A stretch of 64,000 nucleotides of DNA, taken from contig CM073321.1 of assembly GCA_037043015.1 (NCBI GenBank), positions 10,672,001 through 10,736,000 of the forward strand. Direction: 5' to 3'. The notes under the pieces are model-generated. The model saw only the letters and a program-made list of their open reading frames with translations, was not told the origin of the DNA and ran no database searches. The position numbers and the translations under genes are program-made. This DNA comes from Bryum argenteum. Its lineage: Eukaryota; Streptophyta; Bryopsida; Bryales; Bryaceae. This document shows positions 1 through 64,000 of the stretch, in pieces (position 1 is the stretch's first letter; every line of letters starts with the position of its first letter).

Positions 1-370
1 GTTAAATCCCTGCATGTTAGGGAAATCCAAAACTCGGAGATTCATCCATTTGCTACGGGCTTGTGGAAGTAATAGGCTCGTACCGTGGCGGAATCGTTCT
101 TGAAGCTGCCGCCAAAGATCCGCGGGATCTTGGCACTCTATGTACTGTTGACGGAGTGATGGATCGAGATGGCGTTTGATTATCATGAGCGCTTGGTAAC
201 GCCACGCCGTGGTCATCTCTGCTATTGTCACTCGATCAAGCGCGCCGTCCAACTCTTCAGCACACAAGTATGTCGTCACGTCGCTGTTCCACTCCAGGAA
301 GTTCGTGCCGTCTGGTGCGAGTGGATCGAACATCAAGGTCTGAGTGCGCGTCTCACGCATGGTAGCCATG
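1..370 (-). CDS. Ty1/copia-type Gag, N-terminal part (runs off left edge)
   Basis: Read on the minus strand from an ATG at 370, the frame is open to the window edge (about 123 codons). It has the usual start of a copia Gag: a short leader, then a LAPDGTNFLEWN-like segment, then a region rich in W and L with QQYIEC and LWRQLQERF. This matches the UBN2/DUF4219 type of retrotransposon Gag, which packages element RNA into virus-like particles. The same frame is also open upstream to about 620, so the true start could be earlier. A primer site and an LTR lie upstream in the right order. The rest of the polyprotein is outside the window, so it is unclear whether the element is intact. Confidence 0.6.
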
Positions 371-730
371 ATGACTGGGTTCAGCATCAAGCGCTGAAGC
401 TCGGGCGCAAGTGTGGTGGTTCCGGCACTGTCCGGAAAGGTCGGAGCTGTCAACGAGGGCCGCTGCTTTGTCTGCGGCGTGCCTACGATGTTTCGATATT
501 TCGTGCTATCTGTGGGAAGGAAGTTCGGTGACAAGAAAATAAAGCGGCGACGCACTTTTACTGTTGCGGCGGCGCAGTCTCTTACAGTAACGGCGGCTGA
601 GCTTCTATTTAGATCTGGACTCTACCGCTAACTAGGCGTACAACATGCTGTCATCGTGAAATCATTCTGCAGAAACGGAAAGACTAGTCGGGAATGCGAA
701 AAAGCTTAGCTCAGAAAAATCAAAAGGTGC

Positions 731-743
731 AGTGCTGATAACG
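731..743 (-). other. Putative primer binding site of the copia element
   Basis: On the minus strand this reads CGTTATCAGCACT, directly after the LTR end CTAACA. I recall similar CGTTATCAGCAC junctions in plant copia elements. The primer tRNA is not resolved from the sequence alone. Confidence 0.4.
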
Positions 744-1021
744 TGTTAGGAGCCGGTGAGAGCTCCGGGAGGCGAAACAGAATTGCAAGAGAAGAAAAGC
801 CCGAAAAGGGCGGAAGATGAAGCTTAAGTAAGTCGGAAAGGAGTGGGTACAATAGTAATGGGGAGTGGCGGCTCGGCCGCCCTGTGCAATGAATGCACGT
901 GTCCCACGATCTCCGGAATCTATGCTCATCAATGCCGCTAACGGCCTAACGACATTCTCTGGATAAGGGAGGTGAGTGGATGAAAGTGAACCCGGGAGTA
1001 GCGCCGAGTAGTTCCACAACA
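744..1021 (-). mobile_element. Putative 5' LTR of the copia element
   Basis: On the minus strand this 278-base segment begins TGTTGTGG and ends CCTAACA, so it has TG...CA ends. It sits just upstream of the primer site and the Gag leader. Short LTRs of this size are usual in several plant copia lineages. The second LTR is not in the window, so the boundaries are inferred from the termini and order only. Confidence 0.45.
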
Positions 1022-1589
1022 TTTGGCAACGCTACGTTGGATTCTACAAGAGCACCAAAAAGTCCACATCGGGTTGAAATTTATTGCCATGTTGCACTGC
1101 CCGTCCCCATGGCGCCAATGTGTCACCTATGTGGCACACGATTAACCCTTCCAAAGTTGCTTGAATTCATTTGATATCTTTATATATTTAAGATGTCCAA
1201 TTAGATGTTTGCGATGTCTTCTAATGTCTTACAATGTCTACACGATCAACATCCATTTACTTGACTATTCGAGATAGACCGTATCCGGAAACAACCATTC
1301 TCGCGTATAGTTGTATCCGGTTTTAGGCTAGCCCGACTAAACCCTGCTCTTCTAGCTCCTGCCCGCCTAACTCTTGTCTGAGAGTAGACAAAAAAACATT
1401 CAAAAACCTCTAAAATCACCCTAACTTCTACGCTTAAGGAGCTGCCTGGAGAGGCAGACTTTTGACTACTTTACCTTTATCTTGTCTCTACCAGTATAGG
1501 CCAATGTATAAGTCTTTATTCATCTACTTCTTCAACTCCTAGACATTATCCATACCCAAGTTATTAAATTGCAGGAAAACAAGGTTTGA
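1022..1589. other. No gene recognised
   Basis: AT-rich, with short ATGTCT-type direct repeats near 1190-1240. No supported coding frame or RNA gene was seen. Confidence 0.5.
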
Positions 1590-2047
1590 TTGGAAGTTCC
1601 TCCTCTAGGTGATGCTATTGTACAAGAGGTGGAGATTGAGAAGAATGACGATGTCACAATGTGTAGAGTGGTCGAGAGACAACCTCGTGGTCCAAAAGAC
1701 ATCATTGTCATGAGTGAGGATGAAGAAATGTATAAGCGTCGCTCGTTTGATGACAACGAGGAAGATCTTCCTCCACCCAAAATGAAAGTTCTCCTTCATC
1801 CTGTAAGAGGCCAAACCATAAAGGTGGAAAAAAACTATTTTCAGAAGGACAAAGAGAGGTTGGAAAGAAAGATGCAGCGGCGAAAGGATAAGGCACAGAA
1901 AGAGAAGGAGCTGTTAGAGGACCAATGGAAGCTTGCCAAAGCCCAAGAGGCTATTTGTATTGCCAATGAGAGACTTGTTTCGATTCAGGCGGAATCTGAG
2001 GCAAGGCTTTAGGCTTCCGAGGAAGAGGCAAGAGAGAAATTTAAATA
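1590..2047 (+). pseudogene. Coiled-coil segment of a decayed gene
   Basis: A plus-strand frame codes an acidic stretch (SEDEEMYKRR, DDNEEDLPPP) followed by a long charged helix rich in K, E and R (from KDKERLERK to roughly ERLVSIQAESEARL). It then meets in-frame stops at about 2010 and 2045, with similar coding character continuing afterwards. It lies upstream of a DLNG phosphatase-like domain on the same strand. At the second DLNG locus (minus strand) a coiled coil also lies just upstream, so I infer that this is the 5' part of a related gene. No function can be assigned to the helix itself. Confidence 0.4.
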
Positions 2048-2225
2048 GTTGTAGGTTCACATGGCTCGCTTTGCTGCACCTGGTCATGCTTCTCAAAGCA
2101 CTTGTATATCGACTGTGCGAGCTGCCTCCGCCTCTCTTCCATCGCTGTCCAATAGCACTCCTTTGCCTCAGCCTCCACGAGATGATATTGTCTATTGTCG
2201 ATCGGTCAACCTTGACTTGACAATC

Positions 2226-2545
2226 TGATGGACGTAGATGAGGTCGCCATTCTTTTGTATAAAGATGAGCAGGTCTTCAATGTCGTAGCAGAAGTCCAGC
2301 AGCCTGAGATTTATTGTCGACTCAACGATACGATTCTCTTCAATGAACATGAGTCTACATGCTGCTACCGAAGGTGGCAAAGCGGTTGGCGCATGAGATG
2401 AGGTTGCCATACCTTTGGATCAGGATTAGCTGGATCACAATGACTTCCCTGAAGTCTGGCAGCCTGAGGATTATTGTCAACCCAACTATACGATTCACCT
2501 TAGTGAACATGAGCCTGTTGCTACCGAAGCTGACAAAGTGGTAGA
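2226..2545 (+). repeat. Imperfect tandem duplication inside a coding remnant
   Basis: Two units of roughly 150-180 bases begin near 2226 and 2390. Both contain GATGAGGT(C/T)GCCAT, then a CAGCCTGAG(A/G) motif, then TGAACATGAG. Translated, they give parallel acidic peptides (DEVAI..., QPE.YC, and LFNEHES against LSEHEP). The second unit carries an in-frame TAG, and its frame then continues to about 2704. This looks like an internally duplicated exon of the same decayed gene. Confidence 0.5.
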
Positions 2546-2704
2546 AGGTGCAAAGGATTCGCAATTGCCATCCACAGGAGATGTAGATTTGGTCGACTAC
2601 GAGTTGAGAGTTGAAGACATCGCCTTCACCGGCCACAAAATCTCCTTTTCCCCTACCGTTCATCTTCCCGCTGGTGACGATCTCAAATCACGTACATGCA
2701 TCTG

Positions 2705-3253
2705 ACCCTTATTAATATGGTTGATTCCATCTTGCATGGAATTTGCTATGCGGCATGCTAGAAACTGCTTCTAGTCATGTTTTCTAATATGATTTCATTT
2801 TCTTTGATAGAGTGTCAACACCGATTGATGATGACTTGGGCGCACACGGCCAACCCGTCTGTGGCGATTTTTAGTGTGCACTGAGTACAATAGTGTTCAA
2901 AAGTAGTTATGAGTTTATACAAGCTTTAGGACATTCTCAGGGATGTACATTTCAAACTTGTATATAAAGAGTGATGATTTTTTCAATGACTTATCATGAG
3001 TCTAATTGTCATTATCTCTCAATGTTTATGGAGCCCAGCTCCGGAACAATATTTCCATGCATGATCCGCTTCCCTTCAAAGCTATCTGTAATAGGAGACC
3101 GCAATTGATTGGGAGAGTTGATCGCTCCTATTCACTCTTGAGCTCTCCTATTTGATCATTTAATGAGGTAACTTCATATCTTTGTTGTTGTCTATTGATT
3201 AGGTAGAATGCGTCGAGGGTAGGAGGGTGATCGTTTTGATACCGCCGTAGAGG
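2705..3253 (+). other. Probable intron or intergenic sequence of the decayed gene
   Basis: AT-rich with no supported frame. It lies between the acidic segment and the DLNG domain on the same strand. Confidence 0.35.
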
Positions 3254-4012
3254 AAGTGGCTGAACATTGTCTTCGACTTGAACGGTATACTTTGTCATAC
3301 AACGTTCAGGTCAACGCATGTTAGACAAAGATCATACAGTTTGGAAGACAATGTTCTCTGCCACCGAATTTCAACTAAAATTTGTCTTAAGGTGGTTTCG
3401 CCCGACCAAATCTTGGCGAATTCCACGCAAGGTTTTCTCAATGGCGGATTAGATCTTAGTGTGGACCCTAATGCAAAAGTGGAATACTAAACCCATTGTT
3501 GGGCACTTCTTCCGCAGAATCCGTGGTCCTTATGACATCCTCAGCTACAAACATTTTACGAAGATGGAGCTCTCTCGGGGGTGCTTCTTCTACGTTGGTC
3601 AGAAACTGATGTAATGAAGATCCTCTCCGAGACCTTGTTCACCAACCCTAGTAGGATCACATCCTTTTTCTTGGACAATACCCTTCTCATTGACAACTCT
3701 CCTATCAAGAGCATCTTCACTGAGATTGGAAATGTCGTGTTTCTTTGCACACGGAACTTCCATGTTGGAGAGGACGACTTCCTCTTCTGGGAACTCTTAC
3801 CATGGCTTCAGAGTCTAGACTCAAGGTGCCAACCAAGTGAGCTACAAAAATATGTTGAGGCCAATGAAATTGGTGTTAATCCTTTAAGTGTCGTCGACTT
3901 GGTTGTAGATCAGCTCATCGATAGGATAAGGGAGTCATTCACAAATATGGAGACGCGGTTCACACTTTCTGGGTTAGGCATGGTTGTTAAAGGAGGAAGG
4001 GTGAGGCATTAG
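3254..4012 (+). pseudogene. Decayed FCP1/NIF (CTD phosphatase-like) domain with DLNG motif
   Basis: One reading frame spans the segment. It opens with KWLNIVFDLNGILC, the motif I region of the HAD-type FCP1/NIF family. A region resembling the VxVWTS step follows (LLLRWSETDVMKILSETLF), then a LLIDNSP motif (the DD site of HAD enzymes, here DN). It ends with LPWLQSL and LQKYVEAN, typical of the family C-terminus. Normal family members use DxDxT, and here the second Asp is Asn, so catalysis would not be expected. Two in-frame stops (TAA at 3488 and a TGA near 3535) break the frame, so I call it a pseudogene. A longer relative lies at 23606-25054 on the other strand. Confidence 0.6.
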
Positions 4013-7000
4013 GTCCTCGCTGCGGGCATTGGCTTTAGCATACATAATAAATAATTTCACTACGCTCACTATTTTGTGTAACAAACTTATGTGTAACTAA
4101 GTCAAGCCAAGCCTGTTCTTAATTTTCAATGTTTGTATTGTAGGTTGGATTTTGCTAGATTTCAAGGTTGTTTTGAATCTGCTTGATGGTGTGTGATGGT
4201 GTTTGTTTTGAATATCGTGTACAACAGAATGGATCTACTAGCATCATTGAATTGAGGAGTCGTTACCGGTTAACTAGAAGTCTTCGCTCTCGATCAGATT
4301 CTGAAGGAGCGAGTTGCGACTCACTTCCATATTTGAGTCTATACTTGATGCGATTTGCAGCAGATGCTATATTCCCGGCCATAGACGATATTCCACAATT
4401 CAACGATGCTGGTAATGACTCCTCAGGAATATAGCATCAAGGACTTGTTACTAGCATCGTTAAATCGAGGAGCCGATATTGATGATGGCGTGGTGAATAG
4501 TCTCCCTAGTCGCAGCCCAATCAGAACTCACGGTTACTTTCTGTCTCCTTTGAAGTGCATATCGTCTAACCGAGGAGACTTCTTTTTGTTGAATGCACGA
4601 GCTGGCAAGGAGACCTCCCCTTTAAAAAGACGCCTAAACCTAAATTGCTGAAAGAGACACCTGAGGTTGCTGTATTGGGCCAACTGTGCGTGATGCTGTC
4701 CTCTCTAGATCTCCATATGTACTCAAGGGAAGTCTCTCTAGGAACGGTATGGTCGCCAAACCTACCAAAACTGATCTATTAAATCTAATAATATTCTTGT
4801 TATGTATAGAAAGAAGCTCAATGAGACGTTGTCCACACTTCCTCCTCTAGGAACACGGTCGCTTCCGGTAAACAAGGCCTCGTGAAGCAATTGAAGAAAG
4901 AAACAAAAATAGTAGGGTGTAGTATATGATAGTGACTCTTATAACGCGGTTGGTGGTGGTAATTCCTACTATCTTTCCCCTTGAGACCATCTCATGAGAA
5001 GAATTGTCAAGCAAAAAGGAGAAGAAGCTGCTAAGGCAAGGCGCGAAGAATTATTGAAGAAGTGAGCTCTCTAATAGGAGATTTTTGTCGATAATTTGTC
5101 TTTAGTTACCGTATATAATTTTAGAGATATGGACCTTAAATAGACGTTTCCTATTCTATTTGGCATCTGTCCACCTCATTGTACCTACATAGTATGAAAT
5201 CATTCATATGTATGACTTTTTTTTACTGTTGTGAATTCATCAACATATATTTGTAATCAACAATAATATTGAATAATTTTGTAGTCTTTATTAAGACTCC
5301 CCCTTATCATAGCTCATGGTTGCCTTTACTTGAGGTGTTATGTACCAATATTTTACCCACATCGTCTTATGTATGGATAGTTCTATGTTTTCCAAATTGA
5401 CCTCAAGACAACTTCTACACAACTATGTATTGGTGATTGATATCCAATTATAGTTATGGTTATCATTAGATTCAACAACTATTTTCATCCAACAACCATT
5501 TAATAGTCTCAATATGTGTAATTTGTCTAAATTTAACAAATATGGCCTTCTACCTTCATTGAAACATTCTGAAAAATTGGAAACTTCGATATGACTTCTT
5601 ATGAACTTTGAAGCAATTCCTTATTTGTTTTTAGTACATGACGTCAAGGAATTAATAAAACATATTGCTCTATGAATGAATCTAAATTATTTGGAACAAA
5701 TCTTTGAAGATGGACTTCTTTAACTTTACGATGGAATGTAATTCTCTTGTTGCCAATAAACACCTCAGCAGATGAAGTGCTTTCTCATCTTAAAATAGAA
5801 GATCAACATATTATCATACAAAATACTTGGGGGTATTCAAAGCAACAGAAAATGAAAAGTTTACAAGATATAACACTAATAACTTAATTTATATCCAACA
5901 AAAATCTAAGATGATTTTTATCTTTTCTTACCCCACGCAGAGTAGTCTATCGTTGAATTTTCCATCAAAGCTTCGAAGTCAACTATTGCCAATTATGTTT
6001 GCTAGAGAGAAAGTTGAATACATTCCCAACGAAAGAGGTTTACCAAATTATAATTATTTGATAGAGTCTTATTTACCTTAAAATTGGAATTTTATCTTGA
6101 TTAAGAACACTTTTAATGTAGAAAGTTTAGTCAAATCTCCTCATTTTGTAGAAACCAAAATTTATGTGTTAGATCCTCCGTTAAATAAGATAGAGATTTT
6201 GAGATAACAAATCCTAAGCATTATTGAAATGACTTGGTTAGTATTTTATAAAAGATTGTGGTGATTTTTAATATTGGATTGGATTTGAATCTTTAATGTG
6301 AATCTATAGCTCATTCAACATGATTTTTCACTTTCGCCTTTTTATCCCTCGAAATTGGTAACTTCACTTACAATGGTTTGAAAGTTACAGAACTTCAATT
6401 AGAAGCAAGTTTGGTTTGTCATTCAAGAAAATTTGAGTTGAAAATATTTCAATATACAAGCTTTTTCTCAAGTCTTGGAAAAAGAAAGGGAGTTGGTAAG
6501 GTATGCATGATTTTAAGATGGAGGCATGACAAGCAAAATGAAGTCTCCATCATTGAGAGCTTTTGTTATCATATGGAATAATTAATCGCTGACAGAAAGA
6601 AGAAAAAAAAAAAAAAAAAAAGAAAAAAGAAGAGAAGGCTAGCGAGGTAGGGAGGGCTTGTCTGACCCTTGCAAAATGAGAGAGAAGTTTTCATAAATAG
6701 TCAAACGGTTCTGCAGTGCGTTGCAAACATCGATGAGTTATTTTTCATCCCATCTTACGTGCATGCACGTCTACGAGTTTTTTTTGTTTGTAATACATAG
6801 TATAGAGCCTCACGGTCCCACCTTTCTTGTTTATTTTTGCGAATGAAAGTAGATTTCATTGCAGGGGTAGATTACAAGTCCTCATTGAAGAATTCCAGGG
6901 TTACTAAGGAACAACAGAGATTGACTGATATCAATTAATAAGAACACCTATGCTAATACAATCAATAACTACACCCATACTAGGAATGAGCTCCCATTGA

Positions 7001-7265
7001 ACATCGAAGTGATTCCTATCTGGAAAAATACCATTAAGCACCAAAAGAAAATAGAAATGCTTAAAAACATTTGATAATTGATGTTTTGAAGTAAGTTTGT
7101 TGATGAGCTTGAGGGTTCTCCCCCAACCGATCTTGCTATGGTCAAAAATGTTCAACGACTTAGCTTGGAGAACTTGCTGTGTCGTGGGAATTTTGTGTTC
7201 TTTGTCATCGTGTCGTCTAACATGGACTGCACTCTTCCAATAGCTTTCTTGTGCGTTCATAGGTT
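4013..7265. other. AT-rich stretch without recognised genes
   Basis: Several short open frames occur (for example near 4183-4651, 5827-6081 and 6378-6581), but none shows a domain or motif I can support. A poly-A tract flanked by A/G-rich sequence lies at 6600-6640. It may be the tail of a retroposed sequence, but no body was identified. Confidence 0.4.
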
Positions 7266-7960
7266 TTGATTTTAAAGGAGAGCGGGACATTGCCAGAGGA
7301 CGTCTTTCAACAAGCGCTTGAGCTGTATCCTGTCAAGCACGAGAAACAACAAGCATTCTTCTATCTCCATTACCGGACAATATTGAAGGACATTCCGAAG
7401 TGGTTTGATTCTATTGTTGAGGTACGAGCGCTCGCACGAGCGCGCCATTACGATTCCACCGTCGCAGCCAATGAAGGAAAGGCGCTTGAGCAGAGAGTTG
7501 CACGATATCACTACTATGGATGACGAAGGAGATTTGTGCCTCAAGATTGACTCAAACTCAGCCCCTTAAAGGCCGCAACGTCCCACAACAAGGCGGCAAA
7601 GAAAAAACCTCATCGCCCTTGGGTGAAGGAGAACACGATGTGCGCACATGCAAAGCCACATTGGAGGTGGCAGCTACAAACGCTAACAAAGTTGCCATCA
7701 TGCGTGATGAATCTGCCCTCCAGCTTTTCTTCATTCCAGAGGATTTAGCTATTAGTAACATGGCTAGAGTACCTAAAATTGAGCTGCAAGGAAGAGCTCA
7801 CGAAGCAGAATTCAACAGGCAGAAGGCGGATATTTTGCTTGATCTTTCCCGAGGTGTTTCCCGAGACGAAGCAGGCACACAAGACACAACGAGGCGGGAG
7901 CAGGCGGCGATAGAGGAGTTGAGGAGGACAGGAGCCAGGACATCCTTGTGCGGCATATAG
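7266..7960 (+). pseudogene. NAM-associated (transposase-derived) domain fragment, frameshifted
   Basis: The first frame (7266-7523) contains ESGTLPEDVFQQALELY and then FFYLHYRTILKDIPKW, resembling the hydrophobic core with WxxL-PKW of NAM-associated/Myb-like proteins derived from Harbinger transposons. The second frame (7520-7960) has the typical continuation: PLKGRNVPQQGGKEK, then a helical stretch. The parts are in different frames, so the locus is broken or contains an unrecognised intron. The N-terminal DNA-binding part was not found upstream. Assignment rests on remembered family patterns and is moderate at best. Confidence 0.4.
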
Positions 7961-8584
7961 GAGTGCAAAGGATGGACATTCACCACCCTCCATTTCTTTT
8001 TCAGAATGTGTGGGATCGTCTGTAGGTTTTGGCGTCAGTCCAGGTGCAAGAGAGAGTTTTGATCGTATGGATGCTCCGACCGAACCCTAGTCTGGAAAAT
8101 GTCAGTGGCAGTGTTCATGGATGTTCATGGATTATGAAATAAAAGTTTTCTTTCACAGTTGCAGCAAACGACTTCTTGGTGTTGACATTGAGCTCGACCT
8201 ATTTGATCGATGTTGTTGATGGTACAGGTACTGGTCCTGCGTTGTCGAAGTAATTGTTGATGTAGTCATATTCTATGTGCTCGTGGAGATGCTGCAGCGT
8301 CGAAGTTGTCGTTGCTTCAGTAGGGTATTGCTTGTGCAGATGTTGGCTTGCAGTCTTGGGCTTGGCGTTGATACTCAATCTTCGTCTGTCACCTGTGCAG
8401 GCTTGGGCGTAGCTGGCCATCGATAAATTCGAAGATGCGCATCAGCTCGATTGCTAATTTGTGATGCGTGATTTGCCCCTAGCTGACAAGGCTTCTACAA
8501 GGCTTCTACGATAAAAATTCTTGGTTGCGCACATATCTGAGGTCTCAGGTAGAATTCTCGACATCTACTGCTTGTTAATTCCTG
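7961..8584. other. No gene recognised
   Basis: A short minus-strand open frame at 8199-8420 has no supporting motif. Nothing else stands out. Confidence 0.4.
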
Positions 8585-9103
8585 TTATGAACTTGCGAGG
8601 AGTTCAAACAGCTTCGATACTTGCTCTATCTGTGGCCGGGACTCAGGATTGACTGCTATGCACGCCAGCGCGATCTGCAATGCAACCGTGTAATCCATCC
8701 GTAATCATATTCTTTGTATCGGAATGCCATATTAGTGCACATCGTTTCAGGTCTAAGGTTTAGGGTTTAAGTCTGAGGTTGAGGTTCCAAACGGAAGTGC
8801 AAATGAAACTTAGATAGGTGCACATTACATGCAACGTTTCTATCATTGAGTTCTGTTCATTACTGTCTTTGAGCAAGCAAGGGTCGATTATCTCAGAGAA
8901 AGTTTTCTTCTTCTGAAGGGCGGCACATGTCCACGACACAAGATCGAGGTCCCCGGTAGCAAGCTGCTCGACGGAAGAACTGTCAGTGAGAAGCTCCAGC
9001 AGCACAACGCCGAAGGAGTAGACGTCGCCATTTTGGGTGAGTTCTTTCGCTTTCATGGATTCTGGAGCTTGGTGTAATCTGTTTGCTGCAATCCATGCAA
9101 ATC
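8585..9103 (-). pseudogene. Receptor-like kinase C-lobe fragment, two exons
   Basis: On the minus strand, exon one (9103-8829) has QAPES (subdomain VIII, APE), then GDVYSFGVVLLELLTD (subdomain IX) and a DLVSWTCAALQ segment. A GT-AG intron (8828-8675) follows. Exon two (8674-8585) reads IALACIAVNPESRPQIEQVS to a TAA stop, which is subdomain XI with its conserved Arg. The splice restores an uninterrupted C-lobe ending of the type found in plant leucine-rich-repeat receptor kinases. A plausible acceptor (CTGCAG) begins exon one. No N-lobe, catalytic loop or ectodomain is seen upstream, so this is a gene fragment or the tail of a gene with distant exons. Confidence 0.6.
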
Positions 9104-11010
9104 CTGCAGCATTAGGACTTTAAGAATGAAGTCAAATGCTGAGGTGTGAACACATCTTCCTTGTTTCAGTGAGTGGATATTTGAAACAGGTGTGTAATGT
9201 AGCCAAGTTCTGAAGGGTAAAGTTCAGCATGTATAAAAATTCGTCATGTAGCAAGTGTGATATGCGACGCAGTAAACACCATCTTTAGTAAAGAATAATC
9301 TTTCTTCCAGCGAGGAGGTACTTGAAAAATTGTTGCCTTTTGGAACCAAGCCGACTTTGTGCACTTAAATTTTACTCTGGTACATATACTGACGTGATGA
9401 AATCAGTCATGTACACCAGCAGCAAGCGTGAAATACATAATAGGTGCGAAAAGGAATGGCTGGAACAAGCGGTATCACTTTCACCTTTTGTGCTTTCGAA
9501 GTCGACAGACGCTGGTTCCACACGAATGCATTCTGTACCGACACCCAAGTGAGAGCACACAAATTGGACTCAATTACTGAGGCTACGGACAAGGTAGGAA
9601 ACAATTCCCCTACACATGGTATTGGTGTTTGCATTGTGTCTTTCAGTGTTCCTGAACATAGTGTTGTCTTCTCCAAACTTCATGGTCTGACATTTCAGTT
9701 TACCTTCAAGCAGACTCTGCAAAGATGTCACTTATGCACAAAGCGAGGGAAGCATCTCCGTTCGTATCCATGGCAGAGTGTATTCAGAGGTTCCAGCAGA
9801 AGAATATCGGCGTATTGGAAGCGAAAGACAAACGCATGAAATCTTTGTCGGAATGTCTGCAAAACATGCATGTTCTACAATTGCAAGCCTAGGAGCAAAG
9901 GTTTTTGAAGAGAATTGAGGAGTTGCGGCAAGCCAAGTACCACTGGTTGTTCAAAATTTGCATTCCAAGGAGCTAGGAGTATTTGCATGTGGTTGACTCC
10001 TATTACGATATAGGTGGCTGTTGTAGTATTTTACATGATAGGTCCTATAATAGTACGATTTTCGTTTTAACTCACTAAGTGTGACTCACGTCTCTTGATG
10101 ACTGAGAATCGCATTATTTATGTGACACTGTTTTTGTATCTAACCAGTGAAATAAAGTATGTCTTGTCAAGGCGATTAACTTATGTTCTTGATTATAGTG
10201 TTCGGGATGTGAAGCACTTTGGATTTTTGAAGCTTCAATGGATGCGTTTTTCTCCATTTACTTTAGTAGCCATATTTGGAGCATGTGTCCTATTTGGCAC
10301 TTCTTTGACGTCCGATTGGATTTTGTCAGCCATCCCTACTTTCCGAGTGATGTTGAGATGTTGCTGCATAATGACCTTCACTATGCAGCAACATTAATTA
10401 ATTAAGGGCGTCCTCTCAAGCCACATGGACCCCTTAAGGAGTTAAGGGGGTGCCACATGGACCCCCATGAGTGCACTTTATTACAAAAATTTTATTCTCC
10501 GAGGCTACCCCCAACCTTGTACTTGCTCAGGGGAGGAAGCAGCTACAAATGCTATGGGATAAATCCACTCCCCCGAGACCCCCTTCCCCAAAAACCCCCT
10601 TCCTCCAAGACCCCCGCCCCCAAGACCCCCACCCCCAAGACCCTCCCATAGCCCTCTTCTCCGGTTTTTAAGCCGTGATTTGCGGCCCGCATTTCAAGGG
10701 CCTTAGTGAGATTGTGGGACATAGTGATGCAGGACGCAGTAAGTTCTTTTCCAAAGAGTATTTTTTATGCTCAGACCAACGTATGGCATCTTTATCTCAT
10801 GTGACAGCTCTGTTTTTCTCACCGTGAGTAGCTGGAGCCTAACGATTCTATATTTCTTTCTAAATTCCAATCGGTGACTCGGATCTTGAGAGTGTTGTCT
10901 TTTAGATGTTTCAAGGCAGCTTTGGCAGATTCACATTCCATGTATCAAAGTTATCTACAACATTTCGTTCACGGGGTCCGTTCAGATGTATTTGTGAGCT
11001 TTTGTTCCAG
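9104..11010. other. Mostly unassigned; short coding-like peptide and C-rich tract
   Basis: A small plus-strand frame at 9725-9892 encodes a helical peptide (AECIQRFQQKN, EAKDKRMKSLSE). After a TAG it continues with EQRFLKRIEELRQAKY. It could be a coiled-coil remnant, but I cannot assign it. At 10419 and 10451 the 14-mer GCCACATGGACCCC is directly repeated. No other supported gene was seen. Confidence 0.3.
10570..10650. repeat. C-rich microsatellite
   Basis: Repeats of CCCCCAAGACCC type occupy this stretch. They produce a proline/lysine-rich open frame that I do not regard as a gene. Confidence 0.7.
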
Positions 11011-11754
11011 GTATCAGTTGAGCATGTATGGGAATTTTGGAAAGAGGAAGAATTACCCACTAATGCAGTAACTTACAAATCAGCAGAAAAAAGTGGAGGT
11101 ATTGCTATTGAGATTTAAGACGGAGAATTTAGGTGTAATTCATCAGACAAGGAACTTCATACACTAACAGGAATCGACTTGCAAGTTCAACGAGGGCCCC
11201 GTGTTGCAATATGTGGGACTGTGGAGTCCGGAAAATCCAGCCTGCTTTCATCTGGGCTTGGAGAGGTTCCAAAAGTAGCCGGCATAGAAAGTTCTTGTTC
11301 AATGCTCATTGGTGGTGTCGAAGCTAGCCAGCTCTCGTCTTGGAACAGGTGCTCGACAAGGGTGCCATTGTGCAAGCTGGAAAATATGAAGACCTGCTCC
11401 AGGCCGGTACCAATTTTCAAAGCTTGGTAAATGCTCATGATGATGCAATCGACGGAATGGATACTCACGAGAACTCGCAATGCGTGTTTATTGACTCAAA
11501 CTCTTCTAATAGTGATGTACACAATTCATTGTTAAGTGTGTTTTTAGAGAGTTTTGTATTTTTTTGTGACCAACCAGGATCAAGGTGGCGCTTCAGAAGC
11601 ATACATCGCCAGTGAGTTCCAGAAATCGGCGAGTCTTCGAAGGACCAATTGTCATGCACAAGCAAACGAGCACGAGGGAAGAGGATAACAGTGATATAGT
11701 AAAGCGCCAGCTTATTGCAGAGGAAGAGATGGAGAGAGGGAGCGTAAGCTTTAG
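11011..11754 (+). pseudogene. ABCC (MRP-type) transporter fragment, internally deleted
   Basis: After a 3' splice-like TTCCAG, the frame reads VSVEHVWEFWKEEELP, the linker before nucleotide-binding domain 1 of plant ABCC pumps. TLTGIDLQVQRG and a Walker A variant (GTVESGKSSLLSS, normally GTVGSGKSS) follow. The sequence then jumps to the end of that domain (VLDKGAIVQAGKYEDLLQAG, AHDDAIDGMD). The Walker B and ABC signature region is missing. After an apparent intron come two overlapping frames, one giving VKRQLIAEEEMERGSVSFS, the linker to the second membrane domain. An in-frame TAA before the Walker A and the frameshift make this a pseudogene. Similarity stops near 11754, where chromovirus sequence begins. 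Confidence 0.75.
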
Positions 11755-11766
11755 TGGCAAAAGGGA

Positions 11767-12050
11767 TTGGTGATGATGAAGGTCACCAAAAGGCCTCTAA
11801 AGAGAAGGCCTCAACCGAAGAGCAAGGCAAATTACTATCCAAGAGCCAACATAAAAAAAATGGTTGGCAAAAGCTTTAGGGTGGTGAGAGTGGGCCTTCC
11901 AAGGATGGGAAGGACAAGTTTGCCAAGGACAATTCCAAAGTGGGGACAAGTCCAGAAAAGAGACAAGTTACATTACTTGTTTGAATTGTGGTGAAGAAGG
12001 CCACATGGCAATGCATTGCTCCAAACGAAAGGGGCAACCGACTCCTTCAT
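11767..12050 (+). pseudogene. Gag C-terminus with CCHC zinc knuckle
   Basis: A lysine-rich frame leads to TCLNCGEEGHMAMHCSKRKG, a perfect CX2CX4HX4C knuckle that binds element RNA. A TAA stop follows at about 12050. The basic stretch before it lies in more than one frame, so it is frameshifted. The capsid part is missing. Confidence 0.7.
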
Positions 12051-12113
12051 AAGTCCCGAAGCATCGAAGAGAATGGGCTTGCATTTGAGTAAGCAAGCTC
12101 ATCCAAGTGAGGT

Positions 12114-12407
12114 TTGCAAAGAGGCAAGCCTCATCAAACGTTCCTTGTAGCAACGGAAGTAGAAGTGAAGTGCCAAAACTTCACCTTTGTGGAAAACTTC
12201 AAGGTTTGTGAAATGGATGGGATTGGTCTCATCTTATGTAAGACTTCCTTTGATACCTATGGGGTAAAGATAATGAGGTGGCCATTGAGAGTGGTTGCCA
12301 ACCCCGAAGGCAAGGAGATTGAGTTGGAGTTCACCAAGGCTCCCAACATGTTAGGAAGTAGAATCAACTTGGTGAACTTCGAGGAGTTAGAGGAAAACCG
12401 GTTCTAG
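12114..12407 (+). pseudogene. Retropepsin-like remnant
   Basis: The peptide has FTFVENFKVCEMDGIGLILC and SFDTYGVKI, matching the second half of the aspartic protease region of chromoviruses. There the usual text is close to GMDFILG...FLDTY. The catalytic DTGA segment is not visible, so the protease is incomplete. Confidence 0.45.
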
Positions 12408-12485
12408 ATGATGCTAAGGACCGATTTGGGACTTGAAGGGAATAAGCCCACTTCTAACTCCACACCTACCAAGTGTATTTGAGAG

Positions 12486-13230
12486 GTGGTAAAGGCTTTG
12501 ATGATGCCTTTTGGGTTGTGCAACGCCCCATCAACGTTCACAACCCTCATGAATACGGTGTTCCATCAAGAGATGGATGTGTTTGTCATTGTCTACATCG
12601 ATGACATATTGGTGTTCTCCAAAACCGCGGAGGAGCATGCACAACACCTTGCAATTGTGCTTCAAAAAAACTTAGGGACAATAAGTGGTATACAAATGGG
12701 GAGAAGAGTGAGTTTGGCTTGCTAGAGATGGAGATCTTGGGACACATTATGAGGAGGCAAAGTGTCAAACCGGAGCACAAGAAGGTGGAAGCAATCAAGA
12801 AGGGGAGCCAACCCACTTCACAAAGGGAAGTGAGGTCATTGCTTGGGTTGGCCTATTATTATGGGAGGTTTATAAAGAACTTCTCCAAGATTGTTAAGCC
12901 CATGTCCGGTTTGCTTAAGAAAAACTTGGCCTTGGATGGGACCGATTCATGTGTGCAAGCATTTCAAAAAACTCAAGGAGAAGCTCTCCTCCCTGCCGAT
13001 ATTGAAGTTCCCAGAGTTTGATAAGCCTTTTGAGGTGCACACCGATGCAAGTGACTTTGCCATCGGGGGGGGTGCTCATGCAAGAAGGAAGCCAATTGCA
13101 TGAAAATGAGATGTTTGCCGTAGTGTATTGTTTGAAAACATGGCAACATTACCTTGGTCTCCACAAGACCAACGTATTCACCAATAATGTTTCATTGAAG
13201 TACTTTGAAACATAAGCCAAAGTTACACCC
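12486..13230 (+). pseudogene. Reverse transcriptase and RNase H, broken
   Basis: Reverse transcriptase motifs MPFGLCNAPSTF and VIVYIDDILVFSK (catalytic YIDD) are clear. The thumb/connection follows in overlapping frames (ILGHIMRRQSVKPEHKKVEA, LLGLAYYYGRFIKNFS), then the RNase H start (EVHTDASDFAIGG) and a later piece (ENEMFAVVYCLKTWQHYL). The N-terminal fingers are missing before 12486. Frameshifts occur near 12680-12720 and 12975-13080, and a stop near 13213. Confidence 0.8.
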
Positions 13231-13329
13231 AAGCAATTGAGGTGGCATGTTACCTTAGTGCTCATAAATGTGGAGTTGATTCACAAGCCAGGCCGAGTGA
13301 ATGGGCACCGGATGCACTAGGTTGGAATG

Positions 13330-14010
13330 ATGAACATAAGTCAAATACCACGCAAGTCTTGAGAGTGATGTATGCGGGAGAAGGTGATTTGGCACAACGG
13401 ATAAGAGAGGCGTATATGAAAGACCCCGAGGCTCAAAAGTTCTTAAGTGAACTAAGGTGTGGCAAGAAGCCCAACGAAATACGGCTTCATCAAGGTATGA
13501 TCAAGTTCAAGCAAAATAGGGTGTGTGTTCCAAAGGGCATGTGGAGGTTGAGTGTGTGATCAAGGAGGAGCATGACAACCGCTTGGCCGGGCATAGGGGG
13601 GAGAAGTCCACCATATGTTTGGTTCCAAAGAGGTTCTATTGGCCCGAAATGAAGGAACACATTGCCCATTTTGTAAAGACTTGTATCACTTGAATGTGAA
13701 GCCAACCGGGCGCCATATCAAAAGCACCTGGGTTTGTTACGGCCTTTGCCTATCCGAGATGGTCTATGGGAGTGTGTCTCCATGGATTTTATTACAAGCC
13801 TTCCGGAGTCACGAGGAAGTGACGCCATCTTTATGGTGGTGGATAGCTTTTGTAAGTTGTCAAGGATGGAGCCAACAAAAGGGATGGCGACCGCCTTTGA
13901 CAAGGTGGTGCTCCTTTTCAGCGTTTGGTGGCGGCATCATGGGTTGCCGAAGACCAAAGTGATTGGAGTGATTACTTGGGTTAGGCGGTTGGTAGCCATA
14001 ATGCATTGAG
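13330..14010 (+). pseudogene. Integrase N-terminal part, catalytic core truncated
   Basis: A spacer region (VMYAGEGDLAQRIREAY) leads to the zinc-binding HHCC module, split between frames (EEHDNRLAGH, then an FVKTCITC-like end). The start of the catalytic core follows: WECVSMDFITSLP (first Asp), then VVDSFCKLSRM. The frame ends soon after HHGLPKTKV. The second Asp and the Glu of the DDE triad are absent, so an internal deletion removed the active site. The same truncation is present in copy 2. Confidence 0.7.
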
Positions 14011-14266
14011 GCATGGTGCTATGAGTCAATCGCCGCCCAAGGTGGCTTATGTGTGAAGCCACTTATGCCTAACAACCTAGCTTTTGAATGGATTGCAATC
14101 GGAGATGGAACAAAGCCAAGGTGCAAAAAACTTGGTAGCCATGAGATAGCAACTTTTTGAAAAGGACCAAGAAAAACCCTGACAAGGCCCGAAGAGGTAT
14201 GTGAAACAAGTTAACAAAGGGCGGCGCCATGAGGAGTATGAGGAGGGCTAAAAGGTGTGGTAGAAT

Positions 14267-14695
14267 GTGAAAAATCTCACCTTACCGGATGGCTTGACTC
14301 CCGTATCCATGGCAAAGTATGTGAGTCCATTTGTCATTGCAAAACGGTTGTTTGAGGATGTGTATAAGTTGGACTTACCACCGGAGACCATGATTCATCC
14401 CACCTTGCATGTCTCATTGCTCAAGCCATATCACAAAGATAAGGTGAGGCCGGAACGCAAGCAAGTGTTGCGGCCTCCACCCGAACTTCTTGGTGATCAC
14501 TTGGAGTTTGGAGTAAAAAGCATTATGAACTGCCGGATCACCAAGAAAAAGGGCAAATAATACTTGGTAAAGAGGCGGGGGTACCATGAGAAGGAAACAA
14601 CATGGGTTGAGGCCAAGTCCATGGCCAATGCAAAGGAAATGGTGGAAAGGTATGAAAGCCAACGGAGATCCAAGACACCGAGAAAGCATTGATGA
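14267..14695 (+). pseudogene. Integrase C-terminus plus chromodomain, split by TAA
   Basis: The frame reads PPETMIHPTLHVSLLKPYH, the standard gypsy integrase tail. A chromodomain follows: SIMNCRITKKKGK, then a TAA, then YLVKRRGYHEKETTWVEA and a final helix. Chromodomains steer integration to marked chromatin. The TAA falls at a conserved position, so the domain would not be made in full. Copy 2 has the identical TAA. Confidence 0.8.
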
Positions 14696-15544
14696 GGACA
14701 TCAACCTTTGAAGTGGGGGTGAATCACCACACTTGTGTACACTTGGCCTAAGTTTTGTCTAGCATTTGGTGCAAATGGTGCAAAAGGCACATGTTGTAAT
14801 ACTTGGTTGACAATTAAGTTGCTGGCAAGTTCCTTGATTGCATGTTGGAAGTGAGATGAGTCCTAATCTCATTTTGGATTGCTAGGTTGGTTAGAAGAGG
14901 TTGAAGGATACGCGAAGCCAATACTTGGAATGCCGCAAAAATGGGGACTTTGGCTTGGGAGTTGTGAGTGGGTGAACCCCCACGACTCTTAAGCTTAGGA
15001 CTTGCTCGGGCGGGAGCAAGGTAGTGGCACGGGCTCATAAAAGTGCCCTTTGCGGGTTGACCATCGTCAACGCATGGCTTGATCACCCATGTCTCGGTAG
15101 AGTGAAGCAAAGGCTAGGTCGGGCGGGACTTAGCATTACCCCTAGGAGAGCAAAGTTCACCACTTTGAGAGCCTAAGTGTTTGAGAAGTGGGCTTGGTGT
15201 TGCGACCAAGAAAGTGTTGGTTAGCCTTGAATTCAATCCTAAGTCATGTGAGTATGATGGGCTAGTTGAGCCTAACTTGGGGCCATTGGGGGCATTCCAA
15301 GTGAGTCTCAAAGTGGATAGGTCTAGTTTATGTGGGTCCTTCCAAGGAAAGTCCTTGGGTGAAAAGGACTTTAGACCTATCGGGTGCCACCTTTGAGACT
15401 TAGCCATTTTCCAAGTAAAAGGATGCTTGGAACATTGCGGGGCTAGCTACCCTGGAACGCAATGCAAGTGCCAAGGAGGCGGCTACCTCAAGAACTTGGT
15501 ACTGCCAACAAGAGAGGATGTCGATGAGGGCATCGACGTTGTTT
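14696..15544 (+). other. Non-coding 3' internal region of the chromovirus
   Basis: It lies between the chromodomain and the polypurine tract and is conserved with 46876-47723. The open frames here are on both strands and look fortuitous. Confidence 0.6.
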
Positions 15545-15556
15545 GGTGGGGGTGAG
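15545..15556 (+). other. Polypurine tract of copy 1
   Basis: GGTGGGGGTGAG lies directly before the LTR start TGTCAC. This is the position and composition expected for the plus-strand primer. The same tract precedes the LTR of copy 2. Confidence 0.7.
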
Positions 15557-17109
15557 TGTCACATCCCTTTCCAAAGGATGCCCCAACACCGTGGTGTGCC
15601 AAGAGGACCCCGGGAGTGACGCCCCGGGCTTGGCAAGAGACAAGTGAAGTGACCAAGGGGAGTCCCGAGCAAACAGCATGCAATGGCGTCGTGCTCGGGA
15701 CGAACTTGGTGGCGTGTCTTACATGGTTGGAAACCTTGTTTGAGCACGCACCCATGGGTCCAAAGAACGCGCGATTTGGAGTTGTGAGTCATGAGATATG
15801 GCTCTCCAAAGTTGGAGCGCGTTCCGGGACACTCCGGGACTCGGGAGTGTTGCCTTTCGGGACTCAAAATGTCGTTCTTCATGGATGGCAGCATGTTGCA
15901 TGTCTTTGGAAAGCTCTGGACATGAGCTTTCCAAAATGCTAAGGCTCGTGAGGAGCAAAACAATGCTTTGGGAGATATGGCTCTCCAAAGCATCGGGACT
16001 TCGGGACTCCGGGACTGCTGCCTCCCGGGACTCCCGAATGTTCAGAGGAGCATAGCTCCCACATGGAAGCTCTGATTGGGACCTGTGAGGAGTCCATCGA
16101 CATCTACTCGAAGAGTACATGTCGAAAATGGGCTCGCACGTCCCATTTGGATAACTGAGCTACAAGTTAGCCCGAGAAGAAGATACGGCCCGTTTTTGAG
16201 ACTAAGGCAAAAACGGGTGGTCTTCCAAAACAAAAGTGTGTCACGGAAGGCCCCTCAACACAAGAGGGGGGGGGCCTACCGAAGACTCCAGAGAGTACTA
16301 TGAGGAGGGGTGGTCTCCCTCCTCACTTGCACATGGTGCCTTGAGGAGCCAGGGTGGCTCCAAGGGGTGAGGCTTGGGATAGGGCCTCACTCCCGCACCT
16401 TGTGGAAAATGGAGAGTGCTTTGGAGCATTTCTAAACATGGGGTTGGGAAGTGTCCCTCTCCAAGTTAGTCCCCGTGATAAGTAGTGCCAGTTCCCGGGA
16501 GTGACCGGGAATGGCTCAAGAAGGTGAGGCATGGAAAGGAAGCCTTACTTCTACATCTTGGGCATTGTGGGATGCTCTTGAGCATCCGGCAACATTGGGT
16601 TGGAAAGAGTCCCGCTCCAAACTAGTCCCCGGGAAAACTAGTGCCGGATTCTGGGAGGATTTCCGGCAAAGTCCCGAATGGGGTGAGAAACAAGAGTGGA
16701 AGGGGACTAGTGGGAAGTTGGACAATGGATAAGGGCGGTTAGCTCCGGGGGTGAGTAGTGCCACCCTTGGGAGCTTGGACATTTGTGGAAGGCCGCCCCG
16801 TGCCACCAAGTGGCACGCCCATGTGTTGGTGGGAGTTCCGGGTTGGCATGTTCATGTGTTGGTGGGAGTTCCGGGTTGGTATGTTCATGTGTTGGTGGGA
16901 GTTCCGGGTAATGAGTATCTGGTAATGAGTTATGGAGTCAAGGTGGGTTGGACACCTTGACTTAGAATGGTGCTAACATTGTGTGTGTCGGGCACATGTA
17001 AGTGTTAGCAAAGTCGTGGCCGGTTGCTACCAACTAAGTGAGCCGTGATTCCGCTACCAAGTAAGGCTCAATAAGAAAAAGAAGAGTTGGAGTAATTAGG
17101 GTCGCGACA
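15557..17109 (+). mobile_element. 3' LTR of chromovirus copy 1
   Basis: This 1553-base LTR begins TGTCACATCC and ends GTCGCGACA, with TG...CA ends and a TGTC/GACA terminal inverted repeat. Similarity to copy 2 stops exactly at the final CA, which fixes the right border. Many GGGACTC-type short repeats occur around 15800-16040. Confidence 0.8.
16823..16921 (+). repeat. Triplicated unit of about 33 bases within the LTR
   Basis: Three adjacent units share GTGTTGGTGGGAGTTCCGGG. Copy 2 has only one comparable unit near 48995, so the expansion (or its loss) followed the split of the two copies. Confidence 0.7.
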
Positions 17110-17123
17110 CAACGAAGCTTTCA

Positions 17124-17414
17124 TTGCGGACACAACAAAACGATACTTGCGTTGCCCTGACCTTCTGTCCAACCTATGGAAAGGTACACAATGCACGTTG
17201 TTGGTTTGCTTTAGGAAATAATTGCAACGACGACGCTACGAGACTACGATCCAATGCTGAAGCTATGTATCCCGAGGAAATCAACGTAGACGCCTTCTTG
17301 CCAGGGAGAAGTGATGGGTGTTGGGAATGTGGATCTCTATACCATAGACAAGGACAATGTCCTGTCCTAAAACAACAATGGTCTCTGAGTCGACATTTCC
17401 CTGAAAACAAATAG
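17124..17414 (+). pseudogene. Gag-like fragment with CCHC knuckle from another retroelement
   Basis: The 96-residue frame contains CWECGSLYHRQGQC, a perfect CX2CX4HX4C zinc knuckle, after a segment with AMYPEEINVDAFLPG. A further coding-like piece lies at 17431-17625. It starts right after the chromovirus LTR, so copy 1 may have inserted into this older element. The retroelement type is not determined. Confidence 0.45.
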
Positions 17415-18361
17415 TCAAACTACGACCTCTATGGACAACCAAGAATCAAAACCGAATAGGCGGGGAGGGGTAACATTGACGGAAGTCAACGAGACTGAAA
17501 CTAATGTCTCCACAATCAGCACAATAGCGGTGCCCACAAGATCTAAAGTTGCGGCACCGGAGCATGTGGTGGAATACCACGAGCTCTTTCCAGAGCAACA
17601 TTGGGAACGATTAGACAACATTTGAAAACAGATTCTGGAAGAGTTAGAGTCGACCCTTGTTTTCAACATGCAGCAAGTACTCGACAACACTATTGTACGC
17701 ATCACTTTTACTTGTTGCTACAGATTACACTACAAAGTGGGTAGGGGCCAAACCTTTGAGTTTAACATGACGCAAAAAATTTTAACATTTTTTAACAGGA
17801 CCAAACGCATTTTTGTCCCTGTTAAACCACATTAAACCGCGGTTAAAAAATGTTAATTGGAACACATGATTGAACATGCTATGTTAAAATGACGTCATTC
17901 CAGTTGGGCGAAGTTACCTAGGGTCAGTAACTTGGTAAGTAAATTCCTTTCCACGTCAGCTTTTCCCGCGTTTGTACATTCCATGTGGGACAATTTATCA
18001 TCCTTGTGATGGATGAAATCTAATGTGATGTGGCATTGGAAATCTGACGTGGCATTTGAATTTTAATAGCTAAGATCGTGACACATGGCCACATCGTGGA
18101 ATGTGCGTTTGTGTCTAGAGTTTGTGTCAAAAGAAACAGAAGATAGTATCCACATTGACGCTGATTAACATTTGTGTCCTATGTTTTAACGCGATTTTTG
18201 AAACGTCCTTAGACGTCGGATGACGTTGGACCCGTCTGTAGTGAACGTAGAAATTTTGGATTTTGTGTTGAAAATGACATAATGTTTTATTAATTTTGAC
18301 GTTGTTTAACATGTGTTACAAACTTTAACTCGTTCACGTAAACGCATCTAAAATTCTAAAG

Positions 18362-18712
18362 CTATGGTAACACGCGATGCGCCGCCCTAATGCTGACTTC
18401 CGGCCCTCGTAAGCGCTGCTCTAGAGTCTTGTTCATCACGCCTTGAGTCACTGGCGGCCACCGAATGTAATAGCCAACGGCCTGCTTTATAGTGAGGACG
18501 TCGTCCTCCTCTAGTGGGCACTGAAGCTCGTGGTCATCTTTCAAGCTAGTCTAAACTTGCACGGAGTATTAGTCCTCTTCAAGCGTCTTGAATTGGACAG
18601 ACTCACGAGGCATGCCGTGCAGCACTCTAGTGCCAACTATGTCGGCCAAGGGGTCGTCATGGGGGGCATTGAGCAACTGGACGAACATCCCTTTTGAGAA
18701 TTCACCCGGCAA
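18362..18712 (-). pseudogene. DUF8039-like remnant of a CACTA-associated protein
   Basis: Minus strand. The first piece reads GMFVQLLNAPHDDPLADIVG and TRVLHGMP up to a TAA. After a short gap in another frame comes ELQCPLEEDDVLTIKQAVGY with YIRWP. The final acidic-VxxAVGxxxxWP signature is what I associate with DUF8039 domains of plant CACTA-encoded proteins. It is broken by a stop and a frame change and has no start region. Confidence 0.45.
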
Positions 18713-19774
18713 TACCTATAATTTACATGCCCAAATCCAAACAAGGAATCTTAGTATCATTTATTGGAATGTCACTTGAAAATGCAAGTAATGTCATGCA
18801 AAACGTGAATTTCTAAACAATGAGACGGTATTTGATGTCAGTGAAAACACTCTCTTATGTCACCTCAGATAGAATTTGTGCCATCTGAAACGAAGAGTTG
18901 TGTAGCATCTGTTGAGGCTTATTTCTTGACATCTCGCTTCAAGTTCGTCAAGTACTTTCTAGAAAAAAGAGCCTTTTCTTGCCGCCATGAAGGGCAGGAA
19001 CGAAAGTGCACTTTCGAGAAAGGTTTGCTGATAGCTTGCAGTACCGCCTCTCGTACCGATCGAATATCTAAGTAATCTCACTCATGATGATCGCAATCCT
19101 AAATCCAAGCACCACTCACAAATTTAAAATTGATCACGGACTTCATTGCGGGTAATGAATAAACAAAACCGAAGTAACAATGGTGGGAATTGCGTACCTA
19201 GGAATACGGAATTAGAGGGTTGAAACCCCAGCTCTGATCCAAACCCTAGTAAGAAATTGATCACGGATATTTTTGTGGGTTACTCTTTAACCTAAATAAA
19301 TATATGAAACCCAATTGAGGGAACCCAAGAAACAGTGGCAGGGATCACGTAGAAGGGACTGAAACCCCAGCCTTGATTTGAAATTTGTAGGTGCAGGAAC
19401 CGAAGGAGAGGAAGCGTGAGCTAGATTGATCATGGACTTTTTTGTGGGGTTACTCTCAAACCTAAAGACCCAATTGACAAAATCAGAGAAAAAGTGGTGA
19501 CAATTGCCTATGTGAGCCTCCAGCTATGAAATTGAGGTTTGTGGGTGCAGGAATCAAAGGGGAGGAAGCATGAGCAAGATTGGCGTGGTGATTGCTTAGA
19601 CCTGCCTTCTTCGAAAATACGGCTGGCGAGTCACCTGCTCAATAACAGGTGGCAGAACATTTGTCATCCATAAAATGGATGATCTTCATCAGTTAGGTTC
19701 AGGGTTTAGGGACTTAAAATAACAGCGATAAATGAATGGATGACACTGATAAATGCAATCTTTGTTTACAGAAC

Positions 19775-20580
19775 GTCATACTGACGCCTTGACGTTATAT
19801 CAATGTCTATTGTAACGTGTTAACGGTTAAATTACGTCAATAGTGACGCGTCCACATTAACAATACGTCAATAGTGACGGGAATGCGTTAAAACATTGTC
19901 AACATTGACGCATTCACATTTAGACTATGTCAATAGTGATGCGTTCAAACTAAAACAACGTCAATAGTGCTGTGTTCACATTTAAACTACGTCACTCGTT
20001 ATGGGTTAACGGTACACTAACGTAAATAATGACACTACTTGGACTTCATGTTTTTCCAACATCAATACTAACGCGATCACGTGTAAGCAACGTCAAAATT
20101 GAGGCGTTCACGTTGAAACTACGTCAATACCGACAAATTCACGTTAAAACTACGTCAATAGTGACAGGTCCAAGACTTCACGTTCAAACATCGTCAATTG
20201 TAACGCATTCACGTTGTTGCGACGTCAGCAGTGACGATTTCGCGTTAAAACTACGTCAATCATGACACGTTCACATTTAACTAGCGTCAATAGTGACGCG
20301 TTTAGGACTTCATGTTTCAACAACGTCAATGGTGATGTGATCATGTTAATGCAACGTCAATAAGGACGTGGTGATCCTAAGACTACGTCAATACTGACGC
20401 GTTTACGTTAAAACAATGTCAGTATTGACACGTTCACGACTTCATGTTTCAACAACGTCATCAGTGACACGTCCACGTTAAAGTAGGGCCACTAGTGACG
20501 CATTCACGTTATACGAGTAATACGGCGTCAAAAATGACGCATTGGTGTTAAACATGCGTCAATAGTGACGCATTCATGAT
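19775..20580. repeat. Minisatellite built on the imperfect palindrome CGTCAATAGTGACG
   Basis: Roughly 24 units of about 30-35 bases occur here. Each has a core close to CGTCAATAGTGACG (arms CGTCA and TGACG around ATAG), followed by CGTTCACGTTAAAAC-like spacer. The cores continue at lower density to about 21280. Arrays of short motifs near element ends commonly bind the transposase in CACTA elements. That role is inferred here. Confidence 0.75.
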
Positions 20581-21402
20581 GACATCTCTAGGAACAGTGT
20601 TAACACAACCTATGTCTTTTTTGACGTGCGCGTCACTTTTGACGCAAGTCAAACTCTAAACCGCCTAACCCTAAAGCACCATGCACTTTCTTGAAACGCG
20701 TTTGTTGAAACATAGTTTAACATAATCTATGTTATTTTTGACATTCATGTCACCATTGACACTCTCTAGGATCATTGACCAAGTAAAACCCTAACAGCCA
20801 CGTCATCCTTACCATAAATGCACTTGACACGTCAACTATGTCATTACGTTTTCTTAAACACACGTTGACACAATTTTGCGTAAAAAAAAACGCCAATGTT
20901 ACTATTGACATCCCCCATGACCAAGCACCAACTAATCCTTGTCACCCCTATCCTCCACATAAGCTTTCTACGTCACCAAGGCATTCCACGTAGGATTTAT
21001 GAATATGTTAAAAGTAACACGCTTGAACGTCGCCCATGTCACTTTAAACGTCATCTATGTTAAAAGAAACGTGCTGACATGGATCATGACTATGTTTGAT
21101 CATAAAAATATTACTAGAGTGTAAAAAATAAAGTGCTAAAGTTACTCTCCCCCTTAGGGGCGTACATGTCAAGGTTGACGTGGTTCTGTTATTTTTAACG
21201 CTAAATCGTTCTTCCAAAATCCAAGAGTGTTACTATTGACACTTGTTGTTGAACCAACGCCAATAGTGACGGAAGTATGTTAAACCGTTTAACATGCACA
21301 AAGTCACTGTGAACAACTTACCCACACTACTTTTGAATAGTATGGATAAATGTCACTTTTGATGCAAAATAACATTGGACAAAACACTGTTTTCCTCTAG
21401 TG

Positions 21403-22592
21403 CATTGTTAACTCGACAAAATTCAAACATTACCACGGCCAAAACAACTAAACAAAGCCAATGCTCAGTCTAGGGCAACTGCACGACAACTTAGTCACCG
21501 AAGCACAACACGTGACAAAGTAGACAGACTCTGCAGAAACCCCAACGTTGCTCTCACAGAACGAAGTCGGCACGAATGCCCCTATAGTCGTACATATTAA
21601 TCACATTCATGTTGCCCATACTACCCCATGGTATGGGGGGTACAACAATCATAGTCAACCAAAGTTGTCAAATTGGGCGTGTTGAGGTGATCGGGCGGGC
21701 AAAACGGGCGTACGAGTTGTCCTAGACGGGCTGGCGTGCCTGCCCACCTTGATTGTAGGAGGTGTGTATTTTTCGTGGGTAACAAAATTTGCAGCAAAAA
21801 GCGACGTAGGATGTGACGTGTAAGTCCATCGTGGCATTGGGGCGGCTGAAATTGTGCCAGGGCGGGTGAAAGAAATCGAACTCACCAGCTGATGTCATTC
21901 ATAGCGTCAATTAGTACTTTGTATTCTGCATGTCCGTCAAAGACAATGCAGTCGACAAAGAAATACCAATCCGGATCATCTCTACGCATCTGCTCAATGG
22001 ATTGCATCCAAACAGTGATGCGATGATTCCCCTCGTAGATGTAGAAACACCATATTCATTATTTTGAGAGTATCCCTCAAGAATGAGAGTATTGTTGAGG
22101 CCCAGAAGTAATGATAAAAATACAAATAGTCCGTAAAAAGTGGTATAAAGTAGATATAGATGGATGAATAATTGTATGCCAGACTGGAATATACATGAAT
22201 GTATGTTTATTTATAGACATTGTATACAAGAATTGACTACGTCAAAGGAAATATGCTCATCCAAATATATATGTGAGCTCTAGTTACATATGAATGATAC
22301 GAATGTACGATGGTAAATACGATATTTCTATACCAATAGAACAATACAGTATGGTGTTGAATGTGGGCTATCCCTGGAGAACCATACCGATCAATGTACT
22401 CTAAATCATATCAAGACTGTTGCCGTATCACAAGTGCGAACGGCTTCGAATTTCAGCTAGTGCCTTCCACACTTCTGGTCCACGACTGTAGCCTGTGTAT
22501 GGTGACGAACGCGAACTTGAATTTTCACGTCGCTGAAGCTTCAAAATCCGTTGCTCCAATGCATCGCGAACTGGAGGAGAACTAACTCTGGA
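21403..22592. other. No gene recognised; possible hAT-type terminus at 21655-21860
   Basis: At 21662-21730 there is AAGTTGTCAAATTGGGCG followed by several CGGGCGGGC-type motifs, a composition like the subterminal regions of plant hAT elements. A similar reverse-complement motif (GCCCGCCCGGTATGACAACC) lies near 55484. No transposase is attached. The rest is AT-rich with unsupported short frames. Confidence 0.3.
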
Positions 22593-23340
22593 CTAAAATC
22601 CATCGTGTGTCTGAGTCTGGCGGTGACCCTCGTGTAATGGCGGGCGCATAGTACGGAAGCGCAAACGCGAAGTATCAACAGCGTGGGCAACAGACGGATA
22701 AGGTGGCCTCGTTAGTTTCGTCCCGTAGTCTCCAAGTTTTGTTGCTGGCTCCAAAGACTTCAATGGACAAGGCGTAGAGAGAGAATGGGTCGACGCACCA
22801 CGAGATATTTTCAGCGACGATGCCTTATGAGGTGATAAACGAAGAGCCGGAGACTCGAAAATGACCGGTATGGGCACGACTGCTGCAGTTGTCGCCTAAG
22901 TGCATGAAAAGACATAGAGAAATGTAAGTAAATCAAACTACGATTGAAGTTAAAAACTAGGAAAAACTAATAAATGAACTGCTTCAAGTATGTCATACCT
23001 GTACCGGAAGTGCATCATCAACTAACTCAAAATCATCGTAAAGCTTTCTTTGCGGAGCGCCACCTCGACTTGATTCGTCTATTAGGGTACGGTTCTCCAG
23101 CGGGGAAGGAGAACATGCAGAGTGTGGTCGCTTACCGCCAAAAGCAGGACTATCCACAACACCATCATCAATTGCCATTGTCGAGTAGTCCATAGTTGAT
23201 TGTGCAGTAGCTGATGAGTACATCATATGGCCCATTCCACTCTGCGAAATTGAGTATTGTCCGTAGTCCAAAATCGAATCAGCAGAAGCAGCGCATCGGA
23301 AATCAAAATCATTGTCCGAAACCGAGACGGAATTGGACAC
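22593..23340 (-). CDS. Two 3' exons of an unknown low-complexity protein
   Basis: Minus strand. Exon 23340-22999 (114 codons) starts after an ATCCAG acceptor and ends at a GTATGA donor. Exon 22895-22593 (101 codons with stop) starts after a CTTAG acceptor. The phases agree (0/0). The product is rich in Ser, Asp and Pro (DNDFDFRC, SRGGAPQRKLYDDFELVDD, then basic/proline-rich), with no recognised domain, and looks disordered. There is no start codon, so upstream exons must exist. A GTAGAG donor near the end of the neighbouring DLNG gene (after ELINA) is in phase, so these may be alternative 3' exons of that gene. Expression evidence would decide. Confidence 0.45.
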
Positions 23341-23605
23341 CTGGATACGAATTCATTTTAGAGGAATCATCAACAAGGATGATATGCAATATGATATAAC
23401 CAAATCAACTTGACGCGAGTTAAACCAATGCTGAGAGAACTAGCATCATCAAATACTACAATAAAATAAAGGGTCGGACACAAGCCCGCTCTGAAATGAC
23501 ATCAGTCCGGGAGGAGACATTAATATTGAATCATTTATTATAATCTACACAATATACATGACAAATTTGAATCTTGTCTAGTGAGGCCAATCTTGGTTAA
23601 CTAGC

Positions 23606-25255
23606 CTAATCAAGCACTAGCTTCCTAGAAGCCTCTACGGCGTTAATAAGCTCTTCGTATTCTGAAGTATCAAGCTCTTCAGAGAGCATTCTACGCCCAA
23701 TGTTGTCTTCCCTACGGAAAGACAACAAGCCCTGACCGCGGCTTTGATGTAGACGTCGAATCCAAGGGAGGAGCTCGTCCACCAAGAATCTGTCAGATAC
23801 ATCATGCTCTGACCACGAGACTGGCAGTACGACATTCTCTGGTTCATTCACGACGTGCTTCTCACGGCTATCGTCGATGATGATCGTGTCATGCTCATTA
23901 AACTTTAAGTTTAGACCATTGAAAAGCATATCCAGTGGTTTGAGGAAGAGATCCTTATTAGTCCCCTTCAACTTGAAGTTGGACAACTTATTCCGCGGTC
24001 CTCGAACCTTGACAACCTCACAAGAGTTCTGCCCCCAAACAAGGCACGGGTATGGCACACCCCGGAACAAGTAGTCACATATGGACTTCGTGGTCACATG
24101 AACCATCGAACTCCATACGGAGACGTATGCAACTTCACTCAACTCACGAAGGAAATCATGGCAGAAGGGCCGAACGAAAACAGCCTTGGGACCAATCGGA
24201 GCGGGTAGGACAGAGGAATGTGCACTCGCGACCATGTTGTAAACTTGGTCCTTTGGCATGAATCTCTTCTCCTTGCAGACACAGAGGATACCGTTCAAGT
24301 CCAGGATGACATTGAGCCACTTGCATGGCACCCTTGAAGGAATAGAACAAGGGATATCCTCCACGGCTGCAACTACCGGACTGTGCGAATGACTCATCCC
24401 CTGTTCAGAAGGGGGGCAGACAAATGTGTATACAGTTAAGTACTGCACTGCCACATTTCGAGACTGACCATTTCTATAACACTAAGAAATCCCGAATCCA
24501 AACAATGCGATCACACCGAACTAATAAGGAAAGGATTGAATGAGATTTTGGAGAAATAGCAGCTTACCGGCGTATCTGATTGAGTTTCAGCTGTTTGTGA
24601 ATCTCGTACAGCGGTCGAGGATGGAAGAGGAATGTGAACCTCGAGCAGTATGGAATCCGGAATGTGACCTTCATTGTGATCATCTTGCGGCGTGTTACTT
24701 GGCTCACCATGAAACGGACTCATAGGACTAGTGTCTTCCATAGGGGGGACGTCATGAGACACACAAACATTCGGAACACTTCGCAAATCAATAGAGCCTG
24801 CGTAGATATCAGAGGGAGAAAATGTGTAAGAAAATATGATTGTATCCCAAACTGTGCGTTCAAAATTGAGCGTCATATACAGAACGTATTTACACGATGA
24901 GCACCAAGTCCAATCTAACAAAATTGTCCTGTGGGAATATATATACTAGTCTATCAACAACTGTCGAAGGCTTCTACAGGCGAACTTCCATTAATCGAAG
25001 GAGAAATTCAACTCGAGTCGAGTTAATTGAAAGACTAGATCATGGAGTTCAACCTGATTTGGTAACGTTGGGATCGAGAGTCTGATCCTGTGTTCCTATC
25101 TGTTCTTCCTCATCCACGGCCTTCCTTTCCGACTCGACTGGGTCCGATGGTGTGGAGCAACTTGATGGGCCTTGATCCCTAGAAACACCTTGAGTGATGT
25201 TGCCCGCAGGTGAGGGAGCTGCAGTCGACTGAGGAGGCGTGCCTTGGAGGGAACG
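23606..25255 (-). CDS. FCP1/NIF-family (CTD phosphatase-like) protein with DLNG motif
   Basis: Minus strand, at least three exons: one ending at 25054, then 24797-24568, then 24400-23606. The junction phases match (1 then 0), and the first junction creates VTKSG|SIDLRS. The early exons are acidic, Ser/Pro-rich and probably disordered. The last exon has the HAD domain: motif I WLNVILDLNGILC (about residue 34 of the exon), RPFCHDFL...YVSVWSS, then IIIDDSREK and DELLPWIRRL. The usual DxDxT is DLNGI, so the second catalytic Asp is Asn and phosphatase activity is doubtful. It could instead bind a phosphopeptide. Its 5' end is uncertain because of a TGA at 25256, upstream of which the coding character continues. 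It may be a 3' extension of the neighbouring ParB-methyltransferase transcript. Confidence 0.6.
25006..25028. repeat. Intronic 23-base palindrome, single copy
   Basis: Arm ATTCAACTCGA, centre G, then TCGAGTTAATT. It lies in the intron between the 25054 donor and the 24797 acceptor of the DLNG gene. It is an isolated member of the family that is dense further right. Confidence 0.8.
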
Positions 25256-25320
25256 TCAGGGAGATGCATGTCGAGCTGCACCGCTGTCGGAAGACTGAGT
25301 AGGCCCGTGGGTCAGGAGGA

Positions 25321-25386
25321 GAGGTTCACTCTGACTTGGTTCGATGGAGAGGAGAGGTTCACTCTGACTTGGTTCGATGGAGAGGA
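25321..25386 (-). repeat. 33-base in-frame tandem duplication
   Basis: Two copies of a 33-base unit containing GAGGTTCACTCTGACTTGGT lie side by side. On the minus strand they encode the repeated peptide SIEPSQSEPLL, so the duplication keeps the frame. Confidence 0.7.
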
Positions 25387-25398
25387 GAGGCTTTGCAT

Positions 25399-28300
25399 TC
25401 AGGTGCACATTGCTTGGACTACCATCTCAGGCATTCTCACGAAGGCCTCTGTCATCATAAACTTCCATCGTTGCTCATCCTCCTGTCTCTGGGCTTTGCG
25501 TTCCTCGCGCTCTCGAGCAAGCATTGCTTCAACTTCGATCCTATGTCGCGTCTGCGCATCCTCCTGCATTTTGACGAGCTTCTCCATAAAGGTGTCAACG
25601 AATAGAGACTCCCTTTTCCTCTTCTGTGGCGATGGCGTGGAAGCCCGAAGAGAGGTATCCGAGTAGCCTTGTTCCTGGGGATGAGGAAGATGAGAAGATG
25701 AGCCTCGTCCAGTTTGGGGGGTTACCGGGTGTTGGGAACCGTAGGCCTCAACATCCTGGACATGATCATCATCGTCATCACTTGACCCGATTGCGATCGG
25801 TCTTGGGTCATGCACGTCAAGTGGTAACTCTACTCCCCTGACCTTCTTCTTCCCCTTCTCCGACTTTGTGGGGGGTGGCGGTGCTTCCAGTCTCTCTCTC
25901 GATAAGGAAGGCTCATCGATTGGGTACCCTTCTTCGAAATCTCGACGATCCAAGTTGAAGACATCCAAGGAAAGTCTGACAACTTCGTCGTGCTCTTCGC
26001 TGGAGCTGATCGTGTAATTCATCAGAGAACACATCTGCAAGTAGACACATCAAGAGATGCAAAGTCAATCATATGAAAGTTTAACTCGAGCCGAGTTGAA
26101 ATGGAGGTGGCGTGTGAGAGCAAGACCAGACTACACTTCTATGTGCATTCAACTCGAGTCGAGTTGAATACCATATATAAACTCTAAGTGCCATCAAACA
26201 CCAAATTTAACTCGAGTCGAGTTAAATATAATAACGCATGCAAGAACAAGATTTCGTAGCATACTTAGTATTCCATTCAACTCGAGTCGAGTTGAATAGA
26301 ATTCAAGTTAGTGTAAAACGATCCCTGGTCACTGGGGTGCGCACTGAACTTGACTCGACTTAAATACAACTAGCATTGCAAGCAACAGAGTCATGGCGAA
26401 CTATTCAACTCGAATCGAGTTGAAATACATAGGATATCCTTACCCAGGCCGCACAGTAGAGCTTCCCGCCTCCAAAAACACTGAGGATCGCATCTCCTTC
26501 CTTGCAGAAGATGTCAAGCAGCTTCAGGTAGAACTCCATCCTCAATTCCGTATTATAGATACGGTACTCGAGCTCGTTGTATCTCCCGCATATCTTGAAC
26601 TGTGGAGTGTCGGGGGCCTGGAAGAACTTGGGGAGATTCGAAATCCTCAACTTCTGAGATTTTCGAAACAAGAAGAGGATCTGGACATGATCCTTGGCCC
26701 TTGCCTTCGACGAGTTTTGGTCCTCGAGTCGCTCGTAAGGAGCCGGAACGTACTCTGCATACTCTATCTTGTAGTTTGCTCCGAACTCGCAACTGTCGAG
26801 GTGATTCTTGATTTTCGCCTCAACATCCTTACTTCCGCAGATCCAAACCCAAACTGGGATTTCAGTTACCACGGGGTCCATGATAGACTTCAGGACTTGG
26901 AGCACATTGTAGAAGTAGGAGCCTGATGACGAGTTCGATGACGCTGATTCCTCATGTGCTCCAGGGAGATTTCGGAAGTCCATAATTCCGACCTTTATTC
27001 TCTTAGCGGACTGATCATTCCAAGAGTCATCGTGCCATTCCCCTAGAACATCGTCCTCCAGGTTGTAGGCTCTGAAGTTTGTTTCGCCCCTCGGAACCTG
27101 GAACTTCCCCTTGTTGGCGAGGAAGCATCTGAAGAACTCTGTTGCATACGGCGAGAGTTGCTCAAAGGACTTGTTCTTGTTGCTGGGGAATTTCGCCAAC
27201 GTGAAGAAATTTTCCCCGGGATTCGTGAGGAGAACGTTTAGTGTAGCTGGAGTGATCTTAAAATCCTTCTTGAATTTCTTCCAGCTCTCCTTCCTGAAGT
27301 CTCCACTTGTGCTGAAGAACATTAAGTCAGGGCGCATGCTGTGAATCACGCGCTTCACGATGGTCTTCCTCTTGCAGCGCTCCAGCCAGTCGTAAGAGCT
27401 GTAGCAATCTACAAGCACACCCTTTATCTGCTTCAATGTGAATTTGGGGTACTGGTGTCGCCGTTTTGGGTTCGGTCTGTTCAGCATATGCTCGGCTAAT
27501 CGCTTGATCTGGGCGTAGCTACAGTTTCGGATCCATTTGAAGAACTCCCTGGTGAGGTGTCCATGGTCAGGCTTCCACTTCCCCAACTCCTTCATCTTCC
27601 TTCCTGTTTCGGGGTCGATGAGCTCCCCTTGGAATGCGGAAGAGATTAGCTCAGACCAGATGTCGTAGACGTCATCTGGAGCAGTGATGATTTTTAGCTC
27701 ATTTTGGATAGTGAGGTTCTCTCTGGCCGCCTTGCTAGTTGTCACTGCTCTCTGGGCGTTCTTGACGTCGATGAGAGCAAATCTTGTCCTGACAGCTTCC
27801 ATGAACTCCTGTATCAACCGAGTACGATATTCACTTAGATATTTAATTCGAGTCGAGTTGAAATAGGATACAGCGGGAATGAAATCCAAAAATCATCGTT
27901 AGTAGTGTAGGACAGTATTCAACTCGAATCGAGTTGAATGGAGGTACACATACGTTGAAATTGTCCTTTGCAGGTTTCTTGCCCTTGTCGGGCCTCTGTG
28001 TGACGACCCTGCCAACCTCAAGACCCTCCTTTGGATTCTCCGGTCTACCGAGGCTTTCCCACAGCTCCCGCGCCCCGATGATGTTTGTCGCCCACGTCGG
28101 ATTTGTATTCATGAAGTGGTTGACCCTGTTGTAGAATGCGGAGATTCTCCGAATGATGGGCTTATCTTCGTTCCAAACCACAAAGCAGTCCCATGCCTTG
28201 AATGCATCCCTGATGCTAGCATCTACATCAAGCCGGGTTTGCAACTGCTTGGATGCCTCGACGCAATGTTGTCCGTTGACCATGTAGAACTCCCCGTCCT

Positions 28301-31300
28301 TTATGTCCTCCCAAGATTGGAGTTTCACTAGCTGATCCTTTGGGTAGACGCAGAGGGTGTTCTTCTTGCTCTTATCGGACATCTCAATCAGGAAATGCAT
28401 CGTGTGCTTGACTTTCTCCTGCTCGAGGTTTCGGATGTTCAGGTCCGCAGGGGGGGTAAAGAGACGCTCGATTGGAATCTCGTAAGTCACATCTGAGCCG
28501 AAGATGTATGAGTCCTGGCAAAGCCCCCAGTAGTTCTTGAAGACATTCATGGACTCCTTGTAATCGACAACTTTGTCTACATTGTCGATGGGTACTTCCG
28601 TCAAGGCCGACACTAAGCTCGCCTGTTCAATCTCAGTGGGGTCGGCTAAGGTCGACTTCTTCGTCGTGACCGATTTGAGCTTCTTTTGTGTCGGCCCCCG
28701 CTGAGCTGTGGACGGATTCGCCTTGCGCCTCTTCGATCCCGTCGGCTCACGAGTCTGATAGAGGATAGACTCGTGGCTGCCGCTTTGCATGCTTACTTCC
28801 TGCGTCAGACGAAGGGGCGTCACTTGCATCTTCTTGCGTTGCAGCTTCGCCTTGAAATTCACCATGGCAGTGACGAGTGATCGGAGACGAGGCGCGAGAA
28901 TACTGGATGGCTGTTGTTCACCGCCATCTTTTGTGAATTGAAACTCACGAATGTGTTGCTCGACATTCTTCGCCAAGGGTTCGTAAGGAGTATTTTTTAT
29001 ACTGTCGACATGTGCCCAAATGTCGAAATCCATCTTCGTTGTGTCGATCATGTAAGTGAACATGTAGTCTTGGTCCACAGCCGTGTCCTCGTTGGGGTTG
29101 TCCACGATGCACGTCACGCAAATCCAGTGGGTGTTGTGGACTACAACATCGCTGATGTTCTCCTCCAAATTCACAGGAAGGTTGCACTCTGCACCCGTGT
29201 ACTTGGTGACGACAGCCAGCTTGTTCGTGTGCGGTGTGAGGAGCATACTCCACCATTCGACATCCACAGGCTCTCTGTGCATCCACATGTCCCCAAATAT
29301 TTCGGGATCTGCGACCTCGCTATCCTTTTTAGGAACATAGAGACTGAAGAAGGCTGAGAGCCTCTCCTTGGGATTTTCTCCTGATGAGAAAGAGAAGCAA
29401 ACTTAGTATTTATATATACGAATTGCAAGTATTAGTATTCAACTCGAGTCAAGTTGAATTAGAATTCTAATTGTCTCTGTCAATCTACAATTATCGGTAG
29501 CAACTGTCCAGGTAAGTGTTATTCAACTCGAGTCGAGTTGAAATTGCATTCTATCTCTCTCTGTTAGTCTACGATTATCATTAGCAAGGAAGTGGGATTC
29601 AACTCGATTCGAGTTGAATGTATCCGTCATGGCGTTTTGTTGTTTCTTAATACAGAACTTAGTTACTTTCAACTCGACTCGAGTTGAATTAATGCTGAGA
29701 GTGAACGTTCATCATTTTACTCTAATCAAGGAGTTCGTATCAACCCATGTATTTTATCAATTTCAGTCAGGGAATTGTGCCTTACTCTAGTTGAGTTTGT
29801 CATGTCAGTTTTCAGCCCAATGATTACTCATTCTATTTGATGTAATTTCTACCATCGAATAATTCAACTCCACTCGAGTTGAATATTATGAATCTCTTTA
29901 AACTGCATGAAAATATTATAAGTTCCTTCCTATTTCAACTCGATTCGAGTTGGATTATGTTTATGCTTTATTATGCACTACAGTAATTCAACTCGAGTCA
30001 AGTTGAATATGTACATTGATTATATATCTCGTATTTTATCGATTCAACTCGAGTCGAGTACATTAATTGTCTTTTTTCGCACATGCGCAAAACTAATTCA
30101 ACTCGATACGAGTTGAATATTTTACTAACACTATAACAATAATTTATCAATTTAACTCGAGTCAAGTTAAATTGTTCGAGCTGCGGCAAGTAAGTAGCAC
30201 ATATGGGGGAAGTAAATCAGTACCCTTATATCTCGTCTTGTCTGGATTCAACTCGAATCGAGTTGAATCGTTCAAGCCTAAGCTATCATTCACTGTTAAA
30301 GGGATTCTAGGGCAGAGATTCAACACGGGTCGAGTTGAATTTTCCCTTGTCTGTGAACTCGCGTTTTAACTCTCAGAAACAAATTGGATGGACTGTTCAA
30401 CTCGCCAAAAACGACTGGATGGGGAATTCAACTCGGCCGGGGTTGAATTTGAGTGTAGTCTATAATGTCGGTGGCATGCAAAGGTAAAAAACTGTGTTTC
30501 CAATTCAACTCCGGTTCATTTGAACTGCTTATCTTTATTGAATCTTTCGAACATCAACACAACTCGGCTACGGTTCAATCGATCTGAATTGTTCTCTACG
30601 CTAAGTATGTACAAACTAGTATTTTGAAGAACATGCGAGCACATATATCCAATGCCAAACTATTCCGCGGAAACTTAGTCACATTCAACGAGAGTTAAGT
30701 ATTGAATACTCACCCATTCTGTTGTCTGCTTCCCTGCTAGACTGTGGATACCGAAATTAACTGGACAAGCCTCGGCTTCGTCCTACTCCTGAAGCAAACA
30801 ATGAATAATTGTAAACAATGAATGATTAGAACATGAAAATTTACAATGACTGATTCAAAGTGAAATTCTCAACACTAACGCAGATTCAAGTATGAAAGAA
30901 TCACATAGTAGACCAATTCAATTGCAATTGATTCACAAACCGATGCTCTGGAAGTGAACACAAGCATTCTAATTATCTGAAATCACTGGGAAAAACCTCA
31001 TTGACAACTCTCACCAATTCGAAATTCATCAAGTTCATTAACTTCCTCGAATCAACCCTAAACAGCTCAAACACAACCACCTCTTTTGTTTCAACATTCA
31101 CATTCCAGATCTGCTCTTAAAAATCAGGGTTCAGAAATTTTATAAACCAGCTCCAGTAGGCGTGTTTTCTCTGCTTTCCTAAATCAGACATCTAAACTCA
31201 AACTTCCTCCTCATCTTTTCAATGTAGTCACTCAAATTTCAAGGATCCCGAAACCTAGTAAAATTCAACTCTTGAAGTCCAGAAAACTGACAGAAATGAC

Positions 31301-31454
31301 CAAAAATTGCAAACACCACAGACTGAAATTGCAAATCTAAAGTTGCAAACATTGGCCGTTAACTTACAGAGAAGGTTGTGAAGTCCAGGAACTTGGTGAG
31401 CGCTGCCAAAGCTGCAGAAGCACCGTCAAACGAGCCACCCACTTGATGCCGCAT
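25399..31454 (-). CDS. ParB/Srx-like domain fused to DNA methyltransferase-like domain, multi-exon
   Basis: Minus strand. Supported exons: 31454-31368 (ATG, 29 codons, GTAAGT donor); a probable exon 30775-30708; 29380-27954 (475 codons); 27808-26444 (455 codons); 26034-25399 (starts ATGTGT after TTGCAG). Phases are consistent except between the second and third exons, where a small exon is probably missed. The 475-codon exon holds a ParB/sulfiredoxin-like site (FYMVNGQHCVEASKQL, about residues 363-378), followed by ISAFYNRVNHF. The 455-codon exon holds a class-beta amino-methyltransferase fold: VWVWICGSKDVE, then a PYERL strand region, then the AdoMet motif LSVFGGGKLYCAAW at its end. The next exon continues the fold (ISSSEEHDEVVRL), then an acidic tail and a coiled coil. 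No clear (D/N)PP(Y/W) catalytic motif is visible, so methylation activity is uncertain. ParB-methyltransferase fusions are known from phages and bacteria. A eukaryotic copy with introns is unusual. Confidence 0.65.
26079..26425. repeat. Palindrome cluster in intron 26035-26443
   Basis: Five good copies (from about 26079, 26147, 26205, 26275 and 26403) and one decayed copy (about 26344), 58-70 bases apart. The copy at 26205 has both arms changed in parallel (ATTTAACTCGA with TCGAGTTAAAT). Confidence 0.85.
27841..27939. repeat. Two palindromes in intron 27809-27953
   Basis: Copies at 27841-27863 and 27917-27939 nearly fill a 145-base GT-AG intron. The flanking exons (1365 and 1427 bases) contain none. 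Confidence 0.85.
29437..30580. repeat. Dense palindrome array in intron 29381-30707
   Basis: About 13 good copies, at 29437, 29521, 29597, 29667, 29862, 29933, 29986, 30042, 30096, 30150, 30246, 30318 and 30426. Three decayed copies (about 30395, 30500 and 30557) lie towards the right end. Spacing is mostly 50-100 bases. The central base is G, A, T or C in different copies. Confidence 0.9.
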
Positions 31455-34323
31455 TTATCTCAAAAAGCAGACTCTAAGCTAACAGGGTCGACGCGCAGAG
31501 CTAAGAGAAGCAAAAAGCGTCGGGGAGCAGAGCAAGAAGCAAGAAGCAGAGCAAAAAGAGCGAGTAGATACAAAAGAGACTATATAAACATGAACGAACA
31601 TGACCTTTGAGGCCAGGAGATAGCTAATTCGAGGCGACGAGCTAGCGACTGTCGGGGCCAGAACTACGCGAGCAAGAATGCAAGAAAACACCAACTAACG
31701 CAAGAATGCAAGAACGCCGAAAGCCAAATTCAGCAAGCGCAGCGCAGGAGCGAGGAAGAAGAGGAATACAATGGGGGCCAAACCCTAGCCCCCCCCCCCC
31801 GCTCTCCATTCCCGGCCATAATTCGAGCGGGCTGCCCGTAATCTTGCACAGGCCGCCTTTTGCACTGCCCTTGCCTACCCGGGCCGCCTTACATGCTGCC
31901 CCCGCCAAATATTGCCCCGGGCAGCAATTTCTTGCCCTTTTCATGTCTGCCCGTCTCTACACTACACTAAATTCCATTATATTTTTCATTTATTTCTAAC
32001 TATTTTTATTAGTTAATTTTTTTGAAAAGAAGATAAGTTCAATAAATGCCTATTCTAACACTATATGTATTGTAATCGTAAAATTTTAGACTCCACAACA
32101 CTTTACAATAGTATGTGTAGTATTAGATAAAACGTGTCTGCGAAAATACCATGTTTTAATTACTAAAAAGTTGTGTGTAGTTTTATATTGAAAGAAGATA
32201 CAAACTTGGAAAAAATTACATTATTTAATTGGCAATACCCAAGCACTAATTCAACTTCGATTATGTCATATCCAACTTCCCAATTAGTTAACGTTCTCCA
32301 ATCCAATAAGGTCATCATTCACTTGAAAAGGAAGCTAATAAATTATCCCCTCTCTATTAATTTCTAAGATGTTGTCAACTCATAAGATTTTATTAATAAT
32401 ATAAACAGCTACATATTAAAAATATTAGTGGATAGATATATAATCAGGTAGGAAGGTTTGAGAGAACGAATTGGACAATATAAATAAGACTGTGAGAGTA
32501 TATAGATAGAAGATATCTTTCAGAAACATCATGTATACTATAGACATGCATCACACATATCATGGCCATACATCACACATATCATCGACGTACATCATTC
32601 ATACCAAAAGATCGTCCAACAGTATTATGTTTTAGAAGTAGATTACTGACTACAAACCTTATATATATCTCTATATACGTATACTAATTTATTTATATGT
32701 TCATGTATATACATATTTGAACTCGTATGCGTATATAATTGGGCTTTCCTTCTCTAAATTAAGATAGCACAATAAATGCTCAACATATATTCAAATTTAT
32801 GTTAATATTGAACATAATTGAATTAAAATTCCATGAAGTTAACTTATGCACCAATGTCTATGTATATACATACGTACTTATTTAGGTCATCATATTCAAT
32901 TTTACTTGTATGTATATCTCCATAAACGTATATTAATTTATTTATATATTCATGTATATACATATTTGAACTCGTAAGCGTATATAATTGGGCTTTCCTT
33001 CTCTAAATTAAGATAGCACAATAAATGCTCAACATATATTCAAATTTATCTTATAACATATTAGCTGACTGAGTTGAAATATTATGTATATAACATCTAT
33101 ACCCGTACCTATGTACATATACATACTTATTTATCTAAGTTAATATTCATTTGTACTCGGGTATATATCCATGTATACCTATTTGAACTCGTATGGTCAT
33201 ATAATCGCGCTTTCATTGTTCTATATTAAGATAGTACAATAAATGCTCAATACGTAGTCAAATTTATCGTATAATCATTCATCATTGAGTTGAAATATTA
33301 TGTATTTAACATCTATACCCGTATCCATGTACATATACGTACTTATTTATCTATTCATATACATTTGTACTCGTATATACATGAAGTAAAATATTATGTA
33401 TTTATCATAATATGTATTTAACATATTATGTATCTAACATATTATGTATATATTGATGTATATTTATATGTATTCATATGCCCATTTATTTGTAGTGATT
33501 TTATTCTATGTTAGTATTTTATGTTTTTTATGGTATTTTTTATAAGTAGTGTACCATATATTTGATTCCATAGATTTTGGGTTACTAAGTAAAGTATTGT
33601 GAATGGAATGTTCTCAATTACTATAGTTACTCTAATTTTGTAATTATTATATCTTATTCAATAAATATATGAGTACAAATTTGTATTTTTTTTCCACAAC
33701 TCATACATGTGTATTGAATGTTTAATTTTATGGAGAAATCATGAAAACACATTTCCTTGTTAAAAATAAAAAATGCATATTTACGAATGGGTTTCCCTCC
33801 AAAATCAGTTTCCCGCCGAAACATCTTTGCCGCCGAATATTTTCAAAATTCAAAACTAAAATGTAGAATCCTATTTCGAAGCCCAATCAAGATAAAATGC
33901 AGGTTGCGACAAAAAGAGGTCGGCTTTTTGCACGATATCGGGCGTCGAGGATACTCGACCGATTCAACCGTTGAGGTCGGGTTGGGGTGCTAACGCAGTC
34001 CCTCATGTTTCATTTCGATTTCTCTCACTCTCGTCCCTGCTTTGAAGATGCGCTTACCTTGATTTCGTTCCGCTGTTCTTGTTCAAAGTTGCGTGTCTGT
34101 TTAGATTGTATTTGAGTTTGTGCTGACGGAGTTTAAAGTAGTTTCCCATTCTGAGGTTCCAGTATTGTAGAAGAGGCGCATGCTCTTATACTTTGATTGT
34201 GTTTCAGGTTATCGAAGTTGCTCGTCCTGTATTGTTTGTCTTCCGCATACGAATTGCTGATTGTTGTGCGTGCTTTTTTCAGTTGCGAGCCCTAGTATTC
34301 CTCGCGAAATCTGTAATTTGCAG
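31455..34323. other. AT-rich gap between divergent genes, with a triplicated unit
   Basis: This contains the promoters and 5' ends of the two divergent genes. A GC-rich patch at 31790-31945 has CTGCCC/GGGC motifs. At 32690-33270 a unit of about 235-250 bases occurs three times: ACATATTTGAACTCGTA, then ATATAATTGGGC, then AATAAATGCTCAA. No palindromes of the flanking family occur here. A 5' UTR exon of the plus-strand gene probably lies between about 34000 and 34323. Confidence 0.5.
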
Positions 34324-35220
34324 GTGAGCGTGCTTCGGAATTCCTCAGTGTTTCAGCAGTTACTGTGTATCATTGATTTTTAGCTGGTTATGAGTTCCGG
34401 GAATTCCGCCGATATTTCCGGGTGAATGTGTTCAGCACAGGGCTCTATATTTAAAACATTCAACTCGACTCGAGTTGAATTTATATTGCCATAGTATGTA
34501 GGTCTGTTCAATTTCAACTCGAGTCGAGTTAAATTGTGATTCAGTCTTGATTACATAATTAGGATTTTATACTAATAGGTTGTGATATTCAACTCGACTC
34601 GAGTTGAATTGGAAATCAACCAATTTCATAAGGGGTTCTTCCCTTTATGGTACGGATATTCAACTCGGGTCAAGTTGAATCACGGTGTGGATATCAGTCA
34701 GATTACAGCAGCAAAATTGTATTCAACTCGAATCGAGTTAAATGTGGATTCCCAAGTATTTTGTGATACAATCTATATGTATCAATGAATTTCATGGAAT
34801 CCGATATGCTGTATTCATGGATCTTCACATTCAACTCGAGTCGAGTTGAAATGGTTATCACCAAACGATTCCTGTGGTTTACTTTAGTCTTGTCGAATGT
34901 AGTGGTTTCAATATCGGGCTCAGATACGTGATATTATTATCTCCCTAACAGGATTTAACTCGAATCGAGTTAAATCAGAATTAGCACATATTTAGTGATA
35001 TACATTTCCGTGAAGTAGATTCGCTTCAATTTTCTGTGGGCATTCAACTCGATTCGAGTTGAATTCATAGACATCTTAGCTGGCAGAGAATTTATTCCAA
35101 CATCTTGTCTACGTGTAAATAATTCTATTCGATTTCTGTCATTATTGTATTCAACTCGAGTCGAGTTGAACCGCCACATATTCTTCTGCTCCTCAAGTCG
35201 CGTTCGTGATTAATTTGCAG
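34324..35220 (+). promoter_or_regulatory. 5' UTR intron of the DUF7869 gene carrying nine palindromes
   Basis: A TTGCAG|GTGAGCG donor and a TTAATTTGCAG acceptor bracket 897 bases ending eight bases before the ATG at 35229. Nine palindromes lie inside, starting at 34458, 34512, 34587, 34658, 34721, 34829, 34953, 35042 and 35149. Long 5' UTR introns often influence plant gene expression, so the array may be regulatory. That is inference. Confidence 0.55.
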
Positions 35221-35228
35221 ACTCTACC

Positions 35229-38053
35229 ATGGCTGCTCAAGATGTTCAATTGCTTGGTGATTGTTCCTCTAATGAGGAGGTTGTGGAGCAACCCGAGGTT
35301 CCGGAAGACGTTCCAATGTGTGAAGGTATCGCTCGGCGTCTTTGGGCTACAAAGTTCGTTACCCTTTACGGTGACAAGGGTCGCCTTGTAGCGGAGGGCC
35401 TTTGTCACAGCATCAGTTACGATCTCGTACTCGGAAGCAATGGTCCACTTGGGCACTCCTGAGTCGCAGTTCAAATCTCGAGAACCCTTGATGCCACACT
35501 GGTGCCAGATGAGTGGAGATATTCTGTCAGGGCGTGGCCAATCGATAAAGTCTTTTATAATGGGGCTAGTCTCTGAGATACGACACGATCATGACTCTCG
35601 TGTTGCACGTCTTGCTAGACCTCAGTCATCGTGTAGCCGGAGTTACAACAATACATCTAGGAACCCGCCTACTGAAACATCCGTCAAGTCCAAAGGCTTA
35701 TTAACTCAGGAGTCTATCAATTCTGTCTCAAGCAAAGTATGCTGCACCAGGAACTACGTTCAGCCCTTCCCGAGGGACAAGATCCGATGTTTCCGAGAGC
35801 GGATGTATAGTGGTACAACCTACCAATTCAGGTTTCACATGAAGCTTGACGTTCACAGGCAGGTTCATCGAAATGCTGGCGGGAAGAGGGTGGTCACGGT
35901 TGAGGGAATCGATGTTTGCTTGCATGCGTGGAGACATATTGCTGGAGTGTCCGAGGCAACCTTTCATCGGTTTCAAACGTACGTGGCCGATGGCGTCATG
36001 GCGCATCTCCATGGAAATTCGTCTTTGCTTAAACCGCGCAAGCACACGTCGCAGGCAACTGCAACCCTGCGTTGCATCCTGGAGAACTCTGCTGATCACA
36101 TGCCGCACCGAACGAGGACACTAAAATCTGGAGAGAAGGTTGTATCCATGATTCTTCCCGCTACATGGAAATGGAAGAGTACCATCCCGGAAATCAACGC
36201 CGCAAACGAAGGCTTCGGTTTGAAGATGGTCTCACCATCTTCTCTGAGTAGAATTCGGAAGTTACACTTTCCTGAATTTGATGCAAAGAAACCCGGGGAT
36301 AACTTCGCTCGGTGCTCCAAATGTGATCGGTTGCACACACTTCGTCGTGGCTCTATTCCCGGGTCGCAACAAGCACTACTTTGGGCAAAGAAGCTCGAGG
36401 TACACTTGGCTGCAGCCCGTGCTCATCGGGAGTTATATTATGCAAACAGGTATAGGTCGAAAACCTACCCGCATGAGTGTTTGACCATTATGCATGACAA
36501 AATGGATCATGCGAAGACCGCTTCCCCTGTCTTTTCTCACAAGAGTAAGGAGCTCGATGGTCTCATGAAGCTACCGGTATCCGTCAGAGGAATGATTGCT
36601 CATGGCCACGGAGATGTACGCTACGCAAATTACGGTCTAGATATTTTCGCACACGATTCAAATTACAGGGTGGGCTCTTTTGCTAAGCTGCTCCGAGATA
36701 TAGAGTTGCCACCAAAGTACTCTTCGAGGGAGCTTTTTCTTCGGTCGAGGTCGGCACCTATCTTTGATGCTGTTCTCCAAGGTGCGGAGACTTGCGTATC
36801 GTCACTCCGTCCAGCACCAGCTATTCCACTTCGAGGAATTTCTCTTCCGCCAATTCTCAATGTTCAGATGGACAATGCAGCAAGGGACAACAAGAATAGA
36901 TATGTATTCTGTTTCTGGTCTCTCCTTGTCGCGAAGAAGATCTTCCGCGAGGTATATGTGAATTTCATGTTGGTTGGGCATACCCATGATGACATCGATG
37001 CAATGTTTGGAAGGTGGAGCATGCTGTTGAGGAAAGACAATTTCCCCACTATTCCGTTACTCATGAAATCTTTCATGGACGTGGAATCTATTCCAGCCAT
37101 CCCCCACCTTGTTGAAGAGGTGCCGGATTTTAAAGGATTTATTGATGGGTTTATCAGGGATGGAGGGGAAGCACTTGTTGGTCATACGTAGGCACAAGAA
37201 TTCAAGTTTTTTTTGGATTCTACAGGTTGTTCCGTGATGAAGTACAAGGCTTTGTGCACAGCACAAGATTGGTTGCCAAATGATACAACCGGAATTAAGT
37301 TGTGGAGAGAAGACTCGGAAGGTCGTTCTTTGTGGCCACGTGGTGATCCAACTCCTACGACGCATTGTGCAATGAGGGGTGTGGAGGACATTGTGAAGGG
37401 CATTTCTGGATTTATCAAGTACTGGGAGGCAATGTCTAATGAAGATAGAACTGGAGAGTATAGAAGACGCTATGAACATCTTGTGTTCTATTGGCGCGCT
37501 GTGAAGGCAGCACTAGAGGTTCCCATTGAACCACCGAATGTCCAGATTTTGGCCATTGTCCAGAATAGATGCGACTTTGGAGGACCAATTCGCTGAAGAT
37601 GGCGAACTTCGTGAGGAGTTTGGAGAAGATGAGGCATATGTTGGAGAGATCCGAGATCGCCCTCAACCATCTTTTCGTGTAGCTCGTGATGTTTATGAAG
37701 GATACTTTCTTGCTATTTGGCCTGCAGATGGTGACTCACGACCGGTGTGGATCGCTCGAGCGTTGTCAGATCCGAACATAAACCCCCAGCAACCAAATTG
37801 CATCCTTATTCAATTCTTTCGGCCTACATCAAGGGATCGAGATGTGCAAGAGACCTACAATGGATGGCATTCGGTCAAAGGATTGCGTTGGAAGGTTGAC
37901 GATACTCAACCTCCTTTGTGGGAGAATACAGCTTCATTGATGACTTCATGGAAGTCAAAGGTCAAGAAGGATACAACCGAGTGCACTTTAAAAATTCCGG
38001 TGGATCAAATTAAAGTCATTCACGATACTATAGTTGAATTTTCTAATGCTTGA
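35229..38053 (+). CDS. DUF7869-type, transposase-like protein with several in-frame breaks
   Basis: The start is ATG 35229 after the 5' UTR intron. The N-terminal part (35229-35462) ends at a TGA, but the same frame goes on in coding fashion. The main frame (35440-37191) has a CC...NYVQPFPRDKI region, GIDVCLHAWRHIAGVSEATF, and a cysteine pair CSKCDRLHTLRRG. It then has three acidic sites suggesting an RNase H-like fold: MHDKMDHAKT (about residue 350), QMDNAARDNKN (about 477) and GHTHDDID (about 514). A TAG at 37189 is followed in frame by AQEFKFFLDSTG. A further frame change near 37550 leads to a conserved-looking C-terminus (LREEFGEDEAYVG, SFRVARDVYEGYF, PVWIARAL) ending at TGA 38053. The DUF7869 name and the transposase role rest on remembered family patterns. 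Short introns or decay could explain the breaks. Confidence 0.6.
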
Positions 38054-38568
38054 AGGTCTTATATGTATTGCAATCGTATTTGTGTATTGTAACAACTACA
38101 TAGTCATGGCTTTGTCTTACGATTTAGAAATAATAATCTTTTGTTTCAAATTCAAAAGATTATAGGCATTTATAAATATAGAAGATATGTTAGACCAAAT
38201 GATCTACATGGATGTGTGGTTTAGGATGTTGGTAGTATCAATGGAATATGGAATATTTCAAGTCACTTAGCTCACTTCGAGCAACACTTTGTTTGTGGTA
38301 CTGGGTTTCATTAGAAATCAAAAATACATTGTACGCATTTATGAAAATATATTTCTATACTATATTATAGTATTGATTTGTTCTTTCCATTTAGTACTTT
38401 TGTCGATTGATTTATGTGAATAAAAATGATAACATGTATTTAATTTGTTATAAAAGGTAGTAGTGGTTAGCAGCACTGATATTTGTGTGTGTCATACATG
38501 TCACAGTTAAGGGTACGTGGTTGGTTGGTAGCAAATATTTTCCTGCCCGCCGAAGCTCACTTAGCAGT
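38054..38568. other. AT-rich 3' flank
   Basis: No supported gene. It probably contains the 3' UTR and polyadenylation region of the DUF7869 gene. Confidence 0.4.
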
Positions 38569-38682
38569 ACCAAGTCATGTGTACATTTTAGCTGCTCGAA
38601 CGAGTCCGATCGGAATCGAACTCGGACCACCTGCGTTATACGGAGACTCCTTCTCATCCAACAACTGAGCTCATGACTTGGT
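38569..38682 (-). other. tRNA-like or SINE-head sequence bounded by an 11-bp inverted repeat
   Basis: On the minus strand there is an A-box-like GAGCTCAGTTGTTGGATGAG. About 35 bases on is a B-box-like GAGTTCGATTCC, the internal promoter layout of tRNA genes and tRNA-derived SINEs. The segment is framed by ACCAAGTCATG and its exact reverse complement CATGACTTGGT (38569-38579 and 38672-38682), like an extended acceptor stem. A clean cloverleaf with a normal anticodon arm was not found, so I do not call a functional tRNA. Confidence 0.4.
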
Positions 38683-38905
38683 GTCCATTTCAAAATTACT
38701 CCGGTCTTTATATTAATCAATTGGAAGTCCGGCTTAGAAACGCCACGGTGCACAAACTTTCGCCCATATTATACTATAATTTGAATGGAAACTTTAAGAT
38801 TCATAACTTTCTAAGTTATTTGTGTACAACAAAACATCATTCTAAAACCTCTCAATTTCATTTTGAGAGGATTATTAACTCTCAAAATAATGAATATGGT
38901 GTTTA

Positions 38906-39287
38906 GAAGTATTTGCCACTGAATTGGCCAAGATCTGGATCGGCTTGCAATGAGATTTCGAACCAATCATTTGCCGCTTTCCAATGAGGGTTATTCCAAA
39001 CCGCATCATTGTCTTTCACTAGCCGCTGCTTCTCTTTCTTGCTGAAAGAAGAAACATATAAAATGTGTTCGCCCTCTCGATAACATTTGACAAACTCGTT
39101 TGCCAACTTGCAAACTGTGAACTGTCGAAACGGTTCACGCTTGTACAAAATATTATCTACAAGCATTAGTCTAATATTTTTATGTTCAAAATCCCCAATT
39201 GGGACGTTTAGGCTAATTCCTTCGCTTTCCGGAATTTCTATGATAATTGGAGGGGTCTTGCCTAAATGGCCCGGTAGTTGTTTAGTC
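38906..39287 (-). CDS. Terminal exon of an unknown protein
   Basis: Minus strand. After a TATAG acceptor-like site at about 39288 the frame is open for about 127 codons to a stop at about 38906. It includes TPPIIIEIPESEGISLNVP, then a Lys/Arg-rich part (SSFSKKEKQRLVKDND) and WKAANDWFEISLQADP. The composition is protein-like and not repetitive. No domain is recognised and no upstream exon was found. Confidence 0.4.
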
Positions 39288-39915
39288 TATACTAAATTAG
39301 TAATATTAAATTGTATCAAAGTAGTACGACATGTTTTTGGTTATGTTTTATAAATTTATCATTACTCATAATTACCTAGATTCATCCTAATGAATAAGCA
39401 TAATTAAAGTAATTAAGTTAAACGTTGCGGATGAAATGCTGGATGAACAAAGTTTCATTCGGTTGAACCGGATGAAACTCTACCACATCCAAGTGCACAA
39501 CTAGGGAGAGGAAGGAGAGTTAGGGTTCTAGTTTTTTGGGAAGTAGTGTGGAAGTTTTTAGTATGTGTGGAGAAGGGAATCTAGATTTTTGGGGTTTTTT
39601 CCTGGGTCACGTTTTTGTACGGTGGTTTTTAGTGGAAGTGTGCATGAATGTGAGAGATTAGTTTTGCAGAGTAGTGGACGCAGACAGATCCAGGTTGGCA
39701 GCAGGGGCAGGAGCGGTGACGGAGCTGCACCCAGCCAAAGGCAACGGCGTGGAGCGGATCACGAACTAGCGAGATCACGCCGGGGAGCTGCGGCCAGCAC
39801 CGACATCGGAGCAGGGGAAGTTCAGCATCGAGCACGTAACAGGAAGCCTAAGCGGCGTTGGTGGCTGGCGGGGGAGTACCGCATCGGTCGCTCCGAAGAT
39901 CGGTTGTCGGCAGTG
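39288..39915. other. No gene recognised
   Basis: AT-rich, then increasingly GC-rich from about 39660. An open frame at 39565-40089 reads through the tandem repeats and is probably fortuitous. Confidence 0.35.
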
Positions 39916-40262
39916 GATCGGCGAAGGAGGGAGAGATTGGAGCAATCGGCGAAGGAGGGGGAGATTGGAGCCGGTACTGAATCCGCTGCACTGGAGCCGA
40001 CTTCGGCAGTATCGGCGATCAATCCAGCGACCACGAGGAGGGTAGCCGCTGGCTCAGTAGAAGCTCCGGCAGTCACCCCCGCGGCGTAGCGATCGGCAAA
40101 GGAGGGAGAGATCGAAGCCGGTACTGAATCCGCCGCACCGTAGCCTATTTCGGCAGTATCGGCATTCAATCCAGCATCCACGAGGAGGGTAGTCGCTGGT
40201 TCAACAGGAGCTCCGGCGGTCATTTCCGCGACGTAGCAATCGGCGAAGGAGAGAAGTCGCTG
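39916..40262. repeat. GC-rich tandem repeat with a unit of about 170 bases
   Basis: Units begin GATCGGCGAAGGAGGGAGAG-like and contain GCCGGTACTGAATCCGC, then CACGAGGAGGGTAG, then GCTCCGGC(A/G)GTCA. There are two full units and a shorter third (to about 40300). It may be the leader of an LTR element, but no element ends were found. Confidence 0.65.
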
Positions 40263-40937
40263 GCTCAGTAGGAGCGCCGGCAGTCATCTCCGTGTGCGAG
40301 GACGGCCAGCTGGGCAGCAGGTTTGGCGACATAGCGAGGAGCGGAACGGCGGCTCAAGCGGCGGAGAGCAGACGACTAGCGCAGCAGCATTACAACAGCT
40401 GAGTCGGAAGAATTGAAAAGGAGGATCGGCCGGTCAGAACCTCGCCAGCATCTGCAGATCGACGCGGAGGTAACCGCGCTGAGACGACAATATCCGGCAC
40501 CGCAGCAGCGCTGAAGAATCCAGCGCCCTGTCCTCCTCCCCCATGATAATACAGAGGGGGGACAGGTTGATATTACAGAGGGAGCTCTTTTTCCCTCGAT
40601 TATTACTCTATCGTTCATTGTTCTTTCTTTTGTTAGGTTGTGTGGAGAGATCAAATAGAGTTTGTGAACTTTATATTAAAAATAGCAACTTCTTGCCCAA
40701 AAAATTGGTTGTCTTGATTTAATTTGGATTGCTTGTACTTAGGTACAAGGTTGTGTTATTGTTTTGTTGAAATGATTTTACCTTGCTGGATGGTTGTTTT
40801 GAATAGTTAGTGGACATTACGAGTCAGGGTAGTGCGGAAGCGCTGCCCAAATTATTATGCTGAAGTTGCAAGTTTAGGTTAAAAATTCGGGGGTTTGGGA
40901 CCAAGTGCGGAAGTGCTGCCCAATTTGATTCCGGACT
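40263..40937. other. No gene recognised
   Basis: Moderately GC-rich, then AT-rich. The motif AGTGCGGAAG(C/T)GCTGCCCAA occurs twice (about 40831 and 40903). No other structure was seen. Confidence 0.35.
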
Positions 40938-42060
40938 TCAGTGTTTTGGTTGAGAAGATTTGCTAGTGTTGCTAGGGTGTCCAATGTTTAGAAGATTGTT
41001 TTGCTTGCATCCACCCCCACGGCCCAACTTGTGAGTTAGAACCGGAACACCGGGATTTAACCTCACACAAACATCTGCTTCTATAATGGGACGGACCTTG
41101 GGGTAATAGGAGAGGCGACAAAGGGGAATACGAAGACGAGATTTCTCGACAGGTTTTATTCTCAACCTAGATATGGTGTTGATAGAGTTCCCCTTTTGTT
41201 GAGCTCGTAACTCGTCGGCTCTCCACATGGGATCCATCTCAGCCAAATGACTTGGCATTTCAACGGCCCAAATCTCCACAATATCTAGATTTGAAGGAGG
41301 TTCCTCGGCAGCTCTAACAACTAGAGCCGCTGCCACCAAGGATGTATTTCCTTCGGCGACATCATCATTATCGCACGAAGGCTGTGTATCCGGAATGATC
41401 TCTTGAATATTGTCATCTGCATCTTCGACGATGGGAGATTGTAAGGTGAGTTGTGGGCGTTGTGCGGTATGAGGCTGAGAGGTAGTCGATGGCGGACCTG
41501 ACTGTTGTCGTCCATCACGTCCTTAAGTTGTTGCCACGTCGTTAGGATCGCTCTCAGATGACAGCGTGGCATTTGATAGTGGGGTCTGCTTAAGAATACG
41601 AATGAAATTCAGTAATCAACAATGATAAATTATATAGAAGTGGAGTTGTATCATAAATAGAAAAGAAAATTACATGAACCATGTCATGAGATCTTGTGAT
41701 GAATCATGTGAAAACAATGGCACCAAGGTTTAAAGTATCATTCTAGCTAGACTTTGCCACAATCCTCTTAGAACGACGTGGGGCAAGTTTGGCTCATCCT
41801 TGAGCTTCTAAGCGCAATTGCGTAGTTCGTGCCCTCCAACCCAACATGTAAGTAGCTCGTTGATCTTCAACAACGGTTACTAGCGCCGTCAAGGTTGATT
41901 GGATAGAGTCAGTGTTAGTATCTGAAGTAGCAGCTGAAAGTGCCCCAACCAAAGTGCGTTTACCCTCTACGTCTCAGACTCTAGCTCGCATGCTAGATAA
42001 ATCGTTGTTGCTCTCAGACTCTAGATAGGAGTCCTCTGGCTCAAAGTCAATGAATTCCTA
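40938..42060 (-). pseudogene. Unknown two-exon gene remnant with in-frame stops
   Basis: Minus strand. An exon-like frame (about 42060-41745) is acidic at first (DFEPEDSYLESESNNDLSS), then has TLTALVTVVEDQRATYMLGW and a basic end (APRRSKRIVAKSS), with two in-frame TGA codons. After an AAGCAG acceptor at about 41581 the next frame (41580-40938) begins SESDPNDVATT, then a TAA. It continues in the same frame with Gln/Pro-rich sequence, DNIQEIIPDTQPS, and EIWAVEMPSHLAEMDPMWRA. The coding character is convincing but no family is recognised. Confidence 0.4.
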
Positions 42061-42489
42061 CATCAGCAAACACAACAAAAGTTGTAGGCGTCAGCAAGAT
42101 ATTCTAAATGAGATGAGAGAAGAAATAATATATCGGCCACTCTAAGAATGTAAACAAATGGACCCAGGAAAGAATATAGTAGTTTTCAAGTTGTTTTAAG
42201 TCTCCCAATACAATGCAATTACAAACAGCATAGACTATAAATCAGTTCAAAAATTGGTTTAAAAAAAAAAAAAAAAAATTGAGAAACCCAAATGGTTGAA
42301 TTCACCTACAACCGTTATATACTCAATTGCATTTTGAGGTTAAGTCATAGTCTGAGGGATGTTTGAATTGATGTTTCGAGGAAATGTAGGCTACATGCAA
42401 GATTAGTTGAAAAAGCCCGAGTGTGAGTCTCTATGTGAGCCCAACTACGAAATTGAAAAAAAAAAAAGAGTTCCCCGTATAAGAGACAC

Positions 42490-45210
42490 GAAAGGGCAGT
42501 TTCGTCAACAAAAGAGGCTGTCAATTTTTAAGTGCGATACTTATTTCTTTCTTTAACAAATTTCTCAAAGACCCAATCCCATTCTATATTGGATATAGAA
42601 CACCGAAGCATCACCCTAGTAAGCAACCCAATATATCAAACACTAGCAAGGTGTCCAAAGGTTCAAATTAGGCAATTAGGTGCTCAAGATGTAGCAGGTG
42701 TTAATATGCTAATGACAAAAGGTCTACATTTTCAACAACACATGGTTTCCTATATAACGTCCTTGATGTCAATATCCCACCAAATGTTTGAGATCCTATA
42801 TGAACAATAAACAAATTCACATTTGAGTTCAAAATGTAAACAATTCTATTTCAAAGTCTTGGGGTAGCACTTTCGTCAACAAATGTGTCAAAGACATAAA
42901 CAAAAGTTCACTCTTTCCTATCAAACTTGATTCCGAACCACAAAAAAAATTAACAGTAATCACTTTAGTGACGAAGTTGCAAAACAAAATATCAATTTTG
43001 GACCTAGTGTGAGACCCCAGAAACAAACAGTACAAACCCCTCAACGTCCCTTTATAAGCAAACAGAATATAGCAATGGGGTTGCCAACCTGCACAATCGA
43101 AGTCAGGGCTAAAAAAGAACAATTTTGTTAACAAAAGAGGCGTTTGACCAAAGAAAAATGTTCCAAAAAATTTGTTCCAAGCAAATTGTTCCAAAAAATA
43201 AATCATAGAAATCACTTTAGTGACAAAGTTGCTAAATGAAGACCTATTGTGAGTCCCCTAAATTCTAAAACCGGACCCCTCAAAGTCCCTTAGTATGCAA
43301 ACAGAGCATAGCAATGGAATTGCCAACCTGCACAGTCCAAGTCAAGGCTACAAAAGAGCAGTTTTGTCAATGAAAGAGACATCTGACCAAAGAAAATTCC
43401 ATGAATTACTTTGGCTTGATTTTATATTTGCCACAACTTGAGATTGACTTAATTCTATATTTGCCACAACTCAAAATAAAATATCATTTACAGACAATAA
43501 ATAAGCACAAAAAGAACCTTGCAGATGCTATCTGAAAATCTAACAGTGCCCAACTACGGAGAGCTCAACCTGTCTGGTTCGGATCATGGGTCCAAAAGAG
43601 CAATTTCGTCAACGGATGTGTCAAATGTCTACTTGTTGATCAGTTCTGCATTCAGGTAGTGACCCTAGAACGACACAAAATGAACCAGGCCGAAGCTCTT
43701 AGTTAGAAAATCAGTGCACAGTGATGGATAGCTGAACATGGGTAATTCTATTCAGGGCTTGGAAAGAGCAGTTTCGTCAACGAAACAAGCAATTGACCAC
43801 AACAAATTTTTCGAAAAAAAATTAGATTTATTACTCAATTGTCAAAAATTGACACAATAACTCAACAAATAATACAATAAGATCAAACTTGGTGACAAAA
43901 AGTCCAGAAAATGGAATATCCACCAAGTTATAGCAGTCAAAATGACAATTTCGTCAACGAATGTGTTCAATACCTTCATTGAATTTGACAATGAGCATAT
44001 CAAGGACAACGTTAGCCAGAATTATTGAATGTCAACGTGTCCTCTTCAATATCAGAGCTCGCAGCGAGCAGTAGATAGAAGCCATTCCGGACAAAGCAAA
44101 TTAGTATAAGATGGAATTTCAAGAAGAGCTTGAATAAGTGCACCAAAATGACAGTTTCGCCAACAAAACTGGCAAATGGCATAACTTGAATTTGAATTGA
44201 TCATCCAACCTCCAGACTGAATACCTCAATGGAACAGATTATGAAAATGGAAAGTGCCAATCAGGGTGCCAAACTAGAGCTCCACAAGAGCTGTTTCGTC
44301 AACGAAAGAGCCATCAGCACAATCCAAAGAGGCAACAACACAATCTAGTGGAAGCCCTTCTTTTTTCGAACATAGTACAGTACTAACGGTGATCAACGTG
44401 GCCACTTCAATCTCCGATCAAGCAGTTTTGTCATAGACATATCACAGGTCAAAGTTGTTCAAATGAGGACTCACATTGAGCAGATTCATCAACGAAACAG
44501 GCAAAGCCATCACCGGTTTAGGATCTGAAGTACCATACTTCTAACTCACTGTCAACTCAGTCATGTTCGTATGAATCAAACCTCAATCAAAACTGTGAAA
44601 AATCAAACCTCGAGCAAATAGTAAAAAAACCGATTTATGATAAAAATTATGAAGACACCAGAGAAGTCGAATACTAAATGAGTGTGCAAGAGAAAGTAAG
44701 GTCTGTTCGACGTAAGTCGGCGAGTTTTGATTAGTCAATATATTCCAAGTTCCTCTCCCACAAGCACGTATCCTCCACGACTGCGTATACCATCCCCATC
44801 TGCCAAAGATAACCATCACCCTCTGAAGATACCAATTGACGTCGACATACAAAGATAAAACACCACACTGACAGTACTTTGAAAGGAAGTGGATTTGGTA
44901 GAAAAAGAGCCCGTCGTTCGGAAGCCACAAAATCTGCAACAAATTAAAAAAACCTAATCCTACACCAAGACTCCCACCGGCCAGACACCATATCACCTTC
45001 AAAAAAACCAACGGGAGTATGTATGAGAAAAAAGCAAATTGCAGCAAATCAATCAATAATTTTCAATCAACGTATGAATGAACTCCCAAAATTGTCCGAA
45101 AGACGAGTGCTAGCCGTCCTGAACGGGTTTAGCCTAAACATGAAATTCCTTCCTCTGAACATGAAATTCCTTCCCCTGAACAAGAAATGACAGTTTCGTC
45201 GACGAAACTG
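42490..45210. repeat. Degenerate array carrying GTTTCGTCAACGAAAC palindromes
   Basis: About 12 copies of a motif close to GTTTCGTCAACGAAAC recur every 100-250 bases. They start near 42499, 42869, 43121, 43361, 43602, 43771 (exact), 43947, 44152, 44293, 44424, 44484 and 45191. The last is a perfect 20-base palindrome, CAGTTTCGTCGACGAAACTG. Around 43010-43150 and 43250-43395 longer units are shared (TTGCCAACCTGCACA, TGACCAAAGAAAA). The array therefore seems to be a decayed tandem repeat with the palindrome as its best-kept part. Confidence 0.7.
44731..44941 (-). CDS. Possible exon of an unknown protein
   Basis: Minus strand. After a TGTTGCAG acceptor-like site the frame gives about 65 codons (SERRALFLPNPLPFK, then SSEGDGYLWQMGMVYAVVED and ERNLEYID stop). 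It lies within the GTTTCGTC palindrome block. No domain is recognised and no partner exon was confirmed. Confidence 0.25.
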
Positions 45211-45496
45211 TCGTAGACCACACTGAAAAACAAGGATTCATAAAGGACGCATGTCAGACTTCTCTGTGCAGAGAAGCATTCAACCAGTTGGGAGGACGGC
45301 TCATGAATATAAGCGCAAGGGAGAGCAATCGCAACTACAGTGAAAAGTTTGGAGGACTTGAGTATCAAGGTATTCATCAATAATGTTTCATTGAAGAACT
45401 TTGAAATATAAACCAAAGTTACACCCAAACAATTGAGGTGACATGTTACCTTAGTGCTCATAAATGTGAAGTTGATTCACAAGCCGGGCCGTGTGA

Positions 45497-46198
45497 ATGG
45501 GCGCCGGATGCACTAGGTTGGAAGGTGAACATAAGTCAAATACCACGCAAGTCTTGAGAGTGATGTATGCGGGAGAAGGTGATTTGGCACAACGGATAAG
45601 AGAGGCGTATATGAAAGACCCCGAGGCTCAAAAGTTCTTAAGTGAACTAAGGTGTGGCAAGAAGCCCAACGAAATACGGCTTCATCAAGGTATGATCAAG
45701 TTCAAGCAAAATAGGGTGTGTGTTCCAAAGGGCATGTGGAGGTTGAGTGTGTGCTCAAGGAGGAGCATGACAACCGCTTGGCCGGGCATAGGGGGGAGAA
45801 GTCCACCATATGTTTCAAAGAGGTTCTATTGGCCCGAAACGAAGTAAACATTGCCCATTATGTGAAGACTTGTATCACTTGAATGTAAAGCCAACCGGGC
45901 GTCATATCAAAAGCAAGTGGGTTTGTTACGGCCTTTGCCTATCCCGGATGGTCCATGGGAGTGTGTCTCCAGGGATTTTATTACAAGCCTTCCGGAGTCA
46001 CGAGGAAGTGACGCCATCTTTGTGGTGGTGGATAGCTTTTGTAAGTTGGCAAGGATGGAGCCAACAAAAGGGATGGCGACCGCCTTTGACAAGGTGGTGC
46101 TCCTTTTCAGCGTTTGGTGGCGGCATCATGGGTTGCCGAAGACCAAAGTGATTGGAGTGATTACTTGGGTTAGGCGGTTGGTAGCCATAATGCATTGA
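45497..46198 (+). pseudogene. Integrase N-terminal part (copy 2)
   Basis: The same segments as copy 1: VMYAGEGDLAQRIREAY, the zinc-binding module, then ECVSRDFITSLP (copy 1 has ECVSMDF) and VVDSFCKLARM. It ends after HHGLPKTKV. The rest of the catalytic core is missing. A short deletion near 45810 shifts the frame relative to copy 1. Confidence 0.7.
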
Positions 46199-46434
46199 GG
46201 CATGGTGCTACGAGTCAATCGCTGCCCAAGGTGGCTTATGTGTGAAGCCACTTATGCCTAACAACCTAGCTTTTGAATGGATTGCAATCGGAGATGGAAC
46301 AAAGCCAAGGTGCAAAAGACTTGGTAGCCATGAGATAGCAACTTATTGAAAAGGACCATGAAAAACTTAGACAAGGCCCGAAGAGGTATGTGAAACAAGT
46401 TAACAAAGGGCGGCGCCATGAGGAGGGCTAAAAG

Positions 46435-46874
46435 GTGTGGAAGAATGTGAAAAATCTCACCTTACCGGATGGCTTGACTCCCATATCCATGGCAAAGTAT
46501 GTGAGTCCATTTGTCATTGCAAAACGGTTGTTTGAGGATGTGTATAAGTTGGACTTACCACCGGAGACCATGATTCATCCCACCTTGCATGTCTCATTGC
46601 TCAAGCCATATCACAAAGATAAGGTGAGGCCGGAACGCAAGCAAGTGTTGCGGCCTCCACCCGAACTTCTTGGTGATCACTTGGAGTTTGGAGTAAAAAG
46701 CATTATGAACTGCCGGATCACCAAGAAAAAGGGCAAATAATACTTGGTAAAGAGGCGGGGGTACCATGAGAAGGAAACAACATGGGTTGAGGCCAAGTCC
46801 ATGGCCAATGCAAAGGAAATGGTGGAAAGGTATGAAAGCCAACGGAGATCCAAGACACCGAGAAAGCATTGATG
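46435..46874 (+). pseudogene. Integrase tail and chromodomain (copy 2), split by TAA
   Basis: Same protein segment as copy 1 with very few changes. The TAA after KKKGK (46738-46740) matches the one in copy 1, so the lesion predates the separation of the copies. Confidence 0.8.
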
Positions 46875-47735
46875 AGGACATCAACCTTTGAAGTGGGGGT
46901 GAATCACCACACTTGTGTACACTTGGCCTAAGTTTTGTCTAGCATTTGGTGCAAATGGTGCAAAAGGCACATGTTGTAATACTTGGTTGACAATTAAGTT
47001 GCTGGCAAGTTCCTTGATTGCATGTTGGAAGTGAGATGAGTCCTAATCTCATTTTGGATTGCTAGGTTGGTTAGAAGAGGTTGAAGGATACGCGAAGCCA
47101 ATACTTGGAATGCTGCAAAACAGGGACTTTGGCTTGGGAGTTGTGAGTGGGTGAACCCCCACGACTCTTAAGCTTAGGACTTGCTCGGGCGGGAGCAAGG
47201 TAGTGGCACGGGCTCATAAAAGTGCCCTTTGCGGGTTGACCATCGTCAACGCATGGCTTGATCACCCATGTCTCGGTAGAGTGAAGCAAAGGCTAGGTCG
47301 GGCGGGACTTAGCATTACCCCTAGGCGAGCAAAGTTCACCACTTTGAGAGCCTAAGTGTTTGAGAAGTGGGCTTGGTGTTGCGACCAAGAAAGTGTTGGT
47401 TAGCCTTGAATTCAATCCTAAGTCATGTGAGTATGATGGGCTAGTTGAGCCTAACTTGGGGCCATTGGGGGCATTCCAAGTGAGTCTCAAAGTGGATAGG
47501 TCTAGTTTATGTGGGTCCTTCCAAGGAAAGTCCTTGGGTGAAAAGGACTTTAGACCTATCGGGTGCCACCTTTGAGACTTAGCCATTTTCCAAGTAAAAG
47601 GATGCTTGGAACATTGCGGGGCTAGCTACCCTGGAACGCAATGCAAGTGCCAAGGAGGCGGCTACCTCAAGAACTTGGTACTGCCAACAAGAGAGGATGT
47701 CGATGAGGGCATCGACGTTGTTTGGTGGGGGTGAG

Positions 47736-49219
47736 TGTCACATCCCTTTCCAAAGGATGCCCCAACACCGTGGTGAGCCAAGAGGACCCCGGGAGTGACG
47801 CCCCGGGCTTGGCAAGAGACAAGGTGAAGTGACCAAGGGGAGTCCCGAGCAAACAGCATGCAATGGCGTCGTGCTCGGGACGAACTTGGTGGCGTGTCTT
47901 ACATGGTTGGAAACCTTGTTTGAGCACGCACCCATGGGTCCAAAGAATGCGCGATTTGGAGTTGTGAGTCATGAGATATGGCTCTCCAAAGTTGGAGCGC
48001 GTTCCGGGACACTCCGGGACTCGGGAGTGTTGCCTTTCGGGACTCAAAATGTCGTTCTTCATGGATGGCGGCATGTTGCATGTCTTTGGAAAGCTCTGGA
48101 CATGAGCTTTTCAAAATGCTAAGGCTCGTGAGGAGCAAAACAATGCTTTGGGAGATATGGCTCTCCAAAGCATCGGGACTTCGGGACTCCGGACTCGCTG
48201 CCTCCCGGGACTCCCGAATGTTCAGAGGAGCATAGCTCCCACATGGAAGCTCTGATTGGGACCTGTGAGGAGTCCATCGACATCTACTCGAAGAGTACAT
48301 GTCGAAAATGGGCTCGCACGTCCCATTTGGATAACTGAGCTACAAGTTAGCCCGAGAAGAAGATACGGCCCGTTTTTGAGACTAAGGCAAAAACGGGTGG
48401 TCTTCCAAAACAAAAGTGTGTCACGGAAGGCCCCTCAACACAAGAGGGGGGCCTACTGAAGACTCAGAGAGTACTATGAGGAGGGGTGGTCTCCTCCTCA
48501 CTTGCACATGGTGCCTTGAGGAGCCAGGGTGGCTCCAAGGGGTGAGGCTTGGGATAGGGCCTCACTCCCGCACCTTGTGGAAAATGGAGAGTGCTTTGGA
48601 GCATTTCTAAACATGGGGTTGGGAAGTGTCCCTCTCCAAGTTAGTCCCCGTGATAAGTAGTGCCAGTTCCCGGGAGTGACCGGGAATGGCTCAAGAAGGT
48701 GAGGCATGGAAAGGAAGCCTTACTTCTACATCTTGGGCATTGTGGGATGCTCTTGAGCATCCGGCAACATTGGGTTGGAAAGAGTCCCGCTCCAAACTAG
48801 TTCCCGGGAAAACTAGTGCCGGATTCCGGGAGGATTTCCGGCAAAGTCCCGAATGGGGTGAGAAACAAGAGTGCAAGGGGACTAGTGGGAAGTTGGACAA
48901 TAGATAAGGGCGGTTAGCTCCGGGGGTGATTAGTAGCACCCTTGGGAGCTTGGACATGTGTGGAAGGCCGCCCCGTGCCACCAAGTGGCATGCCCATGTG
49001 TTTTGTGGGAGTTCCGGTTTACTGGTTCCGGGTAATGAGTTAGGGGAGTCAAGGTGGGTTGGACACCTTGACTAGAAATGGTGCTAACATTGTGTGTGCT
49101 TGGCTTGTGCAGTGTTAGCTAAGTTGTAGCCGGTTGTTACCAACAAAGTAAGCCGTGATTCCGCTACCAAGTAAGGCTTACTTGAAGAAAAAGAGTTGGG
49201 AGTAATTAGGGCCGCGACA
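47736..49219 (+). mobile_element. 3' LTR of chromovirus copy 2
   Basis: A 1484-base LTR, TGTCACATCC to GCCGCGACA, preceded by the polypurine tract GGTGGGGGTGAG. It is shorter than the copy 1 LTR, mainly because it lacks the extra 33-base units near 48995. Confidence 0.8.
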
Positions 49220-49894
49220 CTTACCCCACGTAGTTTTTTGAAATTTTTTGCAAAGGTTTTTGTCATCTCTCTTATCAATCTTATGTTTTGCAAAGAAGGA
49301 TCATTAATGGGATAAGCAAATCCAAACATTCCCTCATTAAAGCCGGGATTTGGAGTATCCTGAATATAGTGGGGGAATGTTTGGATTTCCAATGATTGGA
49401 TTGACCATCATTCCACTCCTCTTCCACTTCCTCCCTTTCTCTCCTCTTCCCTCCTCTTCTCTCTCCACTCGTCCCTTTCTTTTCTTATACTCCCCCCTCA
49501 CCCGTCCCCTCATCCTCACCCCCCCGTCCCCTCATCCTCACCCCCCCCCCTCATCCTCACCCCCCCTCACCCCATCACTTCCTCTCTCCCCCCTCACTTT
49601 GGATTGACATCCGCTACCGGTATGTTTATTTTTTTATTGTCCTATCATGTTCATAAGATATTTTTTAGTTGTTACAAGATTTAAAATATTTTTTTCTCAC
49701 ACTTAACTATTTATCAAGCTAATCATAGAATGACACCATGGTAATTAGCATTCACATGATCATATGATTATAAACACATGCATAAAGTGTGCCAACAAGT
49801 TTGCAAATGAAAAGCATATGTATTTCACTAGCGTTTAACGATATAGAAAAAGAGAAGTATATCTTGGTTGCGACACAACTACGAAAATCTACAA
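49220..49894. other. No gene; CT-rich and C-rich microsatellites
   Basis: At 49400-49600 the plus strand is pyrimidine-rich, with repeated CCCCTCATCCTCACCCCC units (about four). The rest is AT-rich. Confidence 0.5.
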
Positions 49895-50344
49895 TTAGTT
49901 CTCGTCCATCGTTGTACCGCTTTGGCCGGCCTCGGCATCATTCGTACCATCCGACAAATGTTCACCCCCGCCAAATCGAAGTCTAGAAACTGCTGATCGA
50001 GTCCTCCTCGCAGGCCCGTCTTCTTCAAGAATATCCCTCAGGAATTGCGATTGTTGCATGGCTCGAAGCGTGCGTCCGGTTTGGGGACTATGTTGTTTCA
50101 TCAGAAAATCAATGCTTCGATGGTGTAAAAGCTTTGTCCAGTCGGATTCATCCATTGCCCAATTCATCTCGTAATTGCGGTCGGAACGCTCTTCCGACGA
50201 ATACATCATTCCATCGGACTTCCATTTTAGCCCTTTTGGATGAATCCCAAATTGAAACTCCTTGTGCGCTTCGTCCCAATACCCGCTGTAAACCTGGTAG
50301 AAGAAGTTTCGCTTGCCATTGGCATTTGAGACATTTGATGGAAT
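49895..50344 (-). pseudogene. In-frame continuation of the RING gene beyond a TAG
   Basis: Directly after the TAG at 50347-50345 the same frame stays open for 149 codons to the next stop. The peptide is protein-like (NANGKRNFFYQVYSGYWDEA, then SSEERSDRNYEMNWAMD) and ends in a basic/acidic tail. The paralogue at 60240-60956 has matching material in the same place (FGGHWSIEHNRFFRFPPKR). This part therefore probably belonged to the protein originally. Confidence 0.5.
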
Positions 50345-52189
50345 CTAATGATGGCACGCCCTTGTAATTGCCTCCAGCTCCCTTTCCCAGCCAAATTCCA
50401 GGGCAGCCAACTGCTTCTCTATAGAAGTGCAAGACAGTTTCCAACTCCATACCAAGTCTTCTCCCCATTTCCCTTTGTGTTTAGGAGCATTGGTTTCATT
50501 AAACTCCCAATGTGGTGGCATGTAATCCTCTAATCCAAAAAGGTTGTAGAAGCGCTTGTGGAAGGGAGATTTACATAGCGGACATCGTCGTCGGACAACC
50601 ATAAAGCCAATCAGGCAAATCGAATGAAACACGTGGCGGCAAGTGCCTACGCAAAATCCTCCTTCAGGTCCAAAGGGGTTGCAACACATAGCACAATTTT
50701 CACCATCCGTCACGAACGTTGCGGGTGCTGGCCACAATTTGGCTGCTTTCTTGATGTCCATCGTGTTTTCAAAATCCCACTCGCACAAGGCCCAGTCAAT
50801 TGTTCCATCCGGTTTTTTTGGCAATTCGTCCGGAAACATCTCGTTTACAATTGCCCATGATGTCAAATCAAATACCCGCTCTTGATTATGATCCTTCCAT
50901 GTCCTATCGATCTTCCTCAACTCCCTAGCTATTTGGTCACCCTTGGCGACAGATGAAATGCATGTCAACTTCCACTGGTAGTATTGCTCAGCCATCTGAT
51001 TCATTCGACTCTTCAAGACCTCATTATCTCGTCGAACATCTACCAAATCAACTTCAAGGGGTGTTGCAAGCGAGCCTAATCTTTTGTTGAAATTTGCATT
51101 ATCGAATGCCAAGGAGTCAAGCACACTTCCTATGACCAATCCGTTTGTACTAGTCGATGTACTAGGTCGAGTTTGAGATGTACAAGCCCCCTTCCCCTTT
51201 GCCATGGCCCCCTCAAGCTCCATAATACGTCGTTGCTTGGATGAGATCTCGTCGCTAGCTCTCCGCATGTCCTCTTTCAACCGTTGATTCTCTTCCTTCA
51301 AGCGTTGATTTTCTCCCATCAATTGCTGAATCTGGCCTTCTCTTGCATCAAAATGCTCCATCTCGACAGACAAATCTACCGTTGGAATTTCATCTGGCAC
51401 GCCCCCATCCACAACAACCTCCACTTCTTGGGGCACAATGTTTCCACCAACTGCATGAACCATCCCCACATCTACTATGTCCGGAAGTAGCTGCACCGAA
51501 ACTGGTTGTATTACTTGGGCCAATGAAGCCATGGGCATAGGCTCTAATAATCGAGCTAGCCTCTTCCGCTTATTCCTTGCCATTGTTTTGCGTCGAGGTA
51601 AAACTATCTCGTGGAAGCCATCGGAGTCGGAATCAGGCTGGGAGTCAGACATATGGTTATGAGGGTCCAGTTCCGTAGGTCTGTCAGCCAAGGGAAACCA
51701 CCCACGATCCTCTACCGCCCAAATTCCAAAGCCAGGGAAACCATTTTGTACTCGTGGTGCTTGAGCCTTGCCTTCTAAACCCTTTAGAGTAGACCAATCG
51801 AACCTCTTCTTTAAAATGATCTCCACATGAATGCGGCGCACTAAATATGAACCGACCTGGTTCTTATTTGGTAACTTCGTGGAGTAAAGGAGTTGGTAAA
51901 TTTGAAGACATCGGGAAAAGATCTCCGAATTGGTGCAGTAGCGCAAATTGGCCTTGTTGCTTCTCAAGTGTAAAACATGGCGTTCAGGCTGGAAAGATTT
52001 GTCGATGTGGCTCCACTCAATGTATTGCTTTGCATGGTCAAAATCCCATGGATCAGCCACATCTTCCCAGCCTCTGAATGCCAATTTTAACGGATTATTT
52101 AACACATGAAGATGGGCCCGCTGTTGTTTTCCTTGGCGCACTCGTTCTTTGTCTTTTTCTTCCTTGCGGATCGCACCTCGTGTCGCCAT
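50345..52189 (-). CDS. Coiled-coil RING-H2 zinc finger protein
   Basis: Minus strand, ATG at 52189 (context ACGATGG), 614 codons without introns. The N-terminal part has AFRGWEDVADPWDFDHAKQY and a conserved block ending VEIILKKRFDWST. Next come an acidic/Arg-rich linker and a heptad-like coiled coil (IQQLMGENQRLKEENQRLKE, about residues 290-340). A RING-H2 finger lies at about residues 499-539 (CAMC, then CRHVFHSIC, then CPLC), followed by SPFHKRFYNLFG. RING-H2 fingers usually mark E3 ubiquitin ligases. The substrate is unknown and the rest of the protein has no family I recognise. A paralogue with the same order lies at 60240-63219. A TATA box sits 136 bases upstream of the ATG. Confidence 0.7.
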   Translation of the reverse strand: MATRGAIRKEEKDKERVRQGKQQRAHLHVLNNPLKLAFRGWEDVADPWDFDHAKQYIEWSHIDKSFQPERHVLHLRSNKANLRYCTNSEIFSRCLQIYQLLYSTKLPNKNQVGSYLVRRIHVEIILKKRFDWSTLKGLEGKAQAPRVQNGFPGFGIWAVEDRGWFPLADRPTELDPHNHMSDSQPDSDSDGFHEIVLPRRKTMARNKRKRLARLLEPMPMASLAQVIQPVSVQLLPDIVDVGMVHAVGGNIVPQEVEVVVDGGVPDEIPTVDLSVEMEHFDAREGQIQQLMGENQRLKEENQRLKEDMRRASDEISSKQRRIMELEGAMAKGKGACTSQTRPSTSTSTNGLVIGSVLDSLAFDNANFNKRLGSLATPLEVDLVDVRRDNEVLKSRMNQMAEQYYQWKLTCISSVAKGDQIARELRKIDRTWKDHNQERVFDLTSWAIVNEMFPDELPKKPDGTIDWALCEWDFENTMDIKKAAKLWPAPATFVTDGENCAMCCNPFGPEGGFCVGTCRHVFHSICLIGFMVVRRRCPLCKSPFHKRFYNLFGLEDYMPPHWEFNETNAPKHKGKWGEDLVWSWKLSCTSIEKQLAALEFGWERELEAITRACHH

Positions 52190-52324
52190 CGTTGTAGAAA
52201 AAAAATTCTAAAACCACCCCCAAATGTGCTCAAACGCCCTTCCCCAATCCCCAATCCAACCCTCACGAAGAGAAGTGAATCTTGGGAGCTAGGAAGGGCG
52301 GATTACAAATGGGGAGTCCGCCTC

Positions 52325-52331
52325 TTATATA
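52325..52331 (-). promoter_or_regulatory. TATA box of the RING gene
   Basis: TATATAA on the minus strand within CACTATATAAGAGG, 136-142 bases upstream of the ATG at 52189. Confidence 0.5.
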
Positions 52332-52339
52332 GTGGTTGG

Positions 52340-52900
52340 ACACCCCCCCCAACCGACCCTAACACCAAGCCCGGGAGAAGAGGGGGAGGCCAGGGTGGGG
52401 GCCAAGGCGGGGGGGGGGGAGGGCGAAGGTGGAGGCGGGGGACCGGGCGGGGGGGGGGGGCGAACTGGGCGGGGAGGGGCTAGAGGCGAGGCGGAGGCGG
52501 GGTGGGCCGAGGGTGGGGGTGGGGGGGGGGAAAGGGGGGTTAGGGACGGGTTAGAGGGGGTAGGGGGTTAGGGTCGGGTTAGAGGGGGTAGGGGGGTTAG
52601 GGGGCGGGTTAGAAGGGGTAGGGGGGGGTTAGGGGGGTTAGAGGGGGTAGGGGGATAAGGGGGGTTGGTATATATTTATTTTTTTTAAAACTTTTTTTTA
52701 AAACTTTTTTTAAAATTTTTTAAAATTTTAAATTTTTTTTAAAAAAGTTTTAAATTTTTTTTTAAGGGGCAGGGAGGGGGGTGGGGAGGTTAGGAGCAGG
52801 AGTGGAGGAAGTAGGGGCGGGGTAGAGGGGTTAGAAGAGGAATTAAGGGATAGGGGGGGGGTAAGGGGGTAGCGGCAATCTTTATTTATTTTATTTAGTT
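52340..52900. repeat. G-rich tract with GGGTTAGGG motifs, then A/T homopolymers
   Basis: 52380-52530 is purine- and G-rich. 52540-52665 has many irregular GGGTTAG(A/G)GGG units, which resemble degenerate telomere-type repeats and could form G-quadruplexes. 52680-52765 and 52905-52960 are T/A homopolymer runs. Confidence 0.7.
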
Positions 52901-53207
52901 TTTACTTTTTGTTTAATTTTTTTACATTTTTTTTTAAAATTTTTTAAATTTTTTTTTCGTGGTATTTACAGAGCGATTCATGCATAGGTTGAGTGGTATT
53001 TGGCAAGGTATAGAACCAATAAATATGTGCACCCAACTCAAAACAATGCAATTAAATATGTCATACGAAAATGTACAAATGCATCGAATAATGTGTTGTG
53101 CGTATATTATATGTATGTGCACAAATGGGGAGTACATATAGTATTGTAATTATCCATGCAATCCTTCTACATACAATAGGCACACGCTGACTTCGAAGAC
53201 CGCTAAA

Positions 53208-54863
53208 CTAAATAGCTGAATTACGGAAACAACACATGGGCATGGTCCAATTAAATGGATACTTTTCCAAGGCCTCTTTAACATCGGACACGGTCAACCT
53301 TTTGGACACGTCCGGATCCTGGAGGGCTTTTAATTTGAAACTAAGGTGCTCGTGATTCATGGCGCGGTCTGTGCGGTGTGGCATAAAGTACTTCGTATCG
53401 TACTCTTCTTGCCAAATGCGTTGTGCTAACCACTCGGCGGAGAATGCATCGGCTGCCTTGGAATATATGTGTTTGCATTCCATAACCTCAAGAGGATTGT
53501 CAGAACCGCGTGGACCATACAAAAACCATAATTCCGGTGCCACAAATTTTAGTTTGTGTTCTTCATTCAACTCCTCTAGCTTCGCAAATCCATACTTGGA
53601 TGGCGCTTGTTTCACCACTCGACTTGAAATCCCCCAATCACAAAGCCCGATGTAAACCGTATCTGGTTTCCAATCATCGAAATGCAATAGAACATTGGTT
53701 GGAGTAATGTCTTTGTGTAGATAATTGTGTTCATGACACTTTTCCACAATGACAAGCAACGACAATGCTAAGTCAAGTCGTCGTTTACGGAATGTTACAA
53801 CCCAACGTAGTTGAATATCGGATAGCCCTGAGTTCCGCTCTCTTGGAATGTCGTCGTATTCCAAGTGCCCTGGGATTTTCTGATTGATATGGACGTCAAA
53901 ATCTTTGAAGCTACCTCCGTTCCACCATAGCGAAAATCCATCCATTGTTTTAGAATGCAAGTACGATAGTCTGATGATTCCAGGGTGCTTTACTGGACAT
54001 CCACTTGCCTCATTTACGATTGCCATGCGCTTCTCCCTCTCGTTCTTCACGTTCGTCAATTGTTTACGCGCGAATGGAATCCAACTAGGAATATGTTGAA
54101 GTTTTGTAAGCACCACCTTAGTAACCTTCCCATATCCACCTTGGATACGTTGTCCTGGCATGGATACCACGGTAACGGTTGATTCTAGCCACTTGAAAGT
54201 TCCACTGTTGCAATGAGACATAACAACATCCTTGGCTTTTAATTTCCATCTCTCATTCCTCTTCCCACGAGCTTTTGAGAAGGATTGACCAAAAATTTTC
54301 ACTAAATCTAGCTTTGAAACTAGTTCCTCATCTTCAATTGTCCATTTGCTCTTGTCTGTCAATTTCTTCTCCAAAATATACGTCGAGGCGTCTACGCTGT
54401 TGGTAGGCAACTCCACCACTCTGAGGTCCAACCATGCACCATGGTCGTAGAAGTTGGTCCAATCACAAAGTTCGTAATTGTTTTCAAAACAACGCTGTAG
54501 GTATTGGTGAAGATCGTGACACAAATTGTGGTATCCTTCCTCATTTGCCCCAATGTAAGACCTATGCAAATGTGGCATAGTTCATATCTCATAGAAATGT
54601 ATACCACTCCGTCGAGCAAATTCGAGATACTCCTCGGTTGGCATAAGTGGTGTCTCTCCCTCCTATGGCAAGATCGAATTGTTCTTTTTTGACGCCTTAC
54701 TTTTTTTCTTTTTTCCCTTTCTTTTCCGTGATCCCGAGGAAGAAGAGTTTGTAGATTCTGTCTCCTTTGAAATTTCCTCTGTTTCCTCAGGACGGTCAAG
54801 GGGAGTTTCCAAATCTTGATTTCCGTGTCGCATACTCGAACCTTGGCTCCCTTCACCCTCCAT
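53208..54863 (-). pseudogene. Divergent protein kinase gene, interrupted by two in-frame stops
   Basis: Minus strand. The ATG at 54863 (GAAATGG context) starts a Ser- and Lys-rich N-terminus. A TAG (54665-54663) and a TGA (54584-54582) interrupt one continuous frame that then runs 456 codons to 53208. Counting from the ATG at 54578, the kinase has a Gly loop IQGGYGKV (about 145-152), Lys in FARKQL (172), catalytic loop YLHKDITPTN (HKD for HRD, about 288-290), DWG for DFG (314-316) and VAPELW (347). All key catalytic residues are present in variant form, so activity is possible if the frame is read. The peptide between the stops (PTEEYLEFARRSGIHFYEI) looks genuinely coding. No close kinase family is recognised. 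Confidence 0.6.
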
Positions 54864-54998
54864 TTCGAATCTGAGAAAAAAACGACAAAGACTCCTCCCT
54901 AGTGCTAAAAAAACACCCCGCCAAGTGCCCACACTAACTCAATATAGAAGTAGTGCTTGGCAGCTAGCGGAGTGAGATAAATAATGAATCAACTTGGC

Positions 54999-55005
54999 TT
55001 TTATA
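54999..55005 (-). promoter_or_regulatory. TATA box of the kinase gene
   Basis: TATAAAA on the minus strand within CCCTATAAAAGCC, about 140 bases upstream of the ATG at 54863. Confidence 0.5.
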
Positions 55006-55059
55006 GGGGAGGGGAGTGGAGGCACTTGGAGTGTGGAAAAGTAAAAAGAGGGTGGACCC

Positions 55060-55320
55060 AACTCCGCCCCCCCCCCTCCACCTCTCCCCGCCCCGCCTCC
55101 GCCCTGGCCACCCCCCGCCCCCACCCTGCCTCCCCCCCCCACCCTTGCCTTGGCACCCCCGCCCTCACCTTGGCCCCCCCGCCTCCACCCTGGCCCCCCG
55201 CCTCCACCCTGGCCCCCCCCCCCGCCCCTGCCCTGGCCCGCCTCCGCCCTGGCCCTCACCCTCCCCTGCCCTGACCCCCCCTCATCCGCCCCTAACCCCT
55301 TTCACTCGCCCTGCCCTCAC
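55060..55320. repeat. C-rich tract upstream of the kinase gene
   Basis: Repeated CCGCC(T/C)CC and CCCTGGCC motifs occur here. It is roughly the reverse complement in composition and motif of the G-rich tract at 52380-52530, so the kinase gene lies between inverted GC-rich tracts. Confidence 0.6.
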
Positions 55321-56160
55321 ACTACGTGGCGCGTACGTGGCGGCCAAGTGGCTTGGTTTTTACCCAAACCCTTGCCACGTCCTCATTTTTTTACCTAAAT
55401 TAAAAGTCAACAGAGGTTTGACCGTATCGGGCGAGCGAGAGCTCTATCGCACGGACAAGGCGGACGGACGGGCGGGCAGCGTGCCCGCCCGGTATGACAA
55501 CCTTGATAGGTACAATGAGGACCTTTTTGTAAACCATGTACATAACAAATTTTCAAAACATACAAATTGTACAGAAAGTATCACCACAATGTACTATAAG
55601 TGATGCATGTGTTCCGGTCTGCATTACAAACTTTGGGTTTTTAAGTGGACATCATACAGTAGTGCATTGGATACATACACTAAGTACATAAATTGGTAGT
55701 TTCTTCTAAACTCTACTATCAACTGTTCAGAAATACAAAAAAAACCCTAGTTCCATATATACTTGACGATGCTATATGTACACAGGGTACGTTACTAGCA
55801 ACATAAAGTACATGAGTACCCGCTTGTACTTGGTTTTCCATTCAACCTTTGAGGTCCAAAGTAAAAAATGTACAAGCTCAAACTTCCGCATTGTACAACA
55901 GGTGAACAAAGTGCTATGGGCTATACATTTACACCTTTAACTACTACAAGAGCAATTCAGAACATTACTAGAAGCACTTGTGGCCCGGGCTAATAATGTA
56001 CTTGGAATAGTGGATGTGCTAGCTAGACAACTCATCACGCTTATGGGTTTTGTCTAAGTGTGTCCATCTTCTAATCACTGCAAAACACTATTTATGCAAA
56101 AGTAGCAATTTTGCAAGACGACTCAAAAAGTGTATCAGGACTCCGGAATAGGGGAAAAAA
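55321..56160. other. No gene; possible hAT terminus near 55484
   Basis: GTGCCCGCCCGGTATGACAA at about 55481-55500 resembles the inverted end of plant hAT elements. From 55510 the sequence is AT-rich with no supported gene. Confidence 0.3.
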
Positions 56161-57036
56161 TCAACGCCTAAACAATAAGTTTGAACATACCTGAGAATCA
56201 CACTGATAATGAGTCGGATGAAGCTCAGCCCAGTCTTTCCGACCTACTCTGTGTTTGATAACGTCCTTTCTGTTTGGGGACACCTTAGTTTCTGCATTCC
56301 ACCATCGCTTAATGCAATCTTTGGCGTAGTCAAAGAGACCCCCTCTCTTCTTGCAATGTAAGCGAAGTCCCAACACCGTTTCCTCAATATCAGCGGCCCA
56401 AATCCTTCTATTCAAAGCAATATTGATGCTCAATTCTGACGTCTTCAAAACACGGGACAATGGTCTCACACCATCAATTCCCAAGCTAACTGCTGCATCC
56501 AACAAGGCACTCTTCCTGGCTAACAACCCGTCGGAGTTAGCCACCTTTACTAATTGCAATTAATTCCTGAAGTTCTCAATGAACGAATGAATGGCCTTTG
56601 CTTCTTGTGGCCGAGCATAGTACTCAGGTAGCAAAGGCGATACAGTGTTATGGCGCAATACCCTCTCCACAACATCTCTCCTACTCTGGGGACCGGGAAA
56701 ACATCTCAACTCCTGAACTAAATACTGCGCTACACGAAGTGAGATTCGGTTCAATTCTCTCACTGATAAACTGTCGTCCACCTCAACATCGGGTGCTGCA
56801 GACGCTAAAATAAGAGCTTCCTTGTGTCTTTCTCTATCTTGTGATCTCTGGCGAGACTTCCTTTCTCTTGCGTTCTCAGTCTCCAAAGTGCGTTGCTCTT
56901 TGTGCAAGCGAGCTGCAGTGGCCCTTGCTGCTAAACCCGAGCGATTGATGCCATTTCGCACCCGTTGTCTCTTAGCAACATTACCCATTTCTTCACAAAA
57001 GAATGTACAGTTAGAAGGCATGCAGACATCAGTCAT
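56161..57036 (-). CDS. Unknown, probably element-encoded protein (basic, helical)
   Basis: Minus strand. Frame 57036-56560 has an Arg-rich helical segment (TAARLHKEQRTLETENARER, KSRQRSQDRERHKEA) and ends with KAIHSFIENFRN. A second frame (56559-56161) gives SLGIDGVRPLSRVLKTSELS and LRLHCKKRGGLFDYAKDCIK, then RWW and KVSPNRKDVIKHRVG. The WW...SPNKKDV...R pattern resembles proteins that I recall as multi-copy and of unknown function in algae and invertebrates, probably transposon-borne. The two frames may be separated by a stop with a frame change or by a very short intron. Confidence 0.4.
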
Positions 57037-57291
57037 CTACTAGAAACCAAAGTACATGGTTCAAGAGTTGCGAAGCTAACATGATCCAATGAAACCTATG
57101 CATGGAGAAAGAAGCTGGCCAGAAAAATGAACATTGTTTCATGAGTATGTCGTAAAACTCACCCTCGTAAGTTGACCTTCTCACGTCTTTGCCGGAACAA
57201 ATTAGCAGCTATCACTTGAAGACCCGCAAGGAAGTCTCACGGTAGAAAGAGAATTTGCAACAATGAAGGTAGTTGTGGGATACGTTGCTAA

Positions 57292-57531
57292 CTATGAGGT
57301 ACTGAATAGAGAACGCCTTCTTGACCCGTCCTTTCTATTGCACTGGCCTAGATAAAATGCTAGATTTCCTTGCTTAGACACGGGGGTTACCAAACAAAAA
57401 TTATATCTAGAGTCACTACTCTCACTAATCGACCTCAAACTACGAGAACCCGACTCAGTAGGAACACTTGCAGTGAAATATGATGTAATACGTTTTTGAA
57501 CCAGAACAACTGGGCGTTCAGTAGACGTCAC
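57292..57531 (-). CDS. Short frame with a PCNA-interaction-like motif
   Basis: Minus strand. The peptide begins TSTERPVVLVQKRITSYFTA. QKRITSYF fits the PIP-box pattern (Q, two residues, I/L/M, two residues, two aromatics) used to bind PCNA. It lies upstream of the unknown gene at 56161-57036 on the same strand and could be its first exon, but no clean junction was established. Confidence 0.3.
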   Translation of the reverse strand: MTSTERPVVLVQKRITSYFTASVPTESGSRSLRSISESSDSRYNFCLVTPVSKQGNLAFYLGQCNRKDGSRRRSLFSTS

Positions 57532-58545
57532 TATTTTTCACATTTCATAGACAAAGACAAACAACTTCTCAATCTATGAGCCTCAGTTGTCCAATGCACA
57601 AAAGATTGACAAAATTCCGAACCCAAGGAAAGCTTCGATAACAAGCTAGAACGCACAGAATGACACAGCACCCCGGACGCGCTCATCAAACGCTCTCCTG
57701 AGAGAGACAACGATGACGTGGCCAAGGACGCAGTGGCGGCGTGGCCAAGGACGTAGTGGCGGCGTCGCCAAGGACCGGCATGCAAGAAGAATTGATTTGT
57801 CCCTAATACTCAAGATGCGTAGATTTGTCAGTAAAACGTTAGGATGTGCATTTATTTCTGACTAATACCCAAGATGCGCATTGAAGTTTCAGTAATACCC
57901 AGGATGCATGCGTAGAATTGTCAATAATATCTAGGATGCACATTCTATTCAAACTCCTCCAACTGAAGTACAAACATGTACTAAGAGTACTCAAGGTATC
58001 AAAATGACATAATGATGCGCCTAAACATAAGTAACGGTAAATTTTACTTTTTCTGAAATCAACAAGAAGCCATTCTAGAACTAGCTGCTGGCATCTAGAA
58101 TCTTCAATCCGATTGAAAAAAGCTTCATTTTTCCACCAGATATCAATTGCAAACCATAACTAACTTGTTTCTAAGATTTTGGCCAATCGTGAGTGGCAGA
58201 CATGAGAGTGAGAGTAGATTCCAAGCCACTTCCCCTTCTTATCTTCATTGCCAAAAAAAAAAAAGTATTTCAACTTCCAACAATACAGATGTTTGTACTT
58301 TTGTATGAACAAGCACCCTGTGACATTTTACTAACTATACTAAAAGTACAAATTTCTCCCACTCAACATGGTTTTTCAAGAAATCAACAACGCACAAAAG
58401 ATCTTTACGTGTAACATGTCTAGCAACTAAAAAAAAAATGGAAAAATAAACTTGAAAGTTTAAGCAATTTCAAGTGCAAATTGAACCTGTCTTTGAAAAT
58501 GGCAGTGTGACTCAAAAAAGTATATAGTCTAGCATACTTATACCC
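57532..58545. other. No gene recognised
   Basis: GGCGTGGCCAAGGACG(C/T)AGT is directly repeated near 57715-57770. The remainder is AT-rich. Confidence 0.35.
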
Positions 58546-59238
58546 GAGGCTGCACTTCTAAATCCTTATTTACTACATGACTAAGAGTTAGCTACCGATC
58601 CTGATCTTACAATAGCTTGCAAGCGTGTTTTACAAAAACTATGTCCCCCGGAGGATTATGCAGACGTGGTGAGTGAGTTTCTTGCGTTTCGAGTAAGGGG
58701 TCCACCATTCCATGACATGTTGGAGCTTAAGACTCAAAAACTAGCTCCACATGCATGGTGGGAGTTTGAAGGTGCTTGTGCTAAACTCCTCTCTCCAATT
58801 GCAAAGCGATTACTAGCACAGAGCGTGTCCTCGTCGGCTTGCAAATGCATTTGGAGTAGCTACTCTTATGTTCACGACAAGAAACGGAATCGATTCCGTT
58901 TATCGGGGAGAGCTGATGACTTGGTCTACATATATTCCAACTCGAAGTTGCTTGCGAATGATAAGGTGAGTGATGATGGGAGGTGGTATAGAGAGAACTT
59001 GGATTCAGAAGAATACCAAGTACATGAAAACGATGAGGAAGCGGTCGAGCACAATTCAGAGTTTGATGACAATGATATTTTTGAATTTAGTGATGAAGAC
59101 GATAATATGACTTTCTTCCCCGCTTCAAATGATGAAGATGCTCTAAATGTTCACGATGCTAAGGGTGATTTTATCGCTGATGGTGTTTCGGCAGATGATC
59201 TAGAGGATGAGCAACCGTTAGCACGGTTAATGACTTAA
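58546..59238 (+). pseudogene. hAT transposase C-terminus (dimerisation domain)
   Basis: Plus strand. The frame begins EAALLNPYLLHD, meets a TAA at 58582, and continues in frame with ELATDPDLTIACKRVLQKL. It then has the hAT dimerisation signature: APHAWWEFEGACAKLLSPIA, QSVSSSACKCIWSSYSYVH, KKRNR, then DDLVYIYSNSKLL. A long acidic tail follows (DNDIFEFSDEDDN, DLEDEQPLARL). The N-terminal zinc finger and the catalytic region are absent. Further coding-like Lys-rich and acidic text lies at 59520-59840 in other frames, possibly its C-terminal tail. Confidence 0.75.
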
Positions 59239-60239
59239 GGCAGCATGGAAAAATCCAATAACATCCCACCTGTTATCGCTAGTGGTTTAGGGTTGGAAAA
59301 GGAGGCGATAGACGTGAAAACCACCGCGTGCAATACTAGAGCCGGCACTATAAACTCTAATCCGATCGCATTTGTAGTAAGGATCAACTATCTTTACTTT
59401 GTGCTACTCTCCGCGCTTTATTTCAACCCTCTACTGTAAGGGTTACGACAACCTTGGAGAAATCCTCTATGGGTTTGGTATCCCTTTCAAGAGCCAAAGA
59501 TGGCAGCATCTCTAGTGACTCTGATGTACCTTTGGGCAGGTATTTAAAAATGCCAATGTTCTTCGTAGTGCCACGGAATTACAGCACATGCTTCATTCTT
59601 CCAAGTCGCATAAACGTAAATCTGCAACGGTTCCAATTGTTCCGCCAAAAAAACCAAAAATCCATGTTAATCTTCCAGAATTTGGTATTTAGCATATATA
59701 TGGGAATATACAATGTACAGAGAACAAGCCCAAAATCAAACAAGAGGTTCCGAGCGATTATGAATATAATCCTACGGGATCTAGTGGATCTGAAGTGAAG
59801 GGAGATAAGGATTATGAACAATCCTCTGATGCTGGTGAATAGTTGAATTTTGCTTTTTTATGTAGTATCGGTTCATAGAACTTATCCTTATTATAGATAT
59901 TTTATTTATAGTTTTTGTAGTACTTCATTGTTATACTCCAAATGCATTTGGAGTTTCTATTGTTTACATGACTATATTTAATGTGTTGAAGAATTATATA
60001 TATCTCTACATAATTGTCGCACGATGGCCTTGACTCTCAAGCATAGAGAAGAAATGCACATTAAACCAAAAAAATTGCAACCCTTTATTTCAAAAATAAT
60101 GCCCCATGAGTCAATGGTGGCATTTTCATCATTTTTAAAACAACATTCATACAACCTAGAAAAAGCCTATATTTATACGTTCAAACTAAAGGTCCAACAT
60201 CTGTTCAAACTGAAGGTACATCCGATTGATTAATTTGAG
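59239..60239 (+). other. Coding-like remnants then AT-rich sequence
   Basis: At 59545-59840 short frames read SKSHKRKSATVPIVPPKKPK and later SDYEYNPTGSSGSEVKGDKD, probably the tail of the hAT gene. Nothing is supported after 59850. Confidence 0.35.
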
Positions 60240-60956
60240 CTATACTACGAGCACACGGTCTTTGGCTTGGATAGGCATTCTACCGCCCTCTTCATATTCC
60301 CGATCCACGGCTGCAATTTTGCGGCTCATCTCTGCTTGCCAACTATCCTCCCCATCTTTGCCATCTTGCCTCTTCCGCTTTCTACTAAGATCCACTTGTT
60401 TGTTACATAAGATTTTCATGGCCTTCTCGATTCGTGCAACGACATCGTGTACAATACCTTCGAAATCATCCATTGCTATGACTGATCCTACTTTTGGATA
60501 TAAAATACATGTCCTCCAAAACGAAATGGCGTCATCGATACGCATATCAAACTTCTTTACCGCATTCCCATAAGAGACCTCCACATCTTGAAAAGAATTT
60601 TCCGGTATCAAAGTCCGGTATATCGCGGCTTCCTCCAATTTTGCAAGGACCATAGCTCTTCCAATTGGAGTATAATCATACTTCTTGTACTCCTCTCCTC
60701 AGCCGGTTGAATCTCTTACTTCGTGCCACAAACCATCTTCTCCCTTTTCCACTCTTTTTGGAGGAAATCGAAAGAAACGGTTGTGTTCGATGCTCCAATG
60801 CCCTCCAAACTTACGACAAAACAACTCTCGTCGCTCATCATCTTTAATATTCCTCGTCCTTATTTCAATTTCGTAATCTGTGTCATTCAAAATAAAGGAT
60901 CTCTTTCCCCACCATATTGTATGCTTAGTTGGTGCTTTGATTCTGACGTACTCCAC
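60240..60956 (-). pseudogene. C-terminal part of the RING paralogue, split by TGA
   Basis: Minus strand. 60956-60699 reads FGGHWSIEHNRFFRFPPKRV and ends at a TGA. The same frame then continues (GEEYKKYDYTPIGRAMVL) to 60240, with RIDDAISFWRTC and a basic RKRKRQDG stretch. It is offset from the RING frame at 60887-61459, so a frameshift or intron lies near 60900-60956. It corresponds to 49895-50344 of the first RING locus. Confidence 0.5.
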
Positions 60957-61459
60957 TCAAGTGCATTTCCCCTATCAGAGTAGTGTAGAAATTTCTTTGA
61001 AAGTTGATCCAGTGGAAGATTCCATCGATTGAACTCGTACCTTGGTGGCATAAGATCTCGCCTGCCCATTATTTTGTAGAATCTCGTGCTAAATGGGGAG
61101 CGACATACCGTACATACCGATTTTGTGATGGCATATTGGCATATGCAAGTAACATGAAAGTTATGGCCACATTGGCACAACGTGTATGCTCTCTCTTGAC
61201 CAAAATGATGTAGGCACAGCGCACATTTTTCCTTAAGTATTGCACAAGGAGGGTCGCATGTGTTAATTACAATGCGAGCTAACTCTTGTAGGTGCGATGA
61301 GAATTTATTGTACGGCGCCCATCCTTCCTCTATCTCCAAAGTCCAATCAACATTATTGTTTCTCCCAATTTTTGAGTAATTTGTACGCTCCATCATATCT
61401 TTTGCATCGCCCCAAAAAGTGACCTCTACAGGGTCATATCGCCGTTTCGTACTCATCAC
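60887..61459 (-). CDS. RING-H2 segment of the paralogue
   Basis: Minus strand, 190 codons. DVEVTFWGDAKDMM-like entry text (DPVEVTFWGDAKDMMERTNY) precedes CDPPCAILKEKCALC. The RING-H2 finger follows: CALC, CQCGHNFHVTC, CTVC. After it comes SPFSTRFYKIMGRRDLMPPR, which aligns with SPFHKRFYNLFGLEDYMPPH of the other copy. All eight zinc ligands are present. Confidence 0.65.
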   Translation of the reverse strand: MMSTKRRYDPVEVTFWGDAKDMMERTNYSKIGRNNNVDWTLEIEEGWAPYNKFSSHLQELARIVINTCDPPCAILKEKCALCLHHFGQERAYTLCQCGHNFHVTCICQYAITKSVCTVCRSPFSTRFYKIMGRRDLMPPRYEFNRWNLPLDQLSKKFLHYSDRGNALEWSTSESKHQLSIQYGGERDPLF

Positions 61460-61716
61460 ATGAAACTTCTCTGATGAAGCATCTACAATTTCACGTAAAA
61501 CTCTTCATTTAGCTGCAATAGCTTTGAGATCGTCTTCTGCCTTCGAAACCAAACTCTCCCAATTATTCTTCACATGCCATTTCTATTATCAAAGAGGGGC
61601 CTTTGTATCTGAATTTCAACATACCTTCATCACCCATGCTCGTGCATCTGCGAGTGCATTATCTCTCTCCTTATTTGCTATCTCTAACTTCATCGCCTAG
61701 GCACTTTCATCATCGT

Positions 61717-62631
61717 CTATTTACACAATTGTCTTTCCCTTGTCTTCTTTACCATCCTCTTTACCACCCCCATCATATCGTAAAAGAAAAGACTAGATGA
61801 AGTCCTTTGAGTGTCCTTCTGTGATGCAACAAACTTGTCCAATTCTTTTGAGTCTATTAACAGAACCCCAGATACACTACAAACTGCTTCTTTATATTTT
61901 GCATCAATGTTGACAGAACGTTTGTCAGTCATCCGAATTGCTTGCAATTCAATGTAGTACTGTGTAATGAGATTCCTTAGAGTTTCGTTTTTTGCCTCTA
62001 TTTTCTCAATGATCTTTTGATCTTTTACAGCATCGTTCAGTAAAAGGTGATAGCGATCTATGATTGCCTCATAATTTATAGCAACCTGTAGGATTTTAGG
62101 CATGAACGTTAGGCTTGCAAAAGTGTGACTCATATCCACTAAACCACGAGCCATACTAGCAAGTATACTTGACCCCATTTTCATGTCGATTCTTACAGCA
62201 CATATGTCACTAGGCTTGATACCTCCGAAATCTTTCTCCCGCAGACCATTCTCTTTATCTACCACATTGCACCAATCTGCTATTCCGCGTGCCGTGGTCA
62301 TAAACTCCTCCAATTTCTTATTGCTTGGTACCGTACGCAAATACTGCTCCAAATTGTCCACCATACCCGAATCGGGATCCATGACATCCATGGCATTTGC
62401 TAGTGATTTGGTTTCCACTAATTCACTTGGCCCTACGTCCTCTGATGTTGATATCAGGGTTACGTAAGGTTCTCCAACTACTTTTGTATCTTCGAGCCTA
62501 TCAATTATTGTTGGTTCCACGAGTGGAGCATCCATGGCAACTATGTTCCTTCCATCCTCTTTCTGTGTCGTGGTTGTTGGATGAGAATGCCTCACTAGCG
62601 TCTCAAGAGTTTTCTTCCTCAAGTGCTGCAA
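61717..62631 (-). CDS. Middle (helical) segment of the RING paralogue
   Basis: Minus strand, 304 codons in the same frame as 62653-63219, from which it is separated by a TAA (62655-62653). It has an acidic early part (TSEDVGPSELVETKSLANAM) and a long helical region (YHLLLNDAVKDQKIIEKIEA, then NLITQYYIELQAIR). It occupies the place of the coiled coil in the other copy, but the sequence is strongly diverged. The link from here to the RING segment is not in frame, so an intron or decay lies at 61460-61716. Confidence 0.5.
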   Translation of the reverse strand: MQHLRKKTLETLVRHSHPTTTTQKEDGRNIVAMDAPLVEPTIIDRLEDTKVVGEPYVTLISTSEDVGPSELVETKSLANAMDVMDPDSGMVDNLEQYLRTVPSNKKLEEFMTTARGIADWCNVVDKENGLREKDFGGIKPSDICAVRIDMKMGSSILASMARGLVDMSHTFASLTFMPKILQVAINYEAIIDRYHLLLNDAVKDQKIIEKIEAKNETLRNLITQYYIELQAIRMTDKRSVNIDAKYKEAVCSVSGVLLIDSKELDKFVASQKDTQRTSSSLFFYDMMGVVKRMVKKTRERQLCK

Positions 62632-62652
62632 TAAAGCCTTTGTAGAGTTTGA

Positions 62653-63219
62653 TTATGAATCAAACATATCGGGGATATCCTTCTGAATTTTCCCAATTCG
62701 AAGAGGCAATGTACTACTCGCTGTGAATGTGCTCCAGTTCACCTTACGCTTCAGTATTAGCTTAGCATACACCATGCACAAAAGCGTATAGGAAAGGTAA
62801 CTTTTGCTTTTGGGACGATCTCCAAACAATACCACCCAAACTTCTTCAGCACGATAAAGAAAGTGATCATCCTTGCATGTTTGGAGGTTGCAAGTAAAAT
62901 TATTGGTATTAACTTTGTGACATTCTTTAGGCCAAAGTTTCCCAATGTGGTACATCTTCACATATTTCTTGCATGTTGCTAATCTCCAGTCTTCCTCCTT
63001 TTCTAGCTCCCAATCGCTCTCAGCTTTGATGGCCTCATTATCCAAGATCTCATAATGCAACTCATGTGTCTCTCCTTTTGGTTTCACTCTCTTAGACGGT
63101 GTCTGATGTAAAACCAACTTCGTCTTCACCAGTTCTGCCTTTGTGTTTTCTCTCGATGGTGACCTCAAGGGCTCGTTAGAATCAACTTCCATCTTTGTGT
63201 TATTGGTCACCATCGCCAT
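62653..63219 (-). CDS. N-terminal segment of the RING paralogue
   Basis: Minus strand, ATG at 63219 (MAMVTNNTKMEVD). It contains EEDWRLATCKKYVKMYHIGK, TCNLQTCKDDHFLYRAEEVW and YAKLILKRKVNWSTF. This aligns by eye with the N-terminal block of the 50345-52189 protein (the YIEW, LRYCTNSEIFSRCLQIYQLL and VEIILKKRFDWSTL segments). The shared ending, LKR(K/R)-x-(N/D)-WST, is the best conserved. A TAA ends it, but the frame continues beyond. Confidence 0.55.
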   Translation of the reverse strand: MAMVTNNTKMEVDSNEPLRSPSRENTKAELVKTKLVLHQTPSKRVKPKGETHELHYEILDNEAIKAESDWELEKEEDWRLATCKKYVKMYHIGKLWPKECHKVNTNNFTCNLQTCKDDHFLYRAEEVWVVLFGDRPKSKSYLSYTLLCMVYAKLILKRKVNWSTFTASSTLPLRIGKIQKDIPDMFDS

Positions 63220-64000
63220 GAAGAACGGGGAGTATTTAAAATACTCCAAATATATCCCAAGTATGCAAAAAGTCTATGAAGCAGCCGCAAGTATCGTGTA
63301 GAACGTTGACTTATCCCCGCCAACACAAATGCAGCACACGAGAAGCTAATGTCCACGGTTGCAGCCCATTTGAGGTGGATGGATTCAAGAAGTGAGGGGA
63401 AATGAGGGCCAAGGGCCATTTATCCCCTAAATTTACCAACCCTAATGACCGGCCGCACGAACCGGTCGCTCGGCCAATCACGACCGCGACCGATGCTGGC
63501 CGACCGATCCGGCCGACGGATCCTAGCCGGTCGATCCGGACGACCCATCCTGGCCGACCAATGACGGCCGTTTTGGCCGGCCCAAGTGGGTTTTTTAATT
63601 TTTTTTTCCAAATGTATTGATGAAATCTGACAAAATTTCCTTGGATCCTTTTTGATCCCTCAAAGATTTCTGTTATTAGATTCTCAATGATTATTACACA
63701 ATGAAAAAAAGAATCCTATGTTGATTTCTGAAATGCTACATATTCTTTATTCACGGATAGATCTTCACTTTATTTTTTGAGATCGAAACCATTTCAAGTC
63801 TACTCTATAAAGTATAATTCTTCACAAATTCAAAGATGTTCCGTACAGAAGGCAAATTTTCGAGTCCAAAGAGTTTCCTTCTTCTCTAGTTTTCTTTTGT
63901 GAATTATTTGGCAATTTTCATCACTTCAAGGCAATGCTCTCTACCATTAAGTTTCATTGAACATACTTTTTGGTACAACAATAATACTTAGATAAATTTG
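63220..64000. other. Upstream region with GGCCGA-type repeats; no gene
   Basis: At 63450-63590 CCGGCCGA/CCGATCC motifs recur in a GC-rich patch about 230-370 bases upstream of the RING paralogue. From 63600 to the end the sequence is AT-rich with no supported feature. Confidence 0.45.

Follow-up and report, generated by a model that had tools for sequence, protein, structure and literature searches.

Two divergent genes in the window (the whole 64,000-nucleotide stretch of Bryum argenteum DNA analysed here) carry 30 copies of the palindrome ATTCAACTCGANTCGAGTTGAAT at ≤4 mismatches, all in five introns within 25006-35171, and both genes are parts of one DNA transposon. We consider it reasonably probable that the palindromes are double-stranded DNA binding sites for a family-specific factor encoded by the element itself, which would act in the manner of VANC without being a VANC member. 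A sequence-only reading of this DNA had reported about 30 palindromes confined to introns of two divergent genes; the number, the confinement and the presence of both genes were borne out, but the genes belong to a mobile element and not to the host. The features discussed are listed here, with splice sites inferred from GT..AG in other copies.

22042..22045, no strand: target site duplication TAGA, left
22046..38903, no strand: DNA transposon, 16,858 bp, ends 5'-AACACC...GGTGTT-3'
22046..22071, plus strand: terminal inverted repeat, left, 26 bp
23609..24481, minus strand: ORF with NIF/FCP1-type HAD phosphatase domain (Pfam PF03031, E 1.9e-15)
24401..24567, minus strand: probable intron preceding the HAD exon, 167 bp, GTAAGC..ACAG
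24798..25053, minus strand: intron A, 1 palindrome, at 25006
25402..26034, minus strand: exon LX3 of the left gene, conserved in copies
26035..26443, minus strand: intron B, 5 palindromes, at 26079, 26147, 26205, 26275 and 26403
26444..27808, minus strand: exon LX2 of the left gene; residues 239-455 (about 26444-27094) form the predicted methyltransferase fold
27809..27953, minus strand: intron C, 2 palindromes, at 27841 and 27917
27954..29380, minus strand: exon LX1 of the left gene, relatives P0001-P0006
29381..30713, minus strand: intron D, with 13 palindromes, the left gene's first intron
32660..33502, no strand: AT-rich repeats in the palindrome-free centre, copy number varying among elements
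34324..35220, plus strand: intron R, in the right gene's 5' UTR, with 9 palindromes
35229..38050, plus strand: DUF7869 gene, putative transposase (PF25273, E 1.2e-37)
38878..38903, minus strand: terminal inverted repeat, right, 26 bp
38904..38907, no strand: target site duplication TAGA, right

The ends of the transposon are common to copies e, f, h, m and q, each of which has its own 4-bp duplication (TACA, TTAA, ATAT, CCCT and AAGG, respectively). When 40 of 108 candidates for its left 300 bp in the 259-Mb genome were scored, all 40 were matches, at 95-100% identity. In its inverted repeats, target duplication and multiple copies, the element has the structure of a DNA transposon of the cut-and-paste type. 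Its genes specify a DUF7869 protein, a HAD phosphatase and a protein predicted to have a methyltransferase fold. The window's DUF7869 gene is broken, as its reading frames contain an in-frame stop at 37189 and frameshifts; among full-length relatives, P0044 (939 aa) is 91% and Ceratodon purpureus KC19_3G000300 (947 aa) 84% identical to it in local alignments. Residues D369, D494 and D536 are invariant and D534 nearly so, and these could supply a DDE/D triad. In Pfam scans, the right gene and its relatives gave DUF7869 only and no MULE-type transposase. A PDB search with DUF7869 matched no solved transposase, and assignment to a known transposase superfamily was therefore dropped.

At ≤3 mismatches the window holds 28 copies of ATTCAACTCGANTCGAGTTGAAT compared to 0 in 100 shuffles, a pattern beyond chance. 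None of the 30 palindromes lies in the LX1, LX2, LX3, HAD or DUF7869 gene matches, at either end of the element or in the middle gap, in agreement with the earlier description of palindrome-free exons, DUF7869 coding region and gap. Two measurements changed: the gap, given before as about 2.9 kb, spans 3.6 kb between the two first introns and lies inside the same transposon, and intron D, given as 29381-30707, runs to 30713, with its donor GTGAGT immediately 3' of ATGG. The start of intron A is unsure because its donor (GTTGAA) is weak. The probable intron at 24401-24567 has no palindrome, its best fit to the pattern having 10 mismatches, and therefore sites do not occur in every intron. The zone layout across copies refers to the window copy and copies e, f and q (112 sites); copy h was set aside because a stray DUF7869 fragment in its flank had reversed its orientation.

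Genome-wide, ATTCAACTCGANTCGAGTTGAAT was found at 2,597 places at ≤3 mismatches (259 Mb). In 18 sampled stretches (L002 being excluded for its overlap with L001, and L028-L038 standing outside the sample), 377 of 378 sites were outside coding matches; the lone exception belongs to copy v and runs into the ragged start of a tblastn match, and two sites fell in no named zone, with only a HAD match nearby. Zero-mismatch places listed for the first part of contig C1 numbered 95, of which 84 lie in the window or in stretches that were retrieved and the other 11 outside them. Not one of the 84 has its centre inside a coding match, and all are ≤1,212 bases from a coding match of the transposon's genes; in this sample the copies are thus not scattered without regard to introns. 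An intron-linked spreading mechanism, one of three candidates raised by the sequence-only reading, is superfluous because the sites travel with the transposon. Among relatives in other assemblies, all 5 usable tails that follow LX1 match the palindrome at 20-21 of 21 positions, whereas of 21 tails that follow LX2, 8 match at ≥19 positions and 13 at fewer. The template used permits both half-site types, and shuffled tails occasionally match it at 19-20. Neither the exact palindrome nor P0003 matched the viral collection.

A sister family carries a palindrome of its own, TTTAGCTCGANTCGAGCTAAA, which occurs at 9,185 places at ≤1 mismatch (reversed control: 0) and differs from ATTCAACTCGANTCGAGTTGAAT symmetrically, with both arms altered. 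In both sister copies examined, sites occur at the corresponding exon junctions (upstream of LX1, in the LX1-LX2 interval and downstream of LX2), and the family's proteins are 28-36% identical to those of the window. The sites listed for these two copies include no window-type site at ≤2 mismatches, and each family's sites are nearly uniform within the family. The window-type copies L016, L018 and L020 have one hybrid or sister-like site each; in L037, sister-type site 627 is not near any exon match, and three sister-type sites downstream of LX2 overlap the tail of query P0037, which is intron read-through. The possession of a distinct palindrome by each family suggests that each may rely on a private DNA address recognised by a protein of its own. 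That a host protein, either a transcription factor or an architectural protein, binds the sites and is exploited by the transposon appears unlikely. The arrays do flank the divergent promoter, a layout that could be likened to that of enhancers, but the sampled sites lie in the transposon only, and because the sites of the sister families differ within one genome, two element-encoded readers are easier to accept than one host reader.

Comparison of the first left introns in 11 distant pairs gave identities of 0.71-0.93 in sites and 0.52-0.78 in spacers (gapped bases set aside), with spacer identity ≤0.63 in 9 of the 11 pairs; sites are still conserved where the spacers are almost unalignable. 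Site and spacer identities are equal in the young pair of window and s (0.94/0.94) and 0.98/0.94 in h and e. Counted within lineages, new states arose about half as often per aligned base in sites (119/5327) as in spacers (992/21194). Perfect dyads can fold as RNA as well, and sites folded in intron RNA (a stem of about 9-10 bp) might aid splicing or retention or act as a decoy for a host RNA factor. Confinement to introns agrees with such a role, as do compensatory changes at the C4/G20 pair, which speak for recognition of the site as a DNA dyad as well. Both members of that pair are altered in 25 of the 160 distinct 23-mers, and 20 of these joint changes are complementary (p 3e-5, from sequences that are not independent). 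The other 10 of 11 dyad base pairs showed no co-variation (p 0.078 to 1). Sense-strand transitions that keep G-U pairing are not preferred over those that do not (104:131), nor are they within lineages (39:32 in sites, 236:240 in spacers). Since G-U-keeping changes are not favoured, RNA hairpins, including those acting in splicing as suggested earlier, are quite unlikely. Among the three candidates first raised, an array of protein-binding sites agrees best with the conserved sites, the missing RNA-hairpin signature and the sister variant. Site spacing showed no significant helical phasing at 10.5 bp (p 0.17), and an 18-bp period (p 0.0055) was set aside as one of 11 periods tried.

Residues 239-455 of LX2 are predicted to adopt the fold of beta-class N6-adenine DNA methyltransferases (M.BceJIV, M.RsrI, CcrM) and of METTL3/14 and MTA1 relatives, with modest support from Foldseek: a single match reached E ≤ 0.001, and the best had an E of 8.7e-4 with TM-scores of 0.24 for the query and 0.49 for the target. 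Whereas the beta-class enzymes have DPPY, LX2 has DFRNLP at the expected position, along with FGGGK near motif I; by eye, the catalytic [DNS]PP[YFW]/DPPY was present in 0 of 36 aligned rows (P0016 and P0040 being incomplete there), with DFRxxP or similar in its place, and many rows have FxGxK near the C-terminus. Judging by these motifs, the protein is probably catalytically inactive. It is very unlikely that the palindromes are substrate sites whose central GANTC this protein methylates at adenine as a mark on the element, since DPPY is replaced and N6-adenine methylation is itself disputed in land plants. For LX1, Pfam and NCBIfam gave no credible match and the structure model was too poor (pLDDT 37.6); a likeness to ParB/sulfiredoxin seen by eye (NGQHxxxAS) had no backing in Pfam, NCBIfam or PDB searches. 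The Physcomitrium model P0036 has, as judged by eye, an LX3-like stretch beyond LX2. Finally, it is highly improbable that the sites are functionless short-repeat remnants multiplied by local duplication in tolerant introns, since, even though some blocks resemble local duplications (recurring spacings 54/71/73/75/108), sites are conserved against diverged spacers, the same introns carry them in families with such dissimilar proteins, and the gap and ends have none.

If the sites are bound by an element-encoded factor, as we favour, the transposon's own protein would read each palindrome as a dyad and the arrays would label the transcription units of the element. Its left gene, whose protein has the predicted methyltransferase-like fold, is the likely source of the reader; by occupying introns on both sides of the divergent promoter, this protein would most likely keep the element's genes transcribable despite host silencing, as VANC does for VANDAL, and introns would be places where sites can accumulate without harm to protein. 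We infer the binding itself, the identity of the protein and an anti-silencing or activating effect. Several observations speak against this reading: ten of the dyad's base pairs do not co-vary, site spacing is not helically phased, one probable intron lacks a site, most LX2 tails of relatives fit poorly, a young pair has sites no better conserved than spacers, three window-type copies contain a hybrid or sister-like site, and the Foldseek support for the fold is modest. A more specific proposal, which we offer tentatively and hold to be possible though doubtful, is that in a family of moss DNA transposons a DNA adenine methyltransferase lost its catalytic activity and became a sequence-specific reader. 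The reader of each family would recognise its own long GANTC-centred palindrome, the address along introns, in no promoter or end, would protect only the family's own transcribed genes from silencing, and sister families with thousands of sites would maintain matched and nearly exclusive address-reader pairs.

In the Arabidopsis VANDAL/VANC system (PMC5735166, PMC10398659), transposons likewise bear a single short motif repeated in arrays within non-coding DNA, introns among it; sister-family motifs differ, arrays evolve via local repeats, and the element encodes an extra non-transposase protein. The window element shares the non-coding motif arrays that differ between families. The two differ in that the VANDAL motif is the 9-base YAGTATTAY and that of the window element a 21-23 bp palindrome, and that sites of VANC21 are spread over introns as well as intergenic and terminal non-coding sequence (PMC5735166), whereas the window element has sites in introns only and its promoter region and ends are free. 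A VANC protein binds its motif and removes DNA methylation. VANDAL has a MULE-type transposase and the window element DUF7869 as a transposase candidate; the extra protein is VANC in the one and, in the other, the putative reader with its predicted DNA methyltransferase-like fold. At hmmscan sensitivity, no Pfam match to the VANC domain/DUF1985 was obtained in LX1, LX2 or LX3. Fungal DNA transposons with TET/JBP dioxygenases (PMC12730594) and retrotransposons with cytosine methyltransferases (PMC5890265) are also mobile elements with a DNA-modification-type gene; their enzymes are others, and the available portions of both papers mention no intronic palindrome array. The literature covered, to which subscription journals mostly do not belong, yielded no paper with DUF7869 and, by titles and abstract starts, no such array outside VANDAL.

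If true, our reading would add a further case of transposon families with private addresses, outside Arabidopsis VANDAL, and could reveal how plant transposons escape silencing. Long palindromes, confinement to introns and a methyltransferase-like companion protein go beyond the VANDAL descriptions in the text available to us. With two sister families in one genome (2,597 and 9,185 places), the specificity of address and reader is testable by site swaps.

Together, the two divergent genes make up a single 16.9-kb DNA transposon, since copies share its inverted-repeat ends, carry 4-bp duplications and recur as multiple ends in the genome. In the window its bounds are:

22046-38903, DNA transposon bounded by a perfect 26-bp terminal inverted repeat and flanked on both sides by TAGA

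Five other same-ended copies (e, f, h, m and q) carry the 4-bp duplications TACA, TTAA, ATAT, CCCT and AAGG. A search with 300 bp of the left end returned 108 candidates, and all 40 that were scored were matches at 95-100%. Against the window, the eight nearest copies were mostly 90-97% identical over their long aligned pieces, and others 72-91%. The DUF7869 gene, coding for the putative transposase, is broken in the window (stop at 37189, plus frameshifts); relatives of ~940 residues exist, and the nearest named ones are from mosses (Ceratodon purpureus, 84%; Physcomitrium patens, 67%). Contig C1 (44 Mb, 17% of the genome) held 27 of the 40 scored left-end matches, an excess that, with 68 candidates unscored, may be partly due to order. 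The contig might represent a sex chromosome or one rich in repeats. It also holds a 27-kb copy (L013-L015, C1:12200001-12230000) with a second, partial right half, in which intron R and parts of DUF7869 occur twice, about 8 kb apart.

Scanning the window for the 23-base palindrome ATTCAACTCGANTCGAGTTGAAT revealed 28 matches with up to three mismatches, all within 25006-35171, and none in 100 shuffles. At up to four mismatches there were 30 sites, distributed among predicted introns A (1), B (5), C (2) and D (13; the first intron) of the left gene and R (9), the 5' UTR intron of the DUF7869 gene; three single half-sites with one mismatch were located elsewhere inside the element. The coordinates given in the sequence-only reading hold, with two exceptions: the first left intron ends at 30713, and intron A has a doubtful donor. 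Ungapped anchors among copies retained the splice dinucleotides of introns B (donor GT 11/11, acceptor AG 10/10), R (12/12 and 10/12) and C (12/13 and 10/13). A sixth probable intron (24401-24567) is without a palindrome site.

Genome-wide, ATTCAACTCGANTCGAGTTGAAT matched 2,597 places with up to three mismatches (reversed control: 0); counts for the families derive from such pattern matches and from samples of C1, the left-end search being the sole exception. Among the matches listed, 95 had zero mismatches, all on C1, and 84 of these lay in the window or the stretches examined. The preference for introns claimed from the window was borne out in this sample: among the matches listed on C1, 0/84 were centred in a coding match and 84/84 lay within 1,212 bases of one. 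A census at up to four mismatches over 18 stretches (243 kb, 79 kb coding by tblastn) placed 377 of 378 sites outside coding matches, the other overlapping a match's ragged start. By nearest exon, the 378 fell to A (8), B (52), C (25), D (160), R (127), the side of LX3 only (4) or no zone (2). With D and R each taken as the 1,300 bases adjoining the exon match, all 112 sites of four full copies (window, e, f and q) lay inside the five zones.

The palindrome of a sister family, TTTAGCTCGANTCGAGCTAAA, carries two symmetric changes per arm relative to ATTCAACTCGANTCGAGTTGAAT and occurs at 9,185 places with up to one mismatch (control: 0). L037 and L038, two stretches picked by such a place, each code for LX1 and LX2 relatives that are 28-36% identical to the window versions. 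In each (2/2), sister-type sites precede LX1, lie between it and LX2, and follow LX2; one further site precedes the HAD phosphatase match in L038, and one lies outside the named zones in L037. Together they hold 31 sister-type sites at up to four mismatches; at up to one mismatch, L037 has 12 sister-type and no window-type sites. Three window-type copies carry one hybrid or sister-like site apiece, and in L012 three sister-type sites lie past its element's end. In metagenome relatives whose frame runs into the intron, 5/5 usable LX1 tails matched the palindrome in 20-21 of 21 bases, as did 8/21 LX2 tails in 19 or more of 21 (leaving aside 11 tails of insufficient length and 4 discarded fragments). 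Because sister copies and metagenome relatives pair matching exons with palindromes, we conclude that sites and genes travelled together over deep divergence, during which the two arms of the site changed together.

At least two types of first intron occur. Between window and h, sites aligned at 0.82 (54/299 site bases gapped) and spacers at 0.57, and 11 distant first-intron pairs gave 0.71-0.93 for sites and 0.52-0.78 for spacers; as repeats may be aligned to the wrong counterpart, site identity here shows persistence, not site-to-site correspondence. Young pairs showed little or no difference (site vs. spacer: window/s, 0.94 vs. 0.94; h/e, 0.98 vs. 0.94). Within lineages, new states numbered 119/5327 in sites and 992/21194 in spacers, sites being about half as changeable. 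Since sites change less in the distant and within-lineage comparisons and young pairs differ little, we conclude that sites are under constraint in spreading lineages and that single copies decay. Separately, the first left intron of five copies (L005-L008, L011-L012, L016-L017, L020-L021) could not be aligned to window 29468-30896 at blastn level, nor in some could part of the neighbouring gap; these introns have their own palindromes, and most of the remaining sequence is >90% identical to the window. Judging from the alignments, they were probably swapped by recombination between lineages.

Positions 4 and 20 of the palindrome change symmetrically, which fits a DNA dyad; no co-change was seen at the other 10 base pairs. 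Sites are never spaced below 41 bp, and no 10.5-bp phase was found. RNA hairpins, another early candidate, are unlikely: a functional stem predicts that G-U-keeping sense-strand changes (C to T, A to G) exceed the others (G to A, T to C), and no excess appeared among distinct 23-mers (104 vs. 131) or over site columns (39 vs. 32; spacers, 236 vs. 240).

The sequence-only reading had also suggested a protein-binding array, which we adopt as our conclusion, although binding, reader and effect are each what we infer: a dimeric reader encoded by the element, most likely its methyltransferase-like protein (the left-gene product), would bind the palindromes and thereby keep the element's genes open. 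Among known systems, VANC of the VANDAL transposons comes closest; the element resembles it in working and not in membership, because no MULE transposase was found in Pfam scans of its right gene and relatives and no VANC domain in LX1, LX2 or LX3. The VANC motif arrays of VANDAL occupy introns, the space between genes and terminal non-coding DNA (PMC5735166), all of it DNA that is also a target of RNA-directed methylation (PMC10398659).

Right of the transposon (window 42500-45212) lies a second spaced array, of TTTCGTCAACGAAA-like inverted repeats, with 13 matches at 10 sites, three on both strands (0.74 expected in the window), and a perfect 24-base palindrome, GACAGTTTCGTCGACGAAACTGTC, near 45189. 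Genome-wide, its motif has 103 matching places on one strand and 82 on the other, against 4 on each in the control. No LX or DUF7869 relatives were found beside the array, which may represent a further transposon family that has an address to itself. Also outside the transposon are a tandem repeat family at 19778-20570 (31-bp and ~132-bp units) and, to the left at 3677-3832 on the + strand, a weak second HAD phosphatase match (41.5% over 53 residues, E 2e-4).
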